64,000 nucleotides of DNA from an uncultured Kordiimonas sp. (GTDB lineage: Bacteria; Pseudomonadota; Alphaproteobacteria; Sphingomonadales; Kordiimonadaceae). Where the stretch lies: the NCBI GenBank assembly GCA_947500295.1, contig CANMRM010000001.1:310001-374000 (forward strand), read 5' to 3'. Position 1 is the first letter of the stretch; the number at the start of each line of letters is the position of its first letter. The notes below the pieces were generated by a model, which saw only the letters and a list, made by a program, of their open reading frames with translations, ran no database searches and had not been told where the DNA came from. Positions 1-64,000 of this stretch are shown piece by piece. The translations under genes were made by a program, and so were the position numbers.

Positions 1-164
1 TCGAAAATGCCGGACAGCACAGCATAGGCTTCCACTGTCGCGGGCGATTCCGCAAATGTTGCCATCAGGTTGGGCAGGAAGCCGTATGCCTGCTGAACCC
101 CTTGCAGAGTTTCTCTGCTGCCTTCTGGGGCGGTGTCATGAGTATGAATGGTAAAGTTGGTCAT
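1..164 (-). CDS. Carboxymuconolactone decarboxylase (AhpD-like) family protein, N-terminal part
   Basis: Only the first 54 codons lie in the window; the gene runs off the left edge. It starts at an ATG whose complement is at 162-164. The translation opens MTNFTIHTHDTAPEGSRETL and goes on with a GFLPNLMATFAESP segment, which is typical of the first helices of AhpD/CMD-fold peroxidase-related proteins. The catalytic CxxC, if present, would lie beyond the edge. The upstream neighbour on the same strand ends 27 bases before it, so the two are probably cotranscribed from the TetR-controlled promoter near 708-727. Family known: small helical proteins, some acting as alkylhydroperoxidases or decarboxylases. 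The substrate here cannot be told. Confidence 0.75.
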   Translation of the reverse strand, partial: MTNFTIHTHDTAPEGSRETLQGVQQAYGFLPNLMATFAESPATVEAYAVLSGIF

Positions 165-191
165 GTTATTTCTTTCTTTGAATGAGCAGGA

Positions 192-692
192 TTAGTTGTT
201 TGAGTGGGAGTCGTAGGTTTTGCCGCTGATTTTCCATTGACCGTCGTGTTTGTAGAGGACAAAGAAATCAGTGAAGCGGTTGCCGCCCCAGTTTATGAAC
301 TCTACTTTTGCTGCCGCCGCAGGGCCGGAGATATCAATCCAGGCAATATGATGCTGCACTTCGGGTGCCGGACCGCCGCCCGTTACGGCGCTAGCGAAAG
401 CATCAACGTCCATATTGTAGAATTCGCCGCCAATTGAACCGACGATATGGGCATGATCGTAAAAGGCTGAGCGCGTCAGTTTACCGTCGCCTGTTTTTGC
501 GCTGTCGATGTATGGCTGCAACGCCTCGACAACAGCATTGTATTCGCTGAAGCTGTGGGCTTCGTCGACTTTCGTTTCTTTCGTGATTTCACTCATTGTT
601 TTGTTTCTTTCCGTTGGGGTTTGTGAATAAGCGTGGGGCGCCAGAAGCATCAGCGCCAAGGCGGTAGCTAGAAGGCTTCCATATTTGTTCAT
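192..692 (-). CDS. Secreted NTF2-fold (lumazine-binding/SnoaL-like) protein
   Basis: A 166-residue protein with a signal peptide (MNKYGSLLATALALMLLAPH, cleavage likely after AYS-Q) and a mature domain of about 125 residues. The pattern of an N-terminal helix (FSEYNAVVEALQPYIDSAKTGD), a central H-x-H region and a closing beta hairpin (FFVLYKHDGQWKISGKTYDS) fits the NTF2-like superfamily, closest to putative lumazine-binding proteins. I chose the ATG at 690-692; an in-frame TTG at 704 would add four residues but lies closer to the palindromic operator. It sits between the TetR gene upstream and the CMD gene downstream, all on one strand. Such domains may be enzymes or ligand carriers; no catalytic residue can be named. 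The export signal places it in the periplasm. Confidence 0.75.
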   Translation of the reverse strand: MNKYGSLLATALALMLLAPHAYSQTPTERNKTMSEITKETKVDEAHSFSEYNAVVEALQPYIDSAKTGDGKLTRSAFYDHAHIVGSIGGEFYNMDVDAFASAVTGGGPAPEVQHHIAWIDISGPAAAAKVEFINWGGNRFTDFFVLYKHDGQWKISGKTYDSHSNN

Positions 693-707
693 TGTTGTTT
701 CCAAACT

Positions 708-727
708 TACCTATATACAGGTAGATA
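708..727. promoter_or_regulatory. Palindromic operator, probable TetR site A
   Basis: TACCTATATACAGGTA at 708-723 is a palindrome with one mismatched pair. It starts 16 bases upstream of the NTF2-fold gene's ATG. Aligned over 709-727 it matches 14 of 19 positions of the second palindrome at 1292-1311, in front of the TetR gene. A shared motif at both promoters of one locus is the usual sign of an autoregulated local repressor. Binding is inferred. Confidence 0.6.
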
Positions 728-744
728 TCAGGCATAAAAAAATA

Positions 745-1278
745 TCAGCTTTTCAAAAAGCCTATCAAAGCATCATGTACGATTTTAGGGTCGTTTCTCA
801 GACGAGCGAGCAGCAGGGAGCCCTCCAGGCCGCTTAAAAACCGTACCGCCAGCAATTTCGCATTTTTATGCCCCATCTCTTTAAACTGCTGCGCAAGCCA
901 TGCCTGGTATCCGGTAAAGTAAACGTCCAGCAGTTTGCTCACCCGGGGGCTGACGGACTGAAGCTCTGCGGCCATCATGCCGCAGAGGCAGAATTTTTTG
1001 TTCACGGCGTAGTTTTGAAAATATTCAATGACAGCTTCCAGCCGTTTTTTGGGTGTATTGACCGCCGAGTTCATGTCTTCAAAAATCTGGCTATGTGATT
1101 GATGGGTACGTTCCACCAGAGCGACTGCGAGATCATCCTTGCTCCTGAAATAATAGTGGATGCTCGCGGCTTTGATTCCGATTTCGTCAGCCAGATCCAG
1201 ATAGCTGAAGCCATTGAATCCCCTGGTCTGGGTTAACTGCTCAGCGAGGTCGAGAATTTTTGTCTTGGTATTTGTCAT
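745..1278 (-). CDS. TetR/AcrR family transcriptional regulator
   Basis: A 177-residue protein. The N-terminal TetR helix-turn-helix spans about residues 5-50: ILDLAEQLTQTRGFNGFSY, then DLADEIGIKAASIHYYF and the RSKDDLAVAL helix. The C-terminal ligand domain contains CLCGMMAAEL (about residues 97-106), the conserved Cys-Gly region of the NemR/AcuR-like subgroup, in which cysteines can sense electrophiles in some members. It is upstream of, and on the same strand as, the NTF2-fold and CMD genes. A palindrome lies 14 bases before its ATG and a related one before the next gene, so it probably represses itself and that operon. The inducer is unknown; an electrophile or peroxide would suit the CMD neighbour, but that is inference. 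Confidence 0.9.
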   Translation of the reverse strand: MTNTKTKILDLAEQLTQTRGFNGFSYLDLADEIGIKAASIHYYFRSKDDLAVALVERTHQSHSQIFEDMNSAVNTPKKRLEAVIEYFQNYAVNKKFCLCGMMAAELQSVSPRVSKLLDVYFTGYQAWLAQQFKEMGHKNAKLLAVRFLSGLEGSLLLARLRNDPKIVHDALIGFLKS

Positions 1279-1291
1279 ATCATCATCAATC

Positions 1292-1311
1292 TATCTACAT
1301 GCATATAGATA
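1292..1311. promoter_or_regulatory. Palindromic operator, probable TetR site B (autoregulation)
   Basis: TATCTACATGCATATAGATA is a 20-bp palindrome with 9 of 10 pairs matching, centred on ATGCAT. It begins 14 bases upstream of the TetR start codon. It resembles the palindrome at 708-727 in sequence and in its distance to a start codon, consistent with one repressor binding both. Confidence 0.6.
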
Positions 1312-1356
1312 AGGCGGATCGAAAATTGTGCAAGCTTTTTTTTCGGCTCTCACTTT

Positions 1357-1436
1357 CCATCATCCACCCCAGCCATCATCCACCCCAGCCATCATCCACC
1401 CCAGCCATCATCCACCCCAGCCATTATCCATCTCAG
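1357..1436. repeat. 16-bp tandem repeat (minisatellite), 4 exact units and 1 decayed unit
   Basis: The unit CCATCATCCACCCCAG occurs four times without change (1357-1372, 1373-1388, 1389-1404, 1405-1420). A fifth copy at 1421-1436 differs at three positions. The unit length is not a multiple of three, and unspaced adjacent units rule out CRISPR. It lies in the 375-base gap between the TetR gene and the secreted protein at 1654. Apart from the TetR operator I see nothing else firm in that gap. Such arrays often vary in copy number by slippage. Confidence 0.95.
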
Positions 1437-1653
1437 TGGCGACGGGCACCGTGGTCCGTCGACAACAAAAAGCGACCGTTCATCCCATCACACTGGGCAA
1501 CCCGGTCGCATCTCCTGATGGTTTTTATTCATTTCCTGCGAAACCAGTGCCGTTCATATGAACGCATGATGCAGGAAATATGGCCACATATTCCGCGGGT
1601 TTTTGACCAATCATGGGGTTTTCCTGGCTCCATAAGCAGTCCGAGGGGGCGTT

Positions 1654-2280
1654 ATGAAAATTCTTGAATTGGTTCACAGCAGGTTGAAGCCTATCTGCGT
1701 TGCCTTCGCGGGCAGCGTGGCAGTCAGCATTCTTGCTGCCGGTCTCCCAGGGGCCCAGAGCCTTCAATTGGTATCCGACCGCGCTGCCATATTTGATGGC
1801 ACACCCAGCATACCGATGGCCAATTTCGACAAGTTGCACGGCGTCTGGCGGGTCGAAAGCCACAGCTTGAAAGACCGCATGTCAGGCGAAACCGTTTGGC
1901 AGGAAAACCACATGCAGACCGAGTACCGGGTTCTTCTGGATGGTCTGGTCGTCGTCAACGACACCTACGGAACTTTCAATAACCGGCCCATGCACGGGCT
2001 TATGTTTCGGGCGTATGACCCAGACAAGGACGAATGGGTTTTTCAATGGATGAGCAAAGGCTACCCGCATCTCACTGAGCAGGTTCGCGGCCGGTTCGAA
2101 AATGGGGTCGGGGTTTTTTACGGCACGGAAACCAACAAGGGTCGGCGGTTTCGCATGCGGTTCAGATGGAAGATGATCAGCGAAGACCATGCCTTCTGGG
2201 AACAGGCATACCAGCACCCCGAAACAGGCAACTGGGAGGTGAACTGGACATTGGATTTGCGGCGGAACAGCAGCAGCTAA
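1654..2280 (+). CDS. Secreted hypothetical protein, DUF1579/lipocalin-like
   Basis: A 208-residue protein starting at an ATG preceded by GAGGGGG. The first ~36 residues contain a hydrophobic stretch (ICVAFAGSVAVSILAAGLPG) ending near AQS, so export is likely. The mature part has a repeated beta-strand look: LHGVWRVESHSL, TEYRVLLDGLVVVNDTYG, MFRAYDPDKDEWVFQWMSKG, FYGTETNKGRRFRMRFRWKM and FWEQAYQHPETGNWEVNWTL. Short W-x-V strands followed by D-x-Y-D-x-x-x-x-x-W are typical of DUF1579-type and related heme/lipid-binding beta-barrel proteins. No catalytic motif is visible. It is a single gene, convergent with the DUF1501 gene, with a 74-base gap. Confidence 0.6.
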   Translation: MKILELVHSRLKPICVAFAGSVAVSILAAGLPGAQSLQLVSDRAAIFDGTPSIPMANFDKLHGVWRVESHSLKDRMSGETVWQENHMQTEYRVLLDGLVVVNDTYGTFNNRPMHGLMFRAYDPDKDEWVFQWMSKGYPHLTEQVRGRFENGVGVFYGTETNKGRRFRMRFRWKMISEDHAFWEQAYQHPETGNWEVNWTLDLRRNSSS

Positions 2281-2354
2281 CAAGTGGCAACTTACTGCCA
2301 GAGTGCGCAGGCTTACTCGGCAGCAGGACGACCTCCCGGATGACCAGTGGATGC

Positions 2355-3776
2355 CTAGCCAAACAGGTCGATCGCACCGCTCTGAAAGTTGCCCAGATTG
2401 GGTAGCGCCGCCGCAAGTTCCTGATCCGAGAGACCAAACCATTTGCCAAGCGGTTCAGCAAACTGTTCCACCGAGGTGCTGGGGATCAGCCTGCCGCCCC
2501 CCACGTCATTGTCATGGTCAAAGTCGGTGGGCGGCACGCTGCCGTATATCTGGCGGCCGTTGACGGCTCCCCCCATGACAAACTGGGTACCGCCCCAGCC
2601 GTGGTCCGTGCCGTCACCGTTGATCGCGAGCGTGCGGCCAAACTCGCTCGCGGTGAAAAGCGTGACGTCATTTTGCGTGCCCAACTCCTGCATGGCGGTC
2701 TGGAAGGCGGCAAATCCACCATCAATTTGACTATGAAGACCAGGCAGCGTCTGTGCCTGGTCGTCATGAGTATCGAACCCGCCAATGGCAACAAAAAACA
2801 CCTGCCTGTTCACCAGCATCACGTTCCTGAGCGAAATAGTTTCCGCTACCGACCGGAGCTGTTGGCCAAGCCAGTTTTCCGGGAACTGGGTATTGAGCGG
2901 AACCCGGTTTTCAAGCGCTTCGTTAAAGCGGTTGTTGGCGTCCAGCGCCCCTTCCATTGCATCCGCAACATCGCGCTCGATCAGGTTCGATCCATTAAAT
3001 CCCTGCGCGCTGAAATGCCGGGTCAGGATGTCAAACGCCGGGCTGTCCTGATAGGAGAAAAACTCCAGCACATTCACTTTGGCGCCGCCCTCCCCGCTCA
3101 CTTGATAGGGCTTGGTGCGGTCACCGGTCAGAAACAGCTGGTTACCGCCGTTTGTAATGGTGGTGAAGACATTGGCGCTGCCATTGGAATTTGCGCCCGA
3201 GGCAACCGCGGCATCGGCAAACAGGCCACCCCACCCGAACTGCGCCCCTTCAGGCTCGCTCGATTGCCATGTGGATTGCTGGTCATTGTGGGAAAAGAGC
3301 CGCGGTGGCAACCGGCGGGACCCTGCCTCCACCTGTGCTTTTGTCACCGGTTCAATCAGCGGTCCCACATTGTCAACGATCGCGAGGTTCCCCTGCTGGA
3401 ACAATGAGCGCAGGTTCGGGAGCTGTGGCGGCAGGGCAAATTCACGCCCGTCAAGGCTGCCGCTGTTATCAGGGGAAAGCTGCAGCAGGTTCGACCGGGC
3501 GCGTCCTCCGCCATGCTGTCCCACCATGGAGGCCCGTATCTGCGCGTAGCGGTCGTAGGATGACTGATCGTGCGGTATCAGCGTGTCATAATTGTCCATG
3601 CCGCCGAGGAAAAAGACGCATACAAGCGCTTTGTAGCCATCGGTGTCTGCGGCGTGCGCAGGAAACATGGACAGGCTGGAAGAGAGCCCGCCAAGGCTGG
3701 TCGCTGCAAGACAGGATGCACTGGTTCTTTTCAGAAAGGCGCGTCGGTTCAAACGCTTTAAATCATCATGTGTCAT
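2355..3776 (-). CDS. DUF1501 family protein, Tat-exported (copy 1)
   Basis: A 473-residue protein with a twin-arginine signal (NRRAFLKRTSASCLAATSLG, near residues 10-29) ending after HAA. The mature domain follows the DUF1501 pattern: ALVCVFFLGGMDNYDTLIPH after the signal, SRRLPPRLFSHNDQQSTW in the middle, and FFVAIGGFDTHDDQAQTLPG then ASEFGRTLAINGDGTDHGWG near the C terminus. The His/Asp-rich GFDTHDDQ and GTDHGWG motifs are those expected for metal binding in this alkaline-phosphatase-like fold. No enzymatic activity is established for the family to my knowledge. It overlaps the stop of the upstream DUF1800 gene by 4 bases (ATGA), so the pair is translationally coupled. It is a close paralogue of the protein at 5973-7391. 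Confidence 0.92.
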   Translation of the reverse strand: MTHDDLKRLNRRAFLKRTSASCLAATSLGGLSSSLSMFPAHAADTDGYKALVCVFFLGGMDNYDTLIPHDQSSYDRYAQIRASMVGQHGGGRARSNLLQLSPDNSGSLDGREFALPPQLPNLRSLFQQGNLAIVDNVGPLIEPVTKAQVEAGSRRLPPRLFSHNDQQSTWQSSEPEGAQFGWGGLFADAAVASGANSNGSANVFTTITNGGNQLFLTGDRTKPYQVSGEGGAKVNVLEFFSYQDSPAFDILTRHFSAQGFNGSNLIERDVADAMEGALDANNRFNEALENRVPLNTQFPENWLGQQLRSVAETISLRNVMLVNRQVFFVAIGGFDTHDDQAQTLPGLHSQIDGGFAAFQTAMQELGTQNDVTLFTASEFGRTLAINGDGTDHGWGGTQFVMGGAVNGRQIYGSVPPTDFDHDNDVGGGRLIPSTSVEQFAEPLGKWFGLSDQELAAALPNLGNFQSGAIDLFG

Positions 3777-5632
3777 CGCTGCACCAGAAAATCAGGAGAA
3801 GTCATCATAAGAAGAGCCGCCAGTTGTGCCCGGGATGTCGGGCCGTCATAGTCGGGGTCAAACTCGTTCGTGAGCGGCAGTTCCCCGACAAACTCAACAA
3901 TGGTTGCCCGTGTTGCCTCGGAAAGCGTGCCGTAGGTCAAAAGCCCGTCCAGATGGTCGACGAGTGCTTCCGGGTCAGTCGCCAGGTCGATTTCCTCGCT
4001 ATAGTCTGCAATGAAGCTCGTGCGTGCCCGTGTTGGCGAAAAACTGACATTGAGAAACTCGAAAATGTCTTCTAGCACCTCGTCATCCAGGTCTTCGGCC
4101 TGATTTGCCACAAAGTATGTCATGAAGTTCGAAAAGCCTGCGATCGTGCTCGTGTTGATGAGCTGAAACTCCGGCATCGTCAGGCCTTGTGCCCCGGTTT
4201 GCGTGCCGGGCGCCACATACCCCGGGCGGAAGAAGTTAAACACCGAAGGTGCCCTGAACGGTTGCTGTGACAGGGCTTCGGGTGAACTGGTGTACCAAAG
4301 CTGAAAAGTGGCCTCGGGGGAGATGGTGCCGGCATCGAAGGCGCGCGCCCAGTTGGCAAAGCGAATGACCGGCTCGCGCACCTTGCCAAAACTGCTGCCG
4401 GCGATATCCGGCTCTGTTCGCGCGTCATCGTCAAACAGGATCGCAGCAATGGTGGCCTGCATGTCGCCGCGGCGACCGTCGCCGACTGTTCTCCCATCCG
4501 GCAATTCATAGCTGCCATTTTCAAAGGCCGTTGCAACGCGCCTCAAATAATCAGGGCTTGGATGACTGGTCACCAGCCGCTGGATCAACTGGCGGCTCAC
4601 AAATGGCGCAACGCTGGGCTGGTCAAATATATGGTCAAGCGCCTGGTCGATGCTGTCTTCGGCGCCTGTTCCCGCAGGAATGGTCAGCCCGAGGAAGCTT
4701 TTCGCTTCTTCGGAGTGGAACTGGTCGTAAATCAACATCGGTTCGTCAAGGTCGCTCTCGCGGTCAAAGTCGCAACTTTCACCGCCGGCAAAATCAATGT
4801 CGAAATGATCGCAGCTGAAGGACAGGCCGGTGAAAACACGGGCAAGCCCGGTGATGTCCGTATTGTCATAAGTTTCGATCGGGTTATTGCTACCGTCCAG
4901 CCGCTGCGAGCCGTCCAGCTCAAGCTCGTTGAGGCCGACAGTGAACAGTTGCATCAATTCCCGGGCGTAGTTTTCGTCTGGCATGCGGCCGGTTTCCGGG
5001 TCACCCTTACGGTTGCCAAGATAGGTGAGATAATGGCCCATCGCCGGAGAGTAGGTTACGTCTTCGATAAGGTCGCGGTAATTACCGAAGGCGTTGCGCA
5101 CCAATATGTCCTGATAGTAGCCAAGCGCTTCTGGCTCGCTGGCAAGCAGGTCGCTCGAAGCGTTGGACACAACCAGAATTTCAGACAGGGCAAAGGCTAC
5201 GCGCTGGCGCAGCTGGTCCTGGCCACCAATCGCATTGTACCAGAAGGAAAACAATGTGGTCATGCCGGCAAAATTGCTGAACTCTTCGTCGGGGGTCTCG
5301 TCAAACGCCAGATAGCTGTCAATACGCGGCAGGTTGAGGCTGGGTGGTGCGTTGAACTGCGAAACAATCCAGTCTGACGGCGCTGTGCCCGTGAGGGTAT
5401 CGAGATCCAGCTTGGTCGGCCCAAAGGTTGCCTGGGTGAGGAAACGTGCGGTCGAGTCCCGGGTTTCAAAAGCCGCACTTGCCGGTTCTTTTGGCGGTGG
5501 CGGCGTTGTCGGCGGATTTGGTGGCGGTGTTGATGTATCCTCATCCCCACCATTGCAGGCGGCAAGCAAACCGATGGACACAAAAGCAAAAGCCATGCGT
5601 GCCCCACGGAGAAAGTATCTGGACTCTGCCAC
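3773..5632 (-). CDS. DUF1800 family lipoprotein (copy 1)
   Basis: A 619-residue protein beginning at a GTG with AAAGGGGG upstream. It has a lipoprotein signal with lipobox LLAAC (Cys26), followed by a Pro/Thr-rich linker and then the DUF1800 domain. Recognisable blocks are TARFLTQATFGPTKLDLDTL, the helical RQRVAFALSEILVVS, the MGHYLTYLGNRKGD and PDENYARELMQLFTVGLNEL block, SRQLIQRLVTSHPSPDYLRR, and the C-terminal AQLAALLMMTSPDFLVQR. Family function is unknown; genes usually pair with DUF1501, as here. It is probably anchored in the outer or inner membrane facing the periplasm, as partner of the Tat-exported DUF1501 protein. Its upstream region resembles that of copy 2, so the duplication included the promoter. 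Confidence 0.92.
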   Translation of the reverse strand: MAESRYFLRGARMAFAFVSIGLLAACNGGDEDTSTPPPNPPTTPPPPKEPASAAFETRDSTARFLTQATFGPTKLDLDTLTGTAPSDWIVSQFNAPPSLNLPRIDSYLAFDETPDEEFSNFAGMTTLFSFWYNAIGGQDQLRQRVAFALSEILVVSNASSDLLASEPEALGYYQDILVRNAFGNYRDLIEDVTYSPAMGHYLTYLGNRKGDPETGRMPDENYARELMQLFTVGLNELELDGSQRLDGSNNPIETYDNTDITGLARVFTGLSFSCDHFDIDFAGGESCDFDRESDLDEPMLIYDQFHSEEAKSFLGLTIPAGTGAEDSIDQALDHIFDQPSVAPFVSRQLIQRLVTSHPSPDYLRRVATAFENGSYELPDGRTVGDGRRGDMQATIAAILFDDDARTEPDIAGSSFGKVREPVIRFANWARAFDAGTISPEATFQLWYTSSPEALSQQPFRAPSVFNFFRPGYVAPGTQTGAQGLTMPEFQLINTSTIAGFSNFMTYFVANQAEDLDDEVLEDIFEFLNVSFSPTRARTSFIADYSEEIDLATDPEALVDHLDGLLTYGTLSEATRATIVEFVGELPLTNEFDPDYDGPTSRAQLAALLMMTSPDFLVQR

Positions 5633-5972
5633 GGCCAGTTCCCCCTTTTTTCAACCCCGACCCCCGTCGGCAATGTCTTTTCAGTCCGGCAATACCGGAA
5701 CATCTTACCTTATTCCAAATTTCTTTTCCGGGCGTTTATAATTGGCGCCAGTTTTATGAGAAATTGAGTCAAAAGTGTGCCGGACCAAATCTCATCAGAC
5801 ACAGGTTCCGCGTTTTTTCAACGTGGCGCTTCAGCGGCAGCGTCCCTTAGCGGCACTTGGGATTGACTATGAGGGATAGCGGGTGGGAGGCAGGAGGGTG
5901 TGTTGGCGGGCGATGGTTTGCCGCCGCCCGCGGATCTCATGCGGTTTTGAGTTGGACACAATCGTCCGCCGC
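5633..5972. other. Intergenic region with the copy-1 DUF1800 promoter
   Basis: This 340-base gap separates the two DUF1800/DUF1501 units. The 5680-5760 stretch can be aligned by eye with 9598-9670 upstream of DUF1800 copy 2 (CCGGCAA, then TTATTCC, AATTT and CAGTTTT in the same order), so the promoter was duplicated with the genes. I find no Pho-box here. The gap also holds the GC-rich hairpin at 5906-5931. No further gene is supported. Confidence 0.6.
5906..5931 (-). terminator. GC-rich hairpin downstream of DUF1501 copy 2
   Basis: GCGGGCG and CGCCCGC form a perfect 7-bp stem with a 12-base loop, about 40 bases after the stop of the DUF1501 gene ending at 5973. No T-run follows in the direction of transcription, so it is at best a weak or factor-dependent terminator, or an mRNA-stabilising hairpin. 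Confidence 0.35.
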
Positions 5973-7391
5973 TTAAGCAAACAGATTGACTGCTCCGCTT
6001 TGGAAGTTGCCAAGATTGGGCAGGGCTGCGGCCAGCTCCTGATCAGAAAGGCCAAACCATTTACCAAGCGGTTCCGCGAACTGCTCCACTGATGTGCTCG
6101 GGATCAGGCGGCCACCGCCGACATCATTTTCATGGTCGAAATCGCTGACGGGAACCTTGCCATATATCTCACGGCCCTTTACGGCGCCGCCCATCACAAA
6201 CTGGGTGCCGCCCCAGCCGTGGTCCGTGCCATCACCGTTGATCGCAAGGGTGCGACCAAACTCGCTCGCGGTAAAGAGAGTGACGTCATTCTGCGTGCCA
6301 AGCTCCCGCATGGCGGCATCAAAGGCCACCAGCGCGCTATCGATCTGGCTATGCAGACCGGGCAATGAATCAGCCTGGTCGTCGTGTGTGTCGAAGCCGC
6401 CAATGGCTACATAGAACACCTGCCTGTTCACCAACATGACATCCCTGAGTGAAATGGTTTTGGCAACGGACCTGAGCTGTTGGCCAAGTGGACTTTGCGG
6501 AAACTCGGTCGACAGCGGCAATCCATTTTCAACAGCGTCGTTGAAAAGATTGTTGGCTTCGACAGAACCAGCCATGGCTGAGGCGATGTCACGTTTTATA
6601 AGATTGGATCCATTAAATCTGGTTGCCCTGAAGTGGCGGTTCAATACGTCAAAGGCACCGCTGTTGCGGTCTTCGAATTCGCCCACTATGTCAACGACTT
6701 CTGCCTGTTCTCCACTAACCTGATATGGCTGCGTTCTGTTTCCTGTCAGGAAGAGCTGACTACCGTCGCTGGTGACAGTGGTGAAGACATTGGCATTGCT
6801 GTTTGAGTTTGCACCCGAGTTCACCGCGGCGTCCGCAAACAGGCCGCCCCAACCAAATTGCGCGCCTTCAGGCTCATTGGATTGCCAGACCGACTGCTGG
6901 TCGTTGTGCGAAAACAAACGGGGTGGCAACCGGCGGGAGCCTGCAAGCACCTGTTCCTTGGTGGCAGGTTCCACAAGCGGGCCCACATTGTCGACCATTG
7001 CCAGGTTGCCCTGCTGAAAGAGGGTGCGAAGGCCCGACAGCTGAGGAGGCAGAGCAAATTGCCTGCCGTCAAAACCGGAAGTGGTGTCCGGTGACAATTG
7101 CAGCAGGTTTGACCTGTCCCGGCTTCCGCTGTGACGCGAGACCATGGATGCCCTGATTTGTGCCCAACGGTCATAAGACGACTGATCGTAGGGAATTAAC
7201 GTGTCAAAATTGTCCATACCGCCCAAAAGAAAGACACACACGAGTGCCTTATAGCCATCTGTATTGGCGGCGTGAGCCGGAAACATAGACAGGCTTGAGG
7301 TCAGGCTACCGGCAGTGGCTGCAAGGGCTGTAGCACTGGTTCTTTTCAGGAAAGCGCGCCGGTCCAGGCTCATGCGTGGATACTGTTTCAT
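5973..7391 (-). CDS. DUF1501 family protein, Tat-exported (copy 2)
   Basis: A 472-residue paralogue of the protein at 2355-3776, nearly identical in layout. It has a twin-arginine signal (LDRRAFLKRTSATALAATAG) ending near HAA, then ALVCVFLLGGMDNFDTLIPY, SRRLPPRLFSHNDQQSVW, FYVAIGGFDTHDDQADSLPG and SEFGRTLAINGDGTDHGWGG. The C-terminal segment from about GGGRLIPSTSVEQFAEPLGK to the end is almost unchanged between copies, while the middle differs more. The ATG overlaps the stop of the small chimeric gene by 4 bases. Export as a folded protein suggests a bound cofactor or metal. The activity is unknown. Confidence 0.92.
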   Translation of the reverse strand: MKQYPRMSLDRRAFLKRTSATALAATAGSLTSSLSMFPAHAANTDGYKALVCVFLLGGMDNFDTLIPYDQSSYDRWAQIRASMVSRHSGSRDRSNLLQLSPDTTSGFDGRQFALPPQLSGLRTLFQQGNLAMVDNVGPLVEPATKEQVLAGSRRLPPRLFSHNDQQSVWQSNEPEGAQFGWGGLFADAAVNSGANSNSNANVFTTVTSDGSQLFLTGNRTQPYQVSGEQAEVVDIVGEFEDRNSGAFDVLNRHFRATRFNGSNLIKRDIASAMAGSVEANNLFNDAVENGLPLSTEFPQSPLGQQLRSVAKTISLRDVMLVNRQVFYVAIGGFDTHDDQADSLPGLHSQIDSALVAFDAAMRELGTQNDVTLFTASEFGRTLAINGDGTDHGWGGTQFVMGGAVKGREIYGKVPVSDFDHENDVGGGRLIPSTSVEQFAEPLGKWFGLSDQELAAALPNLGNFQSGAVNLFA

Positions 7392-7663
7392 TGTTGCACC
7401 ATATTGTCTTGATTGGTCATGATGGCGAGGAGGACAACCTGTGTGCGCACCACTGGTCCATCATAGTTTTCTTCCTCCTCTTTGGTCAGAGGGATCATGC
7501 GGATCCGTTCGACAATGTCTTCCTTGATTGCGTCGGATGTTGTGCCTTGGGTTAGCAGCAGATCCAGATAATCAACGAGTGCCTGCGGCTCGCGGGCAAG
7601 CTCAACTTCTTCACGCTTCAGAAAGGCGTATCTGTCGGGGCCTTTGTTCGAGTTCTGTTTCAT
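7388..7663 (-). CDS. Truncated DUF1800 C-terminal fragment with a DUF1501-like start (recombination remnant)
   Basis: A 91-residue intact frame with 4-base ATGA overlaps at both ends, so it is probably still translated. Residues from about 27 on match the last ~65 residues of the DUF1800 protein upstream (PQALVDYLDLLLTQGTTSD, IKEDIVERI, NYDGPVVRTQ, ending MVQQ). The first ~17 residues instead look like the start of the DUF1501 protein next door: MKQ, then DRYAFLKR against DRRAFLKR. The N-terminal half of DUF1800 and its signal peptide are absent. The simplest reading is an in-frame deletion that fused the start of one DUF1501 copy to the end of one DUF1800 copy. A plain N-terminal truncation of DUF1800 is possible, since R..F...EE also aligns there. 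It has no export signal, so function is doubtful. Confidence 0.8.
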   Translation of the reverse strand: MKQNSNKGPDRYAFLKREEVELAREPQALVDYLDLLLTQGTTSDAIKEDIVERIRMIPLTKEEEENYDGPVVRTQVVLLAIMTNQDNMVQQ

Positions 7664-9549
7664 TGTTGCACCAAATAATCTGGAGAGGTCATGATCGTGA
7701 GGACGGCAAGCTGCGTACGGGCCATCGGGCCGTCATAGTCTTGATCGTCTTCGTCGGAGAGGGGGATCTGGCGAACCAGCTCGACAATGTCTTCCTTGGT
7801 CGTGTCGGACATTGTGCCGTAGGTGAGCAGCAGGTCGAGATGGTCCACAAGCGCTTGCGGATTGTTTGCAAGCGCTATTTCTTCTTGGTACCCGGCAATA
7901 AAACTTGACCGTGCCCGCTCGGCGCCGGAAGCGCCATTCAAAAAGTCGAGATCGTCTTCTATGTCACCATCTTCCAGATTTTGCGCTTCGTTGAACACGA
8001 AATAGGCCATGAAGTTGGTGTAACCTGGGATGCTGCTGGTTGTGACCAACTGCATTTCTGGCATTGTTAGCTTGCGTTTGCCGGTTTCGGTGCCGGGAGC
8101 TACATAGCCGGGGCGGAAGAAATTGAACACAGAGGGTGCACCATAGGGCTGCTGCGACAGTGCGTTCACTGCACCCGCCTCCCAAAGCATGAAGGTTACT
8201 TCCGGTGAAACAGTGCTTGCATCAAACGCACGAGCCCAGTTGGTAAAGCGAATGACTGGTTCGCGCACTTTGCCAAAGGTGTTCCCGGCATTGTCCGGAT
8301 CGGTTCGTGCGTCTTCATCAAAAAGGATTGCCGTAATTGTTGCCTTCATGTCACCGCGGCGACCGTCGCCGACGGATCGGCCATCGGGAAGGCTATATCT
8401 GCCTGCTTCGAAAGTATTTGCAACCCGTCGGATATAGTCGCCACTTGGGTGGCTGGTTACCAGGCGCTGAATGAGCTGGCGGCTTATGAAGGGGGCTACG
8501 CTTGGCTGGTTGAAAATATGATCAAGCGCCTGCTTGATACTTTCGTCTGCCGGTGTGTTTGCCGGGATTGTCAGGCCCAGAAAACTCTTTGGCTCGGTGG
8601 AGTGATATTGAGAATAGACCTGCAGGGGCTCATCGACTTCGCTCTCGCGATTACAGTCGATTTGCTCCTCCACATCGAAATATTCGCAACTGTAAGACAG
8701 GCCGGTGAACACCTTGGCGAGCCCGGTTACGTCACGATTATCGTAGGTCTCGATCGGGTTGCTGTTACCATCCAGTCGCTGCGTGCCGTCCATCTCCAGT
8801 TCATTGAGACCGATGGTAAACAGCTGCATCAGTTCGCGTGCATAGTTTTCATCTGGCATGCGCCCGGTATCCGGGTTGCCTTTGACGTTACCCATATAGG
8901 TAAGAAAATGTCCCATTGCCGGGGCATAGGTGACGTCTTCAATGAGGTCGCGGTAATTGCCAAAAGCATGGCGCACCAGAACGTCCTGATAATAGCCCAT
9001 TGCAATTGAATCATCGCCCAAATCGTCGTTGGTTTCGTTGGAGACCACGAGAATTTCAGAGAGGGCAAACGCGACGCGCTGGCGCAATTGGTCCGGACCT
9101 GTAATCGCATTATACCAGAAAGCAAGCAGCCCGCTGACACCGACAAGGTCGCCGGCATCGTCCTCGCCGGTTTCATCAAGTGCGATGTAGCTGCGGATGC
9201 GCGGCAGATTCAATGTTGCCGGCATATTGAACTGGGACATAACCCAGTCTGAAGGGGCGGTTCCAACAAGCGTATCGAGATCAAGCTTGGTGGGACCGAA
9301 CGTGGCCTGCGTAAGAAACCGCGCCGTGGATGCGCGCGTTCCAAATGCTTTGCTTGTCGGCTCGCCGGGGTCCGTTGGTGGCGGTGAACTTGGGGGAGGG
9401 TTGGTAGGGGGAGTGGACGGAGGATTCGTCGGTGGGTCGTCATCTATCTCGGGTCCGTCGTCGCCACCCTTGCAGGCAACAACGGCCAGTATGGCCAGGA
9501 CCGCCACTGCGGTGCGAACTATGCGGGGTATGAAACTTGACTCTACCAC
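7660..9549 (-). CDS. DUF1800 family lipoprotein (copy 2)
   Basis: A 629-residue paralogue of the protein at 3773-5632. I start it at the GTG at 9547-9549: AAGGAG lies 7 bases upstream, and the N terminus then matches copy 1 in length, with lipobox AVVAC again at Cys26. An upstream in-frame start at 9609 would add 20 charged residues before the signal peptide and has no such support. After the lipid-attachment Cys comes an acidic then Pro/Thr-rich linker, then the DUF1800 domain (RFLTQATFGPTKLDLDTLVG, RQRVAFALSEILVVSNETND, MGHFLTYMGNVKGNPDTGRM, ARELMQLFTIGLNELEMDGT and RQLIQRLVTSHPSGDYIRRV). It heads the operon with the remnant and DUF1501 copy 2. A Pho-box-like array lies about 200 bases upstream. 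Confidence 0.92.
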   Translation of the reverse strand: MVESSFIPRIVRTAVAVLAILAVVACKGGDDGPEIDDDPPTNPPSTPPTNPPPSSPPPTDPGEPTSKAFGTRASTARFLTQATFGPTKLDLDTLVGTAPSDWVMSQFNMPATLNLPRIRSYIALDETGEDDAGDLVGVSGLLAFWYNAITGPDQLRQRVAFALSEILVVSNETNDDLGDDSIAMGYYQDVLVRHAFGNYRDLIEDVTYAPAMGHFLTYMGNVKGNPDTGRMPDENYARELMQLFTIGLNELEMDGTQRLDGNSNPIETYDNRDVTGLAKVFTGLSYSCEYFDVEEQIDCNRESEVDEPLQVYSQYHSTEPKSFLGLTIPANTPADESIKQALDHIFNQPSVAPFISRQLIQRLVTSHPSGDYIRRVANTFEAGRYSLPDGRSVGDGRRGDMKATITAILFDEDARTDPDNAGNTFGKVREPVIRFTNWARAFDASTVSPEVTFMLWEAGAVNALSQQPYGAPSVFNFFRPGYVAPGTETGKRKLTMPEMQLVTTSSIPGYTNFMAYFVFNEAQNLEDGDIEDDLDFLNGASGAERARSSFIAGYQEEIALANNPQALVDHLDLLLTYGTMSDTTKEDIVELVRQIPLSDEDDQDYDGPMARTQLAVLTIMTSPDYLVQQ

Positions 9550-9750
9550 AGCCGGTCTCCTTGCTTCGGGTTCGATTTCTTCGGTCGAACGCTTGTTTCT
9601 TCCCGGCAACGGAGAGCAGGTTTATTTTATTCCCCCAATTTTCGATATTTTTTAAATGTCGTCAGTTTTGATGGCTGCAGCATGGAGGCCTGTCTGCCAA
9701 AATTCGGGTTGGATGTACCAAAGGTCGTGCCGGCGGCCGGAGGGTGCCAG

Positions 9751-9806
9751 TTGTGACGGCAAACTGTCATAAAAGTGTAACAATTTTTGTAACGCATGTA
9801 TAAAAT
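9751..9806 (+). promoter_or_regulatory. Pho-box-like direct repeats and -10 element
   Basis: CTGTCAT at 9764-9770 and GTGTAAC at 9775-9781 are 11 bases apart and together match the 18-bp PhoB box (CTGTCATAWAWCTGTCAY) at 16 of 18 positions. Related heptamers flank them: TTGTGAC (9751-9757) and TTGTAAC (9787-9793). A TATAAAAT -10-like element follows at 9799-9806, and the second heptamer takes the place of the -35, the usual layout of a PhoB-activated promoter. It points at the porin gene 160 bases downstream and could also act on the divergent DUF1800 operon. The rest of the 9550-9967 gap shows no gene. Confidence 0.6.
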
Positions 9807-9967
9807 CAGGACCGACGGCGGTACCGGTGCTGAGGATTCATCCTTTTCTCAAAAGCATTTTTCACCTTGCTGTCAGTCACTTAAGAACCCTGCGAGGCCT
9901 GAAAAAGCCTGGCAGTGAACCGCGGCACTGCACCATCTGATGCGACGCGAAAAGGGGAAACAGACGG

Positions 9968-11251
9968 GTGTTGGGGTTCAGCGCGACAGGTGTGATCGTC
10001 ATGTTGGGCATAATCATAGCGCGGCCGGCGAGCGCCGGGCACGAAGCAAAACACGCCGAGCACCAAGGCGCACTTCCCTTGGCCGCGGGGCCCCTCGTGA
10101 ACAGTCAGGAGAACGGCAGGCAAACTGCCCCGATGGCGCTGGTGGGCAGCTCCTCTTCTCCCGCCGCCGCTCCCTCTCCTCGTATTCGGGGTCGATTGTT
10201 ATTGGATGCACAAAGGGTCTCTGGCGACAACGGGTATTCGGATAGCGATTTCGCGATGGCGCGCTCTGCACGCCTTGGTGTTAGCGGCAGGATGTTGCAC
10301 AGGGGCGACTACAAGTTTGTCATCGATTTTGCTGGCAGCAGCGTATCCGTTGAAGATGCCTTTCTGGCTTTTGAGTACAGCGTGGGCGAGCTCAAGGTGG
10401 GTCATTTCAAGTCCGCAAATTCGCTGGAGGAAATCACGTCGCTGCGTCACACAACGTTTCTGGAGCGTGCTGCTTTCACCGATGCCTTTGAACTGGACCG
10501 GCACTGGGGCGTTGGCTACCGGCTGACAGGATCCCATTGGTCGTTTGAGGCGGGCGCCTTTGCGCTGGCGGCACCCGGTGATGCTTCCGGTGATGTGTTG
10601 GGAGCCGGCAGGGTGTTGGCCGCTCGCGTGACCTATGGTGGTCAGGCTCGTGGCACAACATGGATGGTGGGGGCCTCGGTCCGTCACCGTGACGCGGGCG
10701 AAGAGGCACTGCTGGCCTATAGCCAACCTGCGCACCTGAGGCTCAGTGAAACCTTTCTTGAAACGGGGCCGGTGGCAAAGGAGGATTTTTTTGTCGGTCT
10801 TGAGGGAGGATTGCAGGCGGGTGCCTTTTATGTGGCATCAGAGTGGGCGGGCCTGCGTGCAAAAAGGCATGGTGCAGACGGGCCGGACCCGGATTTCCAT
10901 GGCTATTATGTTGAAGCCGGCTGGTTCTTGACCGGCGAGGCCAAGCCGCTGAGCCCCGCTGACGGCGTCTGGAAGCGACCTCAAATCCGGCGCCCTGTCG
11001 CGTCCGGTGGCCCCGGGGCGTGGCAGCTTGCAGCCCGGTTTGACCGCCTCGATCTCACAGCGGACGGCATTTATGGCGGCGAGCAAAACACATACGTTCT
11101 TGGTGTGAACTGGTATGTGAATGAGCGCATCCGGTTCAGTGCCAACTATAGCCACAGCGCAATTCGGGACGCCTTCGATGCACCCGCCAACGGCCCAAAC
11201 GGCGCCAACGCGGTTGATGCCTTTGGGTTTCGCTTCCAGACGGATTGGTAG
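9968..11251 (+). CDS. Phosphate-selective porin O/P (OprO/OprP) family outer-membrane protein
   Basis: A 427-residue protein. A GTG start at 9968 gives a ~23-residue signal peptide (cleaved near ARPASA-G) and has AGGGGAAA upstream; the ATG at 10001 would leave too short a signal. The mature protein has alternating-polarity strands of a 16-stranded barrel: RIRGRLLLDAQRV, SARLGVSGRMLHRGDYKFVI, DAFLAFEYSVGELKVGHFKS, HWGVGYRLTGSHWSFEAGAF and GFYVASEWAGL-like strands. The C terminus (AFGFRFQTDW) ends in an aromatic residue, as Bam-dependent porins do. The VGHFKSANSLEEITS segment matches the family's conserved region before the third strand group. Anion or phosphate uptake is the family role; the Pho-box-like promoter upstream supports it. 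Confidence 0.85.
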   Translation: MLGFSATGVIVMLGIIIARPASAGHEAKHAEHQGALPLAAGPLVNSQENGRQTAPMALVGSSSSPAAAPSPRIRGRLLLDAQRVSGDNGYSDSDFAMARSARLGVSGRMLHRGDYKFVIDFAGSSVSVEDAFLAFEYSVGELKVGHFKSANSLEEITSLRHTTFLERAAFTDAFELDRHWGVGYRLTGSHWSFEAGAFALAAPGDASGDVLGAGRVLAARVTYGGQARGTTWMVGASVRHRDAGEEALLAYSQPAHLRLSETFLETGPVAKEDFFVGLEGGLQAGAFYVASEWAGLRAKRHGADGPDPDFHGYYVEAGWFLTGEAKPLSPADGVWKRPQIRRPVASGGPGAWQLAARFDRLDLTADGIYGGEQNTYVLGVNWYVNERIRFSANYSHSAIRDAFDAPANGPNGANAVDAFGFRFQTDW

Positions 11252-11273
11252 CTCTAGCAGTCCCGGACCAGCT

Positions 11274-12806
11274 TCAGACGCTGGTTTTGCGGTCTTCCCA
11301 GTAGGGATCGCGCAGACGCTTTTTGAAGATTTTGCCGCTGTCCTCGCGGGGAAGTTCGGCATGGAGGTCCAGCTTTTTGGGCAGTTTGAACCGGGCGAGG
11401 CGCTCTGTGAGGAAGGTGCGCACCTCTTCAAGTGTGACGGTATGCCCCTCTGCGCACTGTACCGCCGCAACGATCTGTTCGCCAAACTCCGGGTCGGGCG
11501 CGCCAAACACGGCGCAGTCCAGCACTTCGGGCATTTTAATCAGTTCAGCTTCAATCTCGGCCGGGAAGATGTTGGCGCCGCCTGAAATGATCATGTCTTT
11601 CTTGCGGTCGCTGATGAAAAGATAACCTTCTTCATCCAGGTATCCTACATCGCCGACAGTGGCATGCCCCGCAACGCGCTGGTCGACAAGCGACCCCTCC
11701 GCGTTGGTGTAGGCGAAATCACCAAACAGAGGCAGGTGTACATAGATGGTGCCAACTTCGCCCGTCGGCAGCTCATGACCGTCATCATCGAGGATTTTGA
11801 TTGAGCCCCCTGTCAGAATTTTGCCGACTGACCCGGGTTTGCGGATTGCTTCCTCGGAGCTGATGAGGGTCATGAAACCAAGTTCGCTCGCGCCGTAACT
11901 CTCATAAAAAATCGGACCAAGCCAATTGATCATGGCGGTTTTGACCTCGGTCGGCCAGGGGGATCCGGTTGAAACCGCGAACCGCAGTGCCGAGAGGTCA
12001 TAGCTCTCCCGCACCTCTTGAGGCAGCTTCAAAAGGCGCACCATCATTGTTGGCACGATATAGACATGCGTCACCTTGTGGTGGGCAAGCATGTCGAGGA
12101 AGGCGACGGGGTCAAATTTTGGCAGGATGACAAGGTCCATGTAACCGCTGGCGAGCGCAAAGGTTGCAAGTGCGTGCGGCGCGCTGTGATAGAGGGGCGC
12201 GGCCACCAGCAGCTTGTCACCCGGGCCTGCGCCCAGCATGTCGCGGGCGAGCCCCGCATACACCTGATACGAGTCCGGTGCGTTCGGGTCTGTGTTGCGA
12301 CGGATACCTTTGGGCCGGCCGGTGCTGCCCGATGTGTAAGCAAACATGCCGCGAAACCGAAGCGGGTCGCCGGTGTGCGGTGCTGCATCCGAGCGGCGGG
12401 CGACAAGGTCGGTGGTACCCTCGGGCAAGGCCTCGTGCCCCTCTAGTCCGTAGGATGTGCCAATTTCCGAAGGTGTAGGTACACACAGAAGAGGGACAGG
12501 GGGCAGCTCGTTGTGGTCAAGGCCCGCCAGCAGGTCGCTGTGACCAACAAGGGCGAGTGCACCTGAATCATCGAGAATATGGGCAATTTCGCTCGCGGTG
12601 GCATGCCAGTTCAAGAGGGCGTAGCGCGCGCCCAGCAGCCGACAGGCCTCGACGATTTCCATACAGAACACGTCGTTGCGCATCAGGACGGCGATCACCG
12701 TGTCTTCCCCTACACCAAACTCCGCGAGAACCGATGCGGTTTTGCGGGCGGCAAGGTCGAAGTCGGCGCGGTCAGTGCAGGTGTCGTTCAGGAAAAAAGA
12801 AGGCAT
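11274..12806 (-). CDS. AMP-dependent acyl-CoA synthetase/ligase
   Basis: About 510 residues. I prefer the ATG at 12806 with GGTGG five bases upstream; a GTG at 12815 would add three residues. ANL-superfamily motifs are in order: A3 phosphate loop YTSGSTGRPKGIRR, A5 FYESYGASELG, A7-like VGDVGYLDEEGYLFISDRKK, the A8 hinge DMIISGGANIFPAEIE, and the A10 lysine in LPREDSGKIFKKRLR. This gives the two-step reaction carboxylate + ATP to acyl-AMP, then acyl-CoA. The acyl pocket resembles bile-acid/fatty-acid or aryl-CoA ligases of proteobacterial catabolic clusters, but the substrate cannot be read. It is convergent with the porin gene and has no obvious operon partner. Confidence 0.88.
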   Translation of the reverse strand: MPSFFLNDTCTDRADFDLAARKTASVLAEFGVGEDTVIAVLMRNDVFCMEIVEACRLLGARYALLNWHATASEIAHILDDSGALALVGHSDLLAGLDHNELPPVPLLCVPTPSEIGTSYGLEGHEALPEGTTDLVARRSDAAPHTGDPLRFRGMFAYTSGSTGRPKGIRRNTDPNAPDSYQVYAGLARDMLGAGPGDKLLVAAPLYHSAPHALATFALASGYMDLVILPKFDPVAFLDMLAHHKVTHVYIVPTMMVRLLKLPQEVRESYDLSALRFAVSTGSPWPTEVKTAMINWLGPIFYESYGASELGFMTLISSEEAIRKPGSVGKILTGGSIKILDDDGHELPTGEVGTIYVHLPLFGDFAYTNAEGSLVDQRVAGHATVGDVGYLDEEGYLFISDRKKDMIISGGANIFPAEIEAELIKMPEVLDCAVFGAPDPEFGEQIVAAVQCAEGHTVTLEEVRTFLTERLARFKLPKKLDLHAELPREDSGKIFKKRLRDPYWEDRKTSV

Positions 12807-12972
12807 GGCATCCACCGGTTAAATTGGTCCTATGAGCACAAGGCTAATGCACGGTGCTCCGCTGATCAATGGTGGTGGTTCTTCAAAAGTTACGCCGCCC
12901 AACTTTTGTGCCTGGCAGGAATAGATTGCGTGCCTGCAAAGTGCCGGTCATAGTTTCCGTGAGGAATGACAC

Positions 12973-13587
12973 ATGGATATCGTTGAGGTAAATCGCTGGT
13001 TTCTGGCGGTGTTTTTTGCTGTTGTGGCGACTTTTTATGTCGTTCGCGTCACTTTTTTGAGCAAAAAAACACAGGAAATCATCACGCCGACCGGGCCGCC
13101 GGGCTCACTGCATTTCCGCATTCATATGGTGTTTCGGGTCTTCCGGGCGTTGATACTCCTGCTGTGCTGGCTCAGGCTTTGGTGGCCCGAAGCCGATAGC
13201 TACATTGGTGTCATACCGGCTCTGTGGACGCCTTTGGTGCTTGTTTTCGGGGATATCTTGATGCTGTCCGCCATGGTCGGCATTGTTGGTATAAACCTGT
13301 TCCTGAGCGACCGCTGGCGGTCGGGCATCCCCGAGCATGGGCCGGCTGAGCTGGTGACCGATGGCCCCTATCGTCTGTCCCGGAACCCCATGATGGTTTT
13401 GGTGATGGTGGCTCAGGCTGGGTTTTTTCTGGCGCTGCCCAGTTTGTTCTCCCTGATATGCCTGGCCGTGGGACTGGCAAGCGTCGTGATGCAGGCGACC
13501 CTTGAAGAGCGAGCGCTCGCGGCCCGTTTTGGCGACCGGTACAGCCAGTATCAGGCTCGGACACCGCGCTGGATGTTAGGGCGCTGA
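12973..13587 (+). CDS. Isoprenylcysteine carboxyl methyltransferase (ICMT)-like membrane protein
   Basis: A 204-residue protein with about five membrane segments (near residues 8-28, 52-68, 80-110, 135-165). The C-terminal half carries the ICMT/phospholipid N-methyltransferase signature: LVTDGPYRLSRNPMM, then EERALAARFGDRYSQY and a final RW. This is the SAM-binding pattern of the ICMT/PEMT fold. Bacterial members methylate small lipids or unknown acceptors; the substrate here is unknown. It is a single gene, divergent from the acyl-CoA synthetase. The 267 bases after it hold no gene I can support. Confidence 0.8.
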   Translation: MDIVEVNRWFLAVFFAVVATFYVVRVTFLSKKTQEIITPTGPPGSLHFRIHMVFRVFRALILLLCWLRLWWPEADSYIGVIPALWTPLVLVFGDILMLSAMVGIVGINLFLSDRWRSGIPEHGPAELVTDGPYRLSRNPMMVLVMVAQAGFFLALPSLFSLICLAVGLASVVMQATLEERALAARFGDRYSQYQARTPRWMLGR

Positions 13588-13854
13588 CGGCCTCAACCCT
13601 CTTTTTGCGGACGACACGTTGGCATGGGATTGGCCTTTGCCCGCGTATGGGTATGAATTTCTTCACAGAAACAACATTGTAAATCTGCCGGGTTACCCAA
13701 AGTCTATGTATAGCAATTATGTGCTTGCTCCTGACGTTGCGTTAGGGGCTAGTGGTCGGGCGCGCTCAAGGGAATGTTTGCGTGTTGGCCTATTTGGCAA
13801 TAGGCTCTTTTGGCAAAAATATGCTGGGCAAAACAGGCTTCGGGTTCGCTGAAA

Positions 13855-14928
13855 ATGGAAGACAAAAGTAAACTCTTGAACGAATTGAAAATCGACCGCA
13901 GCGAAGATGACGAGCCGGCGCGCCTCTCGTTGCCTGTCGTATTGGCCGTGGTTGTGGTTGCGCTTATGATCGGCGCTGGCGGCAGCTATGTTTATTTCTC
14001 GGGCGCTCAGTCTGACAGTGCGCCAGCTTCCTCCTCCTCCAATGCTGGAAATACAGAGCAATCCCAAACACCAAAAGCAGCATCAGCAATCGAAGCGGAA
14101 CCTGAAACAAGCCAGTCTACCGCATCGTCGCCCGTGTCGGCCCCTGTGTCTGACCGCCTGCTTAATGCGTCTGGTTACATCACAGCCCGGCGTATCGCCA
14201 CTGTGTCCGCGGAGATTATGGGCCTTTTGACCGACGTGCGCGTTGAAGAAGGCATGACGGTCACACGCGGGCAGGTACTTGCCACACTTGATGATGCTGT
14301 TGCCGGCGTCAATTTACAGTTTGCAGAAGCACAGGTGGCCGTCCAGGAAGCCCGCCGGGAAAGCATTAACGCCAACCTGGCCGAAGCCAGGCGTGTTCTG
14401 GCCCGCGTATCCGAACTGAATGCCAGCGACTTTTCAAGCACTGCGGATGTAACGCGCGCAGAGGCAAATGTCGCCTCCCTGGAAGCCCAGCTCAAACAGG
14501 TCGGCGCGGACATAGAAGTCGCGCGGTTTGAGGCGGCGCGCCAGCGCGAAAGGCTCAATGATCATACGATCCGGGCGCCCTTTGACGGTGTCGTGACAGT
14601 AAAGAACGCGCAGCCCGGTGAAATTGTATCGCCAAGTTCTGCGGGCGGCGGCTTTACCCGAACGGGTATCTGCACGATTGTCGACATGGACTCGCTCGAG
14701 ATTGAGGTGGATGTGAATGAAGCCTTTATTGGCCGGGTTGCTGAAGGCCAGCGGGTGGAAGCAAACCTCGATGCCTACCCAAGCTGGACTATTCCTGCGT
14801 CCGTGATCGCCATAATACCAACCGCTGACCGTGCCAAGGCTACGGTGCGGGTCCGTATTCGTATCGAAGAAAAAGACAGCCGCATCTTGCCCGACATGGG
14901 GGTGAAAGTGGCATTCCTGAGAACCTGA
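13855..14928 (+). CDS. HlyD/MacA-type periplasmic adaptor subunit
   Basis: A 357-residue protein. I start at the ATG at 13855, since the in-frame TTG 45 bases earlier adds an unlikely peptide. A cytoplasmic start of about 22 residues is followed by one membrane helix (LPVVLAVVVVALMIGAGGSY), a Ser/Ala/Thr-rich linker, the first lipoyl half (RIATVSAEIMGLLTDVRVEE), an alpha-helical coiled coil (about residues 150-225), the second lipoyl half (DHTIRAPFDGVVTVKNAQPG) and a beta-barrel domain ending VRVRIRIEEKDSRILPDMGV. It bridges an inner-membrane ABC exporter to the outer membrane. It heads a four-gene operon with ATPase and two permeases, at 31-, -4- and 10-base spacing. Confidence 0.88.
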   Translation: MEDKSKLLNELKIDRSEDDEPARLSLPVVLAVVVVALMIGAGGSYVYFSGAQSDSAPASSSSNAGNTEQSQTPKAASAIEAEPETSQSTASSPVSAPVSDRLLNASGYITARRIATVSAEIMGLLTDVRVEEGMTVTRGQVLATLDDAVAGVNLQFAEAQVAVQEARRESINANLAEARRVLARVSELNASDFSSTADVTRAEANVASLEAQLKQVGADIEVARFEAARQRERLNDHTIRAPFDGVVTVKNAQPGEIVSPSSAGGGFTRTGICTIVDMDSLEIEVDVNEAFIGRVAEGQRVEANLDAYPSWTIPASVIAIIPTADRAKATVRVRIRIEEKDSRILPDMGVKVAFLRT

Positions 14929-14959
14929 TAGAGCCCGGCAGAGGGTATGGGAGATAAGC

Positions 14960-15649
14960 ATGAGCGTTTTGTTTGAGCTTAAGAATGTCGTCAAAGGATT
15001 CGTTAAGGGCAAAGAAAAAATCAGCATTTTCGAAGACCTCAACATGACCATTGAAGAAGGCGACTTCGTTGCGATCATGGGTCCATCCGGGTCCGGTAAA
15101 ACAACCCTCCTCAATATGCTCGGGGGTGTGGATCAGCCAACGGGCGGTGAGGTCTGGTTTGATGGTGAGCGCATCGACAGTCTTTCGGAAGGCAATCTCG
15201 CTAAATGGCGCGCGAACAATGTTGGCTTCATCTTCCAGTTCTATAACCTGATGCCGATGCTGAATGCGGCGCGCAATGTCGAGCTGCCGCTGTTGTTGAC
15301 CAAACTCAGTGGCAAGCAGCGAAAAAAGAATGTTGAAACTGCCCTGACGCTGGTTGAACTTGCCGACCGCGCCAAGCATATGCCGAGCGAAATGTCCGGT
15401 GGTCAGCAGCAACGGGTTGCCATCGCGCGCGCCATCGTTTCCGACCCTAAACTGCTGTTGTGTGACGAACCAACCGGTGACCTTGACCGGGCGACGGCTG
15501 ACGAGATCCTGAGGATGCTCCAGCTCCTGAACCAGAAATTCAACAAAACCATTGTCATGGTAACGCACGACCCGGCAGCCGCTAAATACGCCAAGCGTAC
15601 CATCCACCTGGACAAGGGTGAGTTTGTCGAGGAGGAGCTGGTGGCATGA
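14960..15649 (+). CDS. ABC transporter ATP-binding protein, MacB/LolD type
   Basis: A 229-residue nucleotide-binding subunit. It has Walker A GPSGSGKTT, Q-loop FIFQFYNLMP, a signature with MSGGQQQR in place of LSGGQ, Walker B LLLCDEPTGDLD, and a H-loop in MVTHDPA. The start ATG has GGGAGA upstream. The stop overlaps the permease start by four bases (ATGA). The PTGDLD D-loop and the short length place it with the LolD/MacB/FtsE group, whose ATPases drive mechanotransmission rather than classic substrate translocation. It works with the two FtsX-type permeases that follow and the adaptor before it. Confidence 0.93.
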   Translation: MSVLFELKNVVKGFVKGKEKISIFEDLNMTIEEGDFVAIMGPSGSGKTTLLNMLGGVDQPTGGEVWFDGERIDSLSEGNLAKWRANNVGFIFQFYNLMPMLNAARNVELPLLLTKLSGKQRKKNVETALTLVELADRAKHMPSEMSGGQQQRVAIARAIVSDPKLLLCDEPTGDLDRATADEILRMLQLLNQKFNKTIVMVTHDPAAAKYAKRTIHLDKGEFVEEELVA

Positions 15650-16797
15650 AGGATCTCTTCCTCGTCTTCAAAAATCTGACCCGGAAACCGCTCCGGCTCT
15701 TTCTCACCATGTTCGCGACGTTTGTTGCGTTTCTCATCTACGGCACACTTACCACTTTTGAAGACGCGATTGATGCTGGTGTTGAGCTCTCTGCAGATGA
15801 CCGGCTGGTGGTGGTGAACAAAATCAATTTCACGCAGCCATTGCCGATCTCTTACGTCAATCGAGTTGAGGCGCTGTCAAATATCACTGGTGTCACACAT
15901 CTAAACTGGTTTGGTGGATATTATCAGGACCCGCAGCAGCAGGTGATTACATTTGCAGCAGACCCGGAAAGCTTCCTGACGGTTTACAATGAACTGCTGC
16001 TGTCTGACGAAGAACGCACGGCATGGCTGCAAAACCGGCAGGGTCTCATTGTTGGCGAAGCCCTTGCTGATCAGTATGGCTGGAAAGTTGGAGACCGCAT
16101 CCCGCTCAACTCCAATATCTTTTCGCAGGCAGATGGCAGCTCAGCCTGGGAATTTGATGTGGTGGGCGTCTTTACGGGTACTGACGAACAAGCCAACACC
16201 GCAGCAACCTATTTCCATTATGACTATTTCAATGAAACGCAGACTTTCGGTCGGGACTATATCGGTTTCATGGGCGTGCGGACATCCGACCCGCAGCTGA
16301 ACGAGCAAGTGATCAAATCCATTGACGACATGTTTGCCAATACCCCGTTTGAAACTGAAACGGTGCCTGAGAAAACCTTCAACAAGGCCTTCATCGAGCA
16401 AATCGGTAACCTCAGCCTGATCCTGGGGGCGGTGGTGTTTGCCGCTTTCTTTATCATTCTGGTCATTGTTGGCAATTCAATGGTGCTTGCGGTGCGCGAG
16501 CGCACTGGAGAAATTGGCGTGTTGAAAACGCTGGGGTTCAGGTCGGAGCGCATTTTTGTCATGGTTCTGGCGGAATCACTTTTGCTGGCGATTGCCAGTG
16601 GTGCGCTCGGTTTGTTTGTGACAAGCCTCGTGGTGAATATTTTGAACAGCATTCCACAGCTGCCGGTGATGGTTCTGAGCACAGACATTATCCTTCAGGC
16701 CTTTGGCATCATGGTGCTTCTGGGATTGATCACGGGTATCATTCCGGCGGTGAATGCCCTCCGCCTCAACATCATTACAGCGCTGTCGCGGCAATAG
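15646..16797 (+). CDS. FtsX/MacB-type ABC permease (first of pair)
   Basis: A 383-residue permease with the four-helix MacB topology: an N-terminal helix (residues ~17-38), a periplasmic core domain of about 200 residues with the VGDRIPLNSNIFS and WEFDVVGVF elements, then three helices (ILGAVVFAAFFIILVIVGNS, LAESLLLAIASGALGLFVTS, IILQAFGIMVLLGLITGIIP). The stretch VRERTGEIGVLKTLGFRSER after the second helix is the conserved coupling region that docks the ATPase. It is translationally coupled to the ATPase gene. It probably forms a heterodimer with the next permease. Confidence 0.9.
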   Translation: MKDLFLVFKNLTRKPLRLFLTMFATFVAFLIYGTLTTFEDAIDAGVELSADDRLVVVNKINFTQPLPISYVNRVEALSNITGVTHLNWFGGYYQDPQQQVITFAADPESFLTVYNELLLSDEERTAWLQNRQGLIVGEALADQYGWKVGDRIPLNSNIFSQADGSSAWEFDVVGVFTGTDEQANTAATYFHYDYFNETQTFGRDYIGFMGVRTSDPQLNEQVIKSIDDMFANTPFETETVPEKTFNKAFIEQIGNLSLILGAVVFAAFFIILVIVGNSMVLAVRERTGEIGVLKTLGFRSERIFVMVLAESLLLAIASGALGLFVTSLVVNILNSIPQLPVMVLSTDIILQAFGIMVLLGLITGIIPAVNALRLNIITALSRQ

Positions 16798-16807
16798 GAG
16801 GCAAAAA

Positions 16808-17998
16808 ATGTTCGGATTATTTTCCCAGATCGGGACCGTCATAGTGATGAATATTCGCAGCCTGCCCCAACGGCTCTGGATGTCTCTGGCTGCCGTGCTG
16901 GCCGTGTCGGTTGTTGTGGCTGTGTTGCTCTCGTTCCTGTCCATGTCAAACGGGTTTGCCAGCACGCTTGACGGCACAGGGTCTGACAGTGTTGCGATTG
17001 TGACCCGCAGTGGCTCACAATCAGAACTCAACAGTGTCATCAGCCGGGACAGTGTCAACATTGTCTCGACAGCGCCCGGTATCGCGACAACAACTGACGG
17101 GCAGCCGTTTTATTCCGCGGAGCTGTATGTGGTTGTTGATGGCATCAAAAAATCAAGCGGCACAGAAGTTAATATCCCGATGCGGGGCATTTCGAGGACT
17201 GGCTTTGAGCTTCGGGACAAAGTCGAAATTGTCGAAGGCCGGGTGTTCGAACCAGGGACCAACGAGCTTATCGTCGGCCAGGGCGTGCTTGGTCAATTTG
17301 ATGGTTTTGATCTGGGGCAGGAAGTGACGTTTGGCAAAACGCGCTGGTCTGTTGTCGGCGTGTTTTCCACCGGAGGGTCGGCGTTTGAAAGTGAACTGTG
17401 GGCTGACGCGCGGATGGTGCAGGACCTGTTCAACCGCGGCAACAGTTTCCAGACCATGCGCATCCGTCTGGCAGAGCCCGGTAATGTGGACGGCATTCGA
17501 GAAATGATTGAAAACGATCCGCGCCTTATTCTGGACGTGGATACGGAATCGGATTATTTCGCGACCCAGGGCGAAGCCTTGCAGGGCATCGTCTTCTTTG
17601 GGTGGGGCATCAGCATCGTCATGGGGCTTGGTGCGCTCGCTGGTGCGCTTAATACGATGTATACATCCGTTGCGTCTCGCTCAGCCGAAATCGCAACGCT
17701 GCGTGCGATCGGATTCAGCAATCTGTCCGCTTTTTTTGGGACGCTTTCAGAGTCTATTTTGCTGTCGCTAGTGGGCGGCGTTGTGGGTGCACTGGTGTCC
17801 TATCTCTTTATGGATGGGCTGACGACAGCTACGATGGGCCCCGGGTTTACGCAGGTGGTTTTCACATTTGAATTGTCTCCGGCGTTGTTCCAGAACGGAA
17901 TTATGCTCGCTCTTCTGATTGGGCTGGTTGGCGGCTTTTTCCCCGCATGGCGGGCCGCAAGGCTGCCAGTGATTACGGCATTCCAGAAAGCAACCTAG
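16808..17998 (+). CDS. FtsX/MacB-type ABC permease (second of pair)
   Basis: A 396-residue permease. The start at 16808 is fixed by a perfect AGGAGG at 16796-16801; an earlier in-frame ATG at 16754 lies inside the previous gene. It shares the four-helix layout: N-terminal helix ~19-40 (WMSLAAVLAVSVVVAVLLSF), a periplasmic domain with LIVGQGVLGQF and WSVVGVFSTGGSAFE, then three helices. The coupling segment is ASRSAEIATLRAIGFSNLSA. It ends ITAFQKAT. With the ATPase it would make one complete MacAB-like exporter; whether it moves a drug, peptide or lipid is not visible. Confidence 0.9.
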   Translation: MFGLFSQIGTVIVMNIRSLPQRLWMSLAAVLAVSVVVAVLLSFLSMSNGFASTLDGTGSDSVAIVTRSGSQSELNSVISRDSVNIVSTAPGIATTTDGQPFYSAELYVVVDGIKKSSGTEVNIPMRGISRTGFELRDKVEIVEGRVFEPGTNELIVGQGVLGQFDGFDLGQEVTFGKTRWSVVGVFSTGGSAFESELWADARMVQDLFNRGNSFQTMRIRLAEPGNVDGIREMIENDPRLILDVDTESDYFATQGEALQGIVFFGWGISIVMGLGALAGALNTMYTSVASRSAEIATLRAIGFSNLSAFFGTLSESILLSLVGGVVGALVSYLFMDGLTTATMGPGFTQVVFTFELSPALFQNGIMLALLIGLVGGFFPAWRAARLPVITAFQKAT

Positions 17999-18002
17999 TA
18001 AA

Positions 18003-18019
18003 GGTCCGGCAACCGGACC
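18003..18019 (+). terminator. Hairpin after the MacAB-like operon
   Basis: GGTCCGG-CAA-CCGGACC is a perfect 7-bp GC-rich stem with a 3-base loop, starting four bases after the permease stop codon. No T-run follows, so it may be an imperfect terminator or a 3'-end stabiliser between this operon and the LysR gene. Confidence 0.4.
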
Positions 18020-18041
18020 GGGCACTACCCCATTGCCTTAA

Positions 18042-18081
18042 CCATAAAAGGATGAAAGAATTGCATTAGCACCTTTTATGG
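18042..18081. promoter_or_regulatory. Perfect 10-bp inverted repeat in the LysR leader
   Basis: CCATAAAAGG (18042-18051) and CCTTTTATGG (18072-18081) are exact inverted copies separated by 20 bases. They end 14 bases before the LysR start codon. It could be an autoregulatory operator or form a leader stem in the mRNA. It also covers an alternative upstream ATG at 18078. Confidence 0.55.
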
Positions 18082-18095
18082 AAAGAGGTGGGGGA

Positions 18096-19004
18096 ATGGA
18101 CATCCTGCGACTGCAATATTTCCTTGCAGTAATGGAACATCGCAATTTTGCCCGGGCGGCTGAGTTTTTGAACGTGTCGCAGCCTGCGGTAACGCACGCG
18201 GTTAACAAGCTTGAGAAAGAACTGATGGTTCGGCTGTTTGACCGCGGCCGTTTTGGTGCTGTGCCTACCGAATTTGCTGAAACGCTGGAGCATCGCGCCC
18301 GCCTCATCATGGCGGAGATGGAGTTGGCAAAAAGCGACCTGGCGTCCATGCGGGGTGCCAAGAAAGGGCGTCTGTCTGTCGGCATTGGTACTGGGTTCGC
18401 ATCACGTTTGGCGCCAAAGGTTATCAGCGAGTTCGTGCGTAGGTGGCCGGATATTTCCATCCACTGTGAAGGTGGTAACACGGCAGCTCTCAAACCCATG
18501 CTTTTAAACGGGGCCATTGACCTGATGTTGGTTGCGCCGCCTCTGTCCATGCAGCTCGATGAGGAAATCGCCACGGTCGAACTCTTTGATGATGTGGACA
18601 AACTGACGGTTCGGGCTGGACACCCTCTGCTTGAAAAATCCGACCTGCAGGTCACCGATCTGGTGGACTACACATGGCTTGTGTCCCGCAATGTTGGTCT
18701 TTGGCGGCGTTTCCGTCAGATTTTTCAGGATGCGGGTGTAGCCCCGCCGGAAACACTGGTTGACATGTCGTCAGCCACGCTCGGGCTTAATACCCTTATT
18801 CATTCAGATGCTATCGCGTTGCTCGGCACCGAAATGTCCCATGCTTACATTGAACGGGGTGAACTGGCTATTCTGCCGGTTGAGGAATTTGTCGCACATC
18901 GCAAATCCTATTTCTGCTACCGCAAACGCAGCCCGATGAAATTATCGGCCAAAAACTTCCTGTCGCTTGTTAAAAAATACAGCAAAGAACTCTACTCAAG
19001 CTGA
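18096..19004 (+). CDS. LysR family transcriptional regulator
   Basis: A 302-residue protein. I start at the ATG at 18096, which gives the usual LysR N terminus (MDILRLQYFLAVMEHRNFAR) and has a purine-rich AGAGGTGGGGGA just before it; an ATG at 18078 would add six residues. The winged helix-turn-helix covers residues ~3-60 (AAEFLNVSQPAVTHAVNKLE), followed by the periplasmic-binding-like effector domain (KGRLSVGIGTGFASRLAPKV). It lies upstream of, and on the same strand as, the VOC/TonB receptor gene run, which a palindrome at 19053 precedes. It is a good candidate for that run's regulator. The effector is unknown. Confidence 0.92.
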   Translation: MDILRLQYFLAVMEHRNFARAAEFLNVSQPAVTHAVNKLEKELMVRLFDRGRFGAVPTEFAETLEHRARLIMAEMELAKSDLASMRGAKKGRLSVGIGTGFASRLAPKVISEFVRRWPDISIHCEGGNTAALKPMLLNGAIDLMLVAPPLSMQLDEEIATVELFDDVDKLTVRAGHPLLEKSDLQVTDLVDYTWLVSRNVGLWRRFRQIFQDAGVAPPETLVDMSSATLGLNTLIHSDAIALLGTEMSHAYIERGELAILPVEEFVAHRKSYFCYRKRSPMKLSAKNFLSLVKKYSKELYSS

Positions 19005-19052
19005 TCATTTTGTTATCTGCAGTTGCATATTGGTTTAGTTCGGTGGCGCTAA

Positions 19053-19071
19053 ATGCATTTATTATATGCAT
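19053..19071. promoter_or_regulatory. AT-rich 19-bp palindrome upstream of the VOC gene
   Basis: ATGCATTTATTATATGCAT is a palindrome with 8 of 9 pairs matching around a central T, and fits the T-N11-A style of LysR-type boxes. It sits in a markedly AT-rich patch (about 19047-19113) inside the 297-base gap before the VOC gene. It is likely the control region of the downstream gene run; I cannot assign -35/-10 elements with confidence. Confidence 0.45.
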
Positions 19072-19301
19072 AATCCATTAAAATGTATTATTGAAATAAC
19101 ATTAATACTTATTAGTGCCGGGAAACTGCTTTTTGTATCCTGATACCAAGATGACGCTGGAACGCTTACCCCATTCATCCGGTCCTTGCCTGCTTAGGCG
19201 GCTCTCTGCGGGACCAAAAGCTTACAGGTTCATCTTACGGTCAATGCCTGCTGCGCCCCTTCGCGCGGCAGGCGTTCCAATGCACGGGGGATAAGTGCCC
19301 A

Positions 19302-20255
19302 ATGATTTGCGGCCCGATTATTTCGACGGATGACCTCAAGGCGCAGACTGCGCTGTATGAGGACTGCTTTGGCTTGACGCCTTGCAACGCCGTTGAGCTT
19401 TCCAGCGAGGCGACTTCCGAGTTGTGTGGCACCTCGGGCATACGCCTGACGTCGCGTTGGTTGTCGACAGCGGAGACCCCTTTTGGGGTCAGGTTGTGGT
19501 CGTTTGACCCACCTGTCGTAGAGACGGTTCGTGACCCGGCGCGCGGTACCGACCGGGATGCCCCCAAGGTTGTAGACTTTTACGCGCCGGACTTCTCTGG
19601 TGCAATTCACCACCTGTCTGACCAGGGCCGAGAGGTAAAAGGCGAGATGGCGGAATATACCATTGACGCCGGTACAATGCAGGAAGCACATCTGTGGGGC
19701 CCCGATCACGTGGTGAGCGCCGTGATTTCAGGCCCACCGACGTTTTTTAAGGATTTTGCCACGGTTCACAATCGCACTTTCAGTGAGCCACAGAGCATTT
19801 CAACGCCCGTTACGGACATTGACCAGGCCATCAGTTTCTATGCGGATGTTTTTGGCTACGACCCTGTATATGAATACAGGTTTGAACATCAGTCGTTCGA
19901 CGAAATGGTTGGCACTCCAGCGCCGATTCAACTTCGCGGCGTCAATGTTGGTACATCGACACGCGAACCCTATCTGGGATTGATCGACTATGGTGCTCAC
20001 CAGCCTGAAAGCCAGTCCCTGAAAGGGAAGGCGCGCCCGCCTGTGCGAGGGTTGGTTGGCGCAGAGTTAACAACCGACAATCTGGACAAGACAATTGATC
20101 GGGCGATCGCATTTGGTGATGCCGCTTTTCTCGGACAGCCTGTGTCGATCAGTTACGAACCATTTGGCAAGGCCACATCTGTTCTTATCGAAGCGCCTCA
20201 CGGCGTTTTACACCACGTTGTTGAATACAGCCGAGCGGCAAGGAGGGTGGCGTGA
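19302..20255 (+). CDS. Two-domain VOC (glyoxalase/dioxygenase-fold) protein
   Basis: A 317-residue protein built of two vicinal-oxygen-chelate modules. The first starts GPIISTDDLKAQTALYEDCF and ends near EAHLWGPDHVVSAVISGPP. The second starts ISTPVTDIDQAISFYADVFG and ends VLIEAPHGVLHHVVEY. The VxDxxxAxxFYxxxFG pattern is typical of these domains. Metal ligands of classical VOC enzymes (His/Glu on strands 1, 4, 5, 8) are not all obvious, so it may be a binding or isomerase-type member. It is followed by the TonB receptor gene after 71 bases. The Shine-Dalgarno sequence before 19302 is weak, so the start could lie slightly off. Confidence 0.82.
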   Translation: MICGPIISTDDLKAQTALYEDCFGLTPCNAVELSSEATSELCGTSGIRLTSRWLSTAETPFGVRLWSFDPPVVETVRDPARGTDRDAPKVVDFYAPDFSGAIHHLSDQGREVKGEMAEYTIDAGTMQEAHLWGPDHVVSAVISGPPTFFKDFATVHNRTFSEPQSISTPVTDIDQAISFYADVFGYDPVYEYRFEHQSFDEMVGTPAPIQLRGVNVGTSTREPYLGLIDYGAHQPESQSLKGKARPPVRGLVGAELTTDNLDKTIDRAIAFGDAAFLGQPVSISYEPFGKATSVLIEAPHGVLHHVVEYSRAARRVA

Positions 20256-20326
20256 CAGCGTCGCGATTGGAAACATTGCCGTCCACCACACACCTGTCCA
20301 AGGGTGACACATTAGGGAGAAACACA

Positions 20327-22630
20327 ATGAAACATTCGCTGATTATGACGACAGCCGTCAGCGCACTCATCGTCAACGGTGGGCTGCTGTCAACAGCGTC
20401 CGCCCAGGACGCTGATGAAGATTCTTTTGGACTGGAAGAAATCATCATCACGGCAGAACGTCGAGCTGCTTCCCTGCAGGATGTCCCTGTGGCGGTCAGT
20501 GCATTCACAGCGTCTGAGCTAGATGCCCGCCAGATCAATGAACCCATCGATATCGTCGACTATATCCCGAACCTTTTTGGTGCCAACAACACCGGGCTCG
20601 GCACGGCAAACTCCTATTATTTGCGCGGCATTGGTAATACAGAATCCATCGCCACCTTTGATCCGCCCGTGGGCACCTACGTGGACAATGTCTATATCGC
20701 CCGGCAAAACGGCAACAATGTTTCTTTCTTTGATGTGGAGCGTGTTGAAGTGCTGCGGGGCCCGCAAGGCACGCTGTTTGGCCGGAACACAACAGGCGGC
20801 GCCATCTCTGTACATATGAAGAAGCCCAGCGAGGAAGCGGGTGGTTTCCTTGAGCTTGGTTACGGTGATTTTGGCCGGTGGCAGGCAAGAGCCTCTGTTG
20901 ACACACCGATTTCCGACACGGTGCTCACCAAGCTGTCCGCTTTCTTCGTTGATGGGGACGGCTTTGTTGACAATATCACCACAGGACAGACCCTGAACGG
21001 TGAAAAAAGCTACGGCGTGCGCGGCGACCTGCGGGTCAAGTCCGACGATTTTACCTGGGATCTCGCGCTTGAGTATATTGATGATGAAAGTGCAAACATC
21101 GTCAGCGCCTTCCCCGGGCAGACGGTATTTGACGGCCCGCCGAGTGGCAACTCCACGGACCGTTTCTCCCAAACCGGCATCAGGGCCACGTCCACCACGG
21201 GCACGGTTGAGCAATTGTCGCAAGGCGAAGGCCTTGGCAACAATGTTGAAAGCTGGGGTATCACATCAACCTTCAACTGGGGCGTTGACTTCGGTTCGTT
21301 TGAGCTGATCAGTTCCTACCGGGAGCTGTCGCAGGACTTTATTCTCGATTTCTTTGACGGTACGGGGGCGCAGGGCGGCTTTACCATCGCCAACCAGGGG
21401 CAGCACAACCAGCATTCGCAGGAGTTGAAGTATGCCAGTGAGGATACCTTCGAAAACCTGAGTGTTGTTGCGGGCATCTATTATTTCAAGGAAGATAATT
21501 TCACAGACCTTACGGATGTGTTTGCCTTGCCGTTTGGCAATTTGGTGCTGGCTGACCGTCAGATCGAAAACGACCTCGAGACCTATGCCGGGTATGTTCA
21601 GGGTGACTATTCGCTCAACGAAAAGCTGATCTTCACTGCGGGCGTACGTTGGACGCGTGAAGAGAAGAACATCATTTTCACCGATACGGAAAATGACTTG
21701 TTGGCCGCTGGTCTGCCAAACCTGCTTGTTTTCCCGACAGCGCCCGAGGCGGAGCTGACCAATGCCAATCTGACGGCGGCTGGTATCCCGACGACACAGG
21801 TTCAAAAGGAATGGACACCGCGTTTTGCGCTGCAATATCGCGCCAACGATGATTTCATGATGTTTGCGTCTGCAACCCGCGGCTTCAAGTCAGGTGGTTG
21901 GAATGCCCGCGCAACAGCACCGGAAGAGGCGACGGCCTTCACGGCGGAGAAAGTCTGGTCTTATGAGGCGGGCTTCCGCTCCGAGTGGCTCGACAATCGG
22001 TTGCGGATCAACCTGACGGCCTTCTATATGGATGTGTCCGACTTCCAGGTGCCGTCGGCGTTTGTGCGCTCTAATGGCTCTATCGCCTTTATCACCAACA
22101 ACTTCGCTGACCTTGAAAACAAGGGGATCGAGCTTGAGGTGACTGCGGTGCCTGTGCCAGGCCTGAACATATATGGTTCTCTTGGACTGCAGGACGGTGA
22201 GCAGAAACCGGGTGCGCCCATTCAGGCGCAGGTCGATGAGTGTCTGGCAGGTGTGCCGAGCACGGCTGGCCTGGGTATTGTGGATGCCAACTGTAATATC
22301 GCCGACCCGACCCGCACGCCCGATGTCACCCTGAATATCGGGGCAAATTATCTGATCGCGATCAACGAAGATGTGTCTGTGCAGCCATCGGTTAACTACC
22401 GCTATGTGGGTAGCCAGAATATCTCCACGAACGGTGTCGGTTTTGCGCTGGCAGACGGTTACAGCAACATCAATGCTGCGATTGCCTTCAGCTTCCTCGA
22501 CGACCAGTTGTCGCTGATTGCGGAATGTAACAATTGTACCAATGAGGTGATCCAGACGGCGATCCTTGCCAATACGGTATATTACAACGAACCGCGCCGG
22601 TTTAACTTCCGGCTGAAGTATGACTTTTAG
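20327..22630 (+). CDS. TonB-dependent outer-membrane receptor
   Basis: A 767-residue protein. The start at 20327 is supported by GGGAGA six bases upstream and by a clean signal peptide (MKHSLIMTTAVSALIVNGGL, cleaved near ASA-Q). A TonB-box-like segment GLEEIIITAERR follows, then the plug domain (VPVAVSAFTASELDARQI, RGIGNTESI and the conserved VERVEVLRGPQGTLFGRNTT with GGAISVHMKKP), then the 22-strand barrel ending in FNFRLKYDF with the terminal aromatic Phe. It imports a large or scarce nutrient with TonB/ExbBD energy. The plug is of the kind common in catabolic loci of Sphingomonas-like bacteria rather than a clear siderophore receptor; the ligand is unknown. Confidence 0.95.
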   Translation: MKHSLIMTTAVSALIVNGGLLSTASAQDADEDSFGLEEIIITAERRAASLQDVPVAVSAFTASELDARQINEPIDIVDYIPNLFGANNTGLGTANSYYLRGIGNTESIATFDPPVGTYVDNVYIARQNGNNVSFFDVERVEVLRGPQGTLFGRNTTGGAISVHMKKPSEEAGGFLELGYGDFGRWQARASVDTPISDTVLTKLSAFFVDGDGFVDNITTGQTLNGEKSYGVRGDLRVKSDDFTWDLALEYIDDESANIVSAFPGQTVFDGPPSGNSTDRFSQTGIRATSTTGTVEQLSQGEGLGNNVESWGITSTFNWGVDFGSFELISSYRELSQDFILDFFDGTGAQGGFTIANQGQHNQHSQELKYASEDTFENLSVVAGIYYFKEDNFTDLTDVFALPFGNLVLADRQIENDLETYAGYVQGDYSLNEKLIFTAGVRWTREEKNIIFTDTENDLLAAGLPNLLVFPTAPEAELTNANLTAAGIPTTQVQKEWTPRFALQYRANDDFMMFASATRGFKSGGWNARATAPEEATAFTAEKVWSYEAGFRSEWLDNRLRINLTAFYMDVSDFQVPSAFVRSNGSIAFITNNFADLENKGIELEVTAVPVPGLNIYGSLGLQDGEQKPGAPIQAQVDECLAGVPSTAGLGIVDANCNIADPTRTPDVTLNIGANYLIAINEDVSVQPSVNYRYVGSQNISTNGVGFALADGYSNINAAIAFSFLDDQLSLIAECNNCTNEVIQTAILANTVYYNEPRRFNFRLKYDF

Positions 22631-22642
22631 GGGCGCACAGAC

Positions 22643-23860
22643 GTGCGAGTTCCCCGGTTAACATCAAGTGCGCTGGCCTTTGTGGTCGGTGCACTCCTTT
22701 TTTCCGGGTTCGTGTCTTCTCAGGAGTCTGTCTTTCAGAAGAGGCTGGACCGGTTTCTGGCGGGCGACTACGACCCCCTGACCACACCAGTGGAATTTTT
22801 TGAATCCACCGAGAAACTGGCTGGCGGCAATACACCTGACCCTGAGCGGGCCAGCGTATCGGAGCGCACGATCCCTGCCGGAGCACTCGCGGCCGCCAGA
22901 GCCTACGCAAAGGAAAAGCAAAGCCTTGCGCTGATTGTTGTCCGCGGCGACAAGGTCGAGTTTGAATACTATGGCCAGGGCGCGGGCAGAGACACGCGGT
23001 TCAATCCGCAGTCCATGTCAAAAACCGTGCTGGCGCTTGCGGTGGGAACCGCCATCAGGGACGGGTTTATTCAGTCGGTTGACGACCGCATTGACAAGTA
23101 CCTGCCGCGCCTGTCTGGTGACCCTCGCGGCGCCATTACCATCAAAAACCTTCTGCAGATGTCTGCCGGGCTTGCACAGATTAGCACCAGTTTTGAGGTG
23201 AATGCAGATAACCCGGCTATTCAGCAGCACTTTGCCAGCGATTTCATTGAGCCCATCTTCCACCTTGAGCTTGTTGATGAGCCAGGCACCCGCTGGGACT
23301 ATAACAACAATGAAAGCAATCTATTGGGCCACTTGCTGACCGTTGCCACAGGCAAGCGCTATGCGGCGTGGCTTTCGGAAAAACTATGGCAACCGCTCGG
23401 TCTCAGGGACGCGGACCTGTATCTGGACCGGCCTGGCGGATCCGTGATGATGTCTTGCTGTATTTTTTCCCGGCCTATGGATTTTTTGCGCATTGGCATG
23501 ATGATGCGTGACAAGGGCATGATTGGCGGTAAGCAGGTTGTGCCGGCATCCTGGATCGAGGCAATGACCACACCCGCTGAAAGCTGGCGCGGATATGGCT
23601 ATCAAACCTGGCTTGGGGACCGGAATGTTGCGCCTGAATACCCCGAAAATGCCTGGGCCAACACGTCCTGGGCAAGCGAGTCTTATGTCGCAAAAGACAC
23701 GATTATCATGAACGGGTTTGGGTTTCAGCGCACCTGGATCATCCCGTCGCGTGATCTGGTGATCATGCGGGCTGGGCGGGTTTGGCCCCAGGAGTGGGAC
23801 GAGTCTGTTATCCCCAACCTGTTGGTGCGCGCCATTGACAGCGTAGGGGGTGGTCCATGA
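22643..23860 (+). CDS. Exported serine hydrolase, beta-lactamase class C/NylB-like
   Basis: A 405-residue protein with a signal peptide (TSSALAFVVGALLFSGFVSS). It has the catalytic tetrad SMSK (Ser124-x-x-Lys127) and the second motif YNN at Tyr220. No typical KTG is seen; the corresponding strand may be around the GFQRTWIIP segment. This is the penicillin-recognising fold used by class C beta-lactamases, esterases EstB and 6-aminohexanoate-dimer hydrolase. The GTG start has AGGGG upstream. It begins 12 bases after the TonB receptor stop, so the two are almost surely cotranscribed. Its likely role is hydrolysis of the imported compound, or of a related ester or amide, in the periplasm. Resistance to beta-lactams is not implied. 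Confidence 0.85.
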   Translation: MRVPRLTSSALAFVVGALLFSGFVSSQESVFQKRLDRFLAGDYDPLTTPVEFFESTEKLAGGNTPDPERASVSERTIPAGALAAARAYAKEKQSLALIVVRGDKVEFEYYGQGAGRDTRFNPQSMSKTVLALAVGTAIRDGFIQSVDDRIDKYLPRLSGDPRGAITIKNLLQMSAGLAQISTSFEVNADNPAIQQHFASDFIEPIFHLELVDEPGTRWDYNNNESNLLGHLLTVATGKRYAAWLSEKLWQPLGLRDADLYLDRPGGSVMMSCCIFSRPMDFLRIGMMMRDKGMIGGKQVVPASWIEAMTTPAESWRGYGYQTWLGDRNVAPEYPENAWANTSWASESYVAKDTIIMNGFGFQRTWIIPSRDLVIMRAGRVWPQEWDESVIPNLLVRAIDSVGGGP

Positions 23861-23938
23861 AACTGGCAAATGCGTATGACCTATTGGGTTTCAAATCCGT
23901 TTGAGCCACCTATCCACCCCGAATAGAAAGGACCTGCT

Positions 23939-25132
23939 GTGCCTCAACCCTTGCTCCATGACCTCTATGTCCGCGGCACGCGCCGACAGACTGCCCAGCA
24001 GGATTTCGTGTCCAGTCTTCGTGCCTACGTTCTGAATGACATGGCGAACACGATGAAGTCGCGGTTTGAAAACAAAATTGAACCTGGCCTGCGCAAGTCT
24101 GGAAAAGACGCGCCTCAAAACGGAGTTGACGTTCACCGGGCGATGAAACCGGACAATTATTTCAAATTCTACAGCTCAATGCGTTACTGCGCACAGGAGA
24201 TGGTCTGGCGCACCATCGGCCGTGTCCTGAATGAAAACAGCACAGACTTTGATGCAAAGCTTTCGGCTGTCGCAGATGAGGAAGATACTGCTGCTGGCAG
24301 CCTGACACTCGACCATTCGCTGGAGTTGCCGAAGAACGTTTCCGCTATCGATGTGCACCTTGCACCGGGCGGGTATCACACGGCGGCAGGCGCTGACGGC
24401 TGCGGCGCGGGGGCGCTTTATGATCAGGGCCTGAATATTTTTTCTTTCGGGATGATGGGGGCTAACCTTGATGATATCGGCCACTCAATGGCCAACTACA
24501 TCCGGGTAAAGTTTCCCGATTTCAAACCCGCTGACATTCTCGACCTGGGCTGCACGATTGGACATAACACGTGCGCCTGGGCACAGGTTTACCCTGATGC
24601 CGACGTGACTGGCATTGATGTTGCGGCGCCTTGCCTGCGCTATGCTCACGCGCGGGCGGTTTCGCAAGGTACGCCGGTTCATTTCCGGCAGATGAACGCA
24701 ACAAGCCTGGATTTTGCAGACAATTCGTTCGATGTGGTGTTTTCGTCGATGTTTCTGCATGAGCTGCCGCTAAAAGATATTAAGGCCTGCCTTGCGGAAG
24801 CCTACCGCGTGCTCAAGCCGGGTGGTTTAATGCTGCATATGGAGTTGCCGCCCAATGATGAAATGGAGCCCTACGACAGCTTCTATCTTGACTGGGATGC
24901 CTACTATAATAACGAGCCCTTTTATAAAAAGTTTCGAGACCAGAACGTCTCTGATCTGTGTACCGAGGCGGGCTTTTCAACCGACAGGCTGCTGTCTTTC
25001 ATCACACCGCAATACACGTACATGAGCGACGCCGACTATGTGTCGGCAGTCAGTGAAGAGCAGGCATTTGACGAGACCACCGGCAGGCTCGCTGAGGGCG
25101 TGCAATGGTTTGGTTTTGGGGCCTGGAAGTAA
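23939..25132 (+). CDS. Class I SAM-dependent methyltransferase
   Basis: A 397-residue protein starting at a GTG with AAAGGA upstream. The C-terminal half holds the Rossmann motifs: motif I ILDLGCTIGHNT (Cys replaces the usual second Gly of the GxGxG), the acidic end of strand 2 VTGIDVAAP, motif III-like NSFDVVFSSMFLHELP, and YRVLKPGGLMLHMELPPND. The N-terminal ~180 residues are unusual and of unknown fold. No membrane or export signal is seen, so it acts in the cytoplasm on a small molecule. It is the fourth gene in the run that starts with the VOC gene. Confidence 0.85.
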   Translation: MPQPLLHDLYVRGTRRQTAQQDFVSSLRAYVLNDMANTMKSRFENKIEPGLRKSGKDAPQNGVDVHRAMKPDNYFKFYSSMRYCAQEMVWRTIGRVLNENSTDFDAKLSAVADEEDTAAGSLTLDHSLELPKNVSAIDVHLAPGGYHTAAGADGCGAGALYDQGLNIFSFGMMGANLDDIGHSMANYIRVKFPDFKPADILDLGCTIGHNTCAWAQVYPDADVTGIDVAAPCLRYAHARAVSQGTPVHFRQMNATSLDFADNSFDVVFSSMFLHELPLKDIKACLAEAYRVLKPGGLMLHMELPPNDEMEPYDSFYLDWDAYYNNEPFYKKFRDQNVSDLCTEAGFSTDRLLSFITPQYTYMSDADYVSAVSEEQAFDETTGRLAEGVQWFGFGAWK

Positions 25133-25165
25133 TGGTTGCCAGCCTATCGCTTATAAGGACAGACA

Positions 25166-25486
25166 ATGCCTGATCTTGGATTGGATACTAAAGGGCGGCG
25201 CCCGCATTTCTTCGATGATCCTGCAACGGACGCAATGATGGCTGCGATGTTGCAGCTGATGGCAGAGAATTTTGCGCTGAAAGAGCGCCTGTTCGCGCTG
25301 GAGCATGTTCTTGAAAACGCCGGTCACCTTAAGCCTGGAGACGTGGAAAGCGTTGATCTGCCGGAGGCATTGCGCGCACAGCTTTCTGCTGAGCAGCAGG
25401 CTTTTTTTGAAGATGCCTTTAGAGCGCTTAACGCGGACCACCAGTCCCCTGATGCGCGCCAGCAGGAAATTGACAAAGACGATTAA
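25166..25486 (+). CDS. Small acidic hypothetical protein
   Basis: A 106-residue protein with AAGGACA five bases before the ATG, in a tight run with the methyltransferase (33 bases before) and the membrane protein (30 bases after). It is predicted mostly helical: residues ~20-50 (ATDAMMAAMLQLMAENFALK) look like an amphipathic or coiled-coil helix, followed by an acidic tail rich in Asp, Glu and Gln. There is no recognised domain and no signal peptide. The good ribosome-binding site and operon position argue that it is real. Confidence 0.65.
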   Translation: MPDLGLDTKGRRPHFFDDPATDAMMAAMLQLMAENFALKERLFALEHVLENAGHLKPGDVESVDLPEALRAQLSAEQQAFFEDAFRALNADHQSPDARQQEIDKDD

Positions 25487-25516
25487 TTCCAGCGATTGAA
25501 CAAGGAGCAGCCAACC

Positions 25517-26173
25517 ATGAGTGCTAACGACGTGATAATTTTCATTCATGTTCTGGCCTGGGTATTCTGGCTTGGGACCGACATTGGTGTTTTTGTTGGT
25601 GCGAAGTTCAGTGAGAAAGCGGAGCTGAGCGTTGAAACCCGCCTTACAGTTCTTAAAGTAGCCATGTTGCTCGATGCGGCGCCCCGAATTGCCGTGCCAA
25701 TTGTCTTCGCGACGGGGGCCGCGATGGCAAACGCCATGGGCGTGGACCTTATACCGGAGTTTGCTGGCTGGCTGATCGGTGGGCTTTGGCTGGCGGTTGT
25801 TCTGACAGTTATAACGAGCCAGGGTCAGGGCACCTTGGGCCATGCCGCAATGCATACGCAGCTTGCGATAAACGCGCTTGTGTTCCTGGGCATGGGAGGC
25901 CTCGGCGTGGCAACCTTGCTGGGATACGACTATATGCCGGACTGGCTGGCGGTAAAGTTGATTGCCTATGCCGTTATCGCAGCGGCTGCCATACGGCTTG
26001 AGGCAACTTTCAAGCCTGCTGTAGCTGATTATGTGAAGCTTGAGATGGAGGGCGCCAGTGACGAACTGAATGCCTCTCTCAGCAAACATATGAAGCCGGT
26101 CTACAATGCGGTTCTGCTAATTTATGCTGGCACAATTACAGCCGCCTACTTTGGTCTGATTAAGCCTTTTTGA
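25517..26173 (+). CDS. Six-helix inner-membrane protein, CopD/DUF2269-like
   Basis: A 218-residue protein. The start at 25517 has AAGGAG ten bases upstream; the in-frame TTG at 25496 is less likely. About six membrane helices: VIIFIHVLAWVFWLGTDIGV, IAVPIVFATGAAMANAMG, LIGGLWLAVVLTVI, INALVFLGMGGLGVATLLG, LIAYAVIAAAAIRL and VYNAVLLIYAGTITAAYFGL. The opening HVLAWVFWLGTDIG, with a His in helix 1, resembles CopD-type membrane proteins, which can bind heme or copper, but the assignment is only at fold level. It is the last gene of the run. Confidence 0.7.
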   Translation: MSANDVIIFIHVLAWVFWLGTDIGVFVGAKFSEKAELSVETRLTVLKVAMLLDAAPRIAVPIVFATGAAMANAMGVDLIPEFAGWLIGGLWLAVVLTVITSQGQGTLGHAAMHTQLAINALVFLGMGGLGVATLLGYDYMPDWLAVKLIAYAVIAAAAIRLEATFKPAVADYVKLEMEGASDELNASLSKHMKPVYNAVLLIYAGTITAAYFGLIKPF

Positions 26174-26219
26174 GCTGAAAATCACGCCTGTTTTGCGGTG
26201 ACTATGATGACGTGTTCCA

Positions 26220-26750
26220 TCACATGATGCGCTCGCGTCTCGCGCCAGTATCTGTCGTGGGTTTCCGGTCTCGGCGTTCTACACCAGCCCAATCCTCCAG
26301 TGACTGGCGTCTTCTGCACGGGCCGGTGTAGGCCGGATGCCGGATGAAGGGCGCCGGGTTTTCGAGCGCGCGCGTGATTTTTTTGTCGAGCGATTCATAG
26401 GTTAACGGCAAGGCGACGATCTCGTTGGCGCCGGCATCACGCGTGACCATGACTTTATCCCGGTTGGGTTTGTTTATGGTAACGCATACCGCCGCTTCCT
26501 GAAGAGGGCCATCGCATAGCCGAATGAAGCGCACGAAATCAGGCCCACCAAATTCCAGCAAATCATAGTCGACAATAACAAGCCGGGTTTTCAGTCTGCT
26601 CAGGCACTTGACCGCGCGCGTACTATGGTCGGCGATGACAGTTTGCCCAAAGCCTTTTTCGCGCAGATATTGTCTCAGGTAGGTCGCAAGCTGGACATTG
26701 GGGTGCGCGATCAGGGCTTGCGATGATTCAAATGGTGATGCAGGCAGCAT
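26220..26750 (-). CDS. Single-domain receiver protein with degenerate acidic pocket
   Basis: A 176-residue protein. Residues ~10-130 fit the CheY fold: strand 1 QALIAHPNVQ, strand 3 RLVIVDYDLL with the phospho-acceptor Asp61, strand 4 AAVCVTINK with Thr91, and strand 5 EIVALPLTYES. The acidic pair expected after strand 1 is replaced by His-Pro-Asn, and the invariant Lys before the cis-Pro by Leu114, so normal phosphotransfer is doubtful. The basic tail (GPCRRRQSLEDWAGVERRDR) resembles the RRR/GxERR tail seen on many alphaproteobacterial receiver proteins. The ATG is preceded by GGGGGT. It has no kinase neighbour and is convergent with the membrane-protein gene. Confidence 0.75.
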   Translation of the reverse strand: MLPASPFESSQALIAHPNVQLATYLRQYLREKGFGQTVIADHSTRAVKCLSRLKTRLVIVDYDLLEFGGPDFVRFIRLCDGPLQEAAVCVTINKPNRDKVMVTRDAGANEIVALPLTYESLDKKITRALENPAPFIRHPAYTGPCRRRQSLEDWAGVERRDRKPTTDTGARRERIM

Positions 26751-26886
26751 GAATTACCCCCTAAAGCATAAGGTCTGGATTCAATTCAATTGCCTGAGTT
26801 GCAGTGCGGATAATCTTGCCCCCCGCAGTAGCGCCAACATCATAGCATTTTATCGCCAAAGATCAATCCACAGGACTTCAGGGACT

Positions 26887-27777
26887 TTAGGCTTCGAAAC
26901 TCCGTTCGGCGAAGCTTTGCTCAAACAACCTGACAAGCCGGTTCGCAGCTTGCCTGATCGCGGGCCTTCTGTTCACGTCATCCGGTAGAACCATCCATAT
27001 ACGGCCAGTTTCCGGCACAAACACATCGCTGACACGCGTTAGTGCAGGTTCAGCATCACCTGCAAAACAGGGAATAACCGCCAAAAGGGAGCTGTCGCGC
27101 ACAGCGTCGAGCAGGTTGGTTGAGGCCGAGCACCTGAGTGCAGGGTCCTTTACACCCTTGTCCAGCAACCACTTTGACGTAGCAAAATGATCGAGCTCTT
27201 GTGCCATCATGGCCCAGGAAAAAGCTTTAAACCGACGGTCATCGTATGCTTCTGGTCGTTTTTCGATGAATTTTTTCGCACCGTATACAGCATAGTGATA
27301 GTGCGGCAGGCGGCGTACACGCATGCTGCCTCTTTCAGGCCTCTGGGTACGAATGGCGATATCCGCTTCCCGTCTGGGCATGTCGGCAAACAGGACGCTC
27401 GAAGAGATGTCTATGTTGCAGTCATGCGGTGCCCCGGTCAGTGTTTCGATGTTGCGACTGAGGAAGCTTGCTATCCATGGCCCGCATGCAATGCGTACCG
27501 ATGGAATTGCGGGGCTACCGGCTTTCACACGTGCGATCTTCTGAGCGGCTTGCGCCATGTCTTCAAGGTCAGGCAGGAGACGCTGGGCCGCTGCAGTTGG
27601 AGCAACACCTTCGGGTGTTGCCAGAATCAGTGTTTGATTCAACTCGTCTTCGAGCGCCTTGATCTGCCGACTGACCGTCGGCTGGCTGATTTCAAGCTGG
27701 CGTGCAGCTTCGGAGAAGCTGTCATGCTCCAGAACCGCTTTCAGGATACGCAGGCGTTGCCAGTTTGGGGTCTTCAT
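26887..27777 (-). CDS. LysR family transcriptional regulator
   Basis: About 296 residues. I take the ATG at 27777, which gives the typical LysR start MKTPNWQRLRILKAVLEHDS; an ATG at 27813 would add 12 residues and neither has a good Shine-Dalgarno sequence. The helix-turn-helix is at residues ~8-60 (SFSEAARQLEISQPTVSRQI). The effector domain includes IPSVRIACGPWIASFLSRNI and ADIAIRTQRPERG. It is divergent from the HbpS/GlcG-like gene at 27882, with a short palindrome TGCAGGCTGCA (27829-27839) between, the usual arrangement for a LysR regulator and its target. Confidence 0.9.
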   Translation of the reverse strand: MKTPNWQRLRILKAVLEHDSFSEAARQLEISQPTVSRQIKALEDELNQTLILATPEGVAPTAAAQRLLPDLEDMAQAAQKIARVKAGSPAIPSVRIACGPWIASFLSRNIETLTGAPHDCNIDISSSVLFADMPRREADIAIRTQRPERGSMRVRRLPHYHYAVYGAKKFIEKRPEAYDDRRFKAFSWAMMAQELDHFATSKWLLDKGVKDPALRCSASTNLLDAVRDSSLLAVIPCFAGDAEPALTRVSDVFVPETGRIWMVLPDDVNRRPAIRQAANRLVRLFEQSFAERSFEA

Positions 27778-27828
27778 AATTGTATAGATATCGTCAATTT
27801 TGATGGTTGTCATTCATTATTATTTAGC

Positions 27829-27839
27829 TGCAGGCTGCA
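27829..27839. promoter_or_regulatory. Possible LysR operator
   Basis: TGCAG-G-CTGCA is a perfect short palindrome in the ~100-base divergent region between the LysR gene and the HbpS/GlcG-like gene. It is short enough to arise by chance; position is the main support. Confidence 0.35.
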
Positions 27840-27881
27840 TCTTCAAACACGAGACACGTCAACAAGAGTAAGGAGGCTGAA

Positions 27882-28373
27882 TTGGCTTTGACCGGAATGC
27901 GAAAAACGATAGTTGCGGCACTGGTGTCGTGCCTGTGTGCAAGCGGTGCTCTGGCTCAGGATTTGAGGCCTGCGCTGACCGCTCAATCTGCACAAACAAT
28001 CATTCAGGCTTGTGAGGTATTCGCCGGAGAGCGAGGCTGGCGACTGAATATTGCGGTTCATGATCAGGGGAAAAACCTTTTGGCTTTTCTGCGCATGGAC
28101 GGCGCGCAACTGGGTTCCATCGATATCGCCATGTGGAAAGCAAATGCCGCGGCTGCTTTTCCTCGATCAACCAAAGGTACGGCTGACAGGGCGCAAGACT
28201 TCCCTGCCATCGGCCACGCCCCCAACATCGCCATCTTTGAAGGGGGAGAGGCAATTTTCACCGAGGACGGCGCGCATATCGGCGGTGTTGGTGTCTCGGG
28301 TGCCCGCGGATCGGAAGATGCGGAGTGCGCGCGCGCAGGCATTGTTGCCGCCGGGCTTAAATTCAGCCGCTGA
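27882..28373 (+). CDS. Exported HbpS/GlcG-like (DUF336) protein
   Basis: A 163-residue protein. AGGAGG at 27871-27876 sits five bases before the TTG at 27882 and 20 before the first ATG, so the TTG start is preferred. The signal peptide runs MRKTIVAALVSCLCASGALA-Q. The mature domain shows the HbpS/GlcG pattern: an N-terminal helix (LTAQSAQTIIQACEVFAGER), LNIAVHDQGKNLLAFLRMDG, a helix AMWKANAAAAFPRST, and the Gly-rich end GGVGVSGARGSEDAECARAG. HbpS binds heme and interacts with sensors; GlcG is of unknown function. A periplasmic ligand-binding role is plausible. It is followed after 29 bases by the S33 hydrolase. Confidence 0.85.
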   Translation: MALTGMRKTIVAALVSCLCASGALAQDLRPALTAQSAQTIIQACEVFAGERGWRLNIAVHDQGKNLLAFLRMDGAQLGSIDIAMWKANAAAAFPRSTKGTADRAQDFPAIGHAPNIAIFEGGEAIFTEDGAHIGGVGVSGARGSEDAECARAGIVAAGLKFSR

Positions 28374-28402
28374 TCCCCATGATTGAATTGCGGAGATAAC
28401 CC

Positions 28403-29341
28403 ATGATGAATTCTTACCCAAAGAAACTCTGGATTGCCTTGCTGGCAATGATTGCTGTTACCGGTCCGGTGATTGCGGCGGATGCAGACTGGCGGGCATT
28501 TGAGACTACAAGTGCGGATGGCACACGTATCGCCTATTATGTTGCCGGAGACCTCGCCGCCGGAACACCGCTATTTGTTCTTTCAGGTGGACCAGGCAGT
28601 GACCATCGCTACATGAGGGTTGGCGGCAGTTTTGATCGGATCGCCGAGGAGCGCCCGGTGATCATGTATGATCAGCGCGGCACGTCCCGGTCTGGCGCGG
28701 CACCAAGCGAGCCAAGACTTTCACAGTGGGCAGATGATGTAGAAGCCGTTCGCGCCGCCGTTGGCAGTCCAACCCTGCATATTCTCGGCCATTCTTTTGG
28801 CGGCATTGTCGCCATGAGTTATGCCGAGCGCTACACGGATCATCTGGCATCCATCATTTTCGCCAACTCCATGGGGACGTCGATTGCCAAAACAGAAAAC
28901 AGTCTTCAACAAACGTTTCCCGACCGCATAGATGAGTGGCAACGAAAGCGCGCGGCCCTGCCGCCCCGGTTCAAAGCCAGCGCCATAGATATCTTTACGT
29001 CACTGGAGTTTGTTGACCTGCATCGCCTTGAGGACTTTTTAGCGGCCATCGCCGACTATACATACAACATTGAAGTCAATAACGCGCTCAGGCGCGACAT
29101 GGCCAACCTTGATTACACCGATGTCGTTGCATCGCTTGAGGTGCCTACCCTTGTTCTGCATGGCAGATATGATCCGGTGATCACGCCTTCAACTGCCTGG
29201 AGGCTGCATAATGAAATGCCGGGATCAAACCTTGTTATCCTGCCGGCAACAGGCCATTTGCCCTTTGCAGAAGTGCCGGATGCCTTTGTTGGTGCTGTAC
29301 AGCAGTTTTTGCAGGAGGCCTCAACAGCGTCACAGGACTGA
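28403..29341 (+). CDS. Exported alpha/beta hydrolase, proline-iminopeptidase-like (S33)
   Basis: A 312-residue protein with a signal peptide cleaved near VIAA. The fold is clear: oxyanion segment LSGGPGSDHRYM (S33 enzymes have HGGPG), the S33 marker MYDQRGTSRS, the nucleophile elbow GHSFGG with Ser131, Asp257 in HGRYDPVI and His285 in ATGHLPF. It is likely a periplasmic aminopeptidase or ester/amide hydrolase. It shares a strand with, and is close to, the HbpS/GlcG-like gene. Its 3' end overlaps the kynureninase-like gene on the other strand by 12 bases. Export argues against it being the kynurenine formamidase missing from the neighbouring tryptophan genes. Confidence 0.87.
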   Translation: MMNSYPKKLWIALLAMIAVTGPVIAADADWRAFETTSADGTRIAYYVAGDLAAGTPLFVLSGGPGSDHRYMRVGGSFDRIAEERPVIMYDQRGTSRSGAAPSEPRLSQWADDVEAVRAAVGSPTLHILGHSFGGIVAMSYAERYTDHLASIIFANSMGTSIAKTENSLQQTFPDRIDEWQRKRAALPPRFKASAIDIFTSLEFVDLHRLEDFLAAIADYTYNIEVNNALRRDMANLDYTDVVASLEVPTLVLHGRYDPVITPSTAWRLHNEMPGSNLVILPATGHLPFAEVPDAFVGAVQQFLQEASTASQD

Positions 29342-30481
29342 CTTCAGCAGCTCATTAACGACCGCGGCATCTTCCTCTGGTGTATAGATATGAAAAGACA
29401 GTCTGAAGGTGTTGTCGCGCCGGTCAAATCTGCAATTTTCATGATTGAGCCCAGCCTCAAAAGCAGTTGATTGATCATCCGAAAGGTGGAGGCACAAGGT
29501 GCCTCCGCAATTCTGGGGCCGGCTCGCCATCAACGGCTCCGGATCCAACCCGTCCAGCGCTGTCTGCTTCAGGGCAAGGTTGTGAGACCGGAGGATTGCA
29601 AACCCGATCGTCTGCAATGCACGAAGCGACCCCAGGGCTGTTGCATACGGCGCAACAGACGGTGTTCCACCCCAGAACTTCCGGGCTGTGTTTTTCAGGC
29701 GCAGTGACCGGATATCAAACTCGAAAGGATCCTGATGGGAAAACCAGCCAACATGCTCCGGTGACAGAATTTGCGCATGGTCGGGTTCAACCCACAGATA
29801 TCCGGCTCCCGGGCCGCCACACAGCCATTTAACACAGGAACCGACAAGCGCGTCGATGCCCCATGATGCCGGTTTCACGTCGACAATTCCAGCCGATTGG
29901 GCGACGTCTACAATCGAGTGTATTCCATGTGTCCTGCATAGTTCGGCGATTTCAGAAACCGGCGAGATTATGCCCGTGTTGGAATGCACATGGGTAATAA
30001 GTACCGCGAGGACATCCGGTCCAAGATACCGTTGCCAAACGCCGATATCGTCGGCTGCCTCTGCTTTGTCAATGAGTACAAGTTCAAGCCCGGCCTTCTC
30101 AAGTACCTGGGCGGCAAACCCCATGGTCGGAAAAGCATTGGCGTGCATTATGATCTTGTGCCGCCCGTTTCTGGGTAACGAGACAAGATAATTTGAGAAG
30201 CCTGCTGACACACTGGGCTGGGGGCAAACGTCGCCAGCATCTACAGCAAACAAAGTTGCGAGTTCCGCGCAAAAGCCCTCAATGGTTTCCAGCCAATGTG
30301 GCCAGGCATCGCCGCCCTTGTCAGCCCAAGCCCCCAGGAAGCTCTCCTGGAGCGTTGACTGTGCACCTTTTGGCAGGCAGCCGACCGAATGGCTTAAAAA
30401 ATACCGGCCTTCCGGCACGAAAAACTGATTTGCCTCGTTTTTACTTGGACGCGGCACGAATTGTGTCCCTGACAACACCAT
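29330..30481 (-). CDS. Kynureninase-like class V PLP-dependent enzyme
   Basis: About 383 residues. The ATG at 30481 follows GGTGGAG; a GTG at 30490 is the alternative. Both overlap the dioxygenase gene, so the pair is coupled. Fold-type I class V motifs: LITHVHSNTG (as in kynureninase), the cofactor Asp in SIVDVAQSAG (Gln replaces the His of typical kynureninases), and the PLP lysine in GSCVKWLCGGPGAGYLWV. Typical kynureninases are 400-460 residues, so this one is short. Cleavage of kynurenine to anthranilate and alanine is the likely guess from context, but the altered motif leaves room for a different beta-lyase or aminotransferase activity. No formamidase gene is in the window. Confidence 0.78.
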   Translation of the reverse strand: MVLSGTQFVPRPSKNEANQFFVPEGRYFLSHSVGCLPKGAQSTLQESFLGAWADKGGDAWPHWLETIEGFCAELATLFAVDAGDVCPQPSVSAGFSNYLVSLPRNGRHKIIMHANAFPTMGFAAQVLEKAGLELVLIDKAEAADDIGVWQRYLGPDVLAVLITHVHSNTGIISPVSEIAELCRTHGIHSIVDVAQSAGIVDVKPASWGIDALVGSCVKWLCGGPGAGYLWVEPDHAQILSPEHVGWFSHQDPFEFDIRSLRLKNTARKFWGGTPSVAPYATALGSLRALQTIGFAILRSHNLALKQTALDGLDPEPLMASRPQNCGGTLCLHLSDDQSTAFEAGLNHENCRFDRRDNTFRLSFHIYTPEEDAAVVNELLKSVL

Positions 30482-31184
30482 ATTCTCCACCCCATCGGTC
30501 GGTCATCTCGTTCCTGATGTCCCATAGCTCGGGGAAAAACCGATGCCGGGCACCAGATTGCAGCAGGTCCACAGGTCGCCCTTTGAGGGATTTGGACCCA
30601 AGACCGATTGACCGATGAATCAGGAACAGGTGATCCCAGCGAAATTTCTGGAACAGTTCATCAAACTCGATCAGGGCTTCAGCCACCACATAGGCGTCGT
30701 CGTGGGTGTATCCGGCGTCATAGACATCTGCCACGGACCGACCTGTTGGCTCCAGGTAGCTTTCGACAAACGCCTTCCAGAGGTCTGGTGGCATTTTCAG
30801 CAACGTGCGGAAGCCGGGAGACTCCTGGCCGCTGCCATTGCCAAGTTGGAGCCGGATTTCCTGATACTCTCGCGGTGACATCGTCTCCAGCACGTCAAGC
30901 TGCTGGATCATCATGCGCTGCAGCCTGTGTACCCGGCCCATCAGGGTGACGACACGGTTGGTGTTTTTGTTCTTCAAAAACTCGATCACGTCGACGAGTG
31001 TGAAGCTCATGAGCTTCATCCATAATTCCTCGACCTGATGAACTATCTGAAACTGAAGCTCGTCTGCGGTGCAAAGCTCGGCCAACGGTTTCTGGCAGGT
31101 CAGCAGGCGGTCACATTTCAGGTAAACGCCATAATCAAGCATTTCCGGGTTTTCGATGCGGGCATAATAGTCTTCGCGCTTCAT
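30441..31184 (-). CDS. kynA: Tryptophan 2,3-dioxygenase family heme protein
   Basis: A 247-residue protein starting at an ATG after GGAGGA. Family marks: FQIVHQVEELWMKL at residues 45-58 with substrate-site His49, RVHRLQRMMIQQLDVLETMS, SPREYQEIRLQL, and FRWDHLFLIHRSIG with proximal heme His185. Two family motifs differ: the usual SGFQSxQFR reads SGQESPGFR, and the GTGGS loop after RxIGxK, which holds the substrate carboxylate and amine, is replaced by GSKSLKGRP. Canonical enzymes oxidise L-tryptophan to N-formylkynurenine. The divergence allows an altered substrate, as in the PrnB and MarE branches. It forms an operon with the kynureninase-like gene and is divergent from an Lrp/AsnC regulator. 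Confidence 0.85.
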   Translation of the reverse strand: MKREDYYARIENPEMLDYGVYLKCDRLLTCQKPLAELCTADELQFQIVHQVEELWMKLMSFTLVDVIEFLKNKNTNRVVTLMGRVHRLQRMMIQQLDVLETMSPREYQEIRLQLGNGSGQESPGFRTLLKMPPDLWKAFVESYLEPTGRSVADVYDAGYTHDDAYVVAEALIEFDELFQKFRWDHLFLIHRSIGLGSKSLKGRPVDLLQSGARHRFFPELWDIRNEMTDRWGGEYGVVRDTIRAASK

Positions 31185-31228
31185 CAGGAGTCCTCCATAT
31201 CGCCAACCCGGACTATAGGCTACAAAGC

Positions 31229-31254
31229 ATCGAACATTATCCTTTTAATTCGAT
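31229..31254. promoter_or_regulatory. Inverted repeat in the dioxygenase/Lrp divergent promoter region
   Basis: ATCGAA (31229-31234) and TTCGAT (31249-31254) are inverted copies 14 bases apart, in the 113-base region between the divergent dioxygenase and Lrp/AsnC genes. The AT-rich spacer fits an Lrp-type site, but the arms are short. Confidence 0.4.
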
Positions 31255-31297
31255 CTAATCGTGTATATTGAGAACAATGTTTTAATAAGGGTGAATA

Positions 31298-31759
31298 ATG
31301 AAGAACGAAATAGATTCTATTGACCTCAAGATCCTCCGTGAGCTGGAAGCGTCTGGCCGCACCTCTTTTGCTGCCCTTGGGGAAGCGGTTGGTCTCAGCA
31401 AAACGCCGTGTTGGGCTCGGGTTCGAGACCTAGAATCACACGGTGTGATCGAGGGATATAGCGCGCGGGTGTCGGCGGATGCGCTGGGTCTGACAATTCG
31501 GGCGCTTGTGCATGTTGTGGTTGGGTTTGATCGATATGAGGCATTTGAAGCGGCGATCCTGGCGCATCGGTCTGTGCGAAGCTGTCACGCTGTCACCGGT
31601 GAGTATGACTATGTGCTGGAAATTCTTGCCCCCGACATGGCGGCTCTGGATGAGCTTTTGCGCAATGAGCTGAGCCGCCTGCCCGGCGTCACCCGGTTCA
31701 ATACATCCATAACCACGCGCATGATAAAAAACGCCGGTTTCTATTCAACAATGATTTGA
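31298..31759 (+). CDS. Lrp/AsnC family transcriptional regulator, KynR-like by context
   Basis: A 153-residue protein. The N-terminal AsnC-type helix-turn-helix spans residues ~5-55 (IDLKILRELEASGRTSFAAL, LSKTPCWARVRDLESHGVIE). The RAM effector domain follows (IRALVHVVVGFDRYEAFEAA, SCHAVTGEYDYVLEILAPDM, and GVTRFNTSITTRMIK near the end). It is divergent from the dioxygenase/kynureninase-like operon. In Pseudomonas an Lrp/AsnC protein, KynR, controls the kynurenine genes in response to kynurenine; the same job here is an inference from position. Confidence 0.9.
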   Translation: MKNEIDSIDLKILRELEASGRTSFAALGEAVGLSKTPCWARVRDLESHGVIEGYSARVSADALGLTIRALVHVVVGFDRYEAFEAAILAHRSVRSCHAVTGEYDYVLEILAPDMAALDELLRNELSRLPGVTRFNTSITTRMIKNAGFYSTMI

Positions 31760-31764
31760 GCTGA

Positions 31765-31793
31765 ATGCGCGTAGGACGCATGAAATTTTTTTT
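31765..31793 (+). terminator. Probable intrinsic terminator of the Lrp/AsnC gene
   Basis: ATGCG-N7-CGCAT (31765-31781) is a short GC-containing stem, followed after GAAA by eight T residues (31786-31793), six bases after the regulator's stop codon. The stem is only 5 bp, so strength is uncertain. Confidence 0.55.
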
Positions 31794-31814
31794 GGACAGG
31801 CGCATAGCGCGGCG

Positions 31815-32402
31815 CTAAAGCAGAGAAAACGGGCAGAGAATATACTCGATTTTGTTCGTGGTGCCCCAAAGCGGCAAAACAGCCACTTCAGTGGCCATAA
31901 AGCTTTTGTCAGTCTCGGACATCTGGTTGCGAAGAACCACTGGCTCTCCTCTTTCAAGGACCTGTCGATACAGCTTGGGCCACTTACCAACAGGTCCGCT
32001 CTCTTCAATCTCTTTGCCTGTCAGCTCGACGCCCAGCACTTCTGTGCAACCGCTGCTCCACAGTCGCATGGTGAATTTGTCTCTGGTCTCATGGTACTCA
32101 ACCATCCACAAATACCGGGCGAAAGGCGCCATTTCGCGGAGTTCCAAGGATTGCTTTCTGAAGTGTCCATGTTCCGCAATATGCTGGTGGTACATGGACC
32201 AGGCCAACTTGACCGAATCTGTGACGGGCTGGTCTAATATCTCAAAGTCACCGTCTACATCCTGATAGCTATGGTGAGCCAGCGTTAACCCAGATCGGGG
32301 TTGGGAACAGGCTTTGTCCCAGGCGTTTGCCACTTGAGACTCTGATCCGGCAGGGTCTGCCAGATGGTCCTTAACTTCAGGTATTTGTGTCAGTGTTCTC
32401 AA
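31815..32402 (-). CDS. PAS_5-like domain protein
   Basis: A 195-residue protein. The central part (MAPFARYLWMVEYHETRDKF, TMRLWSSGCTEVLGVELTGK, YRQVLERGEPVVLRNQMS) follows the pattern of the PAS_5 (DUF1457) domain common in Alphaproteobacteria: an aromatic strand, a RLxG/S-T-like segment and LTGK, then a terminal strand pair. The only reasonable start is a TTG at 32402 with GGAAGAA upstream. It lies 99 bases downstream of the histidine kinase on the same strand and may be part of its transcript. It has no output domain, so it may be a small sensor or adaptor. A palindrome at 32422-32441 precedes it. Confidence 0.65.
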   Translation of the reverse strand: MRTLTQIPEVKDHLADPAGSESQVANAWDKACSQPRSGLTLAHHSYQDVDGDFEILDQPVTDSVKLAWSMYHQHIAEHGHFRKQSLELREMAPFARYLWMVEYHETRDKFTMRLWSSGCTEVLGVELTGKEIEESGPVGKWPKLYRQVLERGEPVVLRNQMSETDKSFMATEVAVLPLWGTTNKIEYILCPFSLL

Positions 32403-32421
32403 GCAATTCTTCCGACAAGCT

Positions 32422-32441
32422 TTTCATCACCCTTGATGAAA
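32422..32441. other. Perfect 8-bp inverted repeat before the PAS_5-like gene
   Basis: TTTCATCA-CCCT-TGATGAAA has eight matching pairs around a 4-base loop, 20 bases upstream of the PAS_5-like start and about 60 after the kinase stop. It may be an operator or an intercistronic hairpin. No T-run suggests termination. Confidence 0.4.
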
Positions 32442-32501
32442 TTGCTGCGGCCCTTGCCTGAACTATGAAGCCATCCTGTTACTTTTAGGTAAACGACCTC
32501 A

Positions 32502-33854
32502 TTAGAATGTCAGAGAAAACTGCGCGCCCCCTCCTTCGCGGTTCGCGATACTGACAGCGCCGCCGTGAGCAATCATAACCTGGCGAGTAAGCGCCAGTCC
32601 GACACCACTGCCTTCTCTCTTGGTGGTGAAAAAAGGCACAAAAATCCGCTTGGCAATTTCGGCGGGAATACCTGGGCCATTGTCCGCCACCTCCAATGTA
32701 ACCCGTCCTCGTCTGTTCAGTCTTGCAACCAGCCAGACCTGCGCGTCCTCGCGCCCCAAAAGAGCTTGTCCGGCGTTTTGCAGCATATTGATCAAGACTT
32801 GTTCCAGCATGTCGCGATCGGCGGTGACATCAAGTTCAGAGGGTTCGACCTCAGTTGACAAGGTGACGCCGGCATCATTCCACTCTTTGTTGAACAATGT
32901 GGCGAGCTCGTCAAACATGTCCTGAAGCCGAATGGTTTGTTTGTCAGGCGGTGGCAACCGGGTGAGGCTGCGGTAGCTTGATACAAACTGGTTCAGTCGG
33001 TCAGACCGCCGTGCCACCGTGTTTACCGCGTCCTTTACATCGTTCAGCTCCGCAACCACTTCCGGATTGTCACTCACTTTTCCAGAGGCGTCATCAACAA
33101 GGTCAACGGCGGTTTTTGCCAACGAAGCCACCGGCGTAATTGAATTCATAATTTCGTGTGTGAGCACTCTTACCAAGTCTTGCCAAGCCTGCAGCTGGAC
33201 GACGTCAAGTTCCGACTGAATGTTCTGCAGACTGAACAGTTTTTCCGGCTTGCCATCAATTATTATTTTGGTCGAGACCAGCATCATTTTCTGTTCAACG
33301 CCGTCTGCGTCAAAGTCCACAAGCCGTCTCTCGCCGGGGTCGATTTTTGCCACCTCTTTTTGAAACGTGACGCCAAAGTGGGCAAGGTCATCCAGGTGGG
33401 TGGTCGGCGTGCTGCCGAACAGGCGTCGCGCAGAATTGTTCCAAACCGTCAGCGCTCCATCTGCATGCAGGGACATCAATGGCACAGGCACATGTTCGAC
33501 CAGCGCCTTGAGGTGTCGCAGCTCTTTTTCCTGCCCCGCCCGCACTTCCTGAAACCGTTTCAGGATATCGGTGAAAGTCTCGCCGAGCTCACCAAACCCG
33601 GCTCCAAGATCGTGCATCCTAAACCGCTGGCTGAAGTCAGCGTATCGGGCGGCATCCAAAAACCGGCTTACCTCGGCGTTGGTGCGCTGCACAAATCCAT
33701 AAACCTCGAACACCAAAAATACGAGGATGCAGAAAGTCAGGAAAGTGGCAGCATGATAACCCGGTAGCAAAAAGAGATAGCTGATGCCCACCAGCACGAG
33801 CATGATCAAAAACAGCCTGCCGGCAAGCAGTACACTGAATCGTTTAAAGCCCAT
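32502..33854 (-). CDS. Membrane sensor histidine kinase with PAS domain (NtrY-like)
   Basis: A 450-residue kinase. Two helices at residues ~10-30 and ~36-55 leave only a very short periplasmic loop, so it probably senses within or near the membrane. Then a HAMP-like segment, a PAS domain (~110-215, ALVEHVPVPLMSLHADGALT), the H-box LVRVLTHEIMNSITPVAS with His233, an N-box MLQNAGQALLG, G1 VADNGPGIPAEIAK and G2 GSGVGLALTRQVMIAHGG. Its start overlaps the response-regulator stop by 11 bases, so the two are coupled. The lack of a sensor domain recalls intramembrane-sensing kinases that work with ABC exporters. The cognate regulator is the NtrC-type protein upstream. Confidence 0.92.
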   Translation of the reverse strand: MGFKRFSVLLAGRLFLIMLVLVGISYLFLLPGYHAATFLTFCILVFLVFEVYGFVQRTNAEVSRFLDAARYADFSQRFRMHDLGAGFGELGETFTDILKRFQEVRAGQEKELRHLKALVEHVPVPLMSLHADGALTVWNNSARRLFGSTPTTHLDDLAHFGVTFQKEVAKIDPGERRLVDFDADGVEQKMMLVSTKIIIDGKPEKLFSLQNIQSELDVVQLQAWQDLVRVLTHEIMNSITPVASLAKTAVDLVDDASGKVSDNPEVVAELNDVKDAVNTVARRSDRLNQFVSSYRSLTRLPPPDKQTIRLQDMFDELATLFNKEWNDAGVTLSTEVEPSELDVTADRDMLEQVLINMLQNAGQALLGREDAQVWLVARLNRRGRVTLEVADNGPGIPAEIAKRIFVPFFTTKREGSGVGLALTRQVMIAHGGAVSIANREGGGAQFSLTF

Positions 33855-35265
33855 GTTTTTCCATCCTTCGATAGAGTGCTGCGCGTGTAATACCGAGCTC
33901 TTTAGCTGCGTGGCTGATATTGTAGCGATGCTTCTTCAGTGCTCCTGCAATAGCGTGCTTTTCAAGGCGCTCCAGATTGAGGTCCTCTGGCACTCCACTC
34001 TCATCCTGCCTGTCACCGCCATTGGACGCTTGAACCGCTTGGCCGCCGGCACTGCCGTGAGATATGTCGACGGCAAAGTCGCTGGCAACAAACGTGTCAT
34101 TCTCAGAGAGAATAACCGCGCGTTCTATCGCGTGGCGAAGAGCCCGCACATTGCCGGGCCAGCTGGAGTTCAAGAGGACATTCAGCGCGTCGGCCGACAG
34201 GTCTTTTACTGGTTTGTCGTATTTGCGGCAGTATTGCTCGACATAGTGGCGCGCAATCTCAGGGATGTCGTGTTGCCGATCGCGCAAAGGGGGTACATGG
34301 ACTTCCACTGTGTTCAGCCGGAACAATAGATCCTGTCTGAATTTGGCTTCATCCTTGAGCTTTTCGATGGGAACATTGGTTGCAGCAATGACCCGAACCT
34401 CAAATGGCACGGGTTTGTCTGACCCGACAGGAACAACCTGCCGTGTCTCAAGAACAGTTAACAGTTTGGCTTGCAGGTGCAGCGGCAGGTTTCCGATTTC
34501 ATCCAGAAAAAGGGTGCCGCCGTCTGCTGCCTGCAGGCGACCGATGCGGTCTTCTCGTGCATCGGTAAAAGCACCCTTTTTGTGGCCAAATAGTTCTGAT
34601 TCGAACAAGCTTTCTGTTACTGCTCCAAGATCAACCGACATGAAAATCTGACCAGCCCTGTTGGACAGGCGATGAAGTTCACGGGCAACAAGTTCCTTGC
34701 CCGTGCCGTTTTCCCCCAGGATCAGAACGTTTGCATCCGTGGGTGCCGTCCTCTGAATCACCGAGAGAACTTCCGCGATCGCCGGGCTATTGCCGAGAAT
34801 GGGCTGTGTGGGTGCACTGGCCACCGCCGCCAGCGCACGATTGGTTTTCTTCAGTTTCTGGGCCTCGCTTCGGCTGCGCCGCAACTTGACACTGGTGGAG
34901 AGGGTAGCGACCAGTTTTTCGTTTTGCCAGGGTTTCGCAATGAAGTCTGTCGCGCCTTTTTTCATGGCTTCCACGGCGACATTGACCCCGCCATGCGCCG
35001 TAATCATGATCACCACCGCTTCAGGATCGATGTCCATGATTTTGCCCAGCCACAGAAAGCCTTGCTCTCCTGACGATTCACCGGGTCCGAAGTTCATATC
35101 CAGCAGGATGGCATCAAATGAATGAGCGGCCATCAGAACCGGAATGTCGTTGGGATCGTTACAGGTAATGACTGTATCGAAGTGTCGCTTCAAGAGGAGC
35201 TTGACGGCGACAAGGATGTCTTCGTCGTCGTCGACAATCAGGATGGCGCCGCTGTGAGCCTGCAT
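33844..35265 (-). CDS. Sigma-54-dependent response regulator (NtrC family)
   Basis: A 473-residue protein. I use the ATG at 35265 with AGGAAAA upstream; an open frame continues 34 codons into the promoter but is not a plausible start. The receiver domain (residues 1-~125) has DDD at 12-14, phospho-acceptor Asp56 and Lys111. The AAA+ domain has Walker A GENGTGKE (184-191) and Walker B TLFLDE (251-256). The sigma-54 contact loop reads GAFTDA (231-236) rather than GAFTGA. The C terminus is a Fis-type helix-turn-helix (IAGALKKHRYNISHAAKELG then ITRAALYRRM). It is divergent from the HlyD-ATPase-five-permease operon, whose promoter is a -24/-12 element, so that operon is the evident target. Confidence 0.95.
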   Translation of the reverse strand: MQAHSGAILIVDDDEDILVAVKLLLKRHFDTVITCNDPNDIPVLMAAHSFDAILLDMNFGPGESSGEQGFLWLGKIMDIDPEAVVIMITAHGGVNVAVEAMKKGATDFIAKPWQNEKLVATLSTSVKLRRSRSEAQKLKKTNRALAAVASAPTQPILGNSPAIAEVLSVIQRTAPTDANVLILGENGTGKELVARELHRLSNRAGQIFMSVDLGAVTESLFESELFGHKKGAFTDAREDRIGRLQAADGGTLFLDEIGNLPLHLQAKLLTVLETRQVVPVGSDKPVPFEVRVIAATNVPIEKLKDEAKFRQDLLFRLNTVEVHVPPLRDRQHDIPEIARHYVEQYCRKYDKPVKDLSADALNVLLNSSWPGNVRALRHAIERAVILSENDTFVASDFAVDISHGSAGGQAVQASNGGDRQDESGVPEDLNLERLEKHAIAGALKKHRYNISHAAKELGITRAALYRRMEKHGL

Positions 35266-35296
35266 GGATTTTCCTAGTATTTCGGCGTTTTGAATC

Positions 35297-35357
35297 TGTT
35301 CAAAACCGTACACACTGTGTTCGAAATCGTACAGAAAAAAGTGTTCATATTCGAACA
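35297..35357. promoter_or_regulatory. Three activator sites TGTTC-N6-GWACA
   Basis: Three 16-bp elements lie in tandem: TGTTCAAAACCGTACA (35297-35312), TGTTCGAAATCGTACA (35318-35333) and TGTTCATATTCGAACA (35342-35357). Their starts are 21 and 24 bases apart, about two helix turns. The third is a perfect TGTTC/GAACA inverted repeat; the other two have one mismatch. They are centred about 119, 98 and 74 bases before the predicted sigma-54 transcription start, the normal place for NtrC-type enhancer sites, and 39-84 bases before the regulator's own start codon. Confidence 0.8.
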
Positions 35358-35395
35358 AAAAACACATTATTCTATACTATTCAATAGGTTGGGTG

Positions 35396-35412
35396 TTGGC
35401 ACAGGGCTTGCT
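35396..35412 (+). promoter_or_regulatory. Sigma-54 (-24/-12) promoter
   Basis: TTGGCACAGGGCTTGCT matches the sigma-54 consensus TGGCAC-N5-TTGC, with the invariant GG (35398-35399) and GC (35410-35411) exactly 10 bases apart. The predicted start of transcription is near 35423, giving a leader of about 48 bases to the adaptor ATG at 35471. Together with the three upstream sites and the divergent NtrC-type regulator this is a complete enhancer-dependent promoter. Confidence 0.85.
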
Positions 35413-35470
35413 GATACAAGCTCAAGCGCGGTCACAGAGCATTGATCCACCAGTAAGAGACACGACAGCT

Positions 35471-36814
35471 ATGGAAAAAAAACAGACAAGCGGGAACACC
35501 ATTTCAATGTATGGCGGTAAAGCAGGCGGCACAGACCGCCCAGCATCTGGTGCGGGCATGGACCGCAAGATTGACAAGAAAAAAACACCCTGGAAACCTC
35601 TCGGCATAGGTGCTGGCGTCATGGCCCTTGCCGCCCTCGTCTGGTTCATCGTTCAGGATGCTGCTGCCGGGCGTACTTTCCGCGTCAATGAAAGCCGTAT
35701 TGTCATTTCGACCGTTAGCGAGGGAACATTCGAAGACTTCATCCCCATCCGCGGTCGCGTCACGCCGCTGAAAACGGTTTTTCTGGATGCGATTGAAGGT
35801 GGGCGGGTCGAACGGGTTCTCGTGGAAGATGGCGCCACCATGCAGAAGGGTGCTTTGATTGTTGAACTGTCTAACACAGGCCTGCAGCTCGATGTGACAC
35901 GCAACGAGGCTTTGGTGACCGAGCAGCTCAACAATATGCGCACAATTGAATTGCAGCTTGAGCAAAACCGCCTGTCGCACAAGCGCAACCTTGTTGAAAT
36001 AAATTATCAAATCAAACGCCTGACCCGGTTGGTGGAGCGGGAACGCGAGCTGATAAAAACCAATGCGATTTCGCAGGCACAAATCGACCAGACGGAAGAT
36101 GAGCTTGAATATTTTATCAACCGCCGCGAGGTGACCCTTGAAAGCCAGGCTACGGATGCGAGACTGCAGGAAACGCAGCTGGCGTCGCTGAAAACCGCCG
36201 GTGATCAGCTCGAGCGCAATCTCTCCTTTGCCCAGAAAAACCTTGACGCGTTGAATGTTCGGGCGCCCGTGGACGGAAAACTTTCAGGCTTCAATGTCGA
36301 GGTTGGCCAAAGCATCGCGCGGGGCGGCAGGCTGGGCCAAATCGATGACCCGGACAATTACAAACTTACGGCCAATATTGATGAATTTTATCTGGGGCGT
36401 GTTGACCTTGGCCAGGAGGCCGTGTTTGAGCGCGGCGGTCGCAGCTATCGCATGACGGTTGCGAAAATTTACCCCCAGGTTACCAACGGCCAGTTTGAGG
36501 TTGATCTGGTGTTTGCCGACGCTCAGCCGGAGGACATCCGGCGTGGTCAAACCCTGCAATCCAAGCTGACCCTGGGGGACGCAACAAGTGCGGCTCTCAT
36601 TCCCAACGGTGCCTTTTATCAGGACACCGGCGGCAACTGGATTTTTGTGGTGACGGCAGATGGCACCCAGGCTGTGAAAAGAACGGTCCGGCTGGGACGG
36701 CGCAATTCACGCTTTATCGAAGTGGTTGAAGGCCTGGACGTTGGGGAACGGGTGGTTACCTCCCCTTACAGCAGCTTTATTGACATGGATCGGCTGAGGC
36801 TGACCGGGGACTAA
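35471..36814 (+). CDS. HlyD/MacA-type periplasmic adaptor of the five-permease system
   Basis: A 447-residue protein. I take the ATG at 35471, downstream of the predicted transcription start; ATGs at 35507 and 35558 remain possible. A long cytoplasmic start (~40 residues, basic near DRKIDKKK) precedes one membrane helix (LGIGAGVMALAALVWFIVQD). Then come the first lipoyl half (GGRVERVLVEDGATMQKGAL), a long coiled coil (residues ~125-260), the second lipoyl half (LNVRAPVDGKLSGFNVEVGQ), a beta-barrel, and a membrane-proximal domain ending RVVTSPYSSFIDMDRLRLTG. It belongs with the ATPase that starts 106 bases on. The partner outer-membrane channel is not in the window. Confidence 0.88.
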   Translation: MEKKQTSGNTISMYGGKAGGTDRPASGAGMDRKIDKKKTPWKPLGIGAGVMALAALVWFIVQDAAAGRTFRVNESRIVISTVSEGTFEDFIPIRGRVTPLKTVFLDAIEGGRVERVLVEDGATMQKGALIVELSNTGLQLDVTRNEALVTEQLNNMRTIELQLEQNRLSHKRNLVEINYQIKRLTRLVERERELIKTNAISQAQIDQTEDELEYFINRREVTLESQATDARLQETQLASLKTAGDQLERNLSFAQKNLDALNVRAPVDGKLSGFNVEVGQSIARGGRLGQIDDPDNYKLTANIDEFYLGRVDLGQEAVFERGGRSYRMTVAKIYPQVTNGQFEVDLVFADAQPEDIRRGQTLQSKLTLGDATSAALIPNGAFYQDTGGNWIFVVTADGTQAVKRTVRLGRRNSRFIEVVEGLDVGERVVTSPYSSFIDMDRLRLTGD

Positions 36815-36920
36815 GAAACTAAACTGCGGATATGGGTTTACCTAGGTCCGGGAAACGACAGAAGGAATGGCCGGAAAGCTCACGGAGGGCTGGCCGAAGG
36901 CAAAAGAAAGGAAACGCGGC

Positions 36921-37604
36921 ATGCTTAAATTGCACAATCTCTCCAAGGTCTATCGGACCGACGAGGTTGAAACCGTGGCGCTTGATAATGTGAATATCGA
37001 AATCGAGTCGGGAGAATTCGTGGCGATCATGGGCCCGTCAGGTTGCGGCAAGTCAACACTGCTGAATATCGTGGGCATGCTCGATTCCTCCTCCAGCGGA
37101 GACTATGTCTTCATGGGGGAAAACGTTGCGGGCTATCCCGAGTCGAAGCTCAGCAACATCCGCAAGCAGAATATTGGCTTCATTTTCCAGTCCTTCAACC
37201 TGATTGATGAGTTGACGGTCGAAGAAAACATCGAACTGGCGTTGCTCTACCACAATATTCCGGCCAACGTCCGCCGCGAGCGGGTGGCTAAAGTTATGGA
37301 CAAAGTCGGTATCGCACACCGCGCCAAGCACATGCCAAGCCAGCTATCGGGTGGGCAGCAACAGCGGGTTGCTGTTGCGCGTGCAGTTGTGGGCGATCAG
37401 GCAATGATCCTTGCAGATGAGCCGACCGGCAACCTCGACAGTGCGCATGGTCAGGAAGTGATGGAAATGCTTCAGGCGCTGAACGCGGAAGGCACAACCA
37501 TTGTCATGGTGACTCACAGCCCGGCACACGCGGATTATGCGCGCCGCACCATCAATCTGTTCGACGGTCATGTGGTGACGGAAAACCTGCGGGCCGCGGT
37601 TTAA
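36921..37604 (+). CDS. ABC transporter ATP-binding protein, MacB/LolD type, of the five-permease system
   Basis: A 227-residue ATPase. The ATG at 36921 has AAAGGAAA upstream; an in-frame ATG at 36867 would add 18 basic residues of poor fit. It has Walker A GPSGCGKST, Q-loop FIFQSFNLID, signature LSGGQQQR, Walker B AMILADEPTGNLD and the H-loop MVTHSPA. It is followed after 50 bases by the first of five large permeases and is the only ATPase in the operon, so it must be shared if all five are active. The sequence is of the LolD/MacB group that powers mechanotransmission. Confidence 0.94.
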   Translation: MLKLHNLSKVYRTDEVETVALDNVNIEIESGEFVAIMGPSGCGKSTLLNIVGMLDSSSSGDYVFMGENVAGYPESKLSNIRKQNIGFIFQSFNLIDELTVEENIELALLYHNIPANVRRERVAKVMDKVGIAHRAKHMPSQLSGGQQQRVAVARAVVGDQAMILADEPTGNLDSAHGQEVMEMLQALNAEGTTIVMVTHSPAHADYARRTINLFDGHVVTENLRAAV

Positions 37605-37654
37605 ATCAAACTGCCAACTTCAACACCGGGGGTGCGGAGAAGCAGGAGCAAATC

Positions 37655-40120
37655 ATGTCACAGCTATTGATTGGGTTGAGGGTTTTAAAACGTCAGGGAC
37701 TTTATGGTTTGATGGCCGTCCTTGGGTTGGCCATTGGCCTTGCCGTTGCGGTGATTGCCTTGTTGTTTACATGGCAGGAAACGCATTATGACAGCCATAT
37801 CGAAAACGCAGACCGCATTTTTATTGTTGATAGCCGGATTACACGGCCTGGTCGTACAGAAGCCATCTCCGCTCAGACACCTGGTGCACTGGTTCGTGCG
37901 CTTGATGAACAGGTGCCTGGTCTGGAGTCGGCGGCGCGCGTGCTCCGCCAATGGTCGACCATCGCAATTGATGATCGATTTAACTTCAATCTCGAAATCC
38001 TGGGCGTGGATGACGCCTGGCTTGAGATGATCGATTTGCCCATCATCGAAGGGTCGCGCGATGGGTTTAACGCGGATACGACTGCGGCACTTGTCTCCGA
38101 AAACCTGGCTGAACGCCTTTTTGGCAACGGACCGGTTTTGGGTGAAAGCTTCCTCCTTGATGGCACTGCCATGTCGGTGGTTGGCGTTTATAAAAACTTC
38201 CCAGCCACCAGCCACATGGTAATGGACTTGATCGTTCCGGAGCGGACGCCAGCAATCGCAGGACGCGGCACTGATTTCGACAGCGACTGGCAGCGCTTCT
38301 CTGCCTTTACCTACGTGCGGCTCGCGGAAGGTGTTTCCGTTTCGTTGGCCGAGCAGGCTGTTGAAGATATTATTCACCAGAATTTCCAAACAGCTAGATG
38401 GTTGCCAGCCGGCGGCAATGTTGCTGATTTGATTGATAATTCCTTACAGTCGCTCTCGGCCCTGCATTTAAATGACCGCACCTACGATTGGGGCGTACGG
38501 CCACCCGCCGACAAGTTGAAACTCACTGTCTTTGCTGCGATTGCTGTCCTGATTGTTGTGATTGCTTGCGTCAACCATATCAATCTTTCGACTGTGCGCT
38601 CGATTGAACGAGCCCGCGAAGTTGCGCTGCGCAAAATCCTGGGGGCCGGGCGTCACCAGCTTGTCGTGCAATTCCTTTTGGAGGCAACTGTGCTCGCCTG
38701 TGTCGCCCTTGTACTGGCGCTAACGCTTGTGGAGCTATCAAGCGATTTTGCCAATGACCTTTTGCAAACGCGGCTCGACCTCTCCAACCTCACTGAGCCC
38801 AGTTTCCTGCTTTGGCTTTTAGGCCTGGTTGCGTTTGTTGTGCTGGCCGCCGGTGTTTATCCCGCTTATATCGTGAGTGCGGTCATGCCCGGCAAAATCC
38901 TCGCGAGCCATGCCCGCGGCGCGCGCGGCAGCAAAGGGCTGCGCTCTGTTTTGGTCGTGTTTCAGTTTGCCGTTTCCATCTGTCTGGCTATCGGCGCAGC
39001 GGTCATCTGGAGCCAGCTAAAGTATGCGCGTCAGGCCGATCTTGGTTTCAATCCTGAAAATGTGATGCTCCTGTACGGCGTTGGTCGGGCCCCTGAGAGC
39101 GCAATTAGACTGACGGGCAGGCTTGATAAATCCATCAGTGGCCGCCCCGGTATTCTTGCTGTCTCAGCAAGCAACAGCTCCCCCTCTTGGGGATTTGTGC
39201 CAGAAGTTGACGTGCGGCTCCAGGCAGACGCCCCAGAGGCAGCCCAAACGATGGGACGCATTTCAGTCGACCTTGATTTCTTCCCCATGATGGGCATTGA
39301 GCCTGTTGCCGGGCGCCTGTTCAGCGAAGATTTCGGCATGGACCGGGTCCAGTGGGAGTATCAGGAACGCCAGGGCCAGGTGATGCCGGTTGTGCTCAAT
39401 CAGCGCGCAGCGGCAAGTCTTGGCTATGTCCTGCCAGAAAACGCGGTTGGGCAGCAAATGCAGTTCACTGTGTCCGAGGCCGATGACCGAGTAGCAGAGA
39501 TTGTTGGTGTCATCCCTGATGTTCATTACAAGTCACTCAAAGACGCTATCCAGCCCATGATTTTCTATCCTGATCCGGGTGCTTTCAGTGTGATGATGGT
39601 GCGGATCGACCCTAACCAGCGAGAGGTGGCGCTTCAGTCAATTGAAGAGGGCTGGTCGGCGGTGATGAGCAATCAGGCGGTGAGCAGTGACTTTTTGTCG
39701 GCCGCCCTCGCTGAGCAATATGACAGTGAAGCGCAGGAATTGAAGACGGTAACCGTTCTTTCTGCGCTTGGCATTCTGATTGCTGTTTTTGGCCAGTATG
39801 GGCTGGCAGCATACAGCGCGCAGTCACGGCGTAGGGAAATCAGTATCCGCAAGGTCTTGGGGGCTCGTGTGCGAGATGTGCTCCAGCTGTTCATATGGCA
39901 ATTCTCGAAACCTGTCTTCGTGGCGATGGTTGTCGCCTGGCCGGTGGCTTTCTATGCCATGACGCTGTGGCTGGAGAATTTCGTCTATCGGGTTACACCC
40001 AACCCCCTGTGGTTTGTGCTTGCCGGCATTGTGGCGTTGGCAGTTGCGTTGCTGACGGTCGCTGGACATGCGTTCAAAGCCGCTCGCGCTGCTCCGGTGG
40101 AGGCGCTCAGGTACGAATAA
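37655..40120 (+). CDS. Large FtsX/MacB-type ABC permease, tandem copy 1
   Basis: An 821-residue double-unit permease with eight helices: one near the N terminus (GLMAVLGLAIGLAVAVIALL), a periplasmic MacB core domain (~45-280), three helices (KLTVFAAIAVLIVVIACVNH and two more, to ~405), a fifth helix (VLVVFQFAVSICLAIGAAVI), a second core domain (~450-690), and three final helices. Coupling segments IERAREVALRKILGAGRHQL and RRREISIRKVLGARVRDVLQ precede the helix pairs in each half. It ends APVEALRYE. Because each half resembles a whole MacB transmembrane unit, one protein could work as a pseudo-dimer with two copies of the ATPase. It is the most divergent of the five at its N terminus. Confidence 0.92.
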   Translation: MSQLLIGLRVLKRQGLYGLMAVLGLAIGLAVAVIALLFTWQETHYDSHIENADRIFIVDSRITRPGRTEAISAQTPGALVRALDEQVPGLESAARVLRQWSTIAIDDRFNFNLEILGVDDAWLEMIDLPIIEGSRDGFNADTTAALVSENLAERLFGNGPVLGESFLLDGTAMSVVGVYKNFPATSHMVMDLIVPERTPAIAGRGTDFDSDWQRFSAFTYVRLAEGVSVSLAEQAVEDIIHQNFQTARWLPAGGNVADLIDNSLQSLSALHLNDRTYDWGVRPPADKLKLTVFAAIAVLIVVIACVNHINLSTVRSIERAREVALRKILGAGRHQLVVQFLLEATVLACVALVLALTLVELSSDFANDLLQTRLDLSNLTEPSFLLWLLGLVAFVVLAAGVYPAYIVSAVMPGKILASHARGARGSKGLRSVLVVFQFAVSICLAIGAAVIWSQLKYARQADLGFNPENVMLLYGVGRAPESAIRLTGRLDKSISGRPGILAVSASNSSPSWGFVPEVDVRLQADAPEAAQTMGRISVDLDFFPMMGIEPVAGRLFSEDFGMDRVQWEYQERQGQVMPVVLNQRAAASLGYVLPENAVGQQMQFTVSEADDRVAEIVGVIPDVHYKSLKDAIQPMIFYPDPGAFSVMMVRIDPNQREVALQSIEEGWSAVMSNQAVSSDFLSAALAEQYDSEAQELKTVTVLSALGILIAVFGQYGLAAYSAQSRRREISIRKVLGARVRDVLQLFIWQFSKPVFVAMVVAWPVAFYAMTLWLENFVYRVTPNPLWFVLAGIVALAVALLTVAGHAFKAARAAPVEALRYE

Positions 40121-40144
40121 TAACAAAAAAAGCGAGGAAGTGAG

Positions 40145-42568
40145 ATGCTCAATAATTATATCATAACGGCACTCAGGAATATTTTGAAAAATCGGCTTTA
40201 TGCCTTGATCAACATTGCTGGTTTGGCAATCGGGCTTGCGGTTTATGTCGCGGGCACCGTGCTTGTTGACTATGAGCGCAGCCATGACCGTAATTTTGCG
40301 AATTTTGACAGAATCTATACGGTCTCCTCGCTTTTCTCTCCTTCCATGAACATAGGATTTCGGGCAACCGATGGTGCCTATTCGGCTTTTGTACCCATTA
40401 TGAAAGCAAGCATCAGCGAGCTGGAGTATGCGGCTCAAATCCGCCGGGATGAATTCCTTCTCAGCATCGGCGAGGATGATTTTTATCAGAATATTCGTTT
40501 CACATCGCCCGATTTCATGCGGATTTTCGACTTCAACTATATTCATGGTGATGCGACAGCGATTGACCGCCCTGATGGCCTGATGATCACGCGCAGTACA
40601 GCGATGCGCCTGTTTGGGACCATAGATGTGCTGGGGCGATCGGCTCGTGCCGACCACAGCGAAGAACTTACCGTTACCGCAGTTGTTGAAGACCTGCCTG
40701 CCAACACGCATTTCAATTCTTCTCTTGTGGGCACTTCCAAATTTGAAGCTGTAGGAAACGTCGAAATCCTGAAAGCGTTGAAGGGCTATGATGCTGACCA
40801 GAATTGGGGCGATCTTTCCATTAACAACACGACGTTTGCGCTGTTGCCTGAAGGCCGGGATGCAACCTGGTTGCAGGCGGCTGTCAGCACAGCCTATGAC
40901 GAGCATTACCCTGAAGACGTCAAGGAAAACATTTCCGGTCTTGAAGTCGCGCACCTAAGCAAAGCCAATACGTTTTTGTGGGACACTGTCGGGCTTCCCG
41001 TACTCACCAGTATCTCAATTCTCGGCATTCTGGTTCTTGTCGTCGCGTGCGTGAATTACACCAATCTGGCGATTGCACAAAGTCTTGGCAGGGCTCGCGA
41101 AGTTGGGCTCAGGCGCACCATGGGGGCAAATCGCACACAGCTTCTGACGCAGTTTCTGACAGAAAGCCTGGTGACTGCAACTGTTTCCATGTTCATGGCG
41201 CTGGTTTTGCTAGAGGCTGTTATTCCTGCGTTCAATCAGCTTTTAGGTAAAGCGGTGAGCTTGAATTACGGCGAACTGCTGCCGTGGCTTTTGAGTACCG
41301 TTGTGGTGGTCGGGGTTGTCTCCGGTGGATATCCTGCCTTCCTGATCGCTAGAACGGACCCCATTTCCGCCCTCAGGGACGGCGCAAAAGGTGGCAGGGC
41401 AGGCGGGTTCCTCCGGTCTGCCATGATTGGCCTCCAGTTTGTCATCGCGATCTTCATGCTGGCAACGGTGATGGTGATGTATTTCCAGAACCAGCGTGTA
41501 CGTGAAACGATCAACCTTTTCCCGACCAGTCAAATCTACGTGCTTGAACGCCTGACAACTGAAGGTGTGGAATCCCGGGCCGAGACACTTCGCAGTGAGC
41601 TGCTGCGTGTGCCGGGCGTCGCCAATGTCAGCTTTTCCAACCAGGTGCCTTTCGAACAGAGCAACAAAACCTATGACGTTTCCCCGGTTCCAGGCGACGA
41701 AAGCCAGAAAATAAGCCTCAACCGAATTCGCATCGACCATGATTTTCTGACGACCTACGACATTCCCCTTGTTGCAGGACGTGACCTCTCGCGTGACATC
41801 AGCCTTGATGCGCCGGGAGATGACGCACAGACCATCAATGTTGTCATCAATGAACTTGCTGCATCCCGCTTAGGTCTTGGTTCAGCAAGCGAAGCCATCG
41901 GAAAGAGCTTCTTTAGTCTGGTTGATGAAGGGAGTGACAGACAACATATCGTTGTTGGTGTGATGCCGGACCAAAACTTCCTGGGGCTTCACAATTCGGT
42001 TAAACCCTTCGTTTTTTATGTCTCGGAAAACCGGTTTTACGCCTCTCTGCGCATAAAAACAGACAATATGGAAGGCACGATAGAAGGGGTTCATACGGTT
42101 TGGGACAATGTCGTGCCGGATTTCCCCATACAGGCGAAGTTTCTGAACGAAACCTTTGAAGGCGTTTACACGATATACCGATCCGTCAACTTTGCACTTT
42201 CAGGTTTTGCAGCGATTGCCCTGTCACTGGCCTTGATTGGATTGTTCGGGCTTGCGGCCTTCATGGCTGAACAGCGCACGCGTGAAATAGGCATACGAAG
42301 GGTGCTGGGTGCGAGTGTTCCACAGTTGGTGCGGCTTTTGATCTGGCAGTTTTCGAAACCGGTCGTGTGGGCGCTCGCAATTGCCCTGCCGCTCTCCTAT
42401 TTCGCTGCAGGCCAGTATCTCAATGTTTTCGCCGACAGGATAAACCTGCCGATCGGGATTATCGCTGTCGCTGGCATCATTGGAATCGCAGCAGCCTGGT
42501 CGGTGGTTGCATCCCATGCGATGTGGGTCGCACGTGCCAATCCAATCACGGCCCTTCGAAATGAGTAA
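40145..42568 (+). CDS. Large FtsX/MacB-type ABC permease, tandem copy 2
   Basis: An 807-residue permease with the same eight-helix, two-core layout. The N terminus LYALINIAGLAIGLAVYVAG is the first helix. Coupling segments are LGRAREVGLRRTMGANRTQL and QRTREIGIRRVLGASVPQLV. The first core ends near SGLEVAHLSKANTFLWDTVG; the second begins RVRETINLFPTSQIYVLERL. It ends PITALRNE, where the other four end in RYE. It starts 24 bases after copy 1, with GAGGAAG upstream. The periplasmic cores differ strongly from its neighbours while the helices and coupling loops are conserved, suggesting different cargo or partner surfaces. Confidence 0.92.
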   Translation: MLNNYIITALRNILKNRLYALINIAGLAIGLAVYVAGTVLVDYERSHDRNFANFDRIYTVSSLFSPSMNIGFRATDGAYSAFVPIMKASISELEYAAQIRRDEFLLSIGEDDFYQNIRFTSPDFMRIFDFNYIHGDATAIDRPDGLMITRSTAMRLFGTIDVLGRSARADHSEELTVTAVVEDLPANTHFNSSLVGTSKFEAVGNVEILKALKGYDADQNWGDLSINNTTFALLPEGRDATWLQAAVSTAYDEHYPEDVKENISGLEVAHLSKANTFLWDTVGLPVLTSISILGILVLVVACVNYTNLAIAQSLGRAREVGLRRTMGANRTQLLTQFLTESLVTATVSMFMALVLLEAVIPAFNQLLGKAVSLNYGELLPWLLSTVVVVGVVSGGYPAFLIARTDPISALRDGAKGGRAGGFLRSAMIGLQFVIAIFMLATVMVMYFQNQRVRETINLFPTSQIYVLERLTTEGVESRAETLRSELLRVPGVANVSFSNQVPFEQSNKTYDVSPVPGDESQKISLNRIRIDHDFLTTYDIPLVAGRDLSRDISLDAPGDDAQTINVVINELAASRLGLGSASEAIGKSFFSLVDEGSDRQHIVVGVMPDQNFLGLHNSVKPFVFYVSENRFYASLRIKTDNMEGTIEGVHTVWDNVVPDFPIQAKFLNETFEGVYTIYRSVNFALSGFAAIALSLALIGLFGLAAFMAEQRTREIGIRRVLGASVPQLVRLLIWQFSKPVVWALAIALPLSYFAAGQYLNVFADRINLPIGIIAVAGIIGIAAAWSVVASHAMWVARANPITALRNE

Positions 42569-42618
42569 AACGAAAAAAAAGTGGCGAAAACGTCACGCAA
42601 AACGACACGAGGAAGTTC

Positions 42619-45105
42619 ATGTTTCATAATTACCTGCAGGTGGCTTTCAGGAATCTGGTCGCGAACAGGCTATATAGCTTTATCAATATCATTGGCCTGG
42701 CGGTTGGCCTGGCCGCCTGCGTTATGATTGCCTTGTTTGTGCGCGATGAGCTTTCCTACGACAAACACTGGGATAAAGCTGACAGCATCTACCGGCTGCA
42801 CACCACCTTCAATATTCCTGGGCGGGAGCCCATGCACAGTGTCCATGCTGCGGGCCCTGCGAAACACGCTTTTCTCGAGTATTTCGAACAAGATGTTGTT
42901 GCCACGAGCCGCATCCGCACTTTCTCGACAGTTGTAAAGCACGGTGACCAAGCGCTTTTTGAGTCTATTCAATGGACCGACCCGGAAACTGCTGACATTT
43001 TCAACTTCGACGTGATTGCGGGCAGCATGAAGGATGCCCTTGACGACAAGTCCAGTATTGCTGTCGACCGATCGTTTGCAGAGCGCTACTTCGGCACCAC
43101 CGAAGCGCTCGGTGAAGTTGTCAATGTCAACATCTATGACATCACGCGGGACTATAAAGTCGCCGCCGTTTTTGAAGATTTTCCTGAAAACACTGTGCTC
43201 GACATTCAGGCATTTGTTGCCATTGATGAAGCGGATTTTGTCAATCAGCGCTGGGAGTTTGAACAATGGTACAGCACCAATGTTTATATGTTCTTTGAAC
43301 TGAAACCGGGTATCAGTATCGACAGCATTAACGATCGATCTGCAGCTTTCCTGGATACAGCAATCCAGATTGACCCTGATGCCGGTGCTTTCACCAAAGC
43401 ATCAGACTTTCTTGAGGTGCGCGCCCAAAGCATCAAAGACATTCAGCTGTTCCCGCAAGGCCGCAACGGCTCCGAAATGAAACCAACCGGCAGTATGACC
43501 AGTGTTATTATTTTCGTGGCGATTGCGGTGCTCATTCTGTTGATTGCATGCATCAATTTCATGAACCTGGCTACGGCCAAATCAACGCAGCGCGCCCGAG
43601 AAGTGGCGCTGCGCAAAGTGCTTGGGGCTCATCGTGGCCAGCTAGTAGCGCAGTTTATCGGCGAGTCCGTCCTAGTCGCCCTTATTGGTCTGGCGGTCGG
43701 TGTCGCTCTTGTGGAGTTGTTGATAAATCCGTTTAGTGATTTTATCGGAAAGTCGCTGGCGCTGGATTATTCCGACGGCGCCACCATTGCGCTGCTTTTG
43801 GGTTTGGTTGCCTTTGTGGGCGCGGCTGGCGGTGCCTACCCAGCGCTCGTGCTTTCTGGGTTTTTACCAGCGCGTGTGTTGAAGGCCAATAAGTCTGCTG
43901 AAACCAGTGGCTCGGCATCCTTGCGGAATGCGCTGGTGATTACCCAGTTTGCTATTTCCATCGGTTTGATTGTGGCAACCAGCGTTGTCTATGGCCAACG
44001 CCTGTACGCCACTTCGAAAGACCCGGGGTTTTCAAAGGAAAACATTTTAGTAATCACGAACCTCAGCCGCTCGGGCATGCGAGACAAACAAGAGGCGCTC
44101 AGGCAGCAAGTTGAGCAAATTCCAGGTGTTCTGAAAACAAGCCTTGCCCCCGACACACCGGCAAACGGGAATACGGGCAACACCAACCTGATCCGCGAAG
44201 GCGAGAGCGACAAGGAAAGCATGCTGATTGGCCGACAGGTCGTCGATCATGATTTCTTCGACCTTTATGACGTCGAACTTTTGGCGGGCCGTTTTTATGA
44301 TCGAGCCCGTGAAACAGACGGTACGCCACTGGAAGAGAATGCAACAGACGGCGAACAGCAGGTGGGCACACTCATCCTCAATGAGGCAGCTTCGTACCGC
44401 ATGGGCTTTGCTTCACCAACCGCTGCAATAGGCGAACGCGTACGCATGGGCCTTGGCCCCAATCGCGAGGCTATGATGGAAATAATCGGTGTTGTCCGTG
44501 ACATGCAATTTCAGTCCATGCGCGAGCCGATGCGCCCGGAGATGTATCAGCTGCGAACGGATTTTTATCTGGACCTGTCGATCAAGTTTGAAGGCGATGC
44601 GCAGCCAATTCTTCGGGAAGTGGAAGCCATCTGGCGCGGGCTCGCGCCCGAGGTGCCGTTCGATTATGGCTTCATTGATGACCGCATAGAGGAGGAGTTT
44701 GCGCGCGAAGAACAGCAATCTGTATTGCTTGCCGTGTTTGCGGGCCTCGCGATTGTGATCGCCTGCATGGGATTATACGGCCTTGCTTCCTTCACCGCCG
44801 AGCGGCGCACAAAGGAAATCGGAATCCGTAAAGTGATGGGGGCAAGCGTATTTGATATTGTGCGCCTGCTTATCTGGCAGTTCTCGAAACCTGTATTGGT
44901 TGCCAACCTGATTGCCTGGCCGCTTGTGGCTTACGGCATGGTCAGTTGGCTCGAGAGTTTCCCTTACCGTCTGGATAGCTGGATTATCGTGCCGCTTTGC
45001 GTCGTTGCGGGTTTGATTGCCCTGATGATCGCCTGGGCAACTGTTGGCGGTAATGCGGCACGGGTGGCACGTGCAAACCCGATCAAAGCACTGCGGTACG
45101 AATAA
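42619..45105 (+). CDS. Large FtsX/MacB-type ABC permease, tandem copy 3
   Basis: An 828-residue permease starting after GAGGAAG. It opens with VANRLYSFINIIGLAVGLAA, the family's typical first helix, and VRDELSYDKHWDKADSIYRL leading into the first core. Coupling segments are TQRAREVALRKVLGAHRGQL and RRTKEIGIRKVMGASVFDIV. The last helices start PVLVANLIAWPLVAYGMVSW, nearly the same as in copy 5. It ends PIKALRYE. The 50-base gap before it holds a small hairpin (42581-42596) that could adjust expression between copies 2 and 3. Confidence 0.92.
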   Translation: MFHNYLQVAFRNLVANRLYSFINIIGLAVGLAACVMIALFVRDELSYDKHWDKADSIYRLHTTFNIPGREPMHSVHAAGPAKHAFLEYFEQDVVATSRIRTFSTVVKHGDQALFESIQWTDPETADIFNFDVIAGSMKDALDDKSSIAVDRSFAERYFGTTEALGEVVNVNIYDITRDYKVAAVFEDFPENTVLDIQAFVAIDEADFVNQRWEFEQWYSTNVYMFFELKPGISIDSINDRSAAFLDTAIQIDPDAGAFTKASDFLEVRAQSIKDIQLFPQGRNGSEMKPTGSMTSVIIFVAIAVLILLIACINFMNLATAKSTQRAREVALRKVLGAHRGQLVAQFIGESVLVALIGLAVGVALVELLINPFSDFIGKSLALDYSDGATIALLLGLVAFVGAAGGAYPALVLSGFLPARVLKANKSAETSGSASLRNALVITQFAISIGLIVATSVVYGQRLYATSKDPGFSKENILVITNLSRSGMRDKQEALRQQVEQIPGVLKTSLAPDTPANGNTGNTNLIREGESDKESMLIGRQVVDHDFFDLYDVELLAGRFYDRARETDGTPLEENATDGEQQVGTLILNEAASYRMGFASPTAAIGERVRMGLGPNREAMMEIIGVVRDMQFQSMREPMRPEMYQLRTDFYLDLSIKFEGDAQPILREVEAIWRGLAPEVPFDYGFIDDRIEEEFAREEQQSVLLAVFAGLAIVIACMGLYGLASFTAERRTKEIGIRKVMGASVFDIVRLLIWQFSKPVLVANLIAWPLVAYGMVSWLESFPYRLDSWIIVPLCVVAGLIALMIAWATVGGNAARVARANPIKALRYE

Positions 45106-45116
45106 GGAGAAGACAG

Positions 45117-47549
45117 ATGTATTTCAATTACCTAAAAACAGCTTTGCGCAGCCTCATCAGGTATAAGCTTTTCTCCTTCATCAACATTGCCGGCCTTGCC
45201 GTGGGGCTTGCTGCCTGCACACTGATTTTGCTGTTTGTGCGCGATGAATTCAGCTGGGACAATCACTGGGACCGGGCCGAAGATATATACCGGCTTGAGA
45301 CGACACTGCAGTTCCCTATTGGCTCTGACAGGCTAAGCGCGTTTGCGCCGGACCCTCTGAAGGATATTTTCTTCGACACTTTTTCTGAAGTGGAGGACAT
45401 TACCCGTTATATGGAAGGCAGTTTGTCGCTCAGGATGGAAGGCGATGTCTTTTTGCAGCGTGGTCTGCTCGCCGACCCTAATTTTTTCGACTTCTTTGAC
45501 CTCGAATTCGTGCAGGGCGACGCGACAACAGCTTTTCAGTCCATGAACAATGTTGTGATCAGCGAGCGAACCGCCACAAACTTGTTTGGCGACAGCCCGG
45601 CTTTGGGCAACACGATATCCATTCGGTCGCAGGGGGAGTTTCGGGACTTTACGGTTACGGGCATCATTATCGACCCGGTGCCCGATACACACATTCAGCA
45701 TGATTTCATCATTCCTTTCAACCGGGAGAGCTTTGTTGGCTCTCGATGGTTTACCGAGGACTGGCGCTTCATGTATCGCAGTGTATTTGTCAAGTTCGCA
45801 CCCGGCACGAACGTTGATCTTGTGAGGGCGGCGCTGCCGGGCCTCGTGGAGCAACACCGACCAAAACCGGAAGAGCAAGCAGGCCAGGAAAGCGGCCGCA
45901 ATATGCTGCTGCACCTTGTTGCGCTTACAGATGCTCACCTCAAGTCTCATGCCTCTACAGCGGACCCGGATGTGTTGTTCGGATTCGTCGGGCTCGCGTT
46001 TCTCATTCTGCTGATTGCAGTGGCGAACTTCCTCAATTTGTCCATGGCGCGTACATCTCACCGGGCGCGAGAAGTTGCCATGCGCAAAGTTGTCGGTGCA
46101 AGCCGTAGCCAGATCGCACAACAATTTTTGGGAGAAGCGACGGCACTTGCCCTGATTTCCATGATTGTTGCGTTTGTGCTCGTTGAACTCTCGTTGCCTT
46201 ATTACAACGAATTCCTGACTGCTGTTGTTGAGCTCGATCTGGTCACAGGCCCCGGCGTTGCAGCAGGGGGGGTCCTTCTTGTAGTGGCGATCGGTCTTTT
46301 TGCCGGTAGTTTCCAGGCAACCTATTTTGCCCTCTTGAAGCCGCGCGATGTGCTCTACAGCAACATGTCGCCTGACCACTCCACGGGCAAATTGCGCACT
46401 GTCCTTGTTGTTTCCCAGTTTACGATTTCAATCGCGCTGATGGTTGGCGCTTTTTTTGTCAACAAACAAACCGACTATGCGCGAACTCTGGATCTCGGCT
46501 TTAACCCCAACGGTTTGATTGTTGTGGCGGGTACCAACGGCGACCGCTCGGACACATTTAAACGCCGCCTGCTTGAAAACCAGCAAATCGTAGCGGTGGG
46601 ACGGTCTTCGGATGTGCCCACCCGAGGCAGTGAAGACCGATTGACCATGCGCCCGGTTTCAGGTGAAGACCTGGTGACGCTGGATGGTTTGCCAACGGAC
46701 CCGGATTTTTTCCGTGTTTACGAAATACCGCTTTTGGCCGGCAGGTTCCTGACCGACACGGAAGCTGACCTTCTGCGAACCCGTGAGGGAGACGGGGAGT
46801 TCCGCTCGGCAGTTAATGTCGTGATCAATAAATCAGGCGCTGCCCTGCTTGGCTTTGTTGATCCTGCTGCGGCCGTTGGTCAAACTATTCCAACCAACCT
46901 GACCCAGACTCGATACCTTGAATCCACTATCGTTGGGGTTGTTGATGACTTTCATTTTGACAGTGCCCGCGATGTCATTCGTCCCGGCATCTATTATCTG
47001 GATGAGCGCCGACAGTCCGAAATGACAGTGCGTATCGACCGGCGTGATTATGATGCCGGCATTCTGGCTCTTGAACAGGCATGGCGGGAAACTTTCCCGG
47101 ATCAGGTTCTGAGTTACAGGAACATGACGGACCTGGTGGAAGCGCAGTATCAAACCGAAGACCAGCTCAGCGACATGCTGTTTGCCTTTACGGTTCTTGC
47201 GGTTTCAGTCTCCTGCCTTGGGCTGTATGGGCTGGCATCATTCTCCGTTGAACGACGAACCAAGGAAATTGGTATACGCCGCGTTCTTGGCGCACGGTTT
47301 CATCAAATTGCGCTGATGCTGCTTTGGCAGTTTTCCAAGCCAATATTTATTGCTGCGGCGATAGCCGTGCCGGTTGCCGTTTATTTGGTAACAAATTGGT
47401 TGAGTGGTTTTGCCTACAGGATTGATGTGGGCGCCCTGCCTTTTGCCTTTGTGTGCCTGGTGGCCATATCGATTGGCTGGATAACGGTGGCGAGCCATGC
47501 CTTCAGGGTGGCGCGCTCTAACCCGGTTGAGGCACTGAGGTACGAATAA
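45117..47549 (+). CDS. Large FtsX/MacB-type ABC permease, tandem copy 4
   Basis: An 810-residue permease only 11 bases after copy 3, with AAGGAGA just upstream, so the two are tightly linked. The first helix region is YKLFSFINIAGLAVGLAACT, followed by VRDEFSWDNHWDRAEDIYRL. Coupling segments are SHRAREVAMRKVVGASRSQI and RRTKEIGIRRVLGARFHQIA. The membrane segment after the first core is FVGLAFLILLIAVANFLNLS. It ends PVEALRYE. It has the same double MacB layout; the cargo is unknown. Confidence 0.92.
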   Translation: MYFNYLKTALRSLIRYKLFSFINIAGLAVGLAACTLILLFVRDEFSWDNHWDRAEDIYRLETTLQFPIGSDRLSAFAPDPLKDIFFDTFSEVEDITRYMEGSLSLRMEGDVFLQRGLLADPNFFDFFDLEFVQGDATTAFQSMNNVVISERTATNLFGDSPALGNTISIRSQGEFRDFTVTGIIIDPVPDTHIQHDFIIPFNRESFVGSRWFTEDWRFMYRSVFVKFAPGTNVDLVRAALPGLVEQHRPKPEEQAGQESGRNMLLHLVALTDAHLKSHASTADPDVLFGFVGLAFLILLIAVANFLNLSMARTSHRAREVAMRKVVGASRSQIAQQFLGEATALALISMIVAFVLVELSLPYYNEFLTAVVELDLVTGPGVAAGGVLLVVAIGLFAGSFQATYFALLKPRDVLYSNMSPDHSTGKLRTVLVVSQFTISIALMVGAFFVNKQTDYARTLDLGFNPNGLIVVAGTNGDRSDTFKRRLLENQQIVAVGRSSDVPTRGSEDRLTMRPVSGEDLVTLDGLPTDPDFFRVYEIPLLAGRFLTDTEADLLRTREGDGEFRSAVNVVINKSGAALLGFVDPAAAVGQTIPTNLTQTRYLESTIVGVVDDFHFDSARDVIRPGIYYLDERRQSEMTVRIDRRDYDAGILALEQAWRETFPDQVLSYRNMTDLVEAQYQTEDQLSDMLFAFTVLAVSVSCLGLYGLASFSVERRTKEIGIRRVLGARFHQIALMLLWQFSKPIFIAAAIAVPVAVYLVTNWLSGFAYRIDVGALPFAFVCLVAISIGWITVASHAFRVARSNPVEALRYE

Positions 47550-47593
47550 GACCCGGCAAAAAGACCTTGGGTCGATCATAAGAGGATAGAAAA

Positions 47594-50107
47594 ATGTTCA
47601 AAAATTATTTGCGTACGGCGATGGGGCATGTGCTTAAAAACCGTCTCTTCACGGTTATCAATGTGCTCGGTCTGGCGATCGGATTGATGAGCTGCATTTT
47701 GATCATGCTGTTTGTCAGGGACGAGCTGACCTTTGATCGTTTTATCCCGGATGGTGAGAGGGTTGTTCGCCTGCACTCCGGGTTCCACGAACCAGGCCGG
47801 GAGCCGTTTCTCACTGTCAGGTCGGCTGGCCGCATGAAGGATGCGATCCTGAATTACGCAAGAGGTGACCTGGAAGCAGGTGTTCGTTTGTTCGTGAATC
47901 CAACGATTGTGGTGCAGGACAACGAGGCCTTCGACGAGCGAATAATTTATTCTGACCCCTCCTTCTTTGATGTTCTTTCGCTGCCGTTCGTGCATGGCAG
48001 TGCCGAAGCGTCGTTCCAGAGCAGTGGGGATCTGATCGTCACGGAAGAAACAGCTGTAAAATATTTTGGACGTACTGACGTGATTGGCGAGACCCTCACG
48101 ACCTGTTGTCTCAGCGGCGAAACCTCTGAGTTCAAGATCACCGGCGTGATCAAGGACATCCCGCAGGCCTCTCACCTGCAGCTCGATATGCTGGTGGTCC
48201 TGGACCCGGTTTGGTTTGCACCTTTCCCTAACATTCTGGACACCTGGACAAGCGTGAACGTTTTCACTTACTTCAAGATGAAAGAGGGTGTGACGGCGGA
48301 GCAGGTTAACGAGCGGGTTTACGCTTGGCTCGACAATGAAAGCATTTTCAAAGACGACGAGCGCCTGCAGGGGCAAGCGCCCTCCTCCTTTATCAGGCCC
48401 AATATCATGCCGCTTCTTGACCTGCACCTGAAGGCGAGAAACGAAGCAGGAACCATTGGCGACATTGGCCCGATGGGCGACTATGATCTTGTCGTGACAT
48501 TTGTATTTGTCGCTTTTTTGATCCTTGTCATCGCTTCGATCAATTTCATGAACCTGTCGACGGCAAAAGCCTCCAACCGCGCGCGTGAGGTAGCCCTCAG
48601 AAAAGTGATGGGAGCGACCCGCAGTCAGGTTGCCTGGCAATTCCTCGGTGAAGCGATTGGCATAGCATTTGTGGCTCTCATCGTTGCGCTTGTGGGTGTT
48701 GAACTGTCACTGCCGGTCTACAATGAAGCGATTGGCAAAGAACTGGAGCTTGATCTGTTTGGCGAGATGCCAGTGCTGTTAACACTGCTGGCAGGTGCGG
48801 TCCTGACGGGTCTGGTTTCTGGAAGTTACCCGGCGCTTTATCTTTCGCGGTTTCTGCCAGCGCGGATTCTGAAGTCCAACAAATCATCAGAAAACAGCGG
48901 GCAGGTTGGTTTCCGTTCCATGCTGGTTGTTTTCCAGTTTGCCATTTCAATCGGTTTGGTGATCTGCACGGCTGTTGTATACGGGCAGACCATCTATGCG
49001 CGCTCTCTGGATGTCGGTTACAGCTATGATGGCAAACTTGCCCTGACCAGTATGGGGAATGTGCAGACTTCTGAACAGGCCGAAACCATCAGGCAGTCCC
49101 TGAGCCAGATACCCGGTGTTGAAAGCGTTGTGCTTTCGTCCGAGGTGCCCAGTCAGGACCGGGAAAACAACACAGGTTTTTCTCGTATCAGCGGTGGTGC
49201 GTCGGCGGCTGATGTGCAGGCAGTTACCCTCAATTATCATACTTTCGGGTATGGTTTTCTGGAGGCGTACGGTATCGAGCCGATTGCTGGGCGTACTTTT
49301 GACGAATCCTTCGGTACGGATATGATCCAACCTGTCGAAGAGGGCGAGGACCGGATTGGAACGGCGAGTGTGATTTTGAACGAATCTGCCGTGCGATCTC
49401 TCGGGTTCGGGTCTGCAGAAGAAGCATTGGGTGAGGTTCTGCGGGCAAACGTCTTCAGGGCTGGGCAGCATGACTTTACGGTTATCGGTGTAGTGCCTGA
49501 TATTTACTTTCGATCTGTCAAATTTGGCGTTCGGGCCAGCGCCTACTGGTTGCACCCCCGCTCACTGAATGTTGCCAGCATCAGCTTCAATTCAAATGAC
49601 GTACCCGGCTTGATTGAAAATGTAGAAGAGGTATGGCGGGAGCATATGCCACTGACGCCTGTAGCGTATGAGTTCGTATCCGAGATGCTCTCCGCACAAT
49701 ACGATCAGGAGAGGCGCCAAGCGGAATTGTTTGCAGCCTTCTCTGCTCTTGCAATCATTGTGGCCTGTCTAGGGCTGTTTGGTCTGGCGTCATTTACTGC
49801 AGAACAACGCACGAAGGAGATCGGTATTCGCAAAGTGTTGGGGGCTACGGTCCGGGATATCGTTCAACTGCTTGTATGGCAATTCTCCCGCCCGGTCCTT
49901 GTCGCCAACCTGATTGCCTGGCCAACTGCCTGGTACTTCATGTCAGATTGGCTGGATGGTTTCCGCTACAGCCTTGACGGCAGTTACATATGGATGGCAG
50001 CCGCTTCAGCGGGTCTGGTTGCGTTGTTAATTGCCTGGGTCACTGTTGCGGGCCGCGCCTACCGGGTTGCGCAAACCAACCCGATATCTGCCCTTAGGTA
50101 CGAGTGA
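47594..50107 (+). CDS. Large FtsX/MacB-type ABC permease, tandem copy 5
   Basis: An 837-residue permease, the last and longest copy, with AGAGGAT before the ATG. The first helix is NRLFTVINVLGLAIGLMSCI, then VRDELTFDRFIPDGERVVRL. Coupling segments are SNRAREVALRKVMGATRSQV and QRTKEIGIRKVLGATVRDIV. The final helices, from PVLVANLIAWPTAWYFMSDW, are close to those of copy 3. It ends PISALRYE. Its stop lies four bases from the convergent acyl-CoA synthetase stop, with no visible terminator between. Confidence 0.92.
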   Translation: MFKNYLRTAMGHVLKNRLFTVINVLGLAIGLMSCILIMLFVRDELTFDRFIPDGERVVRLHSGFHEPGREPFLTVRSAGRMKDAILNYARGDLEAGVRLFVNPTIVVQDNEAFDERIIYSDPSFFDVLSLPFVHGSAEASFQSSGDLIVTEETAVKYFGRTDVIGETLTTCCLSGETSEFKITGVIKDIPQASHLQLDMLVVLDPVWFAPFPNILDTWTSVNVFTYFKMKEGVTAEQVNERVYAWLDNESIFKDDERLQGQAPSSFIRPNIMPLLDLHLKARNEAGTIGDIGPMGDYDLVVTFVFVAFLILVIASINFMNLSTAKASNRAREVALRKVMGATRSQVAWQFLGEAIGIAFVALIVALVGVELSLPVYNEAIGKELELDLFGEMPVLLTLLAGAVLTGLVSGSYPALYLSRFLPARILKSNKSSENSGQVGFRSMLVVFQFAISIGLVICTAVVYGQTIYARSLDVGYSYDGKLALTSMGNVQTSEQAETIRQSLSQIPGVESVVLSSEVPSQDRENNTGFSRISGGASAADVQAVTLNYHTFGYGFLEAYGIEPIAGRTFDESFGTDMIQPVEEGEDRIGTASVILNESAVRSLGFGSAEEALGEVLRANVFRAGQHDFTVIGVVPDIYFRSVKFGVRASAYWLHPRSLNVASISFNSNDVPGLIENVEEVWREHMPLTPVAYEFVSEMLSAQYDQERRQAELFAAFSALAIIVACLGLFGLASFTAEQRTKEIGIRKVLGATVRDIVQLLVWQFSRPVLVANLIAWPTAWYFMSDWLDGFRYSLDGSYIWMAAASAGLVALLIAWVTVAGRAYRVAQTNPISALRYE

Positions 50108-50111
50108 GGGT

Positions 50112-51899
50112 TTAATACATACCCTCGAGCTCGTCCTTATATACCTCTTTGACCACATGGCGCCGAAGCTTCAGGCTCGGCGTCATTTGGGCATTTTCGA
50201 TGGTGAAAGCCTCTTTTGCGAGAGTGAACTTTCGTACTTTTTCGATGTTGGACAGGCGCTTGTTGATGCGGGCAACAGCTGCATCGATCGCTTTTCGCAG
50301 GTCATTGTCGTCATATAGTTTTTCAAGGCGAGCGGCAGATTTTCCGTTCTCTTTTGCCCATCCGACCAGCCAGTCTGAATCAGGCACGATCAGCGCAACC
50401 ATATGAGGGCGCTTGTCGCCGTATATCATTGCTTGCGCAATCTCATCTTCCAGAGCCAGAAGCCCTTCAACACGCTGGGGCGAGACATTGTCGCCCTTGT
50501 CATTGACAATGATATCCTTTTTTCTGTCGGTGATTTCCAGATAACCGTCGTCGTCGAAATGCCCGATGTCGCCAGTGTGCAGCCAACCGTCTTTGATGGT
50601 TTCTTCGGTGGCCTTCTGGTTGCGCCAGTAACCCTTCATTACGAGTTCGCCTTTTAGCAGGATCTCCCCGTCGTCTGCGATTTTTGCCTCTGTTTTGTCG
50701 AACAGGGTGCCAACGGTGTGCATTTTAGGGGCCCAGGGGGGATTAACCGATACCACCGGTCCGGATTCGGTTTGGCCATAACCCTGCATGAGCGGTAGTC
50801 CAAGAGAGGCGAAGAAATAGCCGACATCGGGTGAAAGCGGCGCACCGCCGGAAACCAGAGCCTTCAGTCTTCCGCCAAATTGTTTCCTTACCTTTTTGCG
50901 CACCGTCCGATTGAGAAACCAGTCTTCCAGTTTTTCAAAAAGAGACAATGGCTCCCGGTCGCGCTGCACTTTGAAGCCCAGCGCTAGCGCCCGGTCAAAC
51001 AGTTTGGCCTTCAGCCCGCCATCAGCTTGAACGCCCCGGGTAATGCGCGTCCTCAACATCTCAAACAGCCTTGGCACAACCACCATCACCGTTGGGCGAG
51101 CTTCCGCCATGTTGGTTGCCAGCTTTTCAATGCTTTCTGCGTACCAGATTTCGGCGCCGATGGTCAGCGGCCAACAAAGCCCGGTCGTATGTTCGTAGGC
51201 GTGACTCAATGGCAGGAAGGAAAGAAACGCATTGTTTTTCAAGCCCAGTGGCTCGATCACTGTAGAAGCGCCCTCTGCATTGTGCAGCAAAGACCCATGA
51301 TGAAGCATCACACCTTTTGGCGCGCCTCCGGTGCCGCTTGTATAGATGATACAGGCAATGTCATCGCGGGAGACACCTGCACAATTCTCGCGGAAGCCTT
51401 CGATATCCGTGGGCTGATCGGCGAGAACCTTGTCCCACTCATATACCGTCACATTCAGCTGCTGTTCGATCGAGACCCGCTCCATCACAATGGCATGCTG
51501 CAATTCATCGCACTGATGCGCTGCCCTCAGGAAAGTACGTGCCAGGTTTTTGGTTGAGACGATAGCTGCTTTCGCGCCGCTGTTCTCAATGATGTGCAGG
51601 TGGTCGCGTACCGTGTTTGTTGTGTAGGTGGGTACTGACACAGCGCCAATCGCCATAATGGCAAAATCGGCGACCATCCACTCCGGCCGGTTTTCGCTTA
51701 CGATGACCACCCGGTCACCCTTATCAATACCCATTGCGCGCAATGCGGCGCCCAGGCGTGTTATTTTTTCCGCGACCTCGGTCCAGGTTTCGGACTGCCA
51801 CGTCTCCTTGTTTTTTGAAAAAAGCAGGGGCTTGTCGCGAAGTGCAACCGCCTGTTCAAAAAACATCTGAGTCAGGCTGTTCCATTGTTTGATTGCCAT
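50112..51899 (-). CDS. Long-chain acyl-CoA synthetase (AMP-forming), FAA1/FadD15-like
   Basis: A 595-residue protein. The ATG at 51899 follows GGGAGAGAG; a GTG two codons earlier is possible. Motifs: phosphate loop IYTSGTGGAPKGVMLHHGSL, LMQGYGQTESGPVVSVNPPW, WLHTGDIGHFDDDGYLEITD, hinge RKKDIIVNDKGDNVSPQRVE, and the C-terminal catalytic Lys in MTPSLKLRRHVVKEVY. The long insertions and size of ~600 residues place it with FAA1-like long-chain ligases rather than the ~510-residue enzyme at 11274. It activates fatty acids for degradation or lipid synthesis. It is a single gene, divergent from the PAS_5-like gene. Confidence 0.92.
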   Translation of the reverse strand: MAIKQWNSLTQMFFEQAVALRDKPLLFSKNKETWQSETWTEVAEKITRLGAALRAMGIDKGDRVVIVSENRPEWMVADFAIMAIGAVSVPTYTTNTVRDHLHIIENSGAKAAIVSTKNLARTFLRAAHQCDELQHAIVMERVSIEQQLNVTVYEWDKVLADQPTDIEGFRENCAGVSRDDIACIIYTSGTGGAPKGVMLHHGSLLHNAEGASTVIEPLGLKNNAFLSFLPLSHAYEHTTGLCWPLTIGAEIWYAESIEKLATNMAEARPTVMVVVPRLFEMLRTRITRGVQADGGLKAKLFDRALALGFKVQRDREPLSLFEKLEDWFLNRTVRKKVRKQFGGRLKALVSGGAPLSPDVGYFFASLGLPLMQGYGQTESGPVVSVNPPWAPKMHTVGTLFDKTEAKIADDGEILLKGELVMKGYWRNQKATEETIKDGWLHTGDIGHFDDDGYLEITDRKKDIIVNDKGDNVSPQRVEGLLALEDEIAQAMIYGDKRPHMVALIVPDSDWLVGWAKENGKSAARLEKLYDDNDLRKAIDAAVARINKRLSNIEKVRKFTLAKEAFTIENAQMTPSLKLRRHVVKEVYKDELEGMY

Positions 51900-52152
51900 G
51901 CGCACTCTCTCCCTTGAGGTGAGCCCGCCGGCCCAGCCTTACGTCAGTAGACTTCCCTTGATGAAAATTGCCCCTGAAACCCTGCGAGTCAAGAGTGAGC
52001 ACCTGCTTTTCACGTTAACTTTTTATCCATAATAAAGTTGTCTAATTGGGTCCGAATGCGCTTGCGAGTGTAATTGGCCGGTGCCATAGTCGGCGCGAGA
52101 GAGCCAGCACCCCGCGAAGTAGGAAGTCGGGGAAAAGCGTTGTAGTTCAGCC

Positions 52153-53352
52153 ATGAGCAGTGACGACCAATCCATAAAAGGCCCTGTGCCAAAAGCAGAC
52201 ACGTTCCTTGAGCGTGCCCAAGACGACTTTGTTCTGCATGGTCGTATTGACAGGCCTGCACTTGGTGCGAAAAAGCAGGAACGTCGGCTCCATTTGCGTG
52301 CTTTCGACTATTGGCACGCATTGCATGGTGGCAAACCGATGCCCTCGTTCGCGGATCTGACAGCAGAGGGGTTGCTGCCCTTCAAACGCAACTGCTTGTT
52401 ACTGGAATTTCTTGATGGAGACATCACTGTCCGGTTCTGTGGTACAGAATTGGCTCCCTTGCTCGGGTGTGTTTTGAAAACCGGGGCGCCTCTCTCGGAT
52501 GCCAAAATCACAGGGTTTTCTGGTGCACTGGAAGACAGGCTTCGGTCACCAAGCGGCCGTCAGGAAGCCGCAGAATTTGAATTTGTCGACGATCCTGTTG
52601 AATGCCGGGGAATTTTGCTGCCCTTCAGCGCGCGGGGCCAGGCTGCCGAATTCATGATGATTGTCGTCAACCACCGGCAACGTAGTATCGGCGTGGACGA
52701 ACGGGAGAAAATCTCTCTTGAGGAACCGGATACAGCTGATGCAGGGGATGATGAAACCTTTGTCCGGTTGGCAGCAGCTTGCAGACGGGCAGGGAACACG
52801 GTTGTGCATCCCGGCGCCAACACACGTGAAGGGCTATATCAAGCGCTCGCAGAAGCCTACCGGTTTCACATTGAAGCGTCCCGTGACCCGGCCGCTTACC
52901 GGCGTTATTTGCGGCAACATAATATGAGGCAACAACGGCGAGCGCCGTTTACACCGGCATTAAAACTTACATTTGGCGGCACGTACGAAAAAACACGCCT
53001 GACCGAGTATGCCGCTGCCTTGTCTTATGCGGCGCGTCATGAAGTGGGTCCGGACAATCTTTCAAACTTTTTGCAGCATGAACCGGGCGGCATAAAGGGC
53101 TGTGTTGCCCGGGAACGGGCCCACCGTCGCGGCGAAAAGCCCGGCAAGGATACAGGAACACGAGAGTCGGTTGTTCGAAAAGCGCGACGTCTTCCGCCAG
53201 TATCTTTGGATGCGTTGACCTTTGAAAATGAATTTAGTCTCGTGCTTGTTCGTGCGGACGATAATGGCGAAAAATCGATTATTTCTATGGTCGATGCGTC
53301 GGACCATATGATGGAGCGCGCTCTCAATCGCGCTCTTAAACAAGAGGATTAA
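52153..53352 (+). CDS. PAS_5-like domain protein upstream of glutamate dehydrogenase
   Basis: A 399-residue soluble protein. The N-terminal half matches the PAS_5 pattern: AFDYWHALHGGKPMPSFADL, CLLLEFLDGDITVRFCGTEL, APLLGCVLKTGAPLS and FSARGQAAEFMMIVVNHRQR. The C-terminal half is basic and low in recognised motifs, apart from a predicted helical stretch YQALAEAYRFHIEASRDPAA and the closing FENEFSLVLVRADDNGEKSI. No DNA-binding domain is clear. It ends 46 bases before the NAD-glutamate dehydrogenase gene on the same strand. Regulation or sensing linked to nitrogen metabolism is a guess from position. The Shine-Dalgarno sequence is poor. The 253-base gap before it shows no other gene. Confidence 0.65.
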   Translation: MSSDDQSIKGPVPKADTFLERAQDDFVLHGRIDRPALGAKKQERRLHLRAFDYWHALHGGKPMPSFADLTAEGLLPFKRNCLLLEFLDGDITVRFCGTELAPLLGCVLKTGAPLSDAKITGFSGALEDRLRSPSGRQEAAEFEFVDDPVECRGILLPFSARGQAAEFMMIVVNHRQRSIGVDEREKISLEEPDTADAGDDETFVRLAAACRRAGNTVVHPGANTREGLYQALAEAYRFHIEASRDPAAYRRYLRQHNMRQQRRAPFTPALKLTFGGTYEKTRLTEYAAALSYAARHEVGPDNLSNFLQHEPGGIKGCVARERAHRRGEKPGKDTGTRESVVRKARRLPPVSLDALTFENEFSLVLVRADDNGEKSIISMVDASDHMMERALNRALKQED

Positions 53353-53398
53353 CACCGGTGCTGATGTCAACACACGGGTACTTAAACAGGGGCATATT

Positions 53399-56300
53399 GT
53401 GAGCACAAACTCCATCTGCGATCATCTGCAAAAAGAGTTCGCCGCTATGGCAAACAAAGTGTCAAAGGGTGCGACTGTAAAAGAGGTGCAGGCGTTTCTG
53501 GGCGACTTGTTCTGCACAGACGCTCCCGATGATTTGCTGACCAGAGAGCCCGATGAATTGTTTGCCGCAGGGCATGCAATGTGGAAAGCGTCGGCAACCC
53601 GAAAAGCTGGCCAGTCTGTGGTCGAGGTTTTTGGGCCTCGAGGTACCGAGGCTGCGGGGCCCAACAAGACACGGCATACAGCAATTATCATCATCAACGA
53701 TGATATGCCGTTTCTGGTAGATTCGATTACGGGCTGCCTGTCAGCCACCATGCATTACCGCATTCACATGATGCACCATCCCATTATGGATGTGCCTCGC
53801 GACTCAGGCGGCAAACGCAGCAGTGGCAAGGGCACGCAGCGCGTTCGTGAAAGCATGATGTATGTTGAGGTTGACGCTCAATCTGATCAGCTGGCGCTCG
53901 CGGAACTAAAGGAAACGCTTGAGAAAACCCTGGTAGATGTCAGAGATGCCGTCACGGATTGGAGAGCAATGCTCGCCAAGATAGACGAAACTGTTGCGTC
54001 ACTGACCGTAAACCCACCCCCTATTGCCGCCTCCGAGGTTGATGAAACTATCCAGTTTCTGCGCTGGCTCGGCGCGGACCATTTCACGTTCCTTGGGTTT
54101 CGGGAATACCGGTTTGACGGCAACCCTGCCACGTTTGACTTCAGTCAGGTAGATGGGTCTGCGCTCGGCATTTTGCGAGACCCTGACAGGTATGTGTTGC
54201 GGGACAAGGATGGTCTTACGCCGATGTCGCCTGAAATCAGGCATTTCCTGACCCGGCCCGAGCCCTTGATCATTACCAAGGCAAACGTGAAATCGACTGT
54301 GCATCGTCCGTCGCATCTTGATTACATTGGTGTGAAGATATTTGACGCCGAGGGCAACGCGATCGGTGAGCGTCGGTTTGTCGGACTGTTCACGTCGTTG
54401 TCCTATAGCCAGTTCGCTCATGACGTACCGCTTGTAAGAGGCAAGGTTGCCAATATCCAGAAACGGGCGAAGCTCGGTCATCAGTCGTTTGCCGGCAAGG
54501 CACTCACGCACATTCTAGAGAACTTTCCACGTGACGAGCTCTTTCAGGTCAGTGAAGACTGGCTTTTTGAAACAGTGCTTGGTGTTTTGCAACTGACGGA
54601 ACGCCCCCGTCCTCGCGCTTTTATCAGACCTGACCAGTTTGAACGTTTTGTATCAGCTCTCATCTATGTCCCGCGCGAAAATTATCACTCGGGACTGCGG
54701 ACCGCGATTACCGATATTTTGTGTACAGCCTACAATGGAGAAATGTCAGTCTATTACGCCAAGCTTAGCGAAGAACCGCTCGCACGTTGGCACTTCATCA
54801 TTCGTACGAAGCCCGGTGATGTGCCCAAGGTGGAAGAAGAAGACATTCAGCAGCAAATCATTGAAGCGACACAAGGGTGGGAGGACCGCTTGCAGTTGTC
54901 GCTTATCAACCATCTTGGTGAAGAAAAAGGCAACAAGTTCCACCATGTCTACAAAAGCCGCTTTACCACGGCTTACCGGGAGTTTTTCTCGCCAGCACAG
55001 GCAGCTTACGATGTCATCAAGCTGGAAGAAATCGATGGTGATGATGATTTACGGGTCGACTTCTACAACCACCTGAGTGACGGAGAGAACCGTTTCAGGT
55101 TGAAGATCTATCATGGCTCCCAGCTTATTGCGCTTTCCAGCTGCATGCCGATCCTCGAGAATATGGGATTCCGCGTTCTGTCGGAGCACTCATTTAAAAT
55201 GGGCGCTCATACCAGCAGTTACATTCACGATTTTTCACTGGAGTGCGGTGCCACGGACTGCGTGCAGGTGAAAGAAGTAAAACCGCTTGTGGAAGATCTG
55301 TTTGTTGGCGTGTGGAACGGGGCGGTCGAAAACGATGGCTTCAACAAGCTTGTGCTCACGTCGGCCATGACCTGGAGCGAAATCCTGGTGCTGCGGGCGT
55401 ACGGAAAATACCTGCGTCAGCTGGGTATTGGTTACACGCCGGATTACATCGCGGATACGATGGTGGAACATGCATCTGTTAGTCGGATGCTATATGACCT
55501 GTTTGCAGCGCAATTTGATCCTGCCTTCAAGGGAAACAGAGACACTGAAGCAGACAAGCACAAGTCAGCAATTGCCCGGGCGCTGGAGAAGGTAAGAAGC
55601 CTTGACCACGACCGCATCTTGCGTGCCTATGTCAACGTTATTTCCGCCACCTTACGATCCAACTATTATCAGGACGGCGTTGTAGACCGGGTGGATGAGC
55701 GGGCGCTGGCGTTCAAGATCAGGTCGCGCGAGGTTGAGGAAGCACCTTTGCCGCGTCCGTTCGCCGAAATCTGGGTGTATTCACCGCAAGTTGAAGGCGT
55801 GCATCTGCGCGGCGGTCCGATTGCCCGGGGGGGCTTGCGTTGGTCGGACCGGCGCGAGGATTTCCGCACCGAAGTTCTGGGCCTTGTGAAAGCACAGCAA
55901 GTCAAAAATGCGGTGATCGTCCCGCAGGGGTCGAAAGGCGGTTTCTATCCCAAGCAACTTCCGACGGGCGGGGACCGTGATGCGTTCATGAAGGAGGGAA
56001 TTGCGTCCTATCGGTCGTTTATTACCAGCCTTCTTTCGCTGACTGACAACCTGAAAGGGGGCAAGACCATTGCACCCAAGCAAATAGTGCGTCGGGACGG
56101 CAATGATCCCTACCTTGTAGTGGCGGCCGACAAGGGCACCGCAACTTTCTCCGACATTTCAAACGGTATTTCTGAGGGGCGGGGATTCTGGCTCGGGGAT
56201 GCATTTGCGTCCGGTGGGTCGGCAGGTTACGACCACAAAAAAATGGGCATCACCGCAAAAGGCGCATGGGTTAGTGTCCAGCGGTTGTTTCGAGAGCGCG

Positions 56301-58219
56301 GCGTAGACGTGCAAAAGGACGAGTTTACCGTCATCGGCGTTGGCGATATGGCGGGCGACGTGTTTGGAAACGGCATGCTGCTCTCCAAAAAAATCCGCCT
56401 GCAGGCAGCGTTCAACCATATGCATATTTTCATCGACCCGAACCCGGGCGACACTGGAAAAGCCTGGAAGGAGCGCAAGCGACTTTTCGAAAAGCCGGGT
56501 TCGACGTGGGCGGACTATGACCAAAAGCTCATTTCGAAAGGTGGCGGCATTTTCTCCCGCGCCGACAAGTCGATCAAACTTACGGCTGAAATCAAGGCTT
56601 GGCTCGACATTGAAGAGTCGAGCTTGCCGCCGACCGAGCTCATCAACCGCATATTGAAAGCGCAAGCTGACCTTCTGTGGTTTGGTGGCATCGGCACCTA
56701 TGTTCGGGCTACGGATGAAACTGACCAACAGGCAGGCGACCGCGCCAATGACGCGCTGCGGGTAACAGCGCAAGAACTCAATGTGACCGTTGTCGGCGAA
56801 GGGGGTAACCTTGGCATGACTCAAAAGGCGCGCATTGAGTTTGCCAAGCTCGGGGGGCGCCTCAATACCGACTTTATCGACAATTCTGCCGGGGTCGATT
56901 GCTCAGACAAAGAAGTGAACATCAAGATTCTTCTGACCGATGCGATCGCCAAAGGGTCGCTGCAGGCAGAAGACCGCAACCAGCTTCTGGAAGACATGAC
57001 AGACGAAGTTTCGGAAATCGTGCTGTCTGACAACTATCTTCAAACGCAGGCGATTTCTCTGGCGGAAGCGGCGGCTGTCAGTTCGCGTCACTATCATTTG
57101 GGCCTTATCAAAGCACTGGAACGGGATGGCGGCCTGGATCGTGAAATCGAATTTTTACCTTCTGATGAGGGCTTTTCAGAGCTTGCCGCTAACGAGCAGG
57201 GCCTGACAAGACCTGAAATATCCACCCTGATGGCCTACGCAAAGATGTCGTTGTTTGACACAGTGATCAAAAGTGACCTGATCGATGACCCGATGATGCA
57301 GCCTGAGCTTGAATGGGGATTTCCGAGCGTATTGAGAGAGCGATTTGCCAATGAGCTGTCAGCACACCAGTTGCGCCGGGAGATTATCGCAACAGTACTT
57401 GCTAACGAGGTGGTGAACTGGGCAGGCCTGACCTTTGTCTATGAAGTTAAGGAGGAAACCGGTCTTGCTGTAGGAGACATCGTTGCGGCCTTTGTTGTGG
57501 TGCGAGAGGTGTTTGGCCTGCAGAAGCAGTGGGATGCCATCAACGCGCTCGACTATAAAGTGTCTGCGGGCACCCAGTATGATATGCACCAGTCCGTATC
57601 TGACAGCCTCAAAGCGCAGGTTTTGTGGATGCTCAGAAATCTCGAGCAGCCGTTTAACGTCAGTGACCTGGTGGAGCGCTTCAAGGGGCCGTTTGAAAAA
57701 TTGTTTGGCATAAAACAGAGCGTGCTGAGCAAACCGGCGCAAGCAGCCTTTGTTGATCGCCGCGATGGTTTGAAAGCTGCGGGTGTCGGCCATGATCTGG
57801 CAACATTTGTGGCAGCGTTTGAGGTTCTTGCTTCCGGCCCTGATATCATCATGGTTGCCGAAGAGTGCGGCAAGACTGTCGACTATGTCGCTGGGGTTCA
57901 TTTTGCCCTTGGCGACCTGTTGCACTTTGATTGGTTGCGCCAGCGGGCAGACCGCATAGCACTTGACGACCACTGGGAAATGCTGGCGACACGTTCAATC
58001 CTTGAAGACCTTGCCGACCAGCAACGGCAACTGGTGCATCAGGTTTGTGCAACTGCTGGCAAGAAGACGGTCAGGCAGGCGGTATCAGCGTGGGAGAAAG
58101 ACCGGGCAACCACTCTTATTCGGTCTGAGCGGTTGGCAGAGGACTTACAGTCATCGGGTACGCTGAGCGTTGCCAAGCTCAGCTTTGCGGCGCGCCATCT
58201 GCGGTCGATTTTGCGGTAG
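53399..58219 (+). CDS. NAD-dependent glutamate dehydrogenase, 180-kDa type
   Basis: A 1606-residue enzyme, the usual length of the large bacterial family (L-GDH180). The GTG start has AGGGG upstream. A long N-terminal region (~1-700) with ACT-like regulatory modules precedes the catalytic core. GGPIARGGLRWSDRREDF (~805-822) and AVIVPQGSKGGFYPKQ carry the substrate-binding lysines, and VIGVGDMAGDVFGNGML (~978) is the NAD-binding loop. A C-terminal ~400-residue helical region follows. It converts glutamate and NAD+ to 2-oxoglutarate, ammonia and NADH, feeding amino-acid carbon into the TCA cycle. It is often allosterically controlled by amino acids. The neighbouring PAS_5-like gene may be cotranscribed. 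Confidence 0.97.
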   Translation: MSTNSICDHLQKEFAAMANKVSKGATVKEVQAFLGDLFCTDAPDDLLTREPDELFAAGHAMWKASATRKAGQSVVEVFGPRGTEAAGPNKTRHTAIIIINDDMPFLVDSITGCLSATMHYRIHMMHHPIMDVPRDSGGKRSSGKGTQRVRESMMYVEVDAQSDQLALAELKETLEKTLVDVRDAVTDWRAMLAKIDETVASLTVNPPPIAASEVDETIQFLRWLGADHFTFLGFREYRFDGNPATFDFSQVDGSALGILRDPDRYVLRDKDGLTPMSPEIRHFLTRPEPLIITKANVKSTVHRPSHLDYIGVKIFDAEGNAIGERRFVGLFTSLSYSQFAHDVPLVRGKVANIQKRAKLGHQSFAGKALTHILENFPRDELFQVSEDWLFETVLGVLQLTERPRPRAFIRPDQFERFVSALIYVPRENYHSGLRTAITDILCTAYNGEMSVYYAKLSEEPLARWHFIIRTKPGDVPKVEEEDIQQQIIEATQGWEDRLQLSLINHLGEEKGNKFHHVYKSRFTTAYREFFSPAQAAYDVIKLEEIDGDDDLRVDFYNHLSDGENRFRLKIYHGSQLIALSSCMPILENMGFRVLSEHSFKMGAHTSSYIHDFSLECGATDCVQVKEVKPLVEDLFVGVWNGAVENDGFNKLVLTSAMTWSEILVLRAYGKYLRQLGIGYTPDYIADTMVEHASVSRMLYDLFAAQFDPAFKGNRDTEADKHKSAIARALEKVRSLDHDRILRAYVNVISATLRSNYYQDGVVDRVDERALAFKIRSREVEEAPLPRPFAEIWVYSPQVEGVHLRGGPIARGGLRWSDRREDFRTEVLGLVKAQQVKNAVIVPQGSKGGFYPKQLPTGGDRDAFMKEGIASYRSFITSLLSLTDNLKGGKTIAPKQIVRRDGNDPYLVVAADKGTATFSDISNGISEGRGFWLGDAFASGGSAGYDHKKMGITAKGAWVSVQRLFRERGVDVQKDEFTVIGVGDMAGDVFGNGMLLSKKIRLQAAFNHMHIFIDPNPGDTGKAWKERKRLFEKPGSTWADYDQKLISKGGGIFSRADKSIKLTAEIKAWLDIEESSLPPTELINRILKAQADLLWFGGIGTYVRATDETDQQAGDRANDALRVTAQELNVTVVGEGGNLGMTQKARIEFAKLGGRLNTDFIDNSAGVDCSDKEVNIKILLTDAIAKGSLQAEDRNQLLEDMTDEVSEIVLSDNYLQTQAISLAEAAAVSSRHYHLGLIKALERDGGLDREIEFLPSDEGFSELAANEQGLTRPEISTLMAYAKMSLFDTVIKSDLIDDPMMQPELEWGFPSVLRERFANELSAHQLRREIIATVLANEVVNWAGLTFVYEVKEETGLAVGDIVAAFVVVREVFGLQKQWDAINALDYKVSAGTQYDMHQSVSDSLKAQVLWMLRNLEQPFNVSDLVERFKGPFEKLFGIKQSVLSKPAQAAFVDRRDGLKAAGVGHDLATFVAAFEVLASGPDIIMVAEECGKTVDYVAGVHFALGDLLHFDWLRQRADRIALDDHWEMLATRSILEDLADQQRQLVHQVCATAGKKTVRQAVSAWEKDRATTLIRSERLAEDLQSSGTLSVAKLSFAARHLRSILR

Positions 58220-58240
58220 TGGAAAACAGGAAACCAGCGC

Positions 58241-58849
58241 ATGAGTGAGCCAAAGAAAAAATGGCTGGATAGAGACAATGTCAATCTTATGGTGGCAGTT
58301 TGCGCCGTGTTGATTTCTGCAGCTTCTTTCTATGCCACTTATGTGCAGTCGACGGCTGCAGAACGTCAGGTAAAGGCGGAAACCTGGCCGTATTTGCAGT
58401 TGGCGTCGGGCAACTATGACATCGAGGCACGGGAGCTGAAGCTCTACATGAATTTGCAGAATGCGGGTGTCGGGCCAGCGCACCTCAAAACATTCCGGCT
58501 GTTCTATGAAGACGCTGAAGTGCGCAGTATCAATCAGGTACTGCCTTTATGCTGCTTGGCTGAAAACGAGTCTCCACTTGATGAAAACGGACGCATCAGA
58601 GCAAAGTTCAACAATATTGTGACCGGCAACCCGGCACCAAGCATCATTCCTGCTGGCGAAGAGAATCTGGTCTATTCGATCCTCAAAACCGATGCAAATC
58701 AGGAGCTCTGGGAACTGCTTGACGTTGAACGGTTCAAGCTCAAAGCTAAAGGCTGTTATTGCTCTCTCCTTGATGAATGTTTTGAAACCGACTTCGAGAG
58801 CGAGCCTGTTGAGGTCGCCTTATGTCCGGCGCCTACACGCAGTAACTAG
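58241..58849 (+). CDS. Hypothetical protein with one N-terminal membrane helix
   Basis: A 202-residue protein with AGGAAA before its ATG, 21 bases after the glutamate dehydrogenase stop. A short basic start (SEPKKKWLDRDNVN) precedes one membrane helix (LMVAVCAVLISAASFYATYV). The rest, about 165 residues, is a soluble domain with beta-like stretches (ELKLYMNLQNAGVGPAHLKT) resembling the sandwich-like outer domain of many small anchored proteins of unknown role. A Cys-rich patch (LPLCCLAENES, KGCYCSLLDECFE) is notable and could form disulfides or bind metal. It overlaps the convergent hydroquinone-reductase stop by four bases. Confidence 0.6.
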   Translation: MSEPKKKWLDRDNVNLMVAVCAVLISAASFYATYVQSTAAERQVKAETWPYLQLASGNYDIEARELKLYMNLQNAGVGPAHLKTFRLFYEDAEVRSINQVLPLCCLAENESPLDENGRIRAKFNNIVTGNPAPSIIPAGEENLVYSILKTDANQELWELLDVERFKLKAKGCYCSLLDECFETDFESEPVEVALCPAPTRSN

Positions 58850-59829
58850 GCCGCCAGTTCTGCCCTCTTGTGGGGTTCGCTGAGATCGATGAACGGCCCA
58901 ACCGGCACAATGCCCGTTGGGTTGATGCTTTTGTGGCTGGCGTAATAGTGGGTCTTGATATGATGCATATGAACCGTCTCTGCTACTCCCGAAAGCTGAT
59001 ATATGTCCCGTGTGTAAGCCCACAGATTTGGATAGTCGACAAGGCGGCGGATATTGCATTTGAAGTGCCCGACATAAACAGGATCAAAACGTACCAGCGT
59101 CGTGAATAAGCGAATATCGGCTTCGGTGAGCTTGTCACCCATCAGGTAGCGTTTCGTCGATAGCTGTTCTTCGAGCCAGTCCAGCGTATCGAACAACGGT
59201 GTGACTGCTTCCTCGTAGGCGCTTTGGCTTGTTGCGAAGCCGGATTTGTATACGCCGTTATTGACCGCGTGATACACACGCTCATTAACCGCCTCAATCT
59301 TCTCGCGATGAGGCTTGGGAAAATAGTCACCGGGTTTCGCACCAATGGTGTCAAAAGCACTGTTGAGCATGCGAATAATATCTGCAGACTCGTTGCTGAC
59401 AATCGCATTCAGCTTCTTGTCCCAGAGCACAGGAACGGTCACACGGCCAGTATAGGTTGGGTCAGCCCTTGTGTAGACCTGATGCAAAAATATATTGCCG
59501 AACAGCTGATCCCCACTGCTGCCGTCGGTTTGGTCGAACGTCCAGCCGTTTTCCAGCATGGTCATGCCAACAACAGAGACGCTGACCAAATCTTCAAGGC
59601 CTTTGAGCGTGCGCATGACAAGCGTGCGATGCGCCCACGGGCATGCGTAGGATACATACAGGTGATACCGTCCGGCCTCTGCTGCATAACCACCAGAGCC
59701 AGTTGGTCCGGGACGGCCGTCACTTGTAACCCAGTTTCTGAACTGGCTTTCCGACCTGACAAACTTACCGCCGGAAGACTTGGTGTCATACCACTGGTCA
59801 ACCCATTTTCCGTCTACAAGTAATCCCAT
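58846..59829 (-). CDS. Glutathionyl-hydroquinone reductase (Xi-class GST)
   Basis: A 327-residue protein with GGAGAAG before the ATG. The Xi-class signature is YACPWAHRTL with catalytic Cys63, followed by SVVGMTMLENGWTFD and VPVLWDKKLNAIVSNESADI in the thioredoxin-like domain. The helical C-terminal domain includes LMGDKLTEADIRLFTTLVRF and ends DLSEPHKRAELAA. It reduces glutathionyl-hydroquinones to hydroquinones, releasing glutathione, and helps clear quinones formed in aromatic metabolism or stress. The family is near-universal in aerobic Proteobacteria. Confidence 0.95.
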   Translation of the reverse strand: MGLLVDGKWVDQWYDTKSSGGKFVRSESQFRNWVTSDGRPGPTGSGGYAAEAGRYHLYVSYACPWAHRTLVMRTLKGLEDLVSVSVVGMTMLENGWTFDQTDGSSGDQLFGNIFLHQVYTRADPTYTGRVTVPVLWDKKLNAIVSNESADIIRMLNSAFDTIGAKPGDYFPKPHREKIEAVNERVYHAVNNGVYKSGFATSQSAYEEAVTPLFDTLDWLEEQLSTKRYLMGDKLTEADIRLFTTLVRFDPVYVGHFKCNIRRLVDYPNLWAYTRDIYQLSGVAETVHMHHIKTHYYASHKSINPTGIVPVGPFIDLSEPHKRAELAA

Positions 59830-59927
59830 TTGGCTTCTCCAATCATTGGCACTGACCAGAAATAGCCCTTGATGATCACCGGAAGTAGTGGAACAGAAAG
59901 CAAGCCTGTGTTGCTTGAGAGCGAACG

Positions 59928-60923
59928 CTAATCGTCAGGATAGCTCAGGCCCCATTGTTGACGCAGGCTATCCATGATTTTCAGGTTACATAGCGTATTG
60001 GCAAGCGGTACTGCAGGATGTTCAGTGTTCCCTTCCCGAATGGACTGTGAAACGGCGGCAATCTGATAGTGATAGCCCGCGCCTTGGATGGGGAAGGTTT
60101 CGTTGACGGTTTCCCCACCAAAAGAATGGAGGGTAATACGATCGGGATGATGAAACCGTTCATGAATGGTTATGCTTCCCTGTGTCCCTTCAAGTGTTGC
60201 CAGAACCGGCCTGTTTTCCCGAAGCCCACATTGCAGCTCCGCAGTCGCGCCGCCTGCGAATTCGAGACGGATGAGGTCCTCCTCATCGACACCTGTTTCT
60301 CCAATACGTGCACTTCCATCGATTTTTTCAGGTGTTCCAAGAAATAATGTTGCCAGCGAAATAGGATAAACGCCCAGGTCCAGTAGCGCTCCGCCGGCGA
60401 GGGTTGGATTGAAGAGCCGGCCTTTCGGGTCGTAGTTTGCGGCAAAACTGAAATCCGCGGTAATATTCTTGAGCTGGCCGATACACCCTTCCTGCACCCA
60501 ATGATTTACCTGTTGGATTGCCGGAAAAAAACGAGTCCACAGGGCTTCCATCAGGAACAAACCTTTTTCCCGGGCCAGTGTTGCACAGGCTTGGGCCTGA
60601 CGCGCGTTCAACACCAAAGGTTTTTCACACAAAACGTGTTTGCCTTTTTCGAGACAAAGGTTGATCAGGTCGAAATGACTGTTGTGAGGCGTGGCGATGT
60701 AGACCAGATCGACCCCCGGATCATTTGCAAGCTCTTCATAACTTGCATGAATGTCTGGAATGCTGTGTGCTGCAGCGAACGATTTCGCGCTTTCGATGGA
60801 GCGCGACCCAACGGCATTGATTTTCGTACCGTCCACCAGCGCCGCGTCCCGCACCATTGCATTGGCGATTTTGCCTGTCGCCATAATCCCCCATTTAACC
60901 GTTGTCAGTTGTGGAAGAGGCAC
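59928..60923 (-). CDS. Gfo/Idh/MocA family NAD(P)-dependent oxidoreductase
   Basis: A 331-residue protein starting at a GTG with AGGG upstream, six bases after the LysR stop. The N-terminal Rossmann domain begins KWGIMATGKIANAMV (the usual GxGxxA is replaced by GIMATGKIA, typical of the dihydrodiol-dehydrogenase branch). The catalytic EKP motif is in HVLCEKPLVLNARQAQ. The C-terminal domain includes GGALLDLGVYPISLATLFLG. It is probably a sugar or trans-dihydrodiol dehydrogenase. It is cotranscribed with the LysR gene before it. Confidence 0.92.
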   Translation of the reverse strand: MPLPQLTTVKWGIMATGKIANAMVRDAALVDGTKINAVGSRSIESAKSFAAAHSIPDIHASYEELANDPGVDLVYIATPHNSHFDLINLCLEKGKHVLCEKPLVLNARQAQACATLAREKGLFLMEALWTRFFPAIQQVNHWVQEGCIGQLKNITADFSFAANYDPKGRLFNPTLAGGALLDLGVYPISLATLFLGTPEKIDGSARIGETGVDEEDLIRLEFAGGATAELQCGLRENRPVLATLEGTQGSITIHERFHHPDRITLHSFGGETVNETFPIQGAGYHYQIAAVSQSIREGNTEHPAVPLANTLCNLKIMDSLRQQWGLSYPDD

Positions 60924-60929
60924 GAAAAA

Positions 60930-61829
60930 CTACCCTGTTTTTTTGCTGTCTGTGAACCAGTCAGCCAGGAAATCAATCAAGGCCCGTACCTTGGTGGGCA
61001 GAAGCCTGCGTTCGGGGTAGAGGGCGTAAAGACCGCTTTCCGGCTTGCTCCATTCCTCAAGAATCTTAACAACATCGCCTCTTTCCAGAGCGTCACGCAG
61101 AAAAAACTCGGGTAATGTGGCGATGGCCAGGCCTGTCTTTGCGATCTCCAGCTGCATCAATCCGGAATTTGTGGTTGTCGTGCCTTTTACCCGAACGGCT
61201 TTTGCACCGCTTGAGCCAGTAAAGCGCCATTGTTCGCTGGCGTTAATGTTGGCGTAAAAAACGCAATTGTGGTCCTTCAGCTCTTCAGGTGTTTTGGGAG
61301 TTCCGTGGGCTTCCAGGTAAGCCGGGCTTGCCACCACATGGAACTGAATTGTCGCCAGTTTTCGCGCAATCAAGCTTGTGTCGTTGAGGTTTTGTGCGAT
61401 ACGCAACGCCAGGTCAAAGCCACCGCCGATTACATCAACCCGTTGATCTGAAAGGTGCAATTCAAATGTGAGCCCTGGGTGCTGTTCCATGAAAGCCGTT
61501 AGTGGTTCATGGAGGTCAATGTCAGAAAAGCTGCGCGGGGCAGTTATGCGCAGATGTCCCTCAAGGTTGTCGCTTGCGGTTTTTACCGACTGGCGTGTGT
61601 CTTCAACGTCAGCCAGGATACTTAGCGCGCGTTCATAAAATTGAGTGCCTGCGTCTGTTGGCGTGACACCGCGCGTCGAGCGGGCCAGTAATCGCACGCC
61701 CAAGTCATCTTCAAGTGACTGGATGCGCCTTGAGGCGACCGATTTTGTAATATGCAGCGCTTTTGCCGCCGCCGTCAGGTTGCCTTCTTCTACTGTTCGA
61801 CAAAATGTCCGCATGCCCACAAGGTCCAT
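60930..61829 (-). CDS. LysR family transcriptional regulator
   Basis: A 299-residue regulator. The ATG at 61829 is chosen for its AAAGGACGG and the standard N terminus MDLVGMRTFCRTVEEGNLTA; a longer frame to 61886 adds 19 residues. The helix-turn-helix (AAAKALHITKSVASRRIQSL) is of the CrgA/DmlR subgroup. The effector domain has GHLRITAPRSFSDIDLHEPL, GGFDLALRIAQNLNDTSLIA and DHNCVFYANINASEQWRFTG. It is immediately upstream of, and on the same strand as, the Gfo/Idh/MocA gene, and so probably regulates itself and that gene. Confidence 0.92.
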   Translation of the reverse strand: MDLVGMRTFCRTVEEGNLTAAAKALHITKSVASRRIQSLEDDLGVRLLARSTRGVTPTDAGTQFYERALSILADVEDTRQSVKTASDNLEGHLRITAPRSFSDIDLHEPLTAFMEQHPGLTFELHLSDQRVDVIGGGFDLALRIAQNLNDTSLIARKLATIQFHVVASPAYLEAHGTPKTPEELKDHNCVFYANINASEQWRFTGSSGAKAVRVKGTTTTNSGLMQLEIAKTGLAIATLPEFFLRDALERGDVVKILEEWSKPESGLYALYPERRLLPTKVRALIDFLADWFTDSKKTG

Positions 61830-61943
61830 CAACCGTCCTTTTTTCGAACTGCTCAGACGTGATTGTGTTGCAGTGCGACGGAGCACGCAATAGAAAACCG
61901 ACCCGTGTCCGGGCCGGCAAGTGCATGGTTCGTTAGTGGAAAA

Positions 61944-62627
61944 CTAGCGCCAGCGGCGGCTGATATAAAAGCAGCCAAGTCCGCCGATCAAAAACATGAA
62001 GCCTAAGCTGTAATGCCAGGTGACCAACGAAGGCGCATAGTCAGGCTCAACGTGGTGCCGTGTATATTTCCTGTAGCCACCCTCGACATGCTCAATGTAG
62101 CTCGGGCCGCGCTCCGCAGAATGAATTTGGAAGTCATAGTCTATTCTGTCAGTCAGGGGAGTGCCGTCACGGTCAGGAACACCAGCTTCCATCAACTGGA
62201 ACACCATGGGCGATTCGCCCTCAAGAATTATGCCTTCTGATCGATAGTGATACTTATACCTCTCCGGTTCGTTGCTGGTATAGGCTAAGCCCAGCATTCC
62301 ACCACCGAGCATCAACATAACAAGGCCTGCGATCAGCCAGCCCCGCATAAAACGGGCTTCCGATTGTTGACGTGTCAGCACAATATTGCGGACTTCTCCA
62401 ATTTCCCGAAGCTTGTCCAGCTCCGCTGAAAAAATGTTTGAGGTCAGGTCTTTTGGGTCAATGCCGTATGCGGTCGTAATTCGTGTGAAAATCTCCTCGG
62501 AAGGATAGGACTTGCCTGTCTCAAGCTTCGAGAGATAGGACTGTTCAATGCCTGCTTTCGCTGCCGCCTCGGGCTGGGTCCAGCCGTTTTTTTCGCGGAT
62601 CTGCCGTAAATAATCGCCAAACTTCAT
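61944..62627 (-). CDS. Membrane-anchored XRE-family regulator
   Basis: A 227-residue protein with AAGGAGA before the ATG. An XRE helix-turn-helix occupies residues 1-60 (FGDYLRQIREKNGWTQPEAA, IEQSYLSKLETGKSYPSEEI). A short linker leads to a membrane helix at ~96-116 (GWLIAGLVMLMLGGGMLGLA), an ~85-residue periplasmic segment with many Tyr and His (KYTRHHVEPDYAPSLVTW), and a second helix near the C terminus (YSLGFMFLIGGLGCFYISRR). A DNA-binding domain tied to the inner membrane with an outside loop looks like a one-component sensor. It has no close target gene apart from the ECF sigma gene upstream on the same strand, 138 bases away. Confidence 0.8.
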   Translation of the reverse strand: MKFGDYLRQIREKNGWTQPEAAAKAGIEQSYLSKLETGKSYPSEEIFTRITTAYGIDPKDLTSNIFSAELDKLREIGEVRNIVLTRQQSEARFMRGWLIAGLVMLMLGGGMLGLAYTSNEPERYKYHYRSEGIILEGESPMVFQLMEAGVPDRDGTPLTDRIDYDFQIHSAERGPSYIEHVEGGYRKYTRHHVEPDYAPSLVTWHYSLGFMFLIGGLGCFYISRRWR

Positions 62628-62765
62628 GTTGGTCTCCTTGTGGCCTGTTTGTGGCCGCTTGCTGTTGGTTACGCAGCGAAGTCTTTGGAAGTCCGGCTGA
62701 GAATACCAGTTGAATATAGGTGAATAATAGGGAAAAGCAGGAATAGGAATGGAAAATTGGTCGGG

Positions 62766-63668
62766 CTAATGCAGAGAAAGAGCTCTGGTTGCATCGCCAA
62801 GCTTTTCCGGATTGCGATGTGCCAGAATGTGATTGATCTTGCCATCGTAGTTGCAACTGACCGTTATCAGGCTCACAAGGTTGCCGTCTTCCCCAAAAGT
62901 CATAAGCGAGGGTGTGCCGTTAAAGGTTGCTAAAACCGTACGAGTCCCGTCGGAGAACTTTCTATGAACGCCCGATAGAAACGCTGCAACACGCGCCGGG
63001 CCGACAATAACATTACGTGCCGCGCGTGCCTTGCCTCCTGCATCGGTCCATAGCTCCACATCAGATGCAAGATGGTTCACAACACTGTCTATATCCCCTT
63101 CGGTCAGGGCGGCATACAAGCTGTCTCCCAGTTTTTGCAGCGCTTCCGGGGGGGCATCAAACCTGGTTTTGGACGCTTTCAGGTGCTTTCGGGCTCTCAC
63201 GGCTTGCTGTCGAACGGCTTGCTGGCTCTGGCCCAGCATCTCGCTTACCTCTGAAAAGGAAAAGCCAAACACGTCGTGCAACAGCAAACTTGCACGTTCG
63301 CTGGGTGTGAGTCGTTCGAGCAGCAGCAAATAAGCCTGCTGCAGGGACTCGGCAAGCTCCGCAGGTGATGTTGTCTCGGTTGAAAGCGCATGAGGGCGCT
63401 CGACCGGGTCCGGCAGCCAGGGCCCATCATACTGTGATCGTTCCCGTTTCAGCCGACGCAGGGTGTCCAGACATACATTGGTGCACACGCGTGTGAGCCA
63501 AGCTTTGGCATTTTCTGGCGCTTCCCGTTGGCTTTGCAGCCGAATCCATGTTTCCTGCACGGCGTCCTCGGCATCAACGCGGCTACCAAGGAGCCGATAG
63601 GCAAGACCCGTCAAATAGAGGCGCAGCGAATTGAATTCAGTTTGCAGGTCGTTCACTTGGATTCTCAC
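62766..63668 (-). CDS. ECF sigma factor of the ECF41 type (SigJ-like, SnoaL C-terminal domain)
   Basis: A 300-residue protein. Sigma region 2 covers residues ~12-75 (YRLLGSRVDAEDAVQETWIR) and region 4 ~108-165 (TPSERASLLLHDVFGFSFSE, QQAVRQQAVRARKHL). A C-terminal NTF2/SnoaL-like domain (~175-300) carries close forms of both ECF41 marker motifs: DAGGK (209-213) for DGGGR and NPEKL (286-290) for NPDKL. In ECF41 proteins this extension replaces a separate anti-sigma factor and tunes activity. A GTG starts the protein, within the end of the CMD gene upstream (32-base overlap), the conserved ECF41-CMD pairing. The promoter it would recognise is not in the window. Confidence 0.92.
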   Translation of the reverse strand: MRIQVNDLQTEFNSLRLYLTGLAYRLLGSRVDAEDAVQETWIRLQSQREAPENAKAWLTRVCTNVCLDTLRRLKRERSQYDGPWLPDPVERPHALSTETTSPAELAESLQQAYLLLLERLTPSERASLLLHDVFGFSFSEVSEMLGQSQQAVRQQAVRARKHLKASKTRFDAPPEALQKLGDSLYAALTEGDIDSVVNHLASDVELWTDAGGKARAARNVIVGPARVAAFLSGVHRKFSDGTRTVLATFNGTPSLMTFGEDGNLVSLITVSCNYDGKINHILAHRNPEKLGDATRALSLH

Positions 63669-64000
63669 TCATGTCTTTCTGCGGGATTGCGCACATGTCA
63701 GCATAGCCAAGTCCACGCTTTAGGGCAGGATACAGGCGAACCAAGGCAGCTGAAACCGTCAATTCCACGACACCGTGCCTGCCGATAGCCGAATTCAGTG
63801 TGTTTTCCATATCTGCGGACAAGGGGTCACCTCCCGCAACATGGCGGCCGAGGAAATACGCTGCTCGTGCTGTTGATTCCACCGTGTCCGGATTTGTCAG
63901 GAGTTGATGCACGGTGGTTTCGGGAACACCGGTTGCCACCGCAAAGCTTTTCGATATCTCCAGGCAAGGTCCACATGCTTCCTGACGGGTGGCACCCAGC
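63637..64000 (-). CDS. Carboxymuconolactone decarboxylase/AhpD-like protein, C-terminal part (ECF41 partner)
   Basis: This gene enters from the right edge, so its start is missing. Reading from 63999 on the minus strand gives LGATRQEACGPCLEISKSFA, with the AhpD-type E-x-C-x-x-C motif (EACGPCLEI), then GRHVAGGDPLSADMENTLNS and VVELTVSAALVRLYPALKRG, a typical helical CMD end. Its last codons overlap the ECF41 gene's start by 32 bases, so the two are translationally linked. CMD proteins are the usual genetic partners and likely targets of ECF41 sigma factors; the CxxC suggests peroxide or thiol-based chemistry. Confidence 0.85.
   Translation of the reverse strand, partial: LGATRQEACGPCLEISKSFAVATGVPETTVHQLLTNPDTVESTARAAYFLGRHVAGGDPLSADMENTLNSAIGRHGVVELTVSAALVRLYPALKRGLGYADMCAIPQKDMSENPSERPAN

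Follow-up and report, generated by a model that had tools for sequence, protein, structure and literature searches.

A tandem palindromic operator and a sigma-54 type promoter between a two-component system and a five-permease exporter operon in an uncultured Kordiimonas

In the genome of an uncultured Kordiimonas sp., the genes of a two-component system and of an ABC exporter diverge from a short intergenic region that contains three similar palindromes and a -24/-12 promoter. This arrangement raises the question of whether these elements connect the two systems and whether the connection is confined to the adjoining operon. The window analyzed here is a stretch of 64,000 nucleotides (GCA_947500295.1, contig CANMRM010000001.1, positions 310,001 to 374,000), to which coordinates refer unless another contig is given. 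Judged from sequence comparisons, the region very probably provides both the enhancer and the sigma-54 promoter for a regulon under two-component control.

The divergent region and its neighboring genes

The palindromes and the promoter occupy the 205 bp between the starts of the regulator gene (35265, minus strand) and the adaptor gene (35471, plus strand). The features of the locus are as follows.

32502 to 33854, minus strand: sensor histidine kinase (PF02518, HATPase), with the H-box HEIMNSITP at residue 233
33844 to 35265, minus strand: NtrC-type response regulator with REC, sigma-54 AAA+ and Fis-type HTH domains (PF00072, PF00158, PF25601, PF02954)
35297 to 35312, plus strand: operator site 1, TGTTCAAAACCGTACA, exact match to TGTTC-N6-GWACA
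35318 to 35333, plus strand: operator site 2, TGTTCGAAATCGTACA, exact match to the same motif, tandem-pair core
35342 to 35357, plus strand: operator site 3, TGTTCATATTCGAACA, exact match to the same motif, accessory
35396 to 35412, plus strand: sigma-54 type -24/-12 promoter, TTGGCACAGGGCTTGCT, no mismatches
35471 to 36814, plus strand: HlyD/RND-type periplasmic adaptor (PF13437, PF16576; best named match the DarC model, with a score under the cut-off)
36867 to 37604, plus strand: ABC ATPase of the DarD/MacB/LolD type (PF00005)
37655 to 40120, plus strand: duplicated FtsX/MacB permease 1 (two MacB_PCD, two FtsX)
40145 to 42568, plus strand: duplicated FtsX/MacB permease 2 (two MacB_PCD, two FtsX)
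42619 to 45105, plus strand: duplicated FtsX/MacB permease 3 (two MacB_PCD, two FtsX)
45117 to 47549, plus strand: duplicated FtsX/MacB permease 4 (two MacB_PCD, two FtsX)
47594 to 50107, plus strand: duplicated FtsX/MacB permease 5 (two MacB_PCD, two FtsX)

The first-pass annotation had described the flanking genes as an NtrC-type regulator and the HlyD adaptor of an exporter with five permeases. Pfam domains agree with this description: the REC, sigma-54 AAA+ and Fis-type HTH matches of the regulator all exceed their cut-offs, and each permease, 807-837 amino acids long, has the internal duplication. The ATPase matches NF038007 from residue 19 on, and its true start may lie about 54 bases further in. 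The genome contains no second gene close to it; the next best match is 48% identical. Elsewhere in the window, at 14975-17998, an ATPase gene whose product is 48% identical to that of the exporter is followed by two shorter ORFs that look permease-like by eye. Near the kinase, at 29330-31759, translations read by eye resemble kynureninase, tryptophan 2,3-dioxygenase and Lrp/AsnC.

The three predicted copies of TGTTC-N6-GWACA, at 35297, 35318 and 35342, are all exact and are the only exact matches in the window. Of 20,000 dinucleotide-preserving shuffles of the intergenic 205 bp, 21 contained at least one site and none contained two or more. When two mismatches are allowed, the motif falls to chance level in the window (90 observed, 87 expected). 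The consensus promoter said to face the exporter operon proved to be the sole match without mismatches to TGGCAC-N5-TTGCW in the window. It has the GG-N10-GC build of a -24/-12 element, and the genome contains one sigma-54 gene. The site centers given earlier, about -119, -98 and -74, hold for a predicted transcript start near 35423, 12 bases past the GC of the -12 element. The TGGC lies 79 bp past the start of site 2, a distance of 76-81 bp in most orthologues (range 56-101 bp). A consensus scan for a sigma-70 promoter of the divergent regulator gene found none.

Conservation of the pair and its recurrence at other genes

The adaptor was searched for in 79 genomes (the own genome, genus, family and order), which gave 48 strong matches (E < 1e-100). 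Upstream regions were taken for 47 of these from 46 genomes, leaving out an adaptor fragment (G029:C81). Two TGTNC-N6-GNACA palindromes 20-24 bp apart and a downstream -24/-12 element are present, with at most two mismatches in total, in 43 of the 47 regions. None of 940 controls shuffled in two-base blocks reaches even four or fewer mismatches for pair and promoter. The earlier reading had hinged on retention of the 16-mers at orthologous loci, and sites and promoter are indeed retained there. The regions without the full unit are two at contig ends (L031, L298), L306 and L304. Genome G012 has one adaptor copy with the unit (L305) and one without it (L306), and L304 possesses the tandem pair and lacks a good promoter.

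The spacing of the pair is 21 bp in 29 of the 43 regions, 20 bp in nine, 22 bp in three and 24 bp in two. Across the 29 regions spaced by 21 bp, the information content is 1.8-2.0 bits at the TGT..C and ACA columns and 0.02-0.47 bits at the 30 columns preceding site 1. In 22 of the 43 regions, a third site (at most one mismatch) follows site 2 at exactly 24 bp, which rules out the three sites as the unit and leaves the pair as its core; in L029 and L030 the remaining pair is itself spaced by 24 bp. The general operator is TGTNCG-N4-CGNACA in tandem. Spacing, motif copies and gene order had been proposed to define the logic of the regulon from DNA alone. The sites, promoter and geometry are conserved, as this proposal holds, but the unit is a pair and the regulon exceeds the exporter operon.

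Single sites in the own genome are not above background (19 strand matches vs. 26 for the reversed pattern), and tandem pairs were therefore used for the scans. At the strict 21-bp spacing, the own genome contains three tandem pairs and none of the reversed pattern. With a free gap of 0-30, six pair matches at five places are found among the matches listed. At each of the four places outside the window, the pair precedes one lone gene for a duplicated permease, and a -24/-12 element lies 78-88 bp past the start of the second site. A protein search detected ten permeases of the exporter's type in the genome, five in the operon and five scattered. This search added the fifth scattered gene, at C1:1290259-1292688, upstream of which are two sites 20 bp apart with one mismatch each, and TTGGCATGACACTTGCG 90 bp past the second site. 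Because the five scattered permeases each have their own operator and -24/-12 element, the window promoter is one of six in the regulon. Every permease found thus has either the operon's or its own operator and -24/-12 element, so that all ten sit behind six promoters of one build. The five scattered frames are full length and share 30-40% identity with permease 3, and no homologue of the operon ATPase was found in the stretches of 5.4-18 kb around them.

Within the family, a tandem pair (gap 0-30) was found in at least 25 of 29 genomes, two of which (G004, G008) contain another palindrome only; among the matches listed, the reversed control gave one match per strand, in one genome. No TGTNCG-type pair appears among the matches listed for G004, G008 and G024, the three genomes of the family that lack an adaptor orthologue. 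In G012, G016 and G022, the adaptor is present and the strict pair is absent among the matches listed: the sites of G012 and G016 have one mismatch, and in G022 the contig ends. Places away from the exporter comprised, among the matches listed, 38 from the family list and two from the own genome. Excluding L243, L245 and L246 left 37 non-exporter pairs in the family count. L243 has no -24/-12 element with fewer than four mismatches. L245 and L246, from genomes lacking the exporter adaptor, were seen to contain paired TGTACNGATCNGTACA-like palindromes 24-25 bp apart, which are apparently another operator; in L246, a -24/-12-like match with one mismatch lies 114 bp from them.

Among the matches listed, all 37 non-exporter pairs are followed by a -24/-12 element (at most two mismatches) 76-90 bp from the last site, and their sites are spaced by 20, 21, 22, 23, 31 or 33 bp. 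A 10.5-bp periodicity of the operator-promoter distances is not claimed, because these distances are simply clustered and other periods score nearly equally. The genes behind the 37 pairs are, among the matches listed, an intact permease in 30 cases, a fragment in one, none of the kind in one and a small ORF in five. The fragment, at L239, is a permease-like remnant of 66 codons and is all that the pair drives there (tblastn). At L253, operator and -24/-12 element are present with no gene of the exporter type downstream, and the two loci are possible stages of decay.

In the five small-ORF loci (L230, L231, L236, L242, L244), the operator and -24/-12 element are followed by an RBS-like stretch and an ORF of 31-42 codons. 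The same holds in a sixth genome (L264), where a site and the promoter each have one mismatch. The small ORF is arginine-rich with an invariant core, RR-x-RR, near its end, and a profile search detected it in six of the 29 family genomes (E of 1.1e-12 or better). Elsewhere this search gave no convincing match, and the best in the genome of the window had an E of 0.23. A check of the window and four loci for small ORFs with arginine-rich ends gave no credible candidate, and Pfam had no match for the two small ORFs tested. By eye, the small-ORF loci adjoin a convergent PilZ-like gene and a gene for a PlsC-like acyltransferase. Guesses at the role of the small ORF are a substrate of the exporter, a signal or a small regulator.

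The motif search proposed in the first-pass annotation for -24/-12 promoters of related genomes thus finds the unit within the order and family, and the unit recurs in other phyla as well. An operator-only scan of GTDB with TGTNCG-N4-CGNACA-N5-TGTNCG-N4-CGNACA gave at least 117 stretches, of which 80 were made into loci, some sharing a genome. Among the matches listed, their sources include Bacteroidota, Alpha- and Gammaproteobacteria, Acidobacteriota, Myxococcota, Zixiibacteriota and Neomarinimicrobiota, with names such as Sphingobacterium, Parapedobacter, Larkinella, Porphyromonas levii, Halioglobus, Woeseiaceae and Sphingosinicella. A homologue of the adaptor, ATPase, permease, regulator or kinase (BLASTP E < 1e-5 to the window's proteins) lies within 2.5 kb in 75 of the 80 loci among the matches listed, some of these neighbors being an ATPase or regulator alone and hence less specific; an adaptor or permease does so in 68 of the 80. 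In 65 of the 80 loci, the first of these homologues is found downstream, in a direction of the promoter (adaptor 33, permease 19, ATPase 11, regulator 2, all among the matches listed). A -24/-12 element with at most two mismatches occurs within 160 bp in 57 of the 80 (again among the matches listed) vs. 11% of 4,000 random positions drawn from the same loci.

Five of the 80 loci lie away from genes of the system among the matches listed. In two from Larkinella (L115, L118), the tandem operator and a -24-like element were observed before small secreted-looking proteins and not an exporter; the one tested, of L115, matches DUF3244. The match in L123, near 7907, lies by eye inside a short, CRISPR-like direct-repeat array and is probably due to chance. 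Of the other two, one sits, by eye, at the edge of a contig and the other next to a Dps-like gene.

In 22 genomes reached via operator loci, every one contains one to five pairs and the reversed control none; because a pair was the criterion for selecting these genomes, information comes only from the control and from counts greater than one. Among plasmid-borne relatives of the regulator, that of Pseudoalteromonas has one clear site before an adaptor, that of Parabacteroides has two sites, 21 bp apart with one mismatch each, before a lone permease, and those of Hymenobacter and Persicobacter have no clear pair. Of 385 genomes sampled evenly from the class, six contain the strict pair and one the reversed control. 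One of the six pairs is that of the own genome, and three others (L066, L067, L068) are accompanied by homologues of the adaptor and the regulator. Of the remaining two, L069 is inside a repeat-protein gene and L059 is known from its sequence. The exporter-operator system is widespread, yet not common.

The likely binder and comparison with known systems

The regulator of the window is the likely binder of the tandem operator because of its HTH pattern, its adjacency and its co-occurrence with the sites. Of the 35 full-length regulators in the group, 34 share the pattern N[ILM][ST]x[AT]AxxLG[ILV][TS]RxxLYR[RK] in the C-terminal HTH, the window's among them. The sole exception is from Persicobacter, which also lacks the tandem pair. 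The genome has eight further places matching the AAA+ part of the regulator, and the pattern is absent from every ORF in the loci of these eight other NtrC-type paralogues, one of which could still be the binder. The sigma-54 contact loop of the window's regulator (residue 231) is GAFTDA, a variant of GAFTGA listed among those expected to remain active in the available text of PMC4641369. The relatives have GAFTDA, GAFTGA or others such as GSFTDA and GAFTNA. GAFTDA was rejected as a signature of the regulator family, as several operator-adjacent members carry GAFTGA.

The adaptor, ATPase and duplicated permeases resemble the darobactin exporter DarBCD, matching the DarC model NF038010 (228.7 bits, cut-off 450), the DarD model NF038007 (272.1 bits, cut-off 375) and the DarB model (86-131 bits, cut-off 700), each below its cut-off. 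DarBCD has one permease, whereas the operon in the window has five. The acidobacterial duplicated orphan permeases (ADOP) are internally duplicated and scattered and have no neighboring ATPase. Internal duplication and several scattered permease genes without an ATPase neighbor are also found here, and the permeases score 239-319 bits with the ADOP model TIGR03434, below its subfamily cut-off of 622.3. An ATPase neighbor is absent from the fetched stretches around the five scattered permeases and present for those of the operon. In contrast to ADOP, half of the ten permeases are encoded in the operon that includes the ATPase, and the operator is common to all ten.

The closest precedent for the logic of the regulon, in the part of the paper available, is PrsK/PrsR (Haft, 2006; PMC1569441). 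That system likewise consists of an NtrC-type response regulator and a kinase, with scattered single-gene targets recognized by a DNA pattern, and its activator motif lies on average 62.8 bp before the -24/-12 element. According to the same portion of the text, PrsR motif 1 is a 17-mer ending in TTTACA and the targets are PEP-CTERM proteins; here, in contrast, the operator is TGTNCG-N4-CGNACA in tandem and the targets are permeases. PrsR is the best named model for the window's regulator, at 354.7 bits and below the equivalog cut-off of 502.6.

Sigma-54 promoters are enriched before FtsX-type permeases of COG0577 in Gammaproteobacteria, Opitutia and Bacteroidia, a link that the accessible sections of the report call the first evidence of its kind (PLoS One 2025; PMC12316311). 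In contrast to the present system, those sections describe no activator, operator, geometry or regulon of scattered permeases and name no Alphaproteobacteria for COG0577. Motifs of Desulfovibrio enhancer-binding proteins also possess TGT and ACA half sites, which are 9, 11 or 12 bp apart in the available text and 10 bp apart here (PMC4641369). The words FtsX and HlyD are both absent from the text of PMC4641369, and the portion of Francke (2011; PMC3162934) available mentions neither HlyD nor a permease. The first-pass annotation had assigned the operator to no described system. A full-text literature search, with subscription papers and preprints outside its scope, gave no description of an operator of the TGTTC-N6-GWACA type among the matches listed.

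Proposed mechanism, alternatives and significance

In the proposed mechanism, the kinase (32502-33854) would phosphorylate the response regulator (33844-35265), whose Fis-type HTH dimers would bind the tandem TGTNCG-N4-CGNACA palindromes. In NtrC, two HTH dimers at palindromes about two turns apart nucleate the AAA+ ring. Here, the ring would similarly be seeded by two dimers separated by two helical turns, joined in this lineage by a third; it would touch the sigma-54 polymerase waiting at 35396-35412 and open the promoter. The adaptor, ATPase and five permeases would then be made. Through the same operator-promoter unit, the same signal would add the five scattered permeases to the pool, and these probably work with the single adaptor and ATPase of the operon. 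Binding of the sites by the regulator, dependence on RpoN and sharing of the ATPase are what we infer from the sequence patterns, and the exported substrate would be a peptide-like or envelope-active compound.

The explanation that the palindromes arose by chance in an A+T-rich spacer can appeal to the background level of the motif in the window when two mismatches are allowed. It deserves next to no credence, as two sites never arose in the 20,000 shuffles and the arrangement is conserved in 43 of 47 orthologous regions, which together rule it out. It is very improbable that the palindromes belong to a different regulator, either an NtrC paralogue or a repressor, while the adjacent regulator acts elsewhere. 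The eight other AAA+ matches in the genome provide candidates, and Desulfovibrio enhancer-binding proteins also use TGT/ACA half sites in the available text of PMC4641369. Against this, the pair and a related regulator gene adjoin in many loci of distant phyla, the three family genomes without the adaptor also lack such pairs among the matches listed, and the HTH helix of the window's regulator is conserved along with the motif.

The sites might instead chiefly serve the regulator's own gene, by autorepression or autoactivation, with the exporter link being secondary. Site 1 and the start codon of the regulator (35265) are 31 bp apart, and the pair abuts the regulator start in L066 and L067. 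This explanation is nonetheless distinctly improbable: the promoters of the scattered permeases share the operator although the fetched stretches contain no match to the regulator gene, and the distance to the exporter-side -24 element is tightly kept. The two roles can coexist. A further alternative concerns only the scattered permeases, which could be decayed or independent and make no use of the operon ATPase, the operator being a relic of duplication. Every copy consists of a promoter plus a gene, as duplication of a promoter-gene unit predicts, and L253 and L239 have a promoter with no permease or with the 66-codon fragment. Such a relic is unlikely, since all five frames in the own genome are full length at 30-40% identity with operator and promoter kept, and the 5.4-18 kb around them contain no homologue of the operon ATPase. 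The two-component regulon, with this region as its enhancer and sigma-54 promoter, is preferred over these alternatives.

A broader proposal, more tentative and somewhat less likely to be right than wrong, is that of an exporter built from modules, with a pool of ten exchangeable duplicated permeases serving a single adaptor and ATPase, and all switched on by one two-component system via the tandem operator shared across phyla. An arginine-rich peptide of 31-42 amino acids would also belong to the regulon in one clade of Kordiimonas and could be a substrate or signal.

What is new here is the presence in one genome of ten permeases, five of them scattered and each of these with its own tandem operator and -24/-12 element. 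The name ADOP leaves open which ATPase the orphan permeases use, and the arrangement in Kordiimonas suggests that it is the one of the operon. An operator and a probable activator are now given for a widespread and poorly described class of FtsX/MacB-type exporters, and regulon members can therefore be read from DNA in many phyla. The small-peptide candidate and the defined set of promoters offer an entry to the inducing signal and the substrate. Overall, the tandem operator and sigma-54 promoter probably let one sensor-regulator pair switch on the exporter together with the scattered permeases.
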